This document shows, in pieces, positions 1-36,954 of a stretch of 36,954 nucleotides of DNA. A model generated the notes under the pieces. It worked only from the letters and a program-made list of their open reading frames with translations. It ran no database searches and had not been told where the DNA came from. The translations under genes were made by a program, and so were the position numbers. Position 1 is the first letter of the stretch. Each line of letters begins with the position of its first letter. Source of the DNA: a virus; IMG/VR virus record IMGVR_UViG_3300013286_000028, positions 1-36,954 of that record. One strand, written 5' to 3'.

Positions 1-2
1 AA

Positions 3-119
3 ACAAAGGGCGAGGAAGAATATCGCAAAGACCTAATCAAAGCGATCACAGAATGGGCAAAGGAACAAAGCACCGATACCCTGCTCACCTTCGCAACAAA
101 TCAAGGGCTTACAGTATAA
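3..119 (+). CDS. 3' end of an unknown protein (partial)
   Basis: An open frame runs from the left edge to a TAA stop and encodes the last 38 residues of a protein whose start lies outside the window. The tail is charged (it begins TKGEEEYRKDLIKAITEW) and looks helical. I recognise no domain. It is followed after 10 nt by a hairpin and then a rho-independent terminator, so it is the last gene of an upstream plus-strand unit. Confidence 0.6.
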   Translation, partial: TKGEEEYRKDLIKAITEWAKEQSTDTLLTFATNQGLTV

Positions 120-129
120 GAGCCAAACC

Positions 130-147
130 ATAGGGGGAAACCCCTAT
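130..147 (+). other. Hairpin with GAAA tetraloop
   Basis: ATAGGGG and CCCCTAT form a perfect 7-bp stem closed by a GAAA (GNRA-type) loop, between the stop codon of the left-edge gene and the following terminator. It has no U-tract of its own. It may protect the 3' end of the mRNA or assist termination. Confidence 0.55.
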
Positions 148-154
148 TCTATCC

Positions 155-180
155 AACCCCCTTTATGGGGGTTTTTTCTT
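155..180 (+). terminator. Rho-independent terminator
   Basis: AACCCCC (155-161) pairs with GGGGGTT (167-173) around a 5-nt loop and runs into a T-tract (TTTTTTCTTTT). It ends the transcription unit that enters from the left and insulates it from the early promoter at 307. Confidence 0.85.
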
Positions 181-306
181 TTGTAAGATCGGTTTAAGTT
201 GGCTATGTTGTTCCTATACCACAGAGAACTGGCGGGGAATGGCAGGCGACGCTGGCGGACAAAACCCTACGCAAGAAAACGCAACCGATTAGGAAAGGAC
301 AAGGAC
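181..306. other. Non-coding gap before the early promoter
   Basis: I see no gene here. The stretch holds two CTGGCGG copies (229-235 and 252-258) and weak -10-like hexamers without a matching -35. It may carry upstream regulatory sites for the promoter that follows, but nothing specific can be supported. Confidence 0.4.
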
Positions 307-335
307 TTGACATTGTTAGCTTTCTGTGTTATACT
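307..335 (+). promoter_or_regulatory. Strong sigma70-type early promoter
   Basis: A perfect -35 TTGACA (307-312) is separated by 17 bp from -10 TATACT (330-335), predicting a start near 342. It lies just after a terminator and just before the first early gene. Dyad site 1 (374-402) falls in the predicted 5' leader, so a protein bound there could act as a roadblock. The host sigma70 enzyme should recognise it. Confidence 0.85.
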
Positions 336-373
336 GTAAGGGTAAGTCGAGCTATGCAATCACACAAACCACA

Positions 374-402
374 GGACAAAATGACCAAATGTCAGTATGT
401 CT
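374..402. promoter_or_regulatory. Dyad operator-like site 1
   Basis: Copy 1 of a 29-bp repeated dyad: GGACA, 3 nt, TGAC, 5 nt, GTCA, 3 nt, TGTCT. Only the last base departs from the consensus TGTCC. It lies about 32 bp downstream of the predicted transcription start and leaves 17 nt before the ATG at 420, in which the SD AAAGGAG sits. Sites 1 and 3 have identical spacing to their downstream ATG. Confidence 0.8.
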
Positions 403-419
403 TAACAAAGGAGAATCAG

Positions 420-686
420 ATGAGTAAGCATCTCACACAAAGAGCAAGCCACGAATCCCACCGCTATTTCTGTATAGCTAATATCGCCAAAGACTGCCAA
501 GTGTATGTGAACGGCAAAAGGGCATCATTTCTTATCGACAAATCCAAACCCCTAACTTGCCACAAGTGTGGCGACGCAATCGCAAAGAACCGCAAGTTCA
601 CAGTAGCACCCATGAACAAATCAAACTATTACCTAGTTTACAACCCCGATATGCTCAAGCAACTTAACCCAAAGAGGACAACATGA
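420..686 (+). CDS. Unknown 88-aa early protein with a CxxC
   Basis: The frame is open from 354, but the ATG at 420 has an ideal SD (AAAGGAG), and the region before it is occupied by dyad site 1, so I start here. The product has one CHKC motif in its middle (a possible half zinc knuckle, or chance) and basic ends. No family is recognised. It is the first gene of the early unit and overlaps the next gene by an ATGA-type junction. It is probably expressed immediately after infection, but its role is unknown. Confidence 0.7.
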   Translation: MSKHLTQRASHESHRYFCIANIAKDCQVYVNGKRASFLIDKSKPLTCHKCGDAIAKNRKFTVAPMNKSNYYLVYNPDMLKQLNPKRTT

Positions 687-955
687 CCTACTCACACAGA
701 CCACGCAACAAAAGCAGAAAGCTAATTGACGAAGCCAACAAAGGCTCTCTCACGCACCTACTCAAGAACCCCAACCTTACGATAGCAGAAAAGCGGGCAT
801 TGGTAGCCGAGCGCAATCCGTTTATCTATGCTCTTGGAACAAAACTAAAACCTTGGGAACCTTGGACTGAAGAACAGTATGCCGACTACATTGACCGAGT
901 AGATGCAATGCACGAACGATTAGGAATTACAACACCAAAAGGAGAATCAAAATGA
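683..955 (+). CDS. Unknown 90-aa early protein
   Basis: This basic protein has a Trp-rich stretch (KPWEPWTEEQYADYIDR) in its second half and a helical C-terminus ending KGESK. It starts inside the stop of the preceding gene. Its last codons (AAAGGAGAATCAAAATGA) also serve as SD and start of the next gene, so translation is coupled. No known family is recognised. Confidence 0.7.
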   Translation: MTYSHRPRNKSRKLIDEANKGSLTHLLKNPNLTIAEKRALVAERNPFIYALGTKLKPWEPWTEEQYADYIDRVDAMHERLGITTPKGESK

Positions 956-1104
956 TTACAGAAAAAGAAGTAGAAGCAATTGAGGAACTTATCAGATTTG
1001 CTGATGAGTATGGACACTTAGCCCAACAAGAGGCTATTCAAGTGGTAGCCGACTACATTAACGGCTTGTATTCAACAGGCAATGTCAAAGGAGAATCAAA
1101 ATGA
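952..1104 (+). CDS. Unknown 50-aa acidic protein
   Basis: This small gene is framed by the ATGA junctions at 952-955 and 1101-1104. The product is acidic and helical (MITEKEVEAIEELIRF at the N-terminus) and ends in KGESK, the same five residues as its upstream neighbour. That is because the same SD-start module is embedded in both 3' ends. No function can be assigned. The tight coupling and good SD support it as real. Confidence 0.6.
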   Translation: MITEKEVEAIEELIRFADEYGHLAQQEAIQVVADYINGLYSTGNVKGESK

Positions 1105-1253
1105 TTTATGTATTAACAGCATTGGCAATCGTGGTAGCCATCATGACATCATGTATTGCTTGGTTATTGGACAACAGCGGGCTTATACCTGTAATTGGCT
1201 TAACCCTAAGTGCGTTTACTTTCGGCTTCATCATGGGGGAAAACCGTGAATAA
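1101..1253 (+). CDS. Small membrane protein, 50 aa, two TM segments
   Basis: The ATG at 1101 follows AAAGGAG with good spacing. The product has one hydrophobic segment at about residues 3-23 and a second at about 28-45, with a short charged tail (GENRE), so a two-pass inner-membrane protein is likely. Its stop codon directly abuts dyad site 2. Early small membrane proteins in phages often modify the host envelope or exclude other phages, but nothing here shows which. Confidence 0.6.
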   Translation: MIYVLTALAIVVAIMTSCIAWLLDNSGLIPVIGLTLSAFTFGFIMGENRE

Positions 1254-1282
1254 GGACACTATGACAATCGGTCAGGATGTCC
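1254..1282. promoter_or_regulatory. Dyad operator-like site 2 (perfect)
   Basis: A perfect consensus copy: GGACA (1254-1258), TGAC (1262-1265), GTCA (1271-1274), TGTCC (1278-1282). It begins at the base after the TAA of the 50-aa membrane protein gene and runs over the start codon (ATG 1261) and first codons of the next gene, so the site is partly coding. Bound protein or a folded RNA would cover the SD (AAGGA, 1252-1256) and start. Confidence 0.8.
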
Positions 1283-1437
1283 TAGATAGGGGTAAGTGGT
1301 TTGACGATGGACTAACTAAAGCAATGGAGTATGCCGAGAGTGGTAAGAATACGAAGCTGATAAAAGAAGGAATTGCATGCGACGCTTACCTTGATGGGTT
1401 TTTAGATGGTATTGCTTACTTTATAGCGGGGAAATGA
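1261..1437 (+). CDS. Unknown 58-aa protein
   Basis: The frame is open further upstream (GTG at 1246 is an alternative), but the ATG at 1261 has AAGGA five bases before it and avoids overlap with the membrane gene. The product has a degenerate repeat of short helices (LDGFLDGIAYFIAGK at the C-terminus). Its first seven codons lie inside dyad site 2. No family is recognised. Confidence 0.6.
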   Translation: MTIGQDVLDRGKWFDDGLTKAMEYAESGKNTKLIKEGIACDAYLDGFLDGIAYFIAGK

Positions 1438-1628
1438 TGGCAACGCATTACAAAGACGAGAGAATCGCCGACTTGCTAGAAATAATCAATGAGATGGAAC
1501 AAAGGCTTAGGTTATTAATTACCGACACCGACCCATTCTCACATGCACAGTATGAAGAAGTAGCACAGGGCTATACCTCGCTTGCCCTAGCAAAAGCGAA
1601 GTTAATGGCATTACAAGGAGAAGCATGA
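1434..1628 (+). CDS. Unknown 64-aa helical protein
   Basis: It starts within the stop codon of the previous gene (ATG 1434 or 1437). The product is largely helical and charged, with heptad-like hydrophobic spacing (ERIADLLEIINEMEQRL) suggestive of a short coiled coil. It belongs to a chain of four small overlapping genes (1261-2031). Function unknown. Confidence 0.65.
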   Translation: MMATHYKDERIADLLEIINEMEQRLRLLITDTDPFSHAQYEEVAQGYTSLALAKAKLMALQGEA

Positions 1629-1849
1629 TGAGTAGGATGAAGGACTTGCATTACGAACTGTCAGAGTTTATTACCGATGAACGAGATCAAGATACGGTTT
1701 TGGAACTGTTCTGGGAGCTCAAAGACGCACCCCTTAACTCAGAAGGACGAAAGGAATCTGCCCGCAAGATTGTAGACCTACGCAGTATTTATGGGGAAAA
1801 CCTTGACAACGCAATCAATCTGCTACTGGACTACAAGGAAGGTAAATGA
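1625..1849 (+). CDS. Unknown 74-aa acidic protein
   Basis: The gene is ATGA-coupled to both neighbours and preceded by AAGGAG. The product is acidic and helical (ERDQDTVLELFWELKDA in its first half). There are no cysteines or recognisable motifs. It is probably a small host-interaction protein, by position only. Confidence 0.65.
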   Translation: MMSRMKDLHYELSEFITDERDQDTVLELFWELKDAPLNSEGRKESARKIVDLRSIYGENLDNAINLLLDYKEGK

Positions 1850-2031
1850 CTGAGAGCGAACGCAAGATATTAAATAAAGCCATCGCCGAATTACAAACAG
1901 GACTGCTTAACAGCGCACCTAAAGCCTATCTAAGAATCATGGCATGGCAAGCGAAAGAATCTTTAATTGACTTACTAGACGGGAGAAGCAATGACAACTT
2001 GGACACTACAAGATCTAACTCCAACACCTGA
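1846..2031 (+). CDS. Unknown 61-aa protein
   Basis: It starts at an ATGA junction with a good SD (AGGAAGG). The helical part runs to about residue 46. The last 13 residues are Asn/Ser/Thr-rich and are read through the start of the next gene, a 41-nt overlap. The body of the protein looks genuine while the tail may simply reflect the overlap. No family is recognised. Confidence 0.6.
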   Translation: MTESERKILNKAIAELQTGLLNSAPKAYLRIMAWQAKESLIDLLDGRSNDNLDTTRSNSNT

Positions 2032-2383
2032 GGAAGAAGAAGCATGGGCTATGTTAGAGAAAGAGCAAGAGTTTATACAACAGCAAAAGCAAGAAAGGGA
2101 AGACGATATGTATTGGAACAACCGCATTGTTAAAGAAACAATTAAGTATATGCACGAAGGTAAAGAAGCCACCGAGTATTACTACGAAATCAGCGAAGTG
2201 TATTACAACGACAAAGACGAGCCATGTGGGTATTGCCAAGCCACAGTAGGTGGTGAAACCTTTGACGAAATGCGGGAAGTATATAGCCGTATGGCAGAAG
2301 CATTTAAGTTCGACATTCTAGATGCAAGCACCGACTTCAACAACAAATTTACTGAGGATGAAGATGATGGTAAGGAAATCTAA
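1991..2383 (+). CDS. Unknown 130-aa acidic protein
   Basis: The start ATG follows GGGAGAAGCA, giving a good SD, within the 3' end of the previous gene. The protein is strongly acidic, with a Glu/Gln-rich N-terminal helix (EEEEAWAMLEKEQEFIQQQ) and a possible beta-rich centre (EYYYEISEVYYNDKDEP). It ends in an acidic tail. The acidity could mimic DNA, as in some phage anti-host proteins, but that is speculation. No homologue is recognised. Confidence 0.7.
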   Translation: MTTWTLQDLTPTPEEEEAWAMLEKEQEFIQQQKQEREDDMYWNNRIVKETIKYMHEGKEATEYYYEISEVYYNDKDEPCGYCQATVGGETFDEMREVYSRMAEAFKFDILDASTDFNNKFTEDEDDGKEI

Positions 2384-2627
2384 ACCAAAGAAAACTGCGA
2401 AGTGGCAATACTTGGGCGAGACCGACCCCGCCCAGTATATATGGAGCAACAAGACTCACCGCACAGCAAGCGAAGCATTTCGTGATGCTAACTACGCATA
2501 CGCTGGATGGAAACCCAAGTCTGAATGGGATGACTTTATAGAGTTTGTTAGTGGCTTTGTAGTAATGCTTCCGCTAATTGCGTTTGCTTTATATGTTTTG
2601 TATTTGGTAATCATTGCGACAAAATGA
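2364..2627 (+). CDS. Small membrane-anchored protein, 87 aa
   Basis: The frame opens at 2322, but GAGG at 2354-2357 best fits the ATG at 2364 (or 2367). The N-terminus is very basic (MVRKSKPKKTAKWQYLG), the middle is Trp/Tyr-rich and soluble, and the last about 25 residues form one hydrophobic segment (FVVMLPLIAFALYVLYLVII). A cytoplasmic domain tethered by a C-terminal TM helix is likely. Its stop codon is part of dyad site 3. Confidence 0.6.
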   Translation: MMVRKSKPKKTAKWQYLGETDPAQYIWSNKTHRTASEAFRDANYAYAGWKPKSEWDDFIEFVSGFVVMLPLIAFALYVLYLVIIATK

Positions 2628-2645
2628 CACGGTGTCAGGATGTCT
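2617..2645. promoter_or_regulatory. Dyad operator-like site 3
   Basis: The copy is CGACA (2617-2621), TGAC (2625-2628), GTCA (2634-2637), TGTCT (2641-2645). Inner arms are perfect and the outer arms each differ at one base. The changes are not compensatory for RNA pairing (C opposite T), which favours double-stranded DNA recognition. It overlaps the upstream stop codon and leaves 17 nt before ATG 2663, as at site 1. Confidence 0.75.
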
Positions 2646-2662
2646 TATAAAAGGAGAATGAT

Positions 2663-3598
2663 ATGAGTTGGGGAATAGGTAGGTATAACTCGGCAGGCTT
2701 GCCTGCATTAGTAGACTTTGCTAACGCAAAACAGCATTATGAAAACACAGCACCGATTCGTGGAAGAAGTCAGATAGTTAGACCCGCAGGGAAAAACCGA
2801 CGCTTTAGCTGGTATACCATCGAGAAGAACATGAAGTCAGTAGAAGATGGTAGCCCTGTTGGTAAGTGGGCAGAGTCGTATGCTATTAGAGTATACAGCT
2901 CCGATTTAGTAGAGTTCCACGCCAATGGAAACATCACGCTACGCACAAGCAAGTGGCAGTCGCCGACTACTATGTCAGTCTTATACTATTCAACGGCGGC
3001 TTTTGGTTCTGTGTTTAGTGAGAGGGGCAAGTGGTATTTCCAAAACAAGGCAGGCAAATGCTATGTGTTTCGGGGCGAACTTCCATTGCACAACAAAGAT
3101 GGGGTGTATGAACCGATAACCATAACGCAAGAGTATAAACACAAAGCCGACCGCAAGGCATTGAACGCAGTAGCAAAGAGGTATAAGAAATTCGTGGACT
3201 ATGCGACGCAGATGCTTTTGATCGACCCCAATGTCACACGGCTAGAGATGGCTGAGTTTATACATGGGTTAGATTTTAAATCTCCGCAACTTATTCCTAC
3301 TGCATGGCATGGGGATAAGACGACGAGTGCAAACCGAGCGTATCTTATTAGTCATATCGAGAGGTTTAATTCTACGGGCGACTTAGGTTTAGCTTACGAG
3401 CTAGCTTGTTATACGGCAGTTTGTTTTGGTGATTGGCAGTATCGTGCCAACCTGAGCCATTGCACACCCGATAAGTTTAAGCGTGGTTTCAAGGAGTTGT
3501 TGAAGTATAGCTTCAGAGACGAAGTGTTTGTCAAAGAAACACAAGAGGTTGGTGTGCCGTTTCATGATGTAAACAAGAAGTATTTTTATTTTAACTAA
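2663..3598 (+). CDS. Unknown 311-aa protein heading the ATPase module
   Basis: The start follows AAAAGGAG. The protein is basic and aromatic-rich with many Trp/Tyr residues, seems soluble, and shows no Walker, nuclease or HTH motif I can name. A central stretch (about 145-185) is Lys-rich and helical. It is preceded by dyad site 3 and followed directly by site 4 and the AAA+ ATPase gene. This makes it a candidate partner or substrate of the ATPase/VWA module. That link rests on gene order only. Confidence 0.75.
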   Translation: MSWGIGRYNSAGLPALVDFANAKQHYENTAPIRGRSQIVRPAGKNRRFSWYTIEKNMKSVEDGSPVGKWAESYAIRVYSSDLVEFHANGNITLRTSKWQSPTTMSVLYYSTAAFGSVFSERGKWYFQNKAGKCYVFRGELPLHNKDGVYEPITITQEYKHKADRKALNAVAKRYKKFVDYATQMLLIDPNVTRLEMAEFIHGLDFKSPQLIPTAWHGDKTTSANRAYLISHIERFNSTGDLGLAYELACYTAVCFGDWQYRANLSHCTPDKFKRGFKELLKYSFRDEVFVKETQEVGVPFHDVNKKYFYFN

Positions 3599-3627
3599 GG
3601 ACAAACTGACATCTCGTCATAATGTCC
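3599..3627. promoter_or_regulatory. Dyad operator-like site 4 (perfect)
   Basis: A perfect copy: GGACA (3599-3603), TGAC (3607-3610), GTCA (3616-3619), TGTCC (3623-3627). It begins at the base after the TAA of the 311-aa gene and ends 27 nt before the ATPase ATG. It shares spacer triplets (AAC and TAA) with site 6. CATAAT inside it resembles a -10 box, but no -35 is placed to match. Confidence 0.8.
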
Positions 3628-3654
3628 ACAACTAAAACTGTAAAAGGAAATCAA

Positions 3655-4749
3655 ATGTCTGAAGTATTTTTAAACAAAGTAGCAACCCTCAAAGAAGCAG
3701 AAGACCTCATCATATCTCTTGGTGCTAACGGAACAGTTCATCTTATGGGTGAACCAGGAGTAGGCAAAACATCAATGTTCAAGAATATTGTTAAGAGAAC
3801 TAACAAGAAAGGCATTTACATCGACGCACCAAACATCGAACTTGGGGAATTAGGTATTCCAATCCCTGACCACAGCACTAAGACCACACGCATCTATCCA
3901 AACGAGCAATGGGGTTTTCATCTTAACGAACCAAAAGTTATCTTCATCGACGAGTTCACCAAGGCACACACCGCAGTAAAAAATATGTTGCACCCAATGC
4001 TTAATGAACCACGCATGATTATGGGTGTGCCACTACACCCCGAAGATATTGTTGTGACGGCGGGTAATTACACAGGCGACGGTGTTGGCGATAACATGAT
4101 GGCACATAGTCGTAATCGTATTTCGGTGGTGGCAATTAAGAAACCACACGCAGGCTTTAATCCCGACGGCTCTATTGACCCTGATTCATGGGGCGCATGG
4201 GCAGTTGATAGTGAGATTGCACCTGAGGTATTGGCATGGGTAAAGGACACACCGCATTGTCTAGCATCATATCTTGACCCAGCACAGAACGGCAACAAGT
4301 ATATCTTCAACCCTAAAGAAGCGCAGAAGTCTTTTGTTAGCCCTCGTTCCCTTGCTAGAGCATCCAGTATTCTTAAGGCTCGTGCCGGTGTAACGACAAA
4401 TGCTACTGTATGTGCATTGGAAGGCACTATCGGCGCACCCGCAGCGCGTGACTTGATGGCTTTCGTTGAAGTCGCCGACTCGCTACCAACTTGGGAAGAG
4501 ATTTGCAAATCACCGACAACTGCTCAAGTTCCGAACTCACCCGCAGCTTTATGCTTACTTGCTTTCTCAGCGGTGCAAAAGGTAGATCGTGAAACCATCA
4601 GTAAGTTCTTTGAATATCTCAAGCGGACACCGAAAGAATTGCAATCTGTATTCTGCTTGACTGGTATGAAGAACGACGACAAGAAGAAACTATTCTTGAC
4701 AAGCCAATCGTTTGTTGATTGGATGCGCACTAATCAATACTTATTCTAA
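3655..4749 (+). CDS. MoxR-type AAA+ ATPase
   Basis: ATG 3655 follows AAAGGAAATCAA. The in-frame ATG at 3622 lies inside dyad site 4 and is rejected, giving 364 residues. Walker A is GEPGVGKTS (about 32-40), Walker B is VIFIDEF (near 95-101), and SRNRI follows the sensor strand. This is the MoxR/CobS-like branch of AAA+ proteins, known to pair with VWA-domain proteins (RavA-ViaA, NorQ-NorD, CobS-CobT) to remodel or metallate target proteins. The VWA partner lies two small genes downstream at 5059, which fits such a complex. The target in the infected cell is unknown. It could act as a chaperone in replication or virion assembly. Confidence 0.9.
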   Translation: MSEVFLNKVATLKEAEDLIISLGANGTVHLMGEPGVGKTSMFKNIVKRTNKKGIYIDAPNIELGELGIPIPDHSTKTTRIYPNEQWGFHLNEPKVIFIDEFTKAHTAVKNMLHPMLNEPRMIMGVPLHPEDIVVTAGNYTGDGVGDNMMAHSRNRISVVAIKKPHAGFNPDGSIDPDSWGAWAVDSEIAPEVLAWVKDTPHCLASYLDPAQNGNKYIFNPKEAQKSFVSPRSLARASSILKARAGVTTNATVCALEGTIGAPAARDLMAFVEVADSLPTWEEICKSPTTAQVPNSPAALCLLAFSAVQKVDRETISKFFEYLKRTPKELQSVFCLTGMKNDDKKKLFLTSQSFVDWMRTNQYLF

Positions 4750-4758
4750 GGAAAAAAC

Positions 4759-4860
4759 ATGATAGAGATTATCTTTGCGTTTTTTATACTAAGCGGTGTA
4801 TGTGCGTGGGGTTTTATTGCATACATTTTTATTAACTTGTTTTGGGGAGATGGATCATGA
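4759..4860 (+). CDS. Tiny single-pass membrane protein, 33 aa
   Basis: ATG 4759 is preceded by AAGGAAAAA. Nearly the whole product is hydrophobic (residues 4-29, FAFFILSGVCAWGFIAYIF), followed by a short GDGS tail. It lies in the ATPase-VWA interval and overlaps the next gene by ATGA. It might tether the complex to the membrane or be an independent small membrane protein. Support is the SD, the coupling and the coherent TM segment. Confidence 0.5.
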   Translation: MIEIIFAFFILSGVCAWGFIAYIFINLFWGDGS

Positions 4861-5066
4861 AAGAAGTAATGGTAGAAGTGTTGGCACGAAGCCGCCGTAA
4901 TAAAACAGAAGCAAAAGCAATTAGCTTAGAGTTACTTCAGCTTGCAGTATCAATCGGTATGCCACAAGACGAAGCACTCAAGACTAATCTTCCCGCATTT
5001 TTTGATGGGTATTTAATGGCAATGGGACACATGCCAGCTTATAGAAAGGAAAATCTTAATGGCTAA
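4857..5066 (+). CDS. Unknown 69-aa protein between ATPase and VWA genes
   Basis: The open frame begins at 4842, but ATG 4857 overlaps the preceding stop (ATGA) and follows GGGGAGATGG, so I start there. The product has a basic N-terminus (SRRNKTEAKA) and helical remainder. No motif is recognised. It overlaps the VWA gene by 8 nt, so translation is likely coupled and the protein may belong to the module. Confidence 0.6.
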   Translation: MKEVMVEVLARSRRNKTEAKAISLELLQLAVSIGMPQDEALKTNLPAFFDGYLMAMGHMPAYRKENLNG

Positions 5067-6246
5067 GATGACAGCAGAACAGAGAATAGAGAGGACTCAT
5101 GTGCAGTTGATGAAGCACAAGAACTTCTGTTTGTTCTCAGGTTTATTCATGGTAGGTAAAGTCAGCGTTGATGACGACTTAGAAACTGCTTGCACCAATG
5201 GTGTGGATGTGAGATACGGCAGACAGTTCGTTGACAAACTCACCGACAAGCAATTAGCTTTCTTAATCTTGCATGAAACTATGCACAAGGCTTATCGTCA
5301 TTTGGTTGTATGGGAATCGCTACACAAGAAGAACGCACAGATTGCCAACGCAGCGTGTGACTATGTGATTAACCTACAAATCCAAGACTATGACCCATAC
5401 CATGAAGTGACTGAGATGCCTGTTGATGAGAACGGCGAAGTCATGGGTTTGATTGACGAGAAGTATCGTGGCATGGACTCAGCCCAAGTATTCAAATTAA
5501 TATATGAAGAAAACGGCGGGGGTGGTAGCGGTGGTAAAGGTTTCGATGAGCATGATTGGAATGGTGCGAAGGAAGCTACTGCTGAAGAAAAGGAAAAGGT
5601 TGCCAAGGAAATCGAGTCAGCGTTACGGCAAGGTGCTATCCTCGCAGGCAAGATGGGCGGTAATGTTTCTAGAGAACTGCAAGACTTACTTACCCCGAAG
5701 GTTGATTGGAAGGAAGCATTGCGTGATTTTGTTAAGACCACAACGCAAGGCAAAGACCAAACAACATGGAAGCGACTGCACAAACGCTATATCGGTATGG
5801 ATATTATTATGCCGAGTAGCTATGACGAGAAGGTCGGCTCTATCGTGGTAGGTGTAGATACATCAGGCTCTATTGGCGGAGAAGAACTCGCACAATTCTT
5901 GGGTGAGGTGAAGTCTATATGCGACGAGGTTAGTCCTGAGAAGATTGATCTACTCTATTGGGATACTAGAGTAGCAGGACATGAAACATACCTAGGTTCG
6001 GAGTTAGCTAATCTCGTTGAATCAACTCAAGCCAAAGGTGGTGGGGGGACTGACCCCGACTGTGTGCCAGCTTATATGAAGAAAGAAGATCTAAAGCCCG
6101 AGTGTGTAATCATGTTGACCGACGGCTATCTTGGTTCTGATAAAGATAAGTGGGGTTCAGTCACCATGCCTGTCATGTGGTGCATCAAAGGTAACAGCCG
6201 ATTCAATGCCGACTCCGTTGTAGGCAAGATAGTTCATGTTGAGTAG
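5059..6246 (+). CDS. Metallopeptidase-like/VWA protein (DUF2201 type)
   Basis: This 395-aa protein has an N-terminal zincin-like helix, HETMH at 72-76 with His81 nearby (HExxH form). A Gly-rich linker (NGGGGSGGKG, about 152-162) follows. The C-terminal VWA-like domain has the MIDAS motif DTSGS starting at Asp267. This order matches the DUF2201 putative metallopeptidase/VWA family, which occurs beside MoxR ATPases. In the family the VWA part binds partners through a metal. Whether the HExxH part cleaves anything is unproven. With the ATPase at 3655 it should form a two-component remodelling complex. Start ATG 5059 follows AAGGAAAATCTTA. Confidence 0.85.
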   Translation: MAKMTAEQRIERTHVQLMKHKNFCLFSGLFMVGKVSVDDDLETACTNGVDVRYGRQFVDKLTDKQLAFLILHETMHKAYRHLVVWESLHKKNAQIANAACDYVINLQIQDYDPYHEVTEMPVDENGEVMGLIDEKYRGMDSAQVFKLIYEENGGGGSGGKGFDEHDWNGAKEATAEEKEKVAKEIESALRQGAILAGKMGGNVSRELQDLLTPKVDWKEALRDFVKTTTQGKDQTTWKRLHKRYIGMDIIMPSSYDEKVGSIVVGVDTSGSIGGEELAQFLGEVKSICDEVSPEKIDLLYWDTRVAGHETYLGSELANLVESTQAKGGGGTDPDCVPAYMKKEDLKPECVIMLTDGYLGSDKDKWGSVTMPVMWCIKGNSRFNADSVVGKIVHVE

Positions 6247-6256
6247 TTAAACCAAA

Positions 6257-6285
6257 GGACATTCTGACATTGTGTCAGGGTGTCC
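6257..6285. promoter_or_regulatory. Dyad operator-like site 5 (perfect)
   Basis: A perfect copy: GGACA (6257-6261), TGAC (6265-6268), GTCA (6274-6277), TGTCC (6281-6285). It starts 10 bp after the VWA gene stop and ends 15 nt before ATG 6301. Here alone the spacers also pair if G-U is allowed, so the RNA could form an uninterrupted 12-bp stem. The other copies cannot. Confidence 0.8.
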
Positions 6286-6300
6286 ACGAAAGGAAATCAA

Positions 6301-7200
6301 ATGCAAGACAATAGTATATCAATCGCATCATCAGCCATGTTAGTGGAGTTATCTATCAGCACATGGACTGCTAGGAAACTAGATAAGAAGGTATCAACTC
6401 AGGTTGACTTAGATCAAAACGCTAAGACTAGGGCTGGTAATTACAACAAGAATCTATTAGCAGGCACAGGGTTTTTAGATACCATCACCAAGTATGCAGC
6501 CAATGCTAGAGCATGGCATCTTTCCCAAACCCTACCTTGGTCTGACAATGGGCTACGCTTACTGCCTATGTCTAACTTCATGGACTATAAAAAGCAGTTG
6601 CATACGCTTGAGACTAACTACCAAAACCTAGTCGATAAGTTTGTAGTGTCCTATCCGAACCTAGTTAATGCCGCAGCTTTTCAGTTAGGTAATTTGTTTG
6701 ACCGAAGCGAGTATCCCGAAGCCGACACCATTGCAAGGAAGTTTAAGTTTAGTGTGAACTATTTGCCTGTCCCGATGGCAGGGGATTTTAGAGTAGACAT
6801 CAACGAAGAAGCAAAAGCTGAGATTATTGCAAGTTGCGAAGGTCTATATACAGATCGTCTTAACAACGCAATGAAAGATGCGTGGACTCGGTTGCATGAG
6901 TGCCTTACTCGTATGAGTGATCGGTTGGCGGTAGATCTAGTTGATGCTGATGAAGACGAAGATCGTGGCAAGATGATTAAGCCTCGTGTGTTCAGAGATA
7001 GCCTACTAGAAAATGCTGTGGAGTTAGTAAATCTCCTGAAACATTTTAACCTCACAGGCGACCCATCTATGGAGCAAGCCCGAAAGGAATTAGCTATCGC
7101 AGTTATGAACCACGATGCCACCGAACTACGAGAAGACATGCTCGCAAGGGAAGCGGTTAAGAACAAGGTTGATGCAATACTCGGCAAGTTTTCATTTTAA
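6301..7200 (+). CDS. Possible DUF3150-like protein of the ATPase/VWA module
   Basis: The frame is open from a GTG at 6280 inside dyad site 5, but ATG 6301 has the same leader as the ATPase gene (AAAGGAAATCAAATG), giving 299 residues. The product is mostly helical with an N-terminal ISTWTARKLDKK segment that reminds me of DUF3150 proteins. Those are phage and bacterial proteins of unknown function found beside CobS-like ATPases and VWA proteins. The family call is tentative, as I cannot run a profile search. Position and shared leader make it a likely third member of the module. Confidence 0.65.
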   Translation: MQDNSISIASSAMLVELSISTWTARKLDKKVSTQVDLDQNAKTRAGNYNKNLLAGTGFLDTITKYAANARAWHLSQTLPWSDNGLRLLPMSNFMDYKKQLHTLETNYQNLVDKFVVSYPNLVNAAAFQLGNLFDRSEYPEADTIARKFKFSVNYLPVPMAGDFRVDINEEAKAEIIASCEGLYTDRLNNAMKDAWTRLHECLTRMSDRLAVDLVDADEDEDRGKMIKPRVFRDSLLENAVELVNLLKHFNLTGDPSMEQARKELAIAVMNHDATELREDMLAREAVKNKVDAILGKFSF

Positions 7201-7209
7201 GGGGGTAGT

Positions 7210-7359
7210 ATGGAAGATTTGCCTAGTGATATAAGAGAGTTGGTGTTGTTTAAGATACAAGATGTTATGCACCGACTAAACGAAATTGAAGAAATGCTAT
7301 GTTGCGATGAAGATTTAGTTCATCCGTCTTTTGACCCCGTATTTAAAAATGAAACCTGA
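7210..7359 (+). CDS. Unknown 49-aa acidic protein
   Basis: ATG 7210 follows GGGGGTAGT ten bases after the preceding stop. The product is helical and acidic (FKIQDVMHRLNEIEEML) with a CC pair in the middle. It reads like a short coiled-coil protein. No family is recognised. The strong G-rich SD and placement in a gap-free operon support it. Confidence 0.55.
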   Translation: MEDLPSDIRELVLFKIQDVMHRLNEIEEMLCCDEDLVHPSFDPVFKNET

Positions 7360-7368
7360 GGAGAAAGT

Positions 7369-7560
7369 ATGAAAATCGTTGTTTACTTTGAGAATGGTAG
7401 AGCTTCTAATGTGGAAGCGCAGTTTGCTAGTGAGGAGTTATACATGGCTTGCTTGCCTGCGCTAGAAGATTTTGCTGGTAAAGATGGTTACATAGTAACC
7501 GAGTCGTGCCGTGAAGACGAGTATGTTAATGACTATACAGATGATGAGGAAATTGCATGA
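7369..7560 (+). CDS. Unknown 63-aa acidic protein
   Basis: A strong SD (GAGGAGA) precedes ATG 7369. The N-terminus looks like a beta strand (MKIVVYFENG) and the C-terminus is very acidic (NDYTDDEEIA). Function unknown. It is ATGA-coupled to the following 290-aa gene. Confidence 0.65.
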   Translation: MKIVVYFENGRASNVEAQFASEELYMACLPALEDFAGKDGYIVTESCREDEYVNDYTDDEEIA

Positions 7561-8429
7561 TACTAATAGATAAGTCAGCAGTTAATTTAAAACTAAGAGA
7601 AGCACCTTACTTTGAGGGGTTGGAGAAGTTTGCCCACCTCGTAAAGCTCGCTAAACCTTTACTTGATTTTAAAGTAGACGATGAATGTGTATCTCAGATG
7701 TGGTATCGAACCGACGAAGAGAAACAAACTAAGCCGACCCACTTCATCAAAAGGCTAAAGGTCTATCAAGATGGAGAGTTCTTAGGCAACATCATGACCG
7801 ACCGCAGATACCATCGTGGGGATAACGAGTTAGTTTATATGGTCGAGAGTTTTCGTATTCATAAAGAAAGGGGTAACTCTAACGGGACCTACTCTAAAGA
7901 CATCAAGGTAGCGATGCGCCATGCCAAGAAAGTATTTCACTCTAGGGAAGATGACGAACTCAAGGACTTGATTGGTAATAATGTTAAAACTTTTGTTAGA
8001 AACGGATTCTCCTCTGTCAAAAGCCAAGTGCGTTGGATATGTAGCTCAGAAGACGAGATTGTATTCTATGCAATGCTAGGGCATGATGCTTACTTAAGGG
8101 GGGAAGATACAGTTAAGCTACCAGCAATTCCACAATCAGCACACGACAGAGATAACTGGATAAAACATTGTGAACTTCTTAAAAGTGCTGGTGCTTTGGA
8201 GATGGCGCACTCTGCTAAGAAAGGCTACGCTATCAAGGCTAACGAAGATAACAGTTTGGTTTGCTACGACTTAGAAGCCGACGCTGTTGTTAAATACAAA
8301 TCGTTTGATGACTTGCCTGAGAATATAGCTACTAAGTTTGCTATGTTCAAAGTGCTAAACCCTAACGAACCTATTGCACAGTTCGGTTGCAAATATGAAG
8401 GTGGCTATTTCTTTATACCAAGCATCTGA
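7557..8429 (+). CDS. Unknown 290-aa protein, last gene of the early unit
   Basis: It starts at an ATGA junction. The protein is soluble, mixed alpha/beta and Lys/Asp-rich, with no motif I recognise. The C-terminus has a Gly/Tyr/Phe cluster (YEGGYFFIPSI). It is the last coding gene before the UUCG terminator at 8558, so its mRNA 3' end is probably formed there. No function is assigned. Confidence 0.7.
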   Translation: MILIDKSAVNLKLREAPYFEGLEKFAHLVKLAKPLLDFKVDDECVSQMWYRTDEEKQTKPTHFIKRLKVYQDGEFLGNIMTDRRYHRGDNELVYMVESFRIHKERGNSNGTYSKDIKVAMRHAKKVFHSREDDELKDLIGNNVKTFVRNGFSSVKSQVRWICSSEDEIVFYAMLGHDAYLRGEDTVKLPAIPQSAHDRDNWIKHCELLKSAGALEMAHSAKKGYAIKANEDNSLVCYDLEADAVVKYKSFDDLPENIATKFAMFKVLNPNEPIAQFGCKYEGGYFFIPSI

Positions 8430-8431
8430 TG

Positions 8432-8580
8432 TATAATCGGGGGGAGGTTGCCTCATTGGTAATTTCCTTTCACATGGTTGGCTTAACTCATCTGGTATAT
8501 GTGGCTTAAGTTGATGTAACCTACAAATGCACTAGGGCATAATCTACCTTACCTACGACCCCGCTTCGGCGGGGTTTTTC
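8432..8580 (+). ncRNA. Possible small RNA or structured 3' UTR
   Basis: No gene fits between 8430 and 8557. A perfect -10 hexamer TATAAT (8432-8437) sits just after the stop codon, but the -35 is poor. Transcription from about 8444 would end at the terminator at 8580, giving an RNA of about 137 nt. An internal stem can form between a GGCTTAA segment near 8483 and TTAAGTT near 8506. It does not fit a tRNA (no T-arm consensus). It may equally be only the operon's 3' UTR. Confidence 0.3.
8558..8580 (+). terminator. Strong rho-independent terminator with UUCG loop
   Basis: ACCCCGC and GCGGGGT pair perfectly around a TTCG loop closed by C-G, the very stable cUUCGg tetraloop, followed by TTTTTC. 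It separates the early unit from the replication unit. Confidence 0.92.
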
Positions 8581-8599
8581 TTTGCCCTTTTTTAATACA

Positions 8600-8628
8600 G
8601 GACAAACTGACATTTAGTCATAATGTCC
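8600..8628. promoter_or_regulatory. Dyad operator-like site 6 (perfect)
   Basis: A perfect copy: GGACA (8600-8604), TGAC (8608-8611), GTCA (8617-8620), TGTCC (8624-8628). It lies in true intergenic DNA, 20 bp after the terminator and 26 bp upstream of the -35 of the replication promoter. This is an activator-like position, unlike the leader positions of sites 1 and 3-5. Confidence 0.8.
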
Positions 8629-8654
8629 TAAGGGTTTACACTTATAAATAATTC

Positions 8655-8683
8655 TTGCACTTGGTTAAACTTATTGGTATACT
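8655..8683 (+). promoter_or_regulatory. Promoter of the replication region
   Basis: -35 TTGCAC (8655-8660), 17-bp spacer and -10 TATACT (8678-8683) predict a start near 8690, just before the SD (AAGGAAA) of the VRR-NUC gene. The -10 is identical to that of the early promoter at 330. With site 6 just upstream, an activator or repressor could control entry into replication gene expression. Confidence 0.75.
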
Positions 8684-8713
8684 CTGTCAATACTATAAGG
8701 AAACCGAAACCAA

Positions 8714-9019
8714 ATGGCAACACCTGAGTCTAAGGTAAAAGCTTCTGTCGTCAAGATATTAAAGAAGCACAGCGTCTACTACTTTTTCCCCGCTACTGGC
8801 GGCTTTGGTCGCTCAGGAGTTCCCGACATTATAGCTTGCTTTCGTGGTCAGTTCGTTGCTATCGAGTGCAAGGCTGGGGATAACAAGCCGACTGCGTTAC
8901 AACAAAGAGAATTAAAAAACATTATGACTGCGGGCGGTCATGCGTTTGTTGCGAACGAAGAAAACATTTCTTTCTTTGAATCTTACTTCAACCCACTCGA
9001 CGATGACGGTCGATGCTGA
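8714..9019 (+). CDS. VRR-NUC domain nuclease
   Basis: This 101-aa protein carries the complete PD-(D/E)XK core of VRR-NUC enzymes: Glu5, GVPDII with Asp38, and AIECKAG with Glu51 and Lys53, followed by a Gln-containing helix (about 60-66). Stand-alone phage VRR-NUC proteins are structure-specific nucleases, related to the FAN1 nuclease domain and Holliday-junction resolvase folds. They probably resolve branched replication intermediates. It is the first gene of the replication unit, with SD AAGGAAA. Confidence 0.9.
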   Translation: MATPESKVKASVVKILKKHSVYYFFPATGGFGRSGVPDIIACFRGQFVAIECKAGDNKPTALQQRELKNIMTAGGHAFVANEENISFFESYFNPLDDDGRC

Positions 9020-9050
9020 CCAGTTCCCTCACTCTAGGATAAATAAAAAC

Positions 9051-9467
9051 ATGAATGATGGCGTAAAAATTTTACTTGAACGGATGGAAACCCACCCTGA
9101 GGAGTTTGTTATAGAAGAAGGAATCCCTGCTAAATGGGACAATTTAATTCGGTCATACGAAGCAATACTAGACCCCGAAGACATAACACTATTTAAACAA
9201 GCTAGAGCTAAGCTACTGCAACAACAATTTACCGAGAAAGTATTGGAGGAACTCGTTGACCCAAAAAAGTCGAGTTTGGAGGACATAATCAATCGGTATC
9301 GGGTGAAAGGTATGCCTTCGGTTGGTCAGATCCCCGCACTATCTTCGGTAACCCTTGAACATACCGAACACCTAAGAGCCCATGTAGATGCGTTAAAGCG
9401 TGAAGTTGACAGTCAAAAATCAAAAAAAGTTAAAACTATATTCGGAAAGCTATTTAACTACACATGA
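9051..9467 (+). CDS. Unknown 138-aa protein preceding DNA polymerase
   Basis: The frame is open from 8940, with possible starts at ATG 9003 (inside the nuclease gene, no SD) and ATG 9051 (AGGA 11 nt upstream). I prefer 9051. The product is helical and charged, with a predicted long C-terminal helix (EHLRAHVDALKREVDSQK) and basic tail. It is ATGA-coupled to the polymerase gene, suggesting a replication accessory role, though nothing in the sequence proves this. Confidence 0.65.
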   Translation: MNDGVKILLERMETHPEEFVIEEGIPAKWDNLIRSYEAILDPEDITLFKQARAKLLQQQFTEKVLEELVDPKKSSLEDIINRYRVKGMPSVGQIPALSSVTLEHTEHLRAHVDALKREVDSQKSKKVKTIFGKLFNYT

Positions 9468-11263
9468 ACATAATAACTCTAGACTTTGAAACCTATTACA
9501 GTAGGGAGTTTAGTCTTACTAAAGTAACGACAGAGGAATATGTCCGTTCGGATATGTTTGAAGTCATAGGTGTAGCCATCAAGGAGAACGACAATGATGC
9601 AGTTTGGTTTAGTGGATCGTATGAGCAAATCCTTGAATTCCTTAATAGATACGATTGGGCTAACTCTTTTGCTCTTGCCCATAATGCTATGTTTGATTCC
9701 GCTATCCTTACTTGGGGGTTTAATATTAAACCGATGGCTTGGTTGGACACACTTAGCATGGCTCGTTCGACAGATGGTTTGGAAGCTGGAAACTCCCTTG
9801 CTAAACTTGTGGAGCGATACAATCTTGGCGCAAAAGGGGCAGAAGTCCTTGATGCACTGGGTAAGAGAAGGGCAGATTTTTCTCCTGTCGAACTTAATGC
9901 GTATGGTAAATATTGCATTAACGACGTGGAACTAACCTACAAACTATTCTTTATTCTTGCCGACCGCTTCTCAAAATCGGAACTACAACTCATTAGCCTC
10001 ACGATCAAGATGTTTTCTGAGCCTGTGCTTCAACTTAATACACCGCTACTTGAGCAACACCTTATGCAAGTGCGGACCCGTAAAGAAAAATTACTTGATG
10101 CTTGCGTATCAGATAAAGATACATTGATGTCAAACCCAAAGTTGGCGGAACTCCTTATATCCCTTGGGGTTGAACCGCCTATGAAGATAAGCCCTGCTAA
10201 TGGAAAGGAAACGTATGCTTTTGCTAAGAACGACGAAGGGTTTAAAGCACTCATGGAATACCCTGACGAAAGGGTTCAAGCCATCGTCGCCGCACGACTT
10301 GGAACTAAAAGCACACTTGAAGAAACTAGAACAGAGAGATTTATCCAAATATCCTTACGGGGTAAAATGCCAGTCCCTCTTCGTTATTATGCTGCTCATA
10401 CTGGTCGCTGGGGAGGCGATGACAAACTCAATCTACAAAACTTACCTCGTAAATCTCTTCTCAAAGATTCTATCGTTGCCCCTAAAGGACATGTTTTAAT
10501 TGATGCCGACTCTTCACAGATTGAGGCACGGACAGTTGCATGGCTATCGGGTCAGACGGATTTAATTGAAGCGTTTGAAAGGAAAGAAGATGTCTACAAA
10601 ATCATGGCTTCGGCTATCTATAACAAGGCTGAGAAAGAAATTGACTCGGGAGAAAGGTTCGTGGGCAAGACAACGATTCTCGGTGCGGGGTATGGCATGG
10701 GTAGTAAGAAATTTGCATTACAACTCAAAACTTTTGGGGTGGAAATTGAGGATGAGGAAGCGGCTAGGATCATATCAGTTTATAGAGCCACTTATCCCCG
10801 TATCCCTCAACTATGGAAAGAAGCTAATAGCGCCCTTGACGCACTCAGCCAAAAGAAAACTGCGCCTGTCGGGCGTCAACCACAAGCACTTAGTCTTACG
10901 GAATCAGGTTTTTTATTACCTAGTGGACTTTACTTAAACTATCGTGACTTACAAAAAGATAGTGATGAGCAGTATAGCTACGCAAGCAGACGTGGTCGTA
11001 TTAAGATTTATGGTGGGAAGATAGTAGAGAACCTTTGCCAAGCACTTGCTCGGTGCATTATTGGTGAGCAGATGTTGCGTATGGCTAGAAAATATAAAGT
11101 TGCTTTGACTGTGCATGATGCGGTTATGGTTGTAGTAAAAGAAGAGGAGCAAGAAGAGGCGGTAGCGTATGTAGAGGAGTGCATGAAGTGGCGGCCGTCC
11201 TGGGCATTAACATTACCCCTTGCTTGTGAACTAGGTGTTGGTAAATCTTATGGAGAATGTTGA
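9464..11263 (+). CDS. Family A DNA polymerase with 3'-5' exonuclease
   Basis: The 599-aa enzyme has an N-terminal DEDD proofreading exonuclease: LDFET (Asp7, Glu9), HNAMFD near residue 70, and YGKYCINDVE near 150. The C-terminal PolA palm has motif A (DADSSQIEAR, about 349-358), a motif B-like helix (GKTTILGAGYGMG, about 402-414) and motif C (VHDAV, about 549-553). There is no 5'-3' exonuclease domain, as usual for phage PolA. Motif C has Ala where cellular Pol I has Glu (HDE), a variation seen in phage polymerases. This is the replicative polymerase, working with the primase-helicase at 17716. Confidence 0.95.
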   Translation: MNIITLDFETYYSREFSLTKVTTEEYVRSDMFEVIGVAIKENDNDAVWFSGSYEQILEFLNRYDWANSFALAHNAMFDSAILTWGFNIKPMAWLDTLSMARSTDGLEAGNSLAKLVERYNLGAKGAEVLDALGKRRADFSPVELNAYGKYCINDVELTYKLFFILADRFSKSELQLISLTIKMFSEPVLQLNTPLLEQHLMQVRTRKEKLLDACVSDKDTLMSNPKLAELLISLGVEPPMKISPANGKETYAFAKNDEGFKALMEYPDERVQAIVAARLGTKSTLEETRTERFIQISLRGKMPVPLRYYAAHTGRWGGDDKLNLQNLPRKSLLKDSIVAPKGHVLIDADSSQIEARTVAWLSGQTDLIEAFERKEDVYKIMASAIYNKAEKEIDSGERFVGKTTILGAGYGMGSKKFALQLKTFGVEIEDEEAARIISVYRATYPRIPQLWKEANSALDALSQKKTAPVGRQPQALSLTESGFLLPSGLYLNYRDLQKDSDEQYSYASRRGRIKIYGGKIVENLCQALARCIIGEQMLRMARKYKVALTVHDAVMVVVKEEEQEEAVAYVEECMKWRPSWALTLPLACELGVGKSYGEC

Positions 11264-11427
11264 TGATTGAAAAATTAGTTGATCCGCAGTCGCTAGATAA
11301 CGATGTTGCGGTTATGAAAATAATGCAGTTGATGGGGCAACTAACCCCTAACGATATTGAGTATGTTTTAAAAACAACCAAGCAAGTCTATGACGCTATT
11401 GCTCTTGGAAATACGTATGACCAATAA
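11263..11427 (+). CDS. Unknown 54-aa protein
   Basis: ATG 11263 overlaps the polymerase stop codon (TGATG) and follows GGAGAATGT. The product is mostly helical (MKIMQLMGQLTPNDIEYVL). It overlaps the next gene by 11 nt. Its reading frame and coupling support it as a real small gene. No function is recognised. Confidence 0.55.
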   Translation: MIEKLVDPQSLDNDVAVMKIMQLMGQLTPNDIEYVLKTTKQVYDAIALGNTYDQ

Positions 11428-11710
11428 ATTAGTAGAAGAAGCACCATACCATCCGGGCTATGAAGATGCTGGGTTTGAGCCTAAAAAACTACAAGACCTG
11501 ACAGATGAGGAAATACGGCATTTACAAGCTCAATGCCACCTTAAAAATGTTGGATACGATACTTTTATTATGCGGTTTGCTAGAGCAATACTAAAGAAAG
11601 CGAGTGAGAAGTCTATGAAAGCACAAGAAATAAAGCCAGCAAAGTATTCAGATGAGTGGTGGAAAGAAGTAGCAGAGTTTAATAAACAGTTAAGGGAGCA
11701 AGAGAAATGA
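11417..11710 (+). CDS. Unknown 97-aa protein
   Basis: The frame extends upstream to 11390, but ATG 11417 minimises overlap with the 54-aa gene. The protein has a Pro/Tyr-rich N-terminus (EEAPYHPGYEDAGFEPKKL) and helical, Lys/Glu-rich remainder ending in a likely short coiled coil. No motif is recognised. It lies in the replication operon, ATGA-coupled downstream. Confidence 0.65.
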   Translation: MTNKLVEEAPYHPGYEDAGFEPKKLQDLTDEEIRHLQAQCHLKNVGYDTFIMRFARAILKKASEKSMKAQEIKPAKYSDEWWKEVAEFNKQLREQEK

Positions 11711-11946
11711 TAACAAAATTAAAACAGACAAAGAAAACAACAGTTGAAGAAGCCCAGCTAATTAGCGTAAAAATTATTAAGGAAAACAAAGATGGTTCAG
11801 CCGATGCTCAGATTAAGTTTAATAAGCAAGGACTTGAAACACTCGTACAGTGGGGGATGGTTAGTATGCTTGCCGCCGCAGTTGATGCGTATGCCCCTAA
11901 AGCCGAGAAAAGTAGCAAGCCCACTACAAAAAGGGCTAAAAAATGA
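11707..11946 (+). CDS. Unknown 79-aa protein, related to its neighbour
   Basis: Residues about 30-65 (QIKFNKQGLETLV, then a hydrophobic helix) resemble the same part of the next gene product (IIGYTKQGAERLV). Both begin with a predicted strand leading into a KQGxExLV helix, which suggests a tandem duplication. The C-terminus is a basic, Ser/Thr/Lys tail (SSKPTTKRAKK), plausibly nucleic-acid-binding. Function unknown. Confidence 0.65.
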   Translation: MITKLKQTKKTTVEEAQLISVKIIKENKDGSADAQIKFNKQGLETLVQWGMVSMLAAAVDAYAPKAEKSSKPTTKRAKK

Positions 11947-12179
11947 CAGCTAAAATCCTACCTTTCACGGGCGAAACAACCGAAGATATTGATGCCGACA
12001 CCGTACTGGAAAACAATATTGGTGAGTACGAGTGCGTAGTTATTATCGGCTATACAAAGCAAGGCGCAGAGCGTTTAGTCTCTAGCACAGGGGACTCTGC
12101 TCTTATGGTATGGCTACTCGAACGGGCAAAGAAAACAATACTTGAACACGCTGACTTGGATGATGAATGGGAACATTAA
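11943..12179 (+). CDS. Unknown 78-aa protein, related to its neighbour
   Basis: It starts at an ATGA junction. It shares the strand-KQGxExLV-helix pattern with the 79-aa upstream protein but has an acidic C-terminus (HADLDDEWEH) instead of a basic one. The pair may be diverged paralogues with opposite charge that interact. This is inference from a short similarity only. Confidence 0.65.
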   Translation: MTAKILPFTGETTEDIDADTVLENNIGEYECVVIIGYTKQGAERLVSSTGDSALMVWLLERAKKTILEHADLDDEWEH

Positions 12180-12337
12180 TAGACTACGCTGAGTTTTTAT
12201 TAGACATACGCAAAAACTTAAAAGAGTTTGAAGACGCAATGTTGACAAGAAACTTTAAAGATGCCCAACTATATGCAGAATACGCATTGGTTGAAGCTCG
12301 ACTGTTATGTTTGATAGCTAAAGAAAGTAATTCATGA
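12167..12337 (+). CDS. Unknown 56-aa helical protein
   Basis: ATG 12167 lies inside the 3' end of the preceding gene (13-nt overlap), and the gene ends at an ATGA junction with the nuclease gene. The product is almost wholly helical (ALVEARLLCLIAKESNS at the C-terminus). It is supported by coupling on both sides. No family is recognised. Confidence 0.55.
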   Translation: MGTLIDYAEFLLDIRKNLKEFEDAMLTRNFKDAQLYAEYALVEARLLCLIAKESNS

Positions 12338-13005
12338 GTATTACTTGGTCATATTCCTCGCTTGGGTTGTTTCAACAATGTCCTAAAAAATACTACCATC
12401 TAAGGGTAATCAAGGATATCAAAGAGCCTACAACCGAAGCTATTATATATGGCAAGGCAGTTCACGAAGCGGCTGAGCATTACATAGGAAAAGGTACACC
12501 AATACCTGAGAAGTTTTCTTATATGACTCCAATATTGGATGTGCTTAACGCTATACCAGGTGAAAAGCTAGTTGAATATAAGATGGGGTTGACCAAGGAT
12601 TTAGAGCCTTGTGGCTTCTTTGATAAAGGAGTTTGGTTCAGAGGTGTAGGAGACTTAGTTATTGTAGAAGGAGATTTAGCCCACGTAGTTGATTACAAAA
12701 CAGGAAAGTCTAGTCAGTATGCAGATACTAAGCAGTTGGAGTTGATGTCTTTGGCATTGTTCAAACACTTCCCTGACATTGAGAAAGTAAAAGCGGGTCT
12801 AGCTTTTGTAGTATGTAACGACTTTGTTAAGGCTAAATACAATAAGAAAGACGAGAAAGTTTATTGGTTGCGTTGGAAACAAGAAACAGATCAATTAGAA
12901 AAAGCATATGAACATGATTTGTGGAATCCAAAACCTAATTTTACTTGTAGAAAGTTTTGCTCCGTGTTGGAGTGTGAGCATAATGGGAAAGGAAATTACA
13001 GATGA
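12334..13005 (+). CDS. Cas4/RecB-like PD-(D/E)XK nuclease with possible Fe-S cysteines
   Basis: This 223-aa protein has the RecB-family pattern: SYSSLGLFQQCPKKYY at the N-terminus, GKAVHEAAE (His44, Glu48), GDLVI (Asp107), VDYKTGK (Asp120, Lys122) and a Gln-containing helix near 134. Cys16 with Cys205, Cys209 and Cys214 near the C-terminus form the four-Cys arrangement of Cas4/AddB-type nucleases, which hold a 4Fe-4S cluster. There is no CRISPR context. In phages such enzymes are exonucleases for recombination or end processing. The gene sits among replication genes. Confidence 0.88.
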   Translation: MSITWSYSSLGLFQQCPKKYYHLRVIKDIKEPTTEAIIYGKAVHEAAEHYIGKGTPIPEKFSYMTPILDVLNAIPGEKLVEYKMGLTKDLEPCGFFDKGVWFRGVGDLVIVEGDLAHVVDYKTGKSSQYADTKQLELMSLALFKHFPDIEKVKAGLAFVVCNDFVKAKYNKKDEKVYWLRWKQETDQLEKAYEHDLWNPKPNFTCRKFCSVLECEHNGKGNYR

Positions 13006-13208
13006 ACGATGAAGATTTTGAAGATGCTTGTGCTATGTTAGCAATGGTTGGAATAATTATTAGGGGAAACATCCTTTCCAATAAAGCAGACGACGCAAAA
13101 GAAGCGTTTGCAATAGCAAAGCACATGTCAAGAGTTCGCAATGCAGAACCTGAAGCGGAAGTTGGTATTGTTGCAGCTAAGCCTAAGAGGAGAGTCAAGA
13201 GTGCCTAG
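13002..13208 (+). CDS. Unknown 68-aa protein
   Basis: It is ATGA-coupled to the nuclease gene. The acidic N-terminal half has a hydrophobic helix (CAMLAMVGIIIRGNIL) and the C-terminus is basic (AAKPKRRVKSA). It overlaps the start of the sigma region 4-like gene by 8 nt. No domain is recognised. Confidence 0.6.
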   Translation: MNDEDFEDACAMLAMVGIIIRGNILSNKADDAKEAFAIAKHMSRVRNAEPEAEVGIVAAKPKRRVKSA

Positions 13209-13419
13209 GATGCGTAAATCAGATTATATGAATGAAGTTATACCTGAGGCAGAAGACCAATCTTTGTTTGACATGACGCACCAAGAAATAGCGGACGAAC
13301 TAAATGTTGAACGTGCAGGAATTTCTATGATTGAAAAACGAGCCATGAAAAAGTTTAAAGCCCTACTTAAAGAAAAAGGACTTACTTTTGAAGATTTAAT
13401 TGAGGAGAAGAAAAAATGA
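13201..13419 (+). CDS. Sigma-70 region 4-like HTH protein
   Basis: GTG 13201 has GAGGAG seven bases upstream. ATG 13210 is the alternative. The 72-aa product consists mainly of a helix-turn-helix, DMTHQEIADELNVERAGISM followed by IEKRAMKKFK. It closely follows the sigma70 region 4 pattern (EIGxxLxVxRxxVxxIExxAxxK), which contacts the -35 element. Lacking region 2, it cannot act as a full sigma factor. It may be an anti-sigma or co-sigma factor, or a DNA-binding regulator of middle or late genes. Confidence 0.7.
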   Translation: MPRMRKSDYMNEVIPEAEDQSLFDMTHQEIADELNVERAGISMIEKRAMKKFKALLKEKGLTFEDLIEEKKK

Positions 13420-13559
13420 AACCAGCAAAATTTATAACTTACAGACCAAAAAAAGATGAATTTAAAGTTGCCCAACCAAAAATTTACGCTTCTTATAAAC
13501 CCTATGTGCCTACACCACACCCACAAGCACAGCGTCTCAATGAGGCTTTAAAAAAATGA
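13416..13559 (+). CDS. Unknown 47-aa Pro/Lys-rich protein
   Basis: It starts within the stop of the sigma-like gene and ends within the start of the DUF3310 gene (ATGA at both junctions), with GAGGAG upstream. The product has little predicted structure and many Pro, Lys and Tyr residues (YASYKPYVPTPHPQAQRL). It may be disordered or a binding peptide. Function unknown. Confidence 0.55.
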   Translation: MKPAKFITYRPKKDEFKVAQPKIYASYKPYVPTPHPQAQRLNEALKK

Positions 13560-13768
13560 TAGACCCAGTAAATCACCCCGTTCACTACACCGACCACCCA
13601 TCGGGTATAGAGTGCATACAAATTACTGAACATATGAACTTTAATCTTGGTAATGCTATTAAATATGTTTGGCGAGCTGATTTAAAAGGTAAGCACTTAG
13701 AAGATTTAAAGAAAGCTGTTTGGTATATAAACCGTGAAATTGCTAGACTGGAGAAACAAAATGGATAA
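13556..13768 (+). CDS. DUF3310 family protein
   Basis: The 70-aa sequence matches the DUF3310 pattern throughout: VNHPVHYTDHPSGIECI, then LGNAIKYVWRADLKG and LEDLKKAVWYINREIARL. The family is common in phage replication regions and is sometimes annotated as nucleotide kinase-like, but it lacks a P-loop here. The biochemical role is not established. It is ATGA-coupled upstream and overlaps the next gene by 8 nt. Confidence 0.88.
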   Translation: MIDPVNHPVHYTDHPSGIECIQITEHMNFNLGNAIKYVWRADLKGKHLEDLKKAVWYINREIARLEKQNG

Positions 13769-14114
13769 GATAACACCCCATAACCCTGACTGGTATCCAC
13801 CCTGCTTTAGAAGCAAAGAACAACACAGTGAGTATATGTGGCAATTAAACCGAGTTAACCAACCATTTGACCCAGCCAACTACTGTATGGATTGCACTCA
13901 CGAATACAAAATAGAGATGCTTAAAGAAAAGAAATGTGAGCATCCTGAAACTATATTTGTAACATGGAAAAGCACCCATAGAGAACCAGAGGAGGTATTA
14001 GGTAAATTACATACTCTCCAAGATAAACCCGACATTATTGGCATATCAAATGCTAGTAGATTTTGGGAGACCCCTTTGTATGACCAGCATCCTAACAAAC
14101 CTAAGGAAGTATGA
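13761..14114 (+). CDS. Unknown 117-aa protein with a possible zinc knuckle
   Basis: The frame opens at 13734, but ATG 13761 follows GGAGAAACAAA and is preferred. The protein has CMDC (about 43-46) and a Cys-Glu-His at about 59-61 (KKCEHPE), a plausible zinc-binding set. The N-terminus is Trp/Pro-rich (HNPDWYPPCFRSKEQ). No family is assigned. It lies between the DUF3310 gene and the HNH region. Confidence 0.6.
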   Translation: MDKITPHNPDWYPPCFRSKEQHSEYMWQLNRVNQPFDPANYCMDCTHEYKIEMLKEKKCEHPETIFVTWKSTHREPEEVLGKLHTLQDKPDIIGISNASRFWETPLYDQHPNKPKEV

Positions 14115-14413
14115 TGACAATAGAACCGATTCCGTTTGCTGGCTTGGTAGAAGTGGATTTAGACCTTGTTATTGAGGGTATGTACGGCAAAAATCCCGAA
14201 AATATGCCAAAATACGTAGTGTTAGGAGACGGGAGTCTCTATATTTTCCATAAAGAAGAAGACCGCTATGCCCTATGTGACCAAACCCCGCCCTTACAAG
14301 AAGGAATACCAGCAGCAGAAGGAGCGAGGGGAGCAGCCAGCCCGCAATGCGAGGGAAAGAGCCCGCTATGCGATGGACAAGAAGGGCATAAACAGGACAG
14401 GCAAGGATATTGA
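14111..14413 (+). CDS. Unknown 100-aa protein overlapping the HNH gene
   Basis: It is ATGA-coupled to the previous gene. Residues 1-55 look like a real folded protein (EVDLDLVIEGMYG, VVLGDGSLYIF). From residue 53 it is read in a different frame across the HNH gene for 146 nt and becomes low-complexity Gly/Gln/Ala. Either the gene gained an extended tail by losing its stop, or the overlap is tolerated. A +1 shift near 14268 would fuse it to the HNH protein, but no slippery site is evident. Confidence 0.5.
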   Translation: MMTIEPIPFAGLVEVDLDLVIEGMYGKNPENMPKYVVLGDGSLYIFHKEEDRYALCDQTPPLQEGIPAAEGARGAASPQCEGKSPLCDGQEGHKQDRQGY

Positions 14414-14552
14414 CCATGTCATTCCCCTATCAAAAGGCGGTACAAATGCGTCAGGCAATCTTAAGCTCAAAAAGCCAAGCGCCAATCGTTCATTTAGTCG
14501 AAACTCAGACCATACAGTCAAACAAAACAAGCCAAAAAATGGCAAAAAATGA
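14268..14552 (+). CDS. HNH endonuclease
   Basis: This small basic 94-aa protein has a degenerate HNH core: KDIDHVIPLSKGGTN, then GNLKL and SANRSFSRNSDH. The first His and the central Asn are present. The zinc Cys pairs of larger HNH enzymes are absent, as in a widespread compact phage subfamily. HNH proteins nick or cut DNA. In phages they serve in packaging, as free-standing homing nucleases, or in host DNA degradation. Its ATG lies 146 nt inside the preceding frame and its end overlaps the helicase start by 14 nt. Confidence 0.82.
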   Translation: MPYVTKPRPYKKEYQQQKERGEQPARNARERARYAMDKKGINRTGKDIDHVIPLSKGGTNASGNLKLKKPSANRSFSRNSDHTVKQNKPKNGKK

Positions 14553-15921
14553 TGTATATAAGTGGCCTGGGGTATACCCCCCAATGGAGCATCAAAAAGA
14601 AACTGCAATATTTTTAGCAACAAACCAAAGAGCCTTCTGCTTTAACGAGCAGGGTACAGGCAAAACAGCATCGGCAATATGGGCAGCCGACTGCTTACTA
14701 GAACAAGAAGTTATAAACCGAGTTCTTATTATTTGCCCCTTATCTATTATGCAATCCGCATGGCAAGCCGACCTGTTTAAGTTTGCTGTTCATCGCCGAG
14801 TCAATATTGCGTATGGAGATAGAGAAAAACGCAAAGCTGTTATCAACGGAAGCGCCGAGTTTGTAATTATTAACTATGACGGTATTGAGATTGTGCGTAA
14901 CGAGATTGCACAGGGTGATTTTGATTTAATTATAGTTGATGAAGCCAATGCGTATAAAACAATTACCACACAGCGCTGGAAGACACTCAATTCTTTAATA
15001 ACACCAGATACTTGGCTTTGGATGATGACAGGAACACCAGCCGCACAAAACCCAACAGATGCCTATGGACTAGCTAAAATGTGCGTAGCTCACCGAGTGC
15101 CTAAATTCTTTGGTAAGTTTAGAGATCAAACAATGAAAAACGTCAGTCGATATAGATGGGTTCCTAGAGATAACGCTAATGAAGTTGTATTTGATGCGCT
15201 TCAACCAGCAATCCGATTTACTAAAGAACAATGTTTGGACTTACCAGAGGTAACACATGTTTTCAGAGACGCCCCCCTTACTCCGCAACAGGCGAAATAC
15301 TACAAACTCCTCAAAAAAGAAATGCTCATGGTGGCTGCGGGGGAAGAAGTTACGTCTGTTAATGCCGCTGTTAATCTTAATAAGCTGCTTCAAATTAGCG
15401 GTGGTGCTGTTTATTCTGACAACGGTAGCGTTGTTGAATTTGATGTTTCTAATCGGTTACGAGTTATCGAGGAAGTTATTGAAGAAGCTAGCCACAAAGT
15501 TCTTGTCTTTATACCGTTTACTCACACGATAGAATTATTAAAAACACATTTAACAAAAGCAGGACACACTTGCGATGTTATTAATGGTGCGGTCCCAGTC
15601 TCTAAACGCACAGATATATTTAAACGTTTTCAAGAAGACAAAAATCCACGCGTTCTTTTGATTCAACCACAAGCGGCAGCGCATGGTGTTACATTGACCG
15701 CAGCTAACGTAATTATTTGGTATGCCCCTGTTACATCAATTGAAACATATTTGCAAGCCAACGCACGTATTGATAGAAAAGGACAGAAAAATCCTATGAC
15801 TATTGTGCATATTAAGGGTTCTCCCGTAGAAGCAAGACTGTATAACTTACTACAAAACAAGTTAGATGTTCATGATAAACTGATTGACCTGTATAAAAAA
15901 GAAGTTGAAGAAAATACTTGA
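14539..15921 (+). CDS. SNF2/DEAD-like superfamily 2 helicase
   Basis: The frame is open from 14410, but that part shadows the HNH gene. ATG 14539 gives 460 residues starting MAKNDVYKWPGVYPPMEHQ. Motifs in order: Q-like MEHQKETAIF, Walker A NEQGTGKT (36-43), motif II VDEAN (Asp134), motif III TGTPAAQN (about 171), motif V/VI region QANARIDRKGQ near 408-418. Such phage SNF2-like helicases translocate on dsDNA and help replication or recombination. Motif II is DEAN, not DEAH. No clear SD precedes the start, so translation may depend on coupling to the HNH gene. Confidence 0.9.
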   Translation: MAKNDVYKWPGVYPPMEHQKETAIFLATNQRAFCFNEQGTGKTASAIWAADCLLEQEVINRVLIICPLSIMQSAWQADLFKFAVHRRVNIAYGDREKRKAVINGSAEFVIINYDGIEIVRNEIAQGDFDLIIVDEANAYKTITTQRWKTLNSLITPDTWLWMMTGTPAAQNPTDAYGLAKMCVAHRVPKFFGKFRDQTMKNVSRYRWVPRDNANEVVFDALQPAIRFTKEQCLDLPEVTHVFRDAPLTPQQAKYYKLLKKEMLMVAAGEEVTSVNAAVNLNKLLQISGGAVYSDNGSVVEFDVSNRLRVIEEVIEEASHKVLVFIPFTHTIELLKTHLTKAGHTCDVINGAVPVSKRTDIFKRFQEDKNPRVLLIQPQAAAHGVTLTAANVIIWYAPVTSIETYLQANARIDRKGQKNPMTIVHIKGSPVEARLYNLLQNKLDVHDKLIDLYKKEVEENT

Positions 15922-15946
15922 CAAGGTATAGCTTTAAGTTTAGTAT
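15918..15946 (+). promoter_or_regulatory. Internal promoter after the helicase gene
   Basis: TTGACA (15918-15923), 17 bp, TAGTAT (15941-15946) predict a start near 15953. The -35 overlaps the helicase stop codon. It would express the 132-aa protein, the possible ssDNA-binding protein and the small HTH gene independently of the upstream operon. No dyad copy accompanies it. Confidence 0.65.
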
Positions 15947-15990
15947 TACATAAACGGACAAAGATCCGATAAAAATATGAAAGGAATTAA

Positions 15991-16389
15991 ATGGACGATA
16001 AACCGTCAGTTGATGCACTTGTTAGCGTATACATAAAAATACGTGATGCACGAGATGCTGCTCGTAAAGAAGCGGATAGAGTTGAAGCCGATTTTGAAGA
16101 GCAGATGGACATCATTAACCAGCAAATCTTAAAGGTCTGTGAAGAGACAGGCGCCGACAGTATTAAAACGGCGCATGGCACTGCTATTCGATCAGTCAAA
16201 TCAAGATACTGGACTAATGATTGGGAACGATTCTACGATTTTATTTTTGAACACAATGTGCCTGAGTTATTAGAGCGTAGAGTTCATCAAACAAATATTA
16301 AGCAGTTCCTAGAAGAAAACCCCGACTTGCTACCCGCGGGGCTAAATGTGGATAGCGCATACTCAATAACTGTAAGGAGAAGCAAATAA
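15991..16389 (+). CDS. Unknown 132-aa phage protein
   Basis: ATG 15991 follows AAAGGAATTAA. Residues about 15-55 form a charged helix, probably a coiled coil (DARDAARKEADRVEADFEEQ). The second half has alternating helix and strand with Trp/Phe (SRYWTNDWERFYDFIF). I recognise it as a type of protein that recurs beside phage single-strand-binding-like genes, but I cannot name a family. It is the first gene after the internal promoter. Confidence 0.65.
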   Translation: MDDKPSVDALVSVYIKIRDARDAARKEADRVEADFEEQMDIINQQILKVCEETGADSIKTAHGTAIRSVKSRYWTNDWERFYDFIFEHNVPELLERRVHQTNIKQFLEENPDLLPAGLNVDSAYSITVRRSK

Positions 16390-16514
16390 TGGAAGACGCA
16401 CAACTTAGGGCAATGGCAATAGATTTTTCGTTGAAATTACATAATGGTAACAATGACGTAAGTCTAATTATAGGCTCTGCACAATCAATATATTATTTTT
16501 TATTAGGAAACTAA
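16389..16514 (+). CDS. Unknown 41-aa protein
   Basis: ATG 16389 overlaps the final base of the preceding stop, with AAGGAGAAGC upstream as SD. The product is short, with a central polar part and hydrophobic C-terminal residues (SIYYFLLGN). It fills the gap between two confident genes. No function is recognised. Confidence 0.5.
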   Translation: MEDAQLRAMAIDFSLKLHNGNNDVSLIIGSAQSIYYFLLGN

Positions 16515-16515
16515 A

Positions 16516-17388
16516 ATGAGCGAACTAGCACTATTTCAAAAAGATTTACCCGACTATCTTAAAAAAGTTGAGTTGGATGATGCTACTAAAGCCCTTATGG
16601 GTGGCGGCGGTGGAAGCAAACGTATCTCGTTGCGTGGCGGTAAATTCCGCATGGTCGTAAACGGCGAAGAAGTAATGACCAGCAACAGCGAATCACTAAG
16701 TGTTGTTGTAGTAAACAATGCCAAAAAAGTATCACGCACATTTTATGCTGGTGCTTACAACCCTAAAGCCGAAGCCACTCCTCCTGATTGCTGGTCTAAC
16801 GATGGCGACCGCCCTGATGCAAGTATTGATGAGCCACAGCACCACAACTGTAACGAGTGTCCACAGAATATTAAAGGCTCAAGTGCAGGTGGTGGTCGTG
16901 CTTGCCGTCACTTCCGTCGTATTGCCGTAGCGCTTGCTGATAATGTCGGTGGCGATATCTACCAGATGACTCTAGCTTCCAAGTCAATCTTTGGTAAAGG
17001 CGATTTAGATCACATGCCATTTGAGCAGTTTGGTAGTTACGTAGCTTCACAAGGCTACAACTTAAACAACATGGTTACTGAAATGCGTTTTGACCCAGAT
17101 TCAGATACTGCTAAGTTGTTCTTTAAACCCGTTGATTTCTTATCTGAGGAAGATTGGGAATTGGCTAAGAAGCAAGGCATGTCTCCGTCAGCATTAAAAG
17201 CTATTGAAATGAGCGTACCAAAAGGTGATTCAAATGCTCCTAAGTTGGCTGCACCTAAGCCAGCAGCTAAAGAAAAAGCCGAGCCGATTGCTGAACCGAA
17301 GAAGCGCCCTGAAAAGAAAGCTGAAACGCCGACACCTAAGAAAGACATCAAGTCAATCATGAGTGGATGGAGCCAAGAAGAAGCATGA
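16516..17388 (+). CDS. Cys-containing phage protein, possible ssDNA-binding protein
   Basis: The 290-aa protein has an N-terminal region with a Gly run (MGGGGGSKRISLRGG), then a Cys set (PDCWSNDG, CNECPQN, RACRHFRR) that could hold zinc. A helical part and a long Ala/Lys/Pro/Glu-rich linker (about 235-280) follow, with an acidic tail (GWSQEEA). A flexible linker plus acidic tip is how many single-strand-binding proteins recruit partners, and the neighbours are replication genes. That functional call is inference. I recall similar CWSNDG/CxxC proteins in other phages as unassigned. Confidence 0.6.
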   Translation: MSELALFQKDLPDYLKKVELDDATKALMGGGGGSKRISLRGGKFRMVVNGEEVMTSNSESLSVVVVNNAKKVSRTFYAGAYNPKAEATPPDCWSNDGDRPDASIDEPQHHNCNECPQNIKGSSAGGGRACRHFRRIAVALADNVGGDIYQMTLASKSIFGKGDLDHMPFEQFGSYVASQGYNLNNMVTEMRFDPDSDTAKLFFKPVDFLSEEDWELAKKQGMSPSALKAIEMSVPKGDSNAPKLAAPKPAAKEKAEPIAEPKKRPEKKAETPTPKKDIKSIMSGWSQEEA

Positions 17389-17627
17389 GTTTAAGAGGCT
17401 ACAGCCTTCGGCTTTACAAAGCTAACCAAGAAGCGGACTCTGCATTAATGGGAGTTCAGCTTGGTCGGTATTGTATGTCTAAAGATATCCCTGTTGTTCA
17501 GATTGCTGGCAAGTTTAACGTCTCACGCATGACGATATATCAGTGGTTTACTGGGGCTGCAAAACCTAGTAAAGCTCGGGCTGAAAAAATAAAATCATTG
17601 CTAGAGAAGGCTTGCTTTAGCGCATAG
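17385..17627 (+). CDS. Small HTH DNA-binding protein
   Basis: The 80-aa product starts at the ATGA junction (17385), not at the upstream ATG 17367. Residues about 35-75 form a Cro/XRE-like helix-turn-helix: VVQIAGKFNVSRMTIYQWF, then GAAKPSKARAEKIKSLLEK. It is a plausible transcription regulator and the best candidate in this window to bind the 29-bp dyads as a dimer or tetramer. That link is untested. A structured terminator follows directly. Confidence 0.75.
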   Translation: MSLRGYSLRLYKANQEADSALMGVQLGRYCMSKDIPVVQIAGKFNVSRMTIYQWFTGAAKPSKARAEKIKSLLEKACFSA

Positions 17628-17635
17628 TCTACCCC

Positions 17636-17700
17636 AGGGCAGCTAGTTTGACGGAACGAAAAGGGGGATGCCGACCCCCCCTGCTGCCCTTCCTTTCTTT
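17636..17700 (+). terminator. Nested-hairpin terminator-like element
   Basis: AGGGCAG (17636-17642) pairs with CTGCCCT (17684-17690). Inside it GGGGG (17663-17667) pairs with CCCCC (17675-17679). The downstream stretch TCCTTTCTTT is only partly T-rich, so termination may be leaky. It lies between the HTH gene and the primase-helicase gene and could regulate read-through into the latter. Confidence 0.6.
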
Positions 17701-17715
17701 CGGTTTTGAGGTGAT

Positions 17716-20529
17716 ATGGCAACAACAGACTTATTGACAGCGGTACTGCCAACAGAAGGGTGGTATTGCATTGTCGGTTTAAAACAAGCGGGGCACCCAA
17801 GACAGGTATTTGTCGAGACGCTTATAGAAGCGCAAGATGAGATTGATAATTTATTAGCACAAAGTTTTGATGTTTATTTTGCTTGTGCCAAATATGGCAA
17901 CGACACAGACGGTCGTACGCAGAAGAACAGCACTTACTTTAAATCTTTTTGGCTAGACGTCGATTGTGGTTTGGGCAAACCATATGCAGACCAAGTTGAG
18001 GGCTTATCGGCGCTCAAGGAATTCTGTGCGAAGGTGCATCTACCTTTGCCGACGATCGTCAATTCAGGACGTGGTATCCACGCATACTGGAGACTTACTC
18101 AAACCATTTCTCGCAACCAATGGAAACCCGTTGCCGACCGCATTAAATACTTGTGTGAAGAGCATGACTTTAAAGCCGATGGTTCTAGAACTGCTGAGAG
18201 TGCGTCTATCCTTAGAGTACCTGAGACATTTAACTATAAACAAACTCCACCGCTTCCTGTGGAAATATTGGACGTGGCTGATGAGTCTAACTACGAAGAT
18301 ATAAAAAAGCTACTTGGTGTGCTTGTGGGTCCAGACTATATTCCACGGCAGTACAATCAAGATACAAACACCAAAAAGAACGTTACTAGTCGGTTTAAAA
18401 CCATCATGCTTAAAACCATTGATGGTATTGGATGCAATCAGTTAAAGAACTTAGTAGAGAACCAAGCTACTCTTGATGAGCCGAGATGGAGAGCAGCGCT
18501 TAGTATTGCTGCAAACTGCGTTGATAGAGATGAGGCTATTCATTTAGTAAGTAAAGATCATCCTGACTATAGTCATGCAGCCACAGAAGACAAAGCTAAT
18601 AAAGTAGCGTATCCATACTCTTGCGAAAAAATGGAGTATTACAATCCTGGACATTGCAAAGGTTGTACCAACCTAGGTAAGATTAAAAATCCTATTCAGT
18701 TAGGTAACGAGATTCTTGTAGCTGAGCCTGACGCTCCTATTGTTGTAGAAGCAGATGACGGAGTTAAGCATTCATATAAAGTGCCTGAGTTTCCATTCCC
18801 GTATTTTAGGGGTAAGAACGGAGGGGTTTATCGTCAGCCAGCAGAAGAAGACTCAGAACCAATAACAGTTTATGAACACGACTTGTATGTTGTTAAGCGC
18901 CTTAAAGACCCAAGCAAGGGTGATTGCGTATGGATTCGGTTGCATCTACCTAAGGATGGTGTACGTGAGTTCTCTATGTCTCAAACCGATGCGCTTACAT
19001 TTGATAAGTTGCGTGAGAAATTAGCGTGGCATGGTGTGGCGGCACACAAAAAAGAGATGGAAGGGATTATGTACTACATAACTACTTTCATTAAAAACCT
19101 TCAATATAGAGAAAGAGTAGAAATTATGAGAACACAATTTGGTTGGACAGACGACAATTCTAAATTCATTCTTGGTGATAAAGAAGTAGCTGCTGACGGT
19201 GCAACATATAGCCCGCCTTCTAGTGATACTGGTAACTTAGCAAACTGGATGCAGCCGACTGGCTCACTAGAAGATTGGAAAGAAATTGTTAGCGTTTATA
19301 ACCAGCCAGGGTTTGAACCACATGCGTTTGGTTTCTTTACAGCGTTTGGAGCACCTTTGCTAAAGCACTTGAATCTTAAGGGCGCTATCATTAACTTGAT
19401 TAACAACACATCGGGTACAGGTAAATCTACAATCCTTAAGATGTGCAACAGCGTATATGGTCATCCTGACGAGTTAATGCTCCAATGGAAAGACACTATG
19501 AACGCTATGATTCACCGCCTTGGTATCATGAACAACTTGCCTGTAACGATTGATGAGATTACTAAGCTATCAGGAGAGCATTTTTCAGACTTAGCCTATG
19601 GTATTTCACAAGGTCGTGGTAAGAACCGTATGAAGTCTCAGGACAACGCCGAGCGCATTAATACAACCAAATGGGCAACCATTGCTCTATGCAGTTCCAA
19701 TGCTTCCTTTCAAGATAAGCTAGCAGCGCTAAAGTCTACCCCTGATGGTGAGTTTATGCGCCTAATTGAGTACCGTATTGAGATGACAAACAACTTAACG
19801 AAAGAAGAAGCAGATGCGATTTTTAATGGTCTTTATTCTAATTATGGTCATGCTGGTTTGGAATACACTAAGTACTTGGTATCCAACCTAGAGTCAGTTA
19901 TTGATACAGTCGGTCAAGTTCAGCAAAAGCTAGACGGAGAGATTGGCTTTACTAACCGTGAGCGTTTCTGGTCAGCTGTGGCGGCTTGCAACATAGCTGG
20001 TGCTTTGATTGCTAAAGATATTGGTGTGCTTCCTGAGGATTTTGATATTGGTCGTGTATACCGCTGGATGATTAAAGAACTAACCACAATGCGTGTAGAA
20101 GCTAAAGCACCGGCTACAAACCAAGCTAGCGTTATTGGCGAGTTTATGAATGAGCACCGCGCCTCTACCCTAGTAATTAACGGTGAAGTAGATTCCCGGT
20201 CTGGTATGGAACAACTGCCAATCGTAGAGCCTAAGTTTAATGACTTGTTTGTGCGGATTGAGCCCGACAATAAGAAGATGTTTATTAACGCTAAACAGAT
20301 TAGGGAGTACTGCGCTAAGAATCAAATTACCCTTAAAGAGGTTCTGAAGGGTTTAGCAATAGACGGTATCTATAAGGGTTTGATTAAGAAGCGCTTATCC
20401 AAAGGCACTAAACTAGCTTCTCCACCCGTATATGCCCACGTATTTGACCTTGATAATGAACACTTTTTAGATGCCGAGACCTTTATAAACGCACCAGATG
20501 TTGATCCACAGACTGCACTTTCACGTTAA
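17716..20529 (+). CDS. Primase-helicase (PrimPol-like N-terminus, DUF927-like helicase)
   Basis: The 937-aa protein has an archaeo-eukaryotic primase/RepB-like N-terminus: WLDVDCG (Asp81, Asp83), then VNSGRGIHAYW with His122. A Cys/His cluster near 303-320 (PGHCKGC) may bind zinc. The C-terminal half resembles DUF927 helicases, with Walker A TSGTGKST (about 565-572) and Walker B VTIDEIT (about 610-616). One protein would thus prime and unwind, like gp4 of T7 but built from different domains. ATG 17716 follows TTTTGAGGTGAT (SD GAGGTG). Confidence 0.85.
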   Translation: MATTDLLTAVLPTEGWYCIVGLKQAGHPRQVFVETLIEAQDEIDNLLAQSFDVYFACAKYGNDTDGRTQKNSTYFKSFWLDVDCGLGKPYADQVEGLSALKEFCAKVHLPLPTIVNSGRGIHAYWRLTQTISRNQWKPVADRIKYLCEEHDFKADGSRTAESASILRVPETFNYKQTPPLPVEILDVADESNYEDIKKLLGVLVGPDYIPRQYNQDTNTKKNVTSRFKTIMLKTIDGIGCNQLKNLVENQATLDEPRWRAALSIAANCVDRDEAIHLVSKDHPDYSHAATEDKANKVAYPYSCEKMEYYNPGHCKGCTNLGKIKNPIQLGNEILVAEPDAPIVVEADDGVKHSYKVPEFPFPYFRGKNGGVYRQPAEEDSEPITVYEHDLYVVKRLKDPSKGDCVWIRLHLPKDGVREFSMSQTDALTFDKLREKLAWHGVAAHKKEMEGIMYYITTFIKNLQYRERVEIMRTQFGWTDDNSKFILGDKEVAADGATYSPPSSDTGNLANWMQPTGSLEDWKEIVSVYNQPGFEPHAFGFFTAFGAPLLKHLNLKGAIINLINNTSGTGKSTILKMCNSVYGHPDELMLQWKDTMNAMIHRLGIMNNLPVTIDEITKLSGEHFSDLAYGISQGRGKNRMKSQDNAERINTTKWATIALCSSNASFQDKLAALKSTPDGEFMRLIEYRIEMTNNLTKEEADAIFNGLYSNYGHAGLEYTKYLVSNLESVIDTVGQVQQKLDGEIGFTNRERFWSAVAACNIAGALIAKDIGVLPEDFDIGRVYRWMIKELTTMRVEAKAPATNQASVIGEFMNEHRASTLVINGEVDSRSGMEQLPIVEPKFNDLFVRIEPDNKKMFINAKQIREYCAKNQITLKEVLKGLAIDGIYKGLIKKRLSKGTKLASPPVYAHVFDLDNEHFLDAETFINAPDVDPQTALSR

Positions 20530-20695
20530 TTGGCGTAAATTCTTGGTCGGCGCTTCCTTTTTTATACCTTGTTTGGATACAGAAGAAGCGCTAATTCAGG
20601 TAAAAAGAACAACTAAGAGGTTAAAATTCCGGATTAAAGCCCACGTAGTAGTAGAAAAAGGCGTACAAGGCTTGCGTGTTTGGAGGATTAAGTAG
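20498..20695 (+). CDS. Small conserved-looking phage protein, 65 aa
   Basis: It overlaps the primase-helicase gene by 32 nt and has no clear SD, so translation probably depends on termination-reinitiation. The sequence WRKFLVGASFFIPCLDTEEA followed by a basic region and GVQGLRVWRI follows a pattern I recall in other phages (SFFIPCLDT, then V..G..GLRVWR). The function is unknown. It is the last gene of the plus-strand arm. Confidence 0.65.
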   Translation: MLIHRLHFHVNWRKFLVGASFFIPCLDTEEALIQVKRTTKRLKFRIKAHVVVEKGVQGLRVWRIK

Positions 20696-20748
20696 TATTA
20701 TCGGGCTGTAGTCGTTTGGTTTCGGCTACTTCCTTTCAGTTGTTCTTG

Positions 20749-20774
20749 ACCCCAGCCTAGTGCTGGGGTTTTTT
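20749..20774 (+). terminator. Rho-independent terminator at the convergence point
   Basis: ACCCCAGC and GCTGGGGT form an 8-bp stem with a CTAGT loop, followed by TTTTTT. It ends the plus-strand arm. The T-tract overlaps the TAA (TTA on this strand) of the converging polyvalent-protein gene. On the minus strand the stem is followed by TCAAG, not a T-run, so it should not terminate efficiently in that direction. Confidence 0.88.
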
Positions 20775-23700
20775 ATAGAGAATAATCTCTCATACTATTA
20801 AGCTGCCCAAGAAGTTTTTTATTGATTGGCATGCCGCCCGTAATGTTAGCCAAAGCACGATCTTGATATTTGCGTTTAACGGAATTAGCTATGGCTTCAC
20901 CATTAATCGCTACTCCAGGATTTGTTTTATTAAACCGCTGTATTTTTTCTAACACTTTAGCCATCATAACTGTATCGTGCCCATCTACTGCTATAAAGAA
21001 AGCATTAAGCAAGTCGTTATGTCGGGCAATAATCTCTTCATTAGCATTTTTCATTTCAAAAGAAGCCTTTTGTTTTTGTGCTGTATCTTCTGGAGAGAAG
21101 CCTAACATCTGCGCTAATGCTTCTGCTGGAGTAACATTCTCATCTAAAGTAGCCCCCTTCATTGTTGTTGCTTTGCCTTCGGTAAGGTAGCGGGTACCAA
21201 CCATTACATTCTTAATAGCTGCAGGCATCACGCTTTCTATAGCGCGTTCTGAGTAGCCGTCTCTGTAATCTTTAATTGCTTTTACATAATTAAACCCCGC
21301 CCCTATGGTTGGGCCCATTAAGTTAGTCATTAAATTTTGCATGTACTGTACTTCATCTTGACTCTTTCTAACGTCTGGGAACCACATGTCAGTTAAGTTA
21401 ATCCCCATACGGTCGGCAAAGTTAATTCCAGTAACTTTAGATGCAATACCACGAGACATAATGTCACCAGCAAACCCGCCAAAGGTCCTGTTACACCAAT
21501 TTTTGAACCAGTTCTCTGAATCAAAAGGCTCGTCGTCATCACCAAATGCAGCATGGAAAGCCGACGCAACGCCTTGGAACACAAAGAATAAGGGCAAACC
21601 AGTAATACCAGCCGATGCAAATGTAAATGCCATCATTCCAGTAAATGCTTTGATGGCTTCATTTTTTTCTAACTTTAAATCCGCTTTTTTCTGCGCAATA
21701 GCAGCATCTCTATCTGCGGTAGGAGCAGTCTTCAGGCTTTCTTCAAATTTCTTTAGCTCTAAATCTTGTCCAATACCAATAGCTTGATGCAAAGTTCTAT
21801 ACATAAGAATAGTCATGTGCTGAGGATACATCTTAAACTGTAGCACTATGTTTCTTAAGTCCCCACGGAAATAGCGTGGTTTGTTAATTGTGTTGTAGTT
21901 AAACATGGTCTTTTGTGTAAGATCACGCGCATCTTGTATAGCGGCGTCATAAGCTTTCTCAGCAGTAAAACCCTTACCGCCTTCGCTTACTGGCATCATG
22001 TATTTGTTATATGCTAATTCAAACGAAGACATAAACGCTGTTTCACGGTTATATTTTTCGGCTGAGTGAAATGGCAAGCTAGCGTAGTACATAAACTTTT
22101 GCCATCTTCCAGTATATTCATTAGACGGTTGTTCGCCAATAGAAGCAGCTTCATGAGTCAAAGTAGTATCAATAACCCCACGTCTAACTCCTTCGTTATA
22201 TACGTCGGCTAAACTTTTTCCTGTTGGAAGGGCTACTTGATTATCTTCAGTACCAGTAAAATTAACATTTTCTAAACCAGCACGAGATAAAGATAAAAAT
22301 TCAACTCGACCATTTTGGTCGTTTCTCCAACCTGTGCCGCCTAATAAGCGGTTATATTTAGCCAAGGCCTTTGTAGTATTAGCTGTGCCGTACTTAGCCG
22401 CAGCATTAGGTATATAAATACCAGGAATAGCCAAAGCATTTATGATTGCGGAAGCAGGTGAAGTTAAGAAATGCAAAAAGCCAAACTGAGTTAAGCCTGT
22501 GGTTAAGCCACTTTGTTTAGGGGGTTCTAAGATTGCGTTCTTAAGATTAAGTTCTAGCTCGTTAACATAGTCTCTAAGCCGATTGCGTTCTGCAAATGGA
22601 ACTGTCTTTAAGAACGTACGTGCAGCTTCTATTTCTCTAAACAATGCTGGCATGTGCTGGAACCTAGCTCTTTGATAAGCCACACGCTGACGAGATACTG
22701 CAAACGCACGAAGCATGTCTATACTTGCACCCGCTACATTCTTACGGTGTAAAAACATCTTTTGAATACTTTGTGCTGGAAGTGTCTCTAAATAATATTG
22801 GTCAAAGCCATCTTTTAAAGCATCACGTAAAGAGTTAACCTCGTCGGCTTTAACTGCTGGGTCTGTACTAGCAAGAATGTTGTCGGACTCAGCATCAACC
22901 CGGTCTTTTAATTTTTTTAGATGCTCAACGTCGGCTAGGCGTTGGCCAAAACCTTCACTAAAACCCTGACCAGAATCAAGCATGTTATCAGTTTCTTCTT
23001 CAGTTAGCTTGTCAACGTTAATAAGTTCTTGTCTTTTTTCTTCCAAAGCCAGATCTCTAGACCAAGCATCTTCAAACTGCATAAAGATTTTCTTTTTACC
23101 TTTACCAACCTGCATCCAATAATCGCCAAAACGTTTGATTGGAAAGTAGGGCTGAATCATTTCTTTAGTAAGCTCGTTGCGCTCATCTTGCAATTTTTTC
23201 TGTATTTCTGCCTTGTCTGTGCCTTTAGCTTCTTCACGTTCTTTTAAACGATCTAATTGAATGTTTACGTATTCTTTAGCACGACGCTCATAGAAGCTCC
23301 GGACCTCACGATAAATTGAAAGAGCTTTGTCCCCATCAGGGCCGCTAATCATATCTTGCCAAGCTTTACGTAAAGCGCTGTTATCGTGGTATTCTTTTAA
23401 AGACCCGGTTAAACCAGACTTAGAAACAGTTTTTAGCTGCGGTTCTAGGATGTCTGGATCCATTTTGTTAAGCGTAGCCTCAAGCATCATCTTAGCAAGC
23501 TGTTCAGCCTTGGGTTGGTTTGTTTCTTGCAATCGACTCCAATCCCTAATAGCTGTTTCGCCTTCTGAAAGAATTTGGTTGCGGGTGTTTATCATTGCAT
23601 CTACTTCTCGGACGTATTTCTGGAACTGGGGAAGCTCTGTGCCGACCATGTCTGTAAGCTGATCTAATGTTAAACCACCCAATAAGTATCGACGGTATTG

Positions 23701-26700
23701 TTGGTTAGTTGTGTCTAGGAACTTAGATAAATTCTTTTTGTTAATGTCGCCCCAACTTAATTTGCCGGAAGTTAAAGCTTTAAATAAACTGCCTAAACTA
23801 AAACGTTCGCTAGTATTAACCTTAAAGTTGCCATTCTTGCTGACGTTGTATTTATCAGGAGCAAGCACTGGATGATTGATATTAGAGTTTACGTCTGCAT
23901 TGGCTGAGAATAAAACATCAGCGTTTGCCATAGTATGGAATAGTACGTTATCGCCACCTACCAAACCATATACAAACTGAATAAACTTAGACCATGCAGA
24001 CTGATTAGAGTCCATAGCGTATTTCATGGCCCGTAGGTCTTTTTGGAATCTTGGGTTGCTTAGCGCTTCTGAAACAAACTCATGCAAGTCGGTAAACCCG
24101 TATTGCCCTTGATCTTTAGTATTTGCTTTAGCATAATTAAACAACTCTTTTAAATTAGCAAGGGCTTTCTTTTGGGTTGCGTTTAGTAAATGCTCATTAG
24201 AAATAGCCCAATAAGAAGCAGCGTGGGTTACTTCATGCACAAAAGTATGATTGGTTGTCGGCCCTGTCGCTGTATTAAAAGATGCTGTACGGTCATAAAA
24301 CATACCAGGAGCCGCTAAAGCGTTCAAACCTTTGCTAAATGTCTCGGTTATATCTTTAAGGTCCTGCTCAAACCCACGCATATCAATATTAAATTTGCCT
24401 GATTTTAACTTATAGAAAGACTCCGACATCTGAATAACAGGGGTGTGCATCTTCTTTTGGTTAAAGTGGTCGTTGTATACCTCAGGATGAAAAATTTCTA
24501 AGAACATTAAGACACGAATACGCTGCTGCTCAGTAGTCTTAAGATATTTATCGACTAAACCATACTGCAAGTCAAAGCCAATCTTAGTATCTAGATTAAG
24601 CTGTAGGAGTCGGTCGGCAAAGTTAGATAAGAACTGACCACCTGTATTTTTAAGGGCCTTAAGCGCCGACTGTAAATCATTGTTCTTAATAGCATCTAAT
24701 ACGGTTGGGTGCGCCGACTTAAACATCTTATCATGCTTAGGTACTTCATCAACACGAGGGCTATCTACGCTTGCAGCTTTCGGTTCTTGGGCAGCTTTTT
24801 TAGCTTCTTTACGTTGACTCTTAGTAAGTACAACCCGCTTTTTACCCTCGGGTGTTATGTGTAACGGATGATCTTCTGGCAAGTCTTTACGCATTGCGCT
24901 CATTTGTTGCATTAATTCTCTTGCGCCGACTGTATCTCCTTGGTCAAGCGCCATCTGTCTTTGAGAGTTAAGAGCATCAAATTCTTGCACTACTGGGTTT
25001 ACTTCAGTGACCGCTTCTGTTTGTTCTACGGGGGCTGTTTCAGTTGGGGCAGTGTTTATTTTTGCTTGAATAGTAGGGGCATCGGGTTTATCAGACGTCT
25101 CTTCAGCAACTTCAACTTCACCTTCTTTAGCAGTAGCAGCATTAGTTTCTGTGTTAGCTGCTTCTGTTGATAGTCTTTGTTCTGTAGCTGATTGCGCTCT
25201 TTGTTTAACCGCAGAAAGAATTTTAGTGCCTCTTGCAATAGCCATTAATTGATCTGGGGCATCTTTAATAGCTTCCTCAAACTTTTGATAATCTTCGTCA
25301 GTAGCAAAACCTTCGTTGTATAGTTTGTTTAATGTATATAACTGCGCATCAAAAGATTCTTTAGCGGCACCGGCAATAAATTTTTCTCTAGCTACTTTTT
25401 CTAAACTTATTACGTTTTGATTTTCAACTTCTACAGGTGTAATCTCTGACGTTACACCTGTTTCTGTTGGAGCAGCTTGTTTTGCTTCCATTGCAGACTT
25501 AACAAATGCTTCTTCTTCCGCTACTAATGCTTGATATTCTTTACCTTTTTTAGAGTTAGCTAAAGGTATTCTTCCTGTTGGAGTTAGTAGCGCTTGTCTT
25601 TTAGCTTGGAACTCTGCAGCTTTTGCCGCAATCTGGTCGTCTGTTAATGCAGTCGGCTGTGGTTCTTTTCCCACTCCAGGTTTATTAGCAAGTCCTGTAT
25701 CTCCACCCAAGCTTCCAGGGGTAGATGTTGTAGTTCCTGTGGCGGGCTTACCGGCTTTTTGTTGCTCAGATAAAGGAACGCTTGGCTCAGTTGTTCGGGT
25801 GTTAATTCCAGTGTCAATGGTTCGCTCATCTTTTACCTTTTTTTCCGTTTTAGCTTCTTCATCAGCTGCACGTTTTCTTTCGTGTAAGAACGTATCTACA
25901 AATCCACCAAGCTCTACATCTGTTGGCTTTCTTCCAAGTTTGGCTTCTAAATCCGGCTCAAGAATTTCTTCTAGCTTAGAGCGTTCTTTTTTAGTTACAT
26001 ATTCTTTACCGCCTTGAACACCTGCACCCAAACCGCCGCCAACTATAGCACCTTCAAGCATGTTCTGAGCTAACTCTGCAGCATCAACGCCTTTTTGAGT
26101 TCCTGCTGTACCACCAAGATAACCAACACCTTCTTCAACCGCTTCTGTACCAGACTGTATCGCTGTTTCTTTACCAATTCTACGGGCACCTGTAGATGCT
26201 TCAGCACCAAGCTTAGTTTTAAGTAACCCTTTAGTAGCAAATCTTTCTAATGTGGTTTCTATTACAGCGGCGCCAACAGCGGCAGTAACGTCAGCAATAG
26301 TTGCATCTTCTAAGCTTTTCTTATCATTAGTAAGACGATCATTAAGAATCTCGTTAGTTCTTAACATTATATACGCTGGTGCGTTAACTACCGCTGCAGC
26401 CATATCAGGAGCCGAAGCAATAACTCTCTCTGCAATAAAAGGAACAAGCAGTAACGGCTTACCAGGGATTTCACCTAACTGCGTAGATGGTGCATAGCCG
26501 ATGTCTTTTCCGTACTGGCGAAGGGCATTAGCCCATTCAAACATAGGTTTTAGTTGTTGTTCCTCATCAATTTCTTTTTGAGTTATTAGCCCTAAAGATT
26601 GAGATAGTGGTACAGCTGTTTCTAACTTGTCTCCAAGGTTTTCTGCAACACGAGCAACTGCTTCTACACCTTCACCTGCTAAGCTAGATGCACGAGCTAA

Positions 26701-26880
26701 TAGACCTTTAAACGGATTAGAGGTTTTTGTTTCTTGCTCTACTGCTTTGTCTTGAGCCCAAAAAGGCTCGCCTTCAACCGATTTCTTAGCCTCTACTGGT
26801 TTGTCGGCTTCCCAAAACGGTTTTTCTTCTTTAGGCTTTCTAACATCAATTGCAGCATCTTGCTCCCAGAAGTTTGCCAT
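20773..26880 (-). CDS. Giant polyvalent virion protein with PLxRFG-like and HExxH motifs
   Basis: This 2035-aa protein is the longest here. The N-terminus has three FWxxD repeats exactly 18 residues apart (FW at 4, 22 and 40). A disordered, Thr/Glu/Pro-rich zone follows (about 350-700). A zincin-like motif HEVTHAASYW lies near 881 and PIKRFGDYW near 1247, which matches the PLxRFG domain of phage polyvalent proteins. The C-terminal half is helical with hydrophobic segments (GMMAFTFASAGITGLPLFFV). Polyvalent proteins are packaged and injected with DNA, delivering protease or other effectors. It is the last late gene, with SD AAAGG inside the upstream gene's end. Confidence 0.75.
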   Translation of the reverse strand: MANFWEQDAAIDVRKPKEEKPFWEADKPVEAKKSVEGEPFWAQDKAVEQETKTSNPFKGLLARASSLAGEGVEAVARVAENLGDKLETAVPLSQSLGLITQKEIDEEQQLKPMFEWANALRQYGKDIGYAPSTQLGEIPGKPLLLVPFIAERVIASAPDMAAAVVNAPAYIMLRTNEILNDRLTNDKKSLEDATIADVTAAVGAAVIETTLERFATKGLLKTKLGAEASTGARRIGKETAIQSGTEAVEEGVGYLGGTAGTQKGVDAAELAQNMLEGAIVGGGLGAGVQGGKEYVTKKERSKLEEILEPDLEAKLGRKPTDVELGGFVDTFLHERKRAADEEAKTEKKVKDERTIDTGINTRTTEPSVPLSEQQKAGKPATGTTTSTPGSLGGDTGLANKPGVGKEPQPTALTDDQIAAKAAEFQAKRQALLTPTGRIPLANSKKGKEYQALVAEEEAFVKSAMEAKQAAPTETGVTSEITPVEVENQNVISLEKVAREKFIAGAAKESFDAQLYTLNKLYNEGFATDEDYQKFEEAIKDAPDQLMAIARGTKILSAVKQRAQSATEQRLSTEAANTETNAATAKEGEVEVAEETSDKPDAPTIQAKINTAPTETAPVEQTEAVTEVNPVVQEFDALNSQRQMALDQGDTVGARELMQQMSAMRKDLPEDHPLHITPEGKKRVVLTKSQRKEAKKAAQEPKAASVDSPRVDEVPKHDKMFKSAHPTVLDAIKNNDLQSALKALKNTGGQFLSNFADRLLQLNLDTKIGFDLQYGLVDKYLKTTEQQRIRVLMFLEIFHPEVYNDHFNQKKMHTPVIQMSESFYKLKSGKFNIDMRGFEQDLKDITETFSKGLNALAAPGMFYDRTASFNTATGPTTNHTFVHEVTHAASYWAISNEHLLNATQKKALANLKELFNYAKANTKDQGQYGFTDLHEFVSEALSNPRFQKDLRAMKYAMDSNQSAWSKFIQFVYGLVGGDNVLFHTMANADVLFSANADVNSNINHPVLAPDKYNVSKNGNFKVNTSERFSLGSLFKALTSGKLSWGDINKKNLSKFLDTTNQQYRRYLLGGLTLDQLTDMVGTELPQFQKYVREVDAMINTRNQILSEGETAIRDWSRLQETNQPKAEQLAKMMLEATLNKMDPDILEPQLKTVSKSGLTGSLKEYHDNSALRKAWQDMISGPDGDKALSIYREVRSFYERRAKEYVNIQLDRLKEREEAKGTDKAEIQKKLQDERNELTKEMIQPYFPIKRFGDYWMQVGKGKKKIFMQFEDAWSRDLALEEKRQELINVDKLTEEETDNMLDSGQGFSEGFGQRLADVEHLKKLKDRVDAESDNILASTDPAVKADEVNSLRDALKDGFDQYYLETLPAQSIQKMFLHRKNVAGASIDMLRAFAVSRQRVAYQRARFQHMPALFREIEAARTFLKTVPFAERNRLRDYVNELELNLKNAILEPPKQSGLTTGLTQFGFLHFLTSPASAIINALAIPGIYIPNAAAKYGTANTTKALAKYNRLLGGTGWRNDQNGRVEFLSLSRAGLENVNFTGTEDNQVALPTGKSLADVYNEGVRRGVIDTTLTHEAASIGEQPSNEYTGRWQKFMYYASLPFHSAEKYNRETAFMSSFELAYNKYMMPVSEGGKGFTAEKAYDAAIQDARDLTQKTMFNYNTINKPRYFRGDLRNIVLQFKMYPQHMTILMYRTLHQAIGIGQDLELKKFEESLKTAPTADRDAAIAQKKADLKLEKNEAIKAFTGMMAFTFASAGITGLPLFFVFQGVASAFHAAFGDDDEPFDSENWFKNWCNRTFGGFAGDIMSRGIASKVTGINFADRMGINLTDMWFPDVRKSQDEVQYMQNLMTNLMGPTIGAGFNYVKAIKDYRDGYSERAIESVMPAAIKNVMVGTRYLTEGKATTMKGATLDENVTPAEALAQMLGFSPEDTAQKQKASFEMKNANEEIIARHNDLLNAFFIAVDGHDTVMMAKVLEKIQRFNKTNPGVAINGEAIANSVKRKYQDRALANITGGMPINKKLLGQLNSMRDYSL

Positions 26881-26882
26881 TC

Positions 26883-29327
26883 TTAACCTTTAACACGTAG
26901 TTGTCCGTTCGGATCAAAGTATGTTTGTCCAGGCTTAAGTTTATCGTATTCTGCTTTATTTGACACAGTTATAGGATTACCTACTTCTGGTGTTGGTGCT
27001 GTAGGTGCTGCGGCAGTTTTAGAAGTAGGGGATATACCATAAGCATCATAAATCTGTGCTTTTTTCTCTTCTATATACTTACTAATAGCCGCTTTATCGC
27101 CTTTTTTAACCAACTCTTGATAGATAGGATCTGTAAGTGAACCTGAGCTAACCCAATCAGAAAACTTACCAGCAGCGGCAGACCTAAGTCTCATTTCTGC
27201 GGAGTCGGCGGCAGTTGTAGTAGATTCTGTTCTACGTTTCATTGCTTCTTCGTAAGAAAGATCTTGGCCGGTCTTAGCTTTGTGTTCTTGTTGAATGCGT
27301 TTAATTTGCTCTTCTGTATAGCGTTGTGCAGCACCGGCAGTATCTCTATGAGCAGCGGCACTAATACTTGCAGCGCCGAGCGTAGCTGCATTGTTGCCTT
27401 GGGCAATCTTAAGTTGGTTCTCAAGTTGTGCAGCTTCATGGAATAATTTATCGCTAGCAGCAATGTCGCCAGCGGCACGAGCACGTAATCCTGCAGAATA
27501 TTTAGATTTAGCTTCTGCCAATGCGGTTTCTCTTGCTTCTTTACCTGCGGCAATTTCACCTGCACCTGTAAGGTAAGACTCAGCACCTTCAATAGCACCC
27601 GGCAAGAAACCACGAGGATTAGCACCCATTTTTAAGAACGCCTTAGCCATGTTGGCACGTTCTTTAGCCGATGTTGCTTCACCCAAACCAGATTGTTGTT
27701 TTGAAATGAGGTCGGCATAAGCCTGCTCATCAGCGCTAGCACCAGGTTTAAAACCTTGTTTTTCCATCATTGCTTGAGTTTGAGCAAGCATAGCTTCTCT
27801 AGGAGATATAGCAGCTTCCTTAGGGGTTTCTTTTGCAACTGTTTTAGATGCAACTTTTTTTGTTTTAAATGCTTCATCTTGTGCAGCGGCGTCTTTTTCT
27901 GCTTGTAAACGCTGTTCTTCTACTATGTCACCACCAGCAAACGCAATGATGCCACCACCAGCGTAGCCCATAGTATTAAACATATCACCACCAGCTTGAG
28001 CAATACCGCCCATTCTTCCTGCATCTGTTGGGGCTTGGGCCATTTGTGGGGGAGGAGCAGCTTGAGCCATCTGTTGCGCAGCCATCGGGTTACTTGCCAT
28101 GCGTTGTTGTGCTTGCTGAGTACCTTGAAAAATACCACGCTCATTTGGAGTTACTTGCTGGTCGGCAATGCGCCCTTGAAGTTGTTCTGGACTTAAACCT
28201 TGAGACATGCCTTGCAACTGTGGGTCGCTAATTAAGTCACCGTACTTGTAACCGGGAACTGAACCGCCTTCTTTCATACCAATAATACCGCCTTCTTTTT
28301 TACCACCAAAATAAGACGCTGCTGCTCCGCCTAAACCTGTAAGCTGCTGAGCCGTACTTGGTTGTGCTTGGTAAGAAGCAGTAGTAGTTTGTTGCAATGG
28401 TAAACCACGCAACATAGAGTTCATAATACCCAACTGCATAAACGGATATTGCTGAGCCGTAGCATAATTACTAATAGCTTGATTAATCTTACCTTGTTCA
28501 AATTGTTGTTGCTGACCACCGATTGTATTTTGAGCATTAAGACGTGCAAGATCAGAAGCTTGTTGTTGAGTGCCAATGTTAGCCAATTGACCGGCGCCTT
28601 GTAAGCTGGAGTTAATGCCTTGCAATCCAGTTTGATATCCTTGTAAACCTAAGTTAGCGCCAAACTGTTGAGCTTGTTGCGCATTTTGGAATGCGTTTTG
28701 TGAACCTGTAGCAGCAATGTTTTGTAATTGACTACCTAAACTACGCTCAGCTTCTGATTCTTGAATGGCTTGACGGCTACCACCAAAAGCGCCTTGACCA
28801 ACTGATTGAGCTTTACGCATACCTTGCCCAATACCATAATCACGTAATGCTTGAGATTTTTGATAGTCAACAACGTTTTGCATGTAAGGAGACATATACG
28901 CCGAAACAGCTCTTGGATCCGTTGCCATGCTTGCGTAATCAGTACCAGCACCAGCAGCTCGCCCTGCAAGGCCTAAAGCCCCTAAAGTTCCAGCACCTGT
29001 TAATCCGGTAGCCGTAGCATACTGTCCAGGGGTCTGCATGTTTGCAGTTTCTGATTGCACTTGTTTTTGGAGCGGGGAAAACCCTGCAAAGTAATTATTA
29101 ACGTCAGTACTGTATGGTGTGTACGGACGAAACGTTGTCATGTCGTCGTTATAAATCTGCTTCTGTGTAGATTGAAGCATGTTCTCTACATACGGACGCG
29201 CGTACTCTGGAATGTTGGTGTTATATGTAGTAGATTGCTGAGCACCGCCACCGCTAGAGCCACCAGAATCTCTAAGAACGCCACCATCGGCAAACATTAC
29301 TTTTTGCTTCCATCTTAAAATGCTCAT
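26883..29327 (-). CDS. Gln/Ala/Gly-rich internal virion or tail protein
   Basis: The 814-aa protein has SD AAGGACTAAAA before the ATG. Residues about 85-330 are Ala/Gln/Gly-rich helices (QNAFQNAQQAQQFG), typical of internal core or ejection proteins. Short Gly-Gly motifs recur: FADGGVL near 12, EGGIIGMKEGG near 345 and AGGGIIAFAGGDIV near 455. The same type of motif is in the 502-aa protein at 29761. The last part (480-750) is again helical and charged. A role in forming the ejection channel or inner core is inferred from position and composition. Confidence 0.65.
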   Translation of the reverse strand: MSILRWKQKVMFADGGVLRDSGGSSGGGAQQSTTYNTNIPEYARPYVENMLQSTQKQIYNDDMTTFRPYTPYSTDVNNYFAGFSPLQKQVQSETANMQTPGQYATATGLTGAGTLGALGLAGRAAGAGTDYASMATDPRAVSAYMSPYMQNVVDYQKSQALRDYGIGQGMRKAQSVGQGAFGGSRQAIQESEAERSLGSQLQNIAATGSQNAFQNAQQAQQFGANLGLQGYQTGLQGINSSLQGAGQLANIGTQQQASDLARLNAQNTIGGQQQQFEQGKINQAISNYATAQQYPFMQLGIMNSMLRGLPLQQTTTASYQAQPSTAQQLTGLGGAAASYFGGKKEGGIIGMKEGGSVPGYKYGDLISDPQLQGMSQGLSPEQLQGRIADQQVTPNERGIFQGTQQAQQRMASNPMAAQQMAQAAPPPQMAQAPTDAGRMGGIAQAGGDMFNTMGYAGGGIIAFAGGDIVEEQRLQAEKDAAAQDEAFKTKKVASKTVAKETPKEAAISPREAMLAQTQAMMEKQGFKPGASADEQAYADLISKQQSGLGEATSAKERANMAKAFLKMGANPRGFLPGAIEGAESYLTGAGEIAAGKEARETALAEAKSKYSAGLRARAAGDIAASDKLFHEAAQLENQLKIAQGNNAATLGAASISAAAHRDTAGAAQRYTEEQIKRIQQEHKAKTGQDLSYEEAMKRRTESTTTAADSAEMRLRSAAAGKFSDWVSSGSLTDPIYQELVKKGDKAAISKYIEEKKAQIYDAYGISPTSKTAAAPTAPTPEVGNPITVSNKAEYDKLKPGQTYFDPNGQLRVKG

Positions 29328-29329
29328 TT

Positions 29330-29764
29330 TTAGTCCTTAAAAAACTTTTGGTACGAAACACTTTGAACATCATATCCGTACTTTTTAATATGTTTACCCC
29401 AACCAGGGCGCCCTACAAATTCAATTCCAACACATTGCATATCTCTAGCAAAACGTTCAGCTATGTCTTGCATTTTATCTTCTACATACTGCATGTGGTT
29501 TGCTTCAATACAGCAATATTGAATAACTAGCATTTTACACTGTGGATACTGTTTTACCTCTGTTATTACATGCCCATAAACTTTTTGTTCTTCTGGGGAA
29601 AAAATTACCCACAATTGCATTTGCCCGTTGATAATAAAACGTACTATATCGTCAACAGTTGAGCGACCCCTAGTCCAATTTTCTGATTCTTTAAAATACG
29701 CTAGTAATGCAGGTATTGTCTCGCTTACTTTTCCATTTGGTACTAAAGAAATATCTAGGTTCAT
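29330..29764 (-). CDS. GNAT-like acetyltransferase-fold protein
   Basis: This 144-aa protein has alpha/beta alternation in the GNAT order: an N-terminal helix pair, strands (QLWVIFSPEEQKVYGHVITE and KMLVIQYCCIEA), a helix, then VGRPGWGKHIKKYGYD near the C-terminus. That end resembles the acyl-CoA-binding fold of phage GNAT-like proteins found among structural genes. A clear Q/RxxGxG/A pyrophosphate loop is not visible, so enzyme activity is unsure. It is ATGA-coupled to the 502-aa gene. Confidence 0.55.
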   Translation of the reverse strand: MNLDISLVPNGKVSETIPALLAYFKESENWTRGRSTVDDIVRFIINGQMQLWVIFSPEEQKVYGHVITEVKQYPQCKMLVIQYCCIEANHMQYVEDKMQDIAERFARDMQCVGIEFVGRPGWGKHIKKYGYDVQSVSYQKFFKD

Positions 29765-31269
29765 GCTGGCAAATATTTTTCCGTTTTAACTTGAGGCGCT
29801 TGTTTCTTTTTGCCTGTACGGGCTTTACGAACATTATCCATCATTGCATACAACCTTTTAGCACCAGCGTCAGTAGAGCCATTGCCGAGATGAGAAACCA
29901 CATCCGCAGGAACAACAAATTCTCCATCAGCCAAACGAGCAGGCTGCTTACTGCCAATAGTGGCAGGAATACTATCAGACATACCGTCCCCAGGACCTTT
30001 AAGCATTCTGCCACCATCTGAATAACCCCCTATACCGTGCATAACCCCACCAGCGGCGGCTTCTTCAATATCACCTAAAGCTTGAGCTTGTTTAAATTGT
30101 ACTGCGTCTTTAATACCAGCTTTTTTATTGGCTTTATTAAAACGATATAGAGCGGCATTGTATGCGTCTAGTTTTGCAGTATTAGGGTCGGTATCGCTAT
30201 ATGTGCCTCCGCCAGGCATACCGGAGTCTCTTGGTAAATCTACAACGCCTCTGTTTGCAAACGCTACTGCGCCGCCGTCAGCCATACCATAAGGATGTTT
30301 TTTATAGTCTTCATATTGAGCTGTATAGTATGGGTTTGGCCTTGCAGGTTCTTGAGCACGGAAATTTGGAGAAATTCTATCTAGTGTAGAAGTGGATTGT
30401 CCTGTAGGCACCTGCCCTGAATTCATATTAGATATAGCCATTTGAGCGCCAATTCCAGGGGCTGCAAGGATAGCAGCTTTTTTAGCCATGTCGCCCATGC
30501 CCGAGCCTAGTTGGCTGTAGTAAGATGGAGCGGCGGGAGCGGCAGCATTAACAGCAGCATTGCTCATACCAGCAGAACGAACTACATCACCTGGATTAGC
30601 TGCATTAAGTACGTCTGCCTGTAATGCTGTTCTTGCGTCTGGGGTCAAGTTTGGCATGGTTTGCGGGTTAATCATTGCTTGTGCTTGTACTTGCTGGGGC
30701 GTCATTGAATTTAAAATACTAGGGTCTGTATTAGATTGAGCAGCATTCATAAACCCTTGTCTACCAGTATCCGCAGCAGTTTGCCCAGCTAGTTGCGTAG
30801 TTGCTTGTTCGCCACCTTGTAAAACAGCTTTTTGGCTTGCATCAAAAGCGGCATTAGCATCGTAAGCACCTATACCACCAGATAAAGCGCCACCAAGACC
30901 ACCAAATAAAGCGCCTTTACCTATATCTCCGCCTTGTAAACCAGCAGAAGCACCACCAATCATTGCACCAGCTCCAGCTCCAGCCAAAAGACCTGCTGTA
31001 CCAGCTGACACGCCTAAAGCACCTTCAAGCATTGGGGCAGCGGCGCCAGCCGTAAAGTAAGTAGCTGCAGCAGCGGCTACAACAGGTAGAATCTTACTTA
31101 AGAACCCTGCTTCTGGAAGACCTGTTTCTGGGTTGATAGTTAAATCCCCACCATGAGCTAAAGCAAGTTGACGCAAGCCTTTAATCTCGCCAGGGGTCAT
31201 ATGGACAAGTTCGGTATCAGGTCCACGACCTTTAGATTTTAAATGTTCTGCAGCTATTTTTAGGCTCAT
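29761..31269 (-). CDS. Internal virion or tail protein with ADGG/ADGEF motifs
   Basis: The 502-aa protein has a Gly/Ala-rich hydrophobic zone (about 60-130, LPVVAAAAATYFTAG and AGAGAMIGGASAG) that could cross a membrane or pack as small helices. The C-terminal part carries ADGGAVAFANRGVV (about 328-341), GGVMHGIGGYSDGG (about 404-417) and LADGEFVVPADVVSHLGNGS (about 444-463), then a helix (GAKRLYAMMDNVRKA). I recall the ADGEFV...GNGS pattern from other phage virion proteins. A function in DNA ejection is inferred from gene order only. Confidence 0.6.
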   Translation of the reverse strand: MSLKIAAEHLKSKGRGPDTELVHMTPGEIKGLRQLALAHGGDLTINPETGLPEAGFLSKILPVVAAAAATYFTAGAAAPMLEGALGVSAGTAGLLAGAGAGAMIGGASAGLQGGDIGKGALFGGLGGALSGGIGAYDANAAFDASQKAVLQGGEQATTQLAGQTAADTGRQGFMNAAQSNTDPSILNSMTPQQVQAQAMINPQTMPNLTPDARTALQADVLNAANPGDVVRSAGMSNAAVNAAAPAAPSYYSQLGSGMGDMAKKAAILAAPGIGAQMAISNMNSGQVPTGQSTSTLDRISPNFRAQEPARPNPYYTAQYEDYKKHPYGMADGGAVAFANRGVVDLPRDSGMPGGGTYSDTDPNTAKLDAYNAALYRFNKANKKAGIKDAVQFKQAQALGDIEEAAAGGVMHGIGGYSDGGRMLKGPGDGMSDSIPATIGSKQPARLADGEFVVPADVVSHLGNGSTDAGAKRLYAMMDNVRKARTGKKKQAPQVKTEKYLPA

Positions 31270-31308
31270 ACATGCCCCTTAGGGATAGATTGGGTTGATT
31301 TTATCATA

Positions 31309-31614
31309 TTAAACTGTTGTTCCGTCGGCTTTTTTCCATACTGTACCGTTCCACCAAATTGGTCTGTCTAAAGTGGTGTCATAGTAATACTGCCCAGTAA
31401 ATAAAGGTGTTGTTGCCGTATTTAGCGGTCTATCAGCGGTCGTTCCAGACGCAGGCACTAAAACCGCTTGAGTAAAGTTATCTATCTGGTTAAAGTACAA
31501 ACGAAGCACGTTAGAATATTGGTCAAAATAACTAAAATCGTAACCTTGCATTGGAGCGTTAGGTAAGTTTGGCGCTTTTGAAGGACGAATTGGTGCAGAT
31601 TTATTAAGTGCCAT
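31309..31614 (-). CDS. Small tail- or fibre-associated protein, 101 aa
   Basis: The start overlaps the stop of the upstream 744-aa gene. The N-terminus is Pro-rich and the centre helical. The C-terminus has GQYYYDTTLDRPIWWNGTVW, a motif of small repeated domains in phage fibres and hyaluronidase- or collar-like proteins, where aromatics may bind sugar. It is probably an attachment or chaperone part of the tail. The GGACG/A SD region is unclear. Confidence 0.6.
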   Translation of the reverse strand: MALNKSAPIRPSKAPNLPNAPMQGYDFSYFDQYSNVLRLYFNQIDNFTQAVLVPASGTTADRPLNTATTPLFTGQYYYDTTLDRPIWWNGTVWKKADGTTV

Positions 31615-33848
31615 TATCTACGTCCATCAGGTCTGATATCAATACGTGGATACCCAATTTGCCAGTCAACGCCTAGTCCATCGGATTCAATTCTAAACGC
31701 CATTTGCCTGCCTCTAATGCGGGTATATACCTGCCCAGTAAATTGTTGCACTGCATAAGTATGGCGAGATGTATAGTTTTGAGTACTTGCTACTACAGGT
31801 GCAGCTGGCATTCCATAAGCCGTACCTGAATTAACCCGAGGTAATACCACCATAGTAACTTCTGGCACGTTTGTTGTAGAGCCGTTAAAAGTTAAGTCAG
31901 GTAGTATTCTCCATACAAACCCAAAGTTATGCCCATCACCAATATCAAAATCAGATGACTGCACGTAAGACACAATAGGCACTGGGGTTAACCCTGATAC
32001 ATCATCTACACCGTTCTCATGGTAAAGAATTCTAAAGTTTGCGGTGTCGGCACCTATTGGATAAGTACGTAACCCAGAATCTAGCCAAGCAGTACGGCTC
32101 ATATTTCCATAATACCAAACATCATCCAAATAATTGTAGATAACATAACGGTCAACAATATTGCTATTAGCGGAGCAATAGAACCACCAAATCTCGTTAT
32201 AGCCCTCTACGCTACCTGCGTATACTTGAAAGTTTTGATCTTGGTTAATGTCTTGATAAACGTACTGACGTAGAGTACAAGACAGCGTTTCTACACGACC
32301 AGTGTATTTGTAAAATTTATCTGTACCCATCCAGTAAGTTACGTTATTAACTGTAATAGACGCATTTGGCCCCATGATGGATATGTTGTCTTGCAATAGT
32401 TGGAAACCCCAAACATATGGAGGCCCAAGATACTGCATAGAATAAAGCGCTGAATCAGACCAAACTAATATCTCTTGACGGGTTGATCGTGCGCAAACAA
32501 TGTAAGAGCCAATATTAAGTCGGTATTCACCAGATTGGTTTGTTACTGCAGGCACCCACTGATAGGGATTTTCTTGGTCAGACCAACGTACTAATAATGG
32601 ATCAAACGTAGTATCAGCATTTGTAGGATCATATGGGTTTGCGCCAAAACAAATAACAAAACGTTGAATTGCCGAGCCAATAACTTGATTGGTGTTGTTA
32701 GGCACAAACTGTCCAGAGTACCCTGCCGCAGTTGATTCTTCTGATAAAAGCTTAGCTCTGGTTGCAAGTCCTCCAGCAGCACCGCTTGGGTATGTTACGC
32801 CAGCGGGCAACCAAAGATAAACTTCACCGCCACGAGGGGCAATGATTAGTTCTTGACCAAAGTTATCATTAGTCCATATACGTAACTGCTGTGCAATACC
32901 AACACTAGCTGCTGCGCCCCAAGCACGAACCGGAGTTACAGGAGTACTAATAACAACTGTGCCACCAGAGGCTGTACCAGAAGTTGTTGTGTATGTATTA
33001 GAACCTATAACGGTAGAAATAGTAAATGTATTAGCACCGGTATTGGTTATTGGAAACGCTTTTTGCAGCACTAGACGATTGATACCGCAAGCATCCGCAG
33101 AGATACTAGAAAAATAAACATAGTCTCCAGTAGTTAAACCATGTCCAGTTTTAGTAACTGTAAGAACAGAAACACCAGCGCCACTAGCTGTAAATGGGTT
33201 AGTAAGCGTTGCGTCCACATAAGAAGGCCAAGTGCCAGCACCCCACCCAGTACCTGCAACTTCAACATCTAGGCCCGTATTAATTTGGAATGCTGCAGTA
33301 ATAGAAGTACCGCCACCAGCAGCAACGGTAGATGTTGCCGCTGTAGTTGTAGTAAATGTAAATTGAGTAGCAGATTTATACGTTATCTGTTGTTCAGCGT
33401 TTAATTCAGCAGCGGGAATACCGCCGACCGCAGTAGAGCCAGAAATAGTAACAAAGTCATTAGTCACACCGCCATAACCAGAAATTGTTACGGTAACAAC
33501 ATTAGAGCCGTTTGTAGTAGAAAACATATTGTCAGTGCTAGGAATCGTACTGTGCGTATAAGTAACTCTAATGGGGGTTATGTCGTTATATCCACCGCCT
33601 TGCTCAACATAGTATTTAAGGTTAGTACCAACGCCTAATAAGTTAGCACCAGCTAATGTTCCCCAGTTCCAAAGGGCTCGGCATATTCCTTTAAATGTGT
33701 TATTAGAAAGACGTGTCCATCCACCAAGTTTTTCTGCATTGCCAGAACGAAAACGCACCTTGTCGCAGTCAAACCAACCGCCTTCATTGGTATAGTTTGT
33801 ACCTTCTTTATTGATGCCGGGCTTAAAGACTAGTTTTTGTAATGGCAT
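31614..33848 (-). CDS. Large tail protein (podophage tail-hub/tubular type)
   Basis: The 744-aa protein begins MPLQKLVFKPGINKEGTNY followed by WFDCDKVRFRSGNAEKLGGW, the opening I associate with conserved phage tail proteins that have a beta-propeller-like body. A Thr/Ser/Gly-rich insert (about 90-300) looks like immunoglobulin- or fibre-type beta structure (TFTTTTAATSTVAAGGG). The second half is rich in Trp/Tyr strands. It suggests a virion tail hub or stopper. Assignment to a T7 gp12-like role is inference. Confidence 0.7.
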   Translation of the reverse strand: MPLQKLVFKPGINKEGTNYTNEGGWFDCDKVRFRSGNAEKLGGWTRLSNNTFKGICRALWNWGTLAGANLLGVGTNLKYYVEQGGGYNDITPIRVTYTHSTIPSTDNMFSTTNGSNVVTVTISGYGGVTNDFVTISGSTAVGGIPAAELNAEQQITYKSATQFTFTTTTAATSTVAAGGGTSITAAFQINTGLDVEVAGTGWGAGTWPSYVDATLTNPFTASGAGVSVLTVTKTGHGLTTGDYVYFSSISADACGINRLVLQKAFPITNTGANTFTISTVIGSNTYTTTSGTASGGTVVISTPVTPVRAWGAAASVGIAQQLRIWTNDNFGQELIIAPRGGEVYLWLPAGVTYPSGAAGGLATRAKLLSEESTAAGYSGQFVPNNTNQVIGSAIQRFVICFGANPYDPTNADTTFDPLLVRWSDQENPYQWVPAVTNQSGEYRLNIGSYIVCARSTRQEILVWSDSALYSMQYLGPPYVWGFQLLQDNISIMGPNASITVNNVTYWMGTDKFYKYTGRVETLSCTLRQYVYQDINQDQNFQVYAGSVEGYNEIWWFYCSANSNIVDRYVIYNYLDDVWYYGNMSRTAWLDSGLRTYPIGADTANFRILYHENGVDDVSGLTPVPIVSYVQSSDFDIGDGHNFGFVWRILPDLTFNGSTTNVPEVTMVVLPRVNSGTAYGMPAAPVVASTQNYTSRHTYAVQQFTGQVYTRIRGRQMAFRIESDGLGVDWQIGYPRIDIRPDGRR

Positions 33849-33851
33849 AGG

Positions 33852-34445
33852 TTATCCTAGTGCGGCAAGAGCTTTAGTAGTTTTAACAAGTCTGTCATCT
33901 AAACCCAACGTTCCGCCGTTAATACGTTTAGTAATTTGACCGTGTTCTTGACCGTCTGCCAACTCATTTAAGCCGTGTTTGTTCCAAAACCAAGCTGCGC
34001 TTAATGCTGCATATCGTGGATCCAGCAATAAATCAGGGTTAGACAAAAGGTCAACACCAATAGCCAATCCGCATCGTTCATAGTTATCTTTGCCAGTTAA
34101 CTGAATAAGCCCTCTGCCAAAATATTTAGCAGCCTCTTCTTCGCTTGTGTTGCCCATACGTCCGTTGTAAACTTTGCCAGCTATTTTAGTTGGTTGGCGA
34201 GCATATTGATCTGCAACTTCTTTAGTTGTGAAACGGCTAGGCCACGTTTTCATAAGCCCCTCGGCGCTGTAATTTAAGTTTTCTTGCAAGATTTTAAAAT
34301 TAGCAGACTCATGAGCACACTGACCAATAAACGCTGCTTGACGCTTGGGTGTATTAATGTCATATTTATCAAAGGCAGCCTGCAAAGGCTCCTCCCATTT
34401 AGGGTCAATACCGAGGGTTTGAAGTGCGCTACTTAGACTCATCAT
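33852..34445 (-). CDS. GH19 chitinase-like endolysin
   Basis: The 197-aa protein has the GH19 lysozyme-like signature: GQCAHESANF with catalytic Glu46, then GRGLIQLTGKDNYERCG and AWFWNKHGLN. GH19 phage lysins cut the glycan strand of peptidoglycan. There is no signal peptide, so export depends on the holin. The start is ATG 34445 (MM), overlapping the 71-aa membrane protein gene by 17 nt, with AGGAAG upstream. It lies in the lysis cassette after two holin-like genes. Confidence 0.9.
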   Translation of the reverse strand: MMSLSSALQTLGIDPKWEEPLQAAFDKYDINTPKRQAAFIGQCAHESANFKILQENLNYSAEGLMKTWPSRFTTKEVADQYARQPTKIAGKVYNGRMGNTSEEEAAKYFGRGLIQLTGKDNYERCGLAIGVDLLSNPDLLLDPRYAALSAAWFWNKHGLNELADGQEHGQITKRINGGTLGLDDRLVKTTKALAALG

Positions 34446-34644
34446 CGCTTCCTATTTTAATGCCTGTAATTAAGCCAATAAAGCCGCCTACAATGGTTTG
34501 AAATGCTGGACCAATAATCTGAAACACTTTATCAGTATCAAAATTAGGGTCAATAACGGCATAGCCAAACATTAAAAGCATAGAAACAACTATAGCCACT
34601 AATGACCAAGCGGCGATAATCATGATATGGTCTTTGGAATTCAT
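34429..34644 (-). CDS. Two-TM holin-like protein, 71 aa
   Basis: Hydrophobic segments at about 8-30 (MIIAAWSLVAIVVSMLLMFG) and 42-64 (QIIGPAFQTIVGGFIGLITG) with a charged C-terminus (SDDESK) give a small two-pass membrane protein. It lies between the 3TM-type holin and endolysin genes and overlaps both, so it is a second holin, an antiholin or a pinholin-type partner. The sequence alone does not say which. Confidence 0.65.
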   Translation of the reverse strand: MNSKDHIMIIAAWSLVAIVVSMLLMFGYAVIDPNFDTDKVFQIIGPAFQTIVGGFIGLITGIKIGSDDESK

Positions 34645-35045
34645 TCTTTTGCTTTCTCTTTCATACCCATAATCTTCTCTAGCGTTCTACCGCCGAAGTA
34701 AAAACTCATAATAAGCATTCCCCACTGCCCAAGTAATTCTACATAAGCACGGTTAGTATCCATATTAAACGCCGACATCATTGCAAATGTAAAATAACCA
34801 GATAAAATAGCTATTAACGTCATTGGTCTAATATTTTTGGAAAGCCATGAATCACTTGCCATATCCGCTTGTTGTCTCTTGGTCAGCTCTTGAGATTCTG
34901 CCGTGTCTGCTTGTAGTTCTGCCAATTTTCCTTGCTGCTGTAGTTCTACTAATTTTGCTTGGGCTTCGGCTTTTGCCGCTGGGTCAGGAATAACTTTATC
35001 TAGAACTTTCATTCCTACGCTAATAATATCGTCTATACCAAACAT
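34641..35045 (-). CDS. Holin of the GTA_holin_3TM type
   Basis: The 134-aa protein has a helical N-terminus (about 21-60, PDPAAKAEAQAKLVELQQQG), then SWLSKNIRPMTLI and TM segments at about 75-93 and 104-119, ending in a charged tail. The D.WLSKNIRPxT motif is characteristic of phage and gene-transfer-agent holins in this family. It would form the inner-membrane lesion that lets the GH19 lysin out. It is ATGA-coupled to the next gene. Confidence 0.75.
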   Translation of the reverse strand: MFGIDDIISVGMKVLDKVIPDPAAKAEAQAKLVELQQQGKLAELQADTAESQELTKRQQADMASDSWLSKNIRPMTLIAILSGYFTFAMMSAFNMDTNRAYVELLGQWGMLIMSFYFGGRTLEKIMGMKEKAKE

Positions 35046-35048
35046 AAT

Positions 35049-35501
35049 TTATCCTTTAATACCCCAAGTTAAATACCAAGCAATTAATGCTGCTGCTGCA
35101 AAACAATATAGCTGTACTCGCCTTACCGCTTTTAAATCATGCTGAAACTCTTCGTTATCTTTTCTTTGAAGATTTTCAATATCTAATTTAATCTTTAATA
35201 CTGCATCCCATTCTTTAGCGCCGTACTTTTTTACAAAATCAATCTTTAATCTAGCTTCTTCGTCACTGATTTGTTTCTTGTGCTTCCATGCTTCAAGCGC
35301 TCTAATTAACGCTATTTCTTTTTTTGCTTCTGCTTCTCGTCTTTCCCGTAACCTGTCTTGGGCTTTTTGCTGCGCTACATCTAAACCGTCTTTTTGAATT
35401 CCTTCAATGCTTTTGGATAGCCCTTTACTGGCATCCCGACTTGCATCAAGACTGCCGCTTAGAGTTTTTACTCCTTCGGACAAACCAAATGGGTCGGGCA
35501 T
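35049..35501 (-). CDS. Coiled-coil protein with C-terminal TM anchor
   Basis: Residues about 20-125 are strongly helical and charged (ALEAWKHKKQISDEEARLKI), probably coiled coil, and the last about 20 form one hydrophobic segment (LYCFAAAALIAWYLTWG). The tail-anchored layout differs from i-spanins, which have an N-terminal TM. It is placed upstream of the holins in the lysis cassette, so it may help lysis or be an injected or tail-associated protein. No family is recognised. Confidence 0.6.
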   Translation of the reverse strand: MPDPFGLSEGVKTLSGSLDASRDASKGLSKSIEGIQKDGLDVAQQKAQDRLRERREAEAKKEIALIRALEAWKHKKQISDEEARLKIDFVKKYGAKEWDAVLKIKLDIENLQRKDNEEFQHDLKAVRRVQLYCFAAAALIAWYLTWGIKG

Positions 35502-35510
35502 AGTACACTT

Positions 35511-35675
35511 TTATTTCACCTTTTTTACCGCTGATTTACGTGTGGTGGCTTTCTTTACAGTCGGTTTTCTTTTTGGCGCTGGGAAAGGCCATGGCGCTTC
35601 TTCTACTTTGCCAACTTCCATATTAATCTTTGGCATATAACCAAGCTTGTCAAATAACCAGTTCACAATAAACAT
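35511..35675 (-). CDS. Unknown 54-aa protein with basic tail
   Basis: ATG 35675 has AAGGAAAAAC upstream. The N-terminus is hydrophobic and aromatic (MFIVNWLFDKLGYMPKI), then a Pro segment (APWPFPAPKRKP) and a Lys-rich tail (KKATTRKSAVKKVK) that could bind nucleic acid. It lies between the fibre gene and the coiled-coil gene with short gaps. Function unknown. Confidence 0.6.
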   Translation of the reverse strand: MFIVNWLFDKLGYMPKINMEVGKVEEAPWPFPAPKRKPTVKKATTRKSAVKKVK

Positions 35676-35684
35676 TGTTTTTCC

Positions 35685-36710
35685 TTACGTTTTGATAATG
35701 AAGTTAATACCAAGGTATGGAGGTAAATTTGCGTTTGTTGCGCTAGTACCATCAAGAGCAATTGAATGCTGGTGGTTTGCACTTACACCGCTGGTATAAC
35801 CAGCTACACCATGGACGTGGTCGTTAGATACTCCTGCTGTTTGTCCTACATGATAATCACCAATACGACCACCAGCACCACCACCAGCAATACTTGGATC
35901 ACCTTGAATATAATCATGGACGTGGTTTGCACTCTGCCCGCCAGTTGTTAAATTAACATAATGGGCGTGGTCTGGGCTATCAACTCCTGTTATTCCGCCG
36001 TGATTGTGAGATACAAGAGTAGCGTTAGCAGAACCACCTGTTGTACCAATTGTTGTTCCGTATGGCATGCGGTTTGTGTAATTTGGTGTATTAAATGTAG
36101 TTGAGCCATCGCCAGCACCAAACGTTGTACCGACAACCGCAAAAAGAGACGCATACGTTGTACGAGATACTGCAGCGCCATTACATAATAACCACCCAGT
36201 AGGCGCAGAAGCTGCGGCATACATAGTAACACTACCCGTTGGAGCAAATCCTGCCGGCAGCCCACCAACTGTTAAACTACCCGAAACTGTTAAGTTACCC
36301 GCAATACCGCTAATAGCATTGTAAAAGTTAATGCCATCACAATATACGGCAACTGCTACTCCGTTAGGAATAACTACTCCTAAACCACTAGATCCGATAA
36401 TTTGTACAGATTGACCGCCTGTAGTGGTATTTTTAACAACATAGGTCTTTTCTACCAAGGGGGCTACAAGGTTACGCTGAGCAGTAAGTGCGCCTGTAAG
36501 CACTAATATTTGATTTCTAGATTCGTCTACTACGCCGTTAAAGTTAGATAGAGTGTAATTAGCGTCAGTCATAGAGATTGTAATAACCCCTGCCACAGCT
36601 TGTTCTAGCAAAGCGCCTAGATTATTGTTAGTAGTTTGCCCCCAGATGCCGGACTGGTCTCCATCCCCGATAAGCTCTAGTCGTAAGGAAGGGGAGTAAG
36701 TGGATGCCAT
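35685..36710 (-). CDS. Tail fibre with collar domain and His-x-His repeats
   Basis: The 341-aa protein starts MASTYSPSLRLELIGDGDQS, a common N-terminus of tail-fibre or neck-attached proteins. Residues about 159-217 form a phage tail collar domain (APTGWLLCNGAAVSRTTYA, DGSTTFNTPN). The C-terminal 80 residues carry five HxH motifs (HNH, HAH, HVH, HVH, HQH) between about 235 and 315, then NLPPYLGINFIIK. HxH pairs bind metal ions in long T4-type fibre tips (gp37). Here they probably shape a metal-stabilised receptor-binding tip. It is the adhesin or a base-plate fibre. Confidence 0.88.
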   Translation of the reverse strand: MASTYSPSLRLELIGDGDQSGIWGQTTNNNLGALLEQAVAGVITISMTDANYTLSNFNGVVDESRNQILVLTGALTAQRNLVAPLVEKTYVVKNTTTGGQSVQIIGSSGLGVVIPNGVAVAVYCDGINFYNAISGIAGNLTVSGSLTVGGLPAGFAPTGSVTMYAAASAPTGWLLCNGAAVSRTTYASLFAVVGTTFGAGDGSTTFNTPNYTNRMPYGTTIGTTGGSANATLVSHNHGGITGVDSPDHAHYVNLTTGGQSANHVHDYIQGDPSIAGGGAGGRIGDYHVGQTAGVSNDHVHGVAGYTSGVSANHQHSIALDGTSATNANLPPYLGINFIIKT

Positions 36711-36720
36711 GATTTATGTC

Positions 36721-36954
36721 CTATGCCTGATAATTATTAATTTCTACCCAATTTGGGGTTTGGTCGTCACCTATGTTGGACCAAGTAACGCTTTGTGTGT
36801 TATTTATAGCCAGCCATGTAACTGTCTGATCGTCATTGATTTTAAACCATCCACGCCCAATTTGCGAGTCTAACAAGGTTAAAAGCTCAGCTATAGCAGG
36901 TCTAAAGTCCGCCCGAGCTGTTTGGGCATCAAATAGGGTATACCCTTCAGCAAT
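36721..36954 (-). CDS. C-terminal part of a tail protein (partial)
   Basis: The frame is open to the right edge, so only the last 77 residues are seen. They include DFRPAIAELLTLLDSQIGRG, then two similar DDQTxxWxxINN units in tandem (DDQTVTWLAINN and DDQTPNWVEINN), 18 residues apart, and end NNYQA. Such W/N-rich tandem ends occur in phage tail-fibre and attachment proteins. This gene is upstream in the late operon and so is translated before the collar fibre. Confidence 0.65.
   Translation of the reverse strand: MAEGYTLFDAQTARADFRPAIAELLTLLDSQIGRGWFKINDDQTVTWLAINNTQSVTWSNIGDDQTPNWVEINNYQA

Follow-up and report, generated by a model that had tools for sequence, protein, structure and literature searches.

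Dyads arrayed in the early region of uncultured phages are rewritten together, in step with the protein p200

In cluster K mycobacteriophages (the TM4 group), start-associated sequences are repeats that lie near the start codons of early genes, some of them with an inverted repeat; they are oriented and contain the ribosome-binding site. Ribbon-helix-helix operators, such as those of MetJ and Arc, have repeated subsites 8 bp apart, with higher-order binding on a palindrome. The stoperators of cluster A mycobacteriophages are repressor sites present in many copies per genome, most of them outside promoters, as in L5, Bxb1 and TipsytheTRex; their consensus varies by lineage and correlates with repressor distance (PMC6550527). 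The cluster A repressor brings two DNA-binding domains to one site (PMC9283540).

The array described here lies in the window, by which is meant the whole stretch of DNA analysed, 36,954 nt of one strand (IMG/VR virus record IMGVR_UViG_3300013286_000028, positions 1-36,954). Its 29-bp dyads have the pattern GGACA-N3-TGAC-N5-GTCA-N3-TGTCC. The cluster A stoperators are the closest known analogue, although the array is not a member of that family. As in cluster A, the dyads are multi-copy in each genome and mostly away from promoters, and their consensus changes together with a protein not described before, the orphan p200 (about 200 aa; p200, p2663 and p7557 are labels for proteins). However, stoperators are asymmetric 13-bp sites, oriented with transcription and spread through the genome, whereas the dyads are symmetric and bipartite, 29-31 bp long across relatives, and limited to the early block. 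Each stoperator is occupied by one HTH-containing repressor monomer related to L5 gp71, which blocks transcription elongation; for p200, no Pfam, PHROG or PDB relative was found, and no known DNA-binding family or fold was matched. Like the cluster K sequences, the dyads recur near early-gene starts, and unlike them they occur also within genes and between a terminator and a promoter. Subsites repeated at 8 bp are common to the dyads and the MetJ and Arc operators. The N-terminal β-strand of MetJ and Arc is absent from p200, both models of which are predicted to be all-helical, with no β-strand. The earlier note knew of no phage operator with this layout, and none was found described in the literature searched, coverage of which was partial.

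All six dyads of the window are at the positions first noted, and are listed here without a strand.

374 to 402, no strand: dyad 1, differing at outer base 29; 39 bp past the -10 element of the strong promoter at 307-335
1254 to 1282, no strand: dyad 2, perfect; overlaps the start of a small ORF
2617 to 2645, no strand: dyad 3, with changes at bases 1 and 29; 18 bp upstream of the start of p2663, and covering the last 11 bp of ORF 2322-2627
3599 to 3627, no strand: dyad 4, perfect; separates p2663 from the AAA ATPase
6257 to 6285, no strand: dyad 5, perfect; between the VWA and DUF3150 genes
8600 to 8628, no strand: dyad 6, perfect; between the operon 1 terminator and the replication operon promoter

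The 16-base core GACA-N3-TGAC-N5-GTCA-N3-TGTC is perfect in all six, and four match all 18 specified bases, the other two having only the outermost-base changes already noted. From base composition, the chance expectation for perfect cores is about 7e-6. The array survives comparison with shuffled sequence: 300 Markov-1 shuffles gave no perfect core, and a mean of 0.007 sites at ≤2 mismatches. The remaining 28 kb had been scanned by eye and reported free of copies, and indeed no further site with ≤5 mismatches is present anywhere in the window; the next-best matches have 6 mismatches, and include echoes of the real dyads shifted by 8 bp. The spacers had been thought to vary freely, but among 199 sites they are partly constrained: positions 6 and 24 favour A/T, while C is found at position 8, and G at position 22, in about 70%.

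The surrounding genes and signals are as follows.

3 to 119, plus strand: C-terminal 38 codons of p200, the gene being truncated; candidate operator-binding protein
155 to 173, plus strand: terminator-like hairpin after p200 (from a scan; consensus match only)
307 to 335, plus strand: sigma-70-like promoter of early operon 1, TTGACA-17-TATACT, 11/12
2663 to 3598, plus strand: p2663, conserved early gene of unknown function
3655 to 4749, plus strand: AAA/MoxR-like ATPase (PF07728, phrog_1297)
5059 to 6246, plus strand: DUF2201 metallopeptidase-like plus VWA protein (PF13203, PF09967)
6301 to 7200, plus strand: DUF3150-like protein (weak match to PF11348; alignment)
8557 to 8576, plus strand: intrinsic terminator closing early operon 1 (from a scan)
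8655 to 8683, plus strand: extended -10 promoter-like site before VRR-NUC, TTGCAC-17-TATACT, read in the sequence
8714 to 9019, plus strand: VRR-NUC/Hjc-like nuclease, the first gene past dyad 6 (phrog_93, PF01870)

Across 36 aa, the p200 tail in the window shares 50% identity with the C-terminal end of p200 in a close relative, L265 (3860-4480; E 1.2e-4 by blastp against a small database), which is the same gene as L093 9513-10133. The promoter-to-dyad geometry of window positions 307-402 recurs 5' of the p200 genes of relatives. The promoter-like site at 8655-8683 scored under the threshold of the promoter scan, and is conserved in L003 and L005.

The relatives are uncultured phage contigs, the key comparison set being picked by protein and not by motif. 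Dozens of them carry the same dyad at the same gene borders, and hundreds of related contigs hold sites at the same places; the array withstood the comparison with related phages that the earlier note had proposed. In two unbiased protein-selected samples of about 1 Mb each, 196 and 262 sites were found at ≤2 mismatches, and none in the controls; a reversed-pattern control gave 0 in 49 records. A dyad lies ≤200 bp upstream of the ATPase gene in 56/74 relatives, at the VWA/DUF3150 border (the position of dyad 5) in 40/66, and before VRR-NUC (the position of dyad 6) in 54/60. Copies number six in the window and up to 11 in relatives, most of them inside operons or genes. The earlier note placed every copy at a gene border or just upstream of a promoter; the promoter-upstream position fits only the copy at 8600, and in relatives some dyads fall away from borders, 37 loci having one in the interior of the VWA gene, at 39-45% of gene length.

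The dyads are confined to an 8-10 kb early block within contigs of about 50-70 kb, and such clustering of many copies is what might be expected of partition centromeres, origins, or condensation or packaging signals. Such a structural or replication role is nevertheless very improbable, given that the dyads have a regulatory placement beside promoters, and occupy the leader of p200 and set borders between genes, yet lie at none of 63 p7557 genes. In addition, no ParA/CbiA-type ATPase (PF01656) was found in 14 long contigs, which may be incomplete and which also gave no match to integrase (PF00589); an integrase or ParAB is a trait of the temperate cluster A phages.

The nearest isolates by terminase (46-58%) are pelagiphages HTVC023P and HTVC027P, phages 023Pt_psg01 and DSL-LC04, and Planktothrix phage Pag-Yong1, in which the module of ATPase, VWA and DUF3150 is also present. 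These five isolates belong to the same terminase group; a scan of 40-50 kb from each gave no core match with <4 mismatches, and no p200. More distant relatives without detectable p200 have arrays of other short palindromes in the same region. Matches in Butyrivibrio and other genome contigs (8 sites on 7 stretches) were judged coincidental, since 5/8 sites (4/7 stretches) come from one MAG and lie inside longer REP-like palindromes.

Across the protein-selected relatives there are about 25 different half-site sequences, while positions and layout persist. The arms differ from clade to clade and agree within a genome, all sites of one genome sharing one version. For example, operators of other types are found in L206 (CCACATTCAGAC; p200 at 2978-3658) and L252 (GGACAATCCTAG; p200 at 3541-4299). 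In different lineages the full set of copies has changed as one, keeping pace with p200.

Arm changes on both sides between clades would also be expected if the dyads were RNA hairpins in leaders and intercistronic regions, acting as a translational operator or in antitermination or processing. The dyads are often 16-28 bp before a start codon, and a T-run follows 21/41 terminal dyads as against 26/347 others. However, outer positions 1/29 and 5/25 vary without compensation, mispairs are less often G-U (52) than A-C (71), and loops and internal loops are not conserved; moreover, dyad 6 has a terminator on one side and the following promoter on the other, and intragenic VWA dyads exist. An RNA hairpin regulator was rejected, as the sense strand has neither compensatory pairs nor G-U tolerance, and we give this reading very little weight. 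Dyad 6 runs into a T-tract in about half of the relatives, so that it may also serve as a terminator. From the conserved orthologous borders, the uncompensated outer changes and the absence of G-U bias in mispairs, it is well supported that the dyads are sequence-specific DNA operators.

The p200 gene sits at the end of the array, usually with a dyad of its own 5' of it, and most p200 starts have a dyad nearby or overlapping. The likeness to cluster A is seen in the distances: p200 distance follows operator distance with a partial Mantel correlation of 0.53 (n=45; p=0.002, which is the permutation floor, with shared ancestry not fully removed). The corresponding values for VWA, DUF3150, p7557, VRR-NUC, pol and p2663 are -0.22 to 0.06, and the ATPase, polymerase and other genes show no correlation with operator sequence. 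On the partial Mantel values, p2663 (which reaches 0.32 within the window clade), p7557, the zinc-ribbon protein and the ATPase, VWA and DUF3150 proteins were rejected or downgraded as the binder. Antisense ORF families with high Mantel values were considered spurious, being present at only 15-19 loci and on the strand opposite to conserved genes. The partial correlations of the terminase-adjacent gene (0.30) and the zinc-ribbon gene (0.19) are consistent with linkage, and either gene may contribute.

Within p200, the part that follows the inner arm but not the outer is residues 62-81 (raw 0.64, and 0.62 when conditioned on the rest of p200), while residues 92-121 correlate with the outer arm (raw 0.43-0.47) but not with the inner one. 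Helix 4 goes with the inner arm, and the outer arm goes with helix 5 together with the C-terminal part, a split that persists when only single-copy genomes are used, or a single genome for each distinct operator. It is highly unlikely that a different protein binds the dyads and that p200 co-evolves by linkage only: the 0.30 of the terminase-adjacent gene, and a gene survey that covered ORFs of 45 aa and above, leave some room for it, but linkage does not predict that separate parts of p200 track arms whose distances are nearly uncorrelated (0.11), and the p200 signal stays after conditioning on the rest of p200. The earlier suggestion of a tetramer or two dimers is weakened, since two parts of one protein track the two arms, and a p200 dimer reading a bipartite half-site suffices. 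Foldseek searches with p200 against PDB and BFVD gave only E values above 0.1; a MIC60 profile match (E 0.0037) lies within the long helical stretch and was set aside.

From these comparisons we consider it probable that the dyads are an operator array for p200 dimers, with bipartite half-sites, serving early shutoff and p200 autoregulation, and with a specificity that diversifies as in immunity systems. We infer that each dyad is bound by a p200 dimer, in which, per half-site, helix 4 would read the inner arm (TGAC in the window), and helix 5 plus the C-terminal part would read the outer arm (GACA in the window). Dyads 30-42 bp downstream of the early-promoter -10, in leaders, and between or within genes of one co-directional operon would act as elongation roadblocks or repressor sites, so that accumulating p200 would shut down the early block and regulate itself. 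Counting against a roadblock, dyad 6 is upstream of a promoter and has no obvious roadblock target there. In the window and most relatives it immediately precedes the replication-operon promoter, a place that would suit a p200 which, bound to the dyads, activates transcription or sets early-to-middle gene timing instead of repressing. This is unlikely, as most dyads are downstream of promoters or deep in operons and genes, positions from which activators do not work, and the p200 genes have a dyad in their own leader. For p200 as a repressor, specificity would diversify, with all sites of a genome switching together, because an early-expressed repressor would also silence a co-infecting phage with the same operators.

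More tentatively, and at somewhat less than even odds, p200 may represent a novel DNA-binding class whose two reading parts can evolve separately, driving immunity-like incompatibility in environmental phages that apparently do not integrate; all 6-11 operators and the protein would change specificity together while positions stay fixed. If the operator array works as proposed, it would be a widespread and undescribed system of early-gene control in uncultured environmental phages, and p200 an orphan DNA-binding family with a half-site code that about 25 natural variants would reveal. One could then test by what route 6-11 scattered sites and a protein shift specificity in concert, avoiding a broken intermediate, and whether phages that are apparently virulent have immunity-like incompatibility.

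The six dyads described in the earlier note, starting at 374, 1254, 2617, 3599, 6257 and 8600, are all present in the window. All 18 specified bases match in four of them; in the remaining two only the outermost bases deviate, and the 16-base core GACA-N3-TGAC-N5-GTCA-N3-TGTC is intact in all six. Base composition gives a chance expectation of 7e-6 for this core in the window, and 300 Markov shuffles of the window produced no perfect core. As had been judged by eye, the remaining 28 kb holds no comparable site. The dyads mark early operon 1, in which dyad 374 is followed by small genes, p2663, AAA ATPase, DUF2201/VWA, DUF3150-like and p7557.

Features bounding early operon 1
307-335: strong promoter of the operon
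374: dyad, starting 39 bp past the -10 of that promoter
8557-8576: intrinsic terminator ending the operon
8600: dyad, after the terminator and ahead of an extended -10 promoter-like site
Between dyad 8600 and the VRR-NUC and polymerase genes: the extended -10 promoter-like site, read by eye and under the scan threshold

The last of these is kept in two compared stretches, L003 and L005. The AAA/MoxR-like ATPase, DUF2201-VWA and DUF3150 module (window 3655-7200) is also found in Planktothrix phage Pag-Yong1; the VWA protein falls under PHROG 1314, whose label 'HNH endonuclease' is at odds with the protein's Pfam domains. Within the leftward gene block lies a 2035-aa ORF (window 20773-26880, minus strand), which relatives match at 26-35% over most of the matched length.

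Scanned for the exact pattern, IMG/VR yielded 74 stretches with the dyad, many of them multi-copy. Nearly all those with gene context have the same early module, with polymerase identities to the window of 37-96%, and the dyads recur at the same gene borders as in the window. Core copies number 1-11 per record (up to 2 mismatches, 49 records), the reversed pattern being absent from the same records, and a single early block holds all sites in each of six long contigs, of which three measure 65-70 kb. A scan of one genome collection gave just 7 stretches, 4 of them from one Butyrivibrio MAG with REP-like palindromes of about 50 bp that contain the pattern (L082 1876-1952, L081 848, L083 5767, L084 7049), probably by coincidence. 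One relative, L035, has a pair of dyads at 8689-8782, separated by about 65 bp and each directly following a near-identical terminator-like hairpin, which suggests local duplication of a terminator-dyad unit.

Relatives were also picked independently of the motif, by their DUF3150 and ATPase proteins. About half lack the window's arms, and a palindrome finder, on which the operator types depend, identified the same borders and layout with different arms: inner TGTC, TTAC, TAAC, CTAG, CCGY, CGGA, TTAG, CGAC, CGAA and others, outer GGACA, GAACA, TAACA, CACA, ACTT and others. The centre gap is 5 in 62 genomes, 6 in 13 and 7 in one, and the sites of any one genome agree with each other. Among relatives, the 200 bp upstream of the gene contain a dyad for VRR-NUC in 54 of 60, for ATPase in 56 of 74, for DUF3150 in 40 of 66 and for p7557 in none of 63, and the VWA gene of 37 loci carries an internal dyad at 39-45% of its length. 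A T-tract directly follows 21 of 41 terminal dyads before VRR-NUC, against 26 of 347 sites elsewhere; the dyad just before VRR-NUC may double as operon terminator. That the dyads are DNA rather than RNA elements is supported by the lack of compensation at variable positions 1/29 and 5/25 (196 distinct sites), the excess of A-C over G-U mispairs (71 against 52 in 309 sites oriented with transcription), the unconserved loops and the intragenic VWA sites.

The candidate operator binder is p200, an orphan protein of about 200 aa whose one or two genes lie at the array's outer end; the window opens within the final 38 codons of its copy. Its start usually has a dyad nearby or overlapping, often with a promoter 30-42 bp ahead of that dyad. 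Pfam and PHROG gave nothing significant for p200, tblastn against isolated phages gave nothing, and no fold matched. AlphaFold2 predicts only helices, both for p200 (mean pLDDT 90) and for an N-terminal fragment (mean pLDDT 86). Absence calls with the A1 profile are weak, since it leaves some module-bearing contigs unmatched, among them L206, which encodes a divergent p200.

With ATPase distance removed, p200 distance tracks operator distance (0.53, n=45, p=0.002, by Mantel tests, an incomplete phylogenetic correction). The corresponding values are -0.22 to 0.06 for six other module genes, 0.19 for the zinc-ribbon gene, 0.13 for terminase and 0.30 for the terminase-adjacent gene. Covariation with the inner arm falls on residues 62-81 (helix 4; raw 0.64, or 0.62 conditional on the remainder of p200), which show none with the outer arm. 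Residues 92-121 have the opposite pattern, with outer-arm values of 0.43-0.47 raw and 0.31-0.34 conditional and no tracking of the inner arm, and the stretch up to residue 166 likewise leans to the outer arm. This split persists when the comparison is confined to single-copy genomes, or to one genome for each type of operator. Because inner-arm and outer-arm distances are nearly uncorrelated (0.11), shared ancestry alone would not readily explain it, although formally it still could.

In the simplest model, a p200 dimer would sit on each dyad, each monomer reading one bipartite half-site. Dyads sit in leaders, between genes and within genes, a placement that favours p200 roadblocking or repressing the early block and autoregulating its own gene. 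The nearest functional analogue is the cluster A stoperators (PMC6550527, PMC9283540), from which the dyad/p200 system differs in site symmetry, genome distribution of sites and protein relationship. Neither dyads nor p200 were found in 40-50 kb of each of five isolate genomes. Lysogeny is unsupported, as 14 contigs, possibly incomplete, contain no integrase or ParA-type ATPase.

In farther relatives without detectable p200, the corresponding early region carries arrays of different palindromes. One, L194 (67 kb), has eleven copies of TTTCGTAC-N-GTACGAAA (centres 4230 to 11880) across that early region, and a 196-aa protein with a basic C-terminal stretch (3473-4063), a possible regulator. Another, L186, has five TTAGGTA-S-TACCTAA copies near start codons (centres 1777 to 7984), with a lysine-rich 200-aa protein (1873-2475) directly past the first. 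The arrays in these distant relatives suggest that dense operator control of the early block predates any single regulator, and the diversifying operator specificity, presumably under selection, resembles that of immunity groups.
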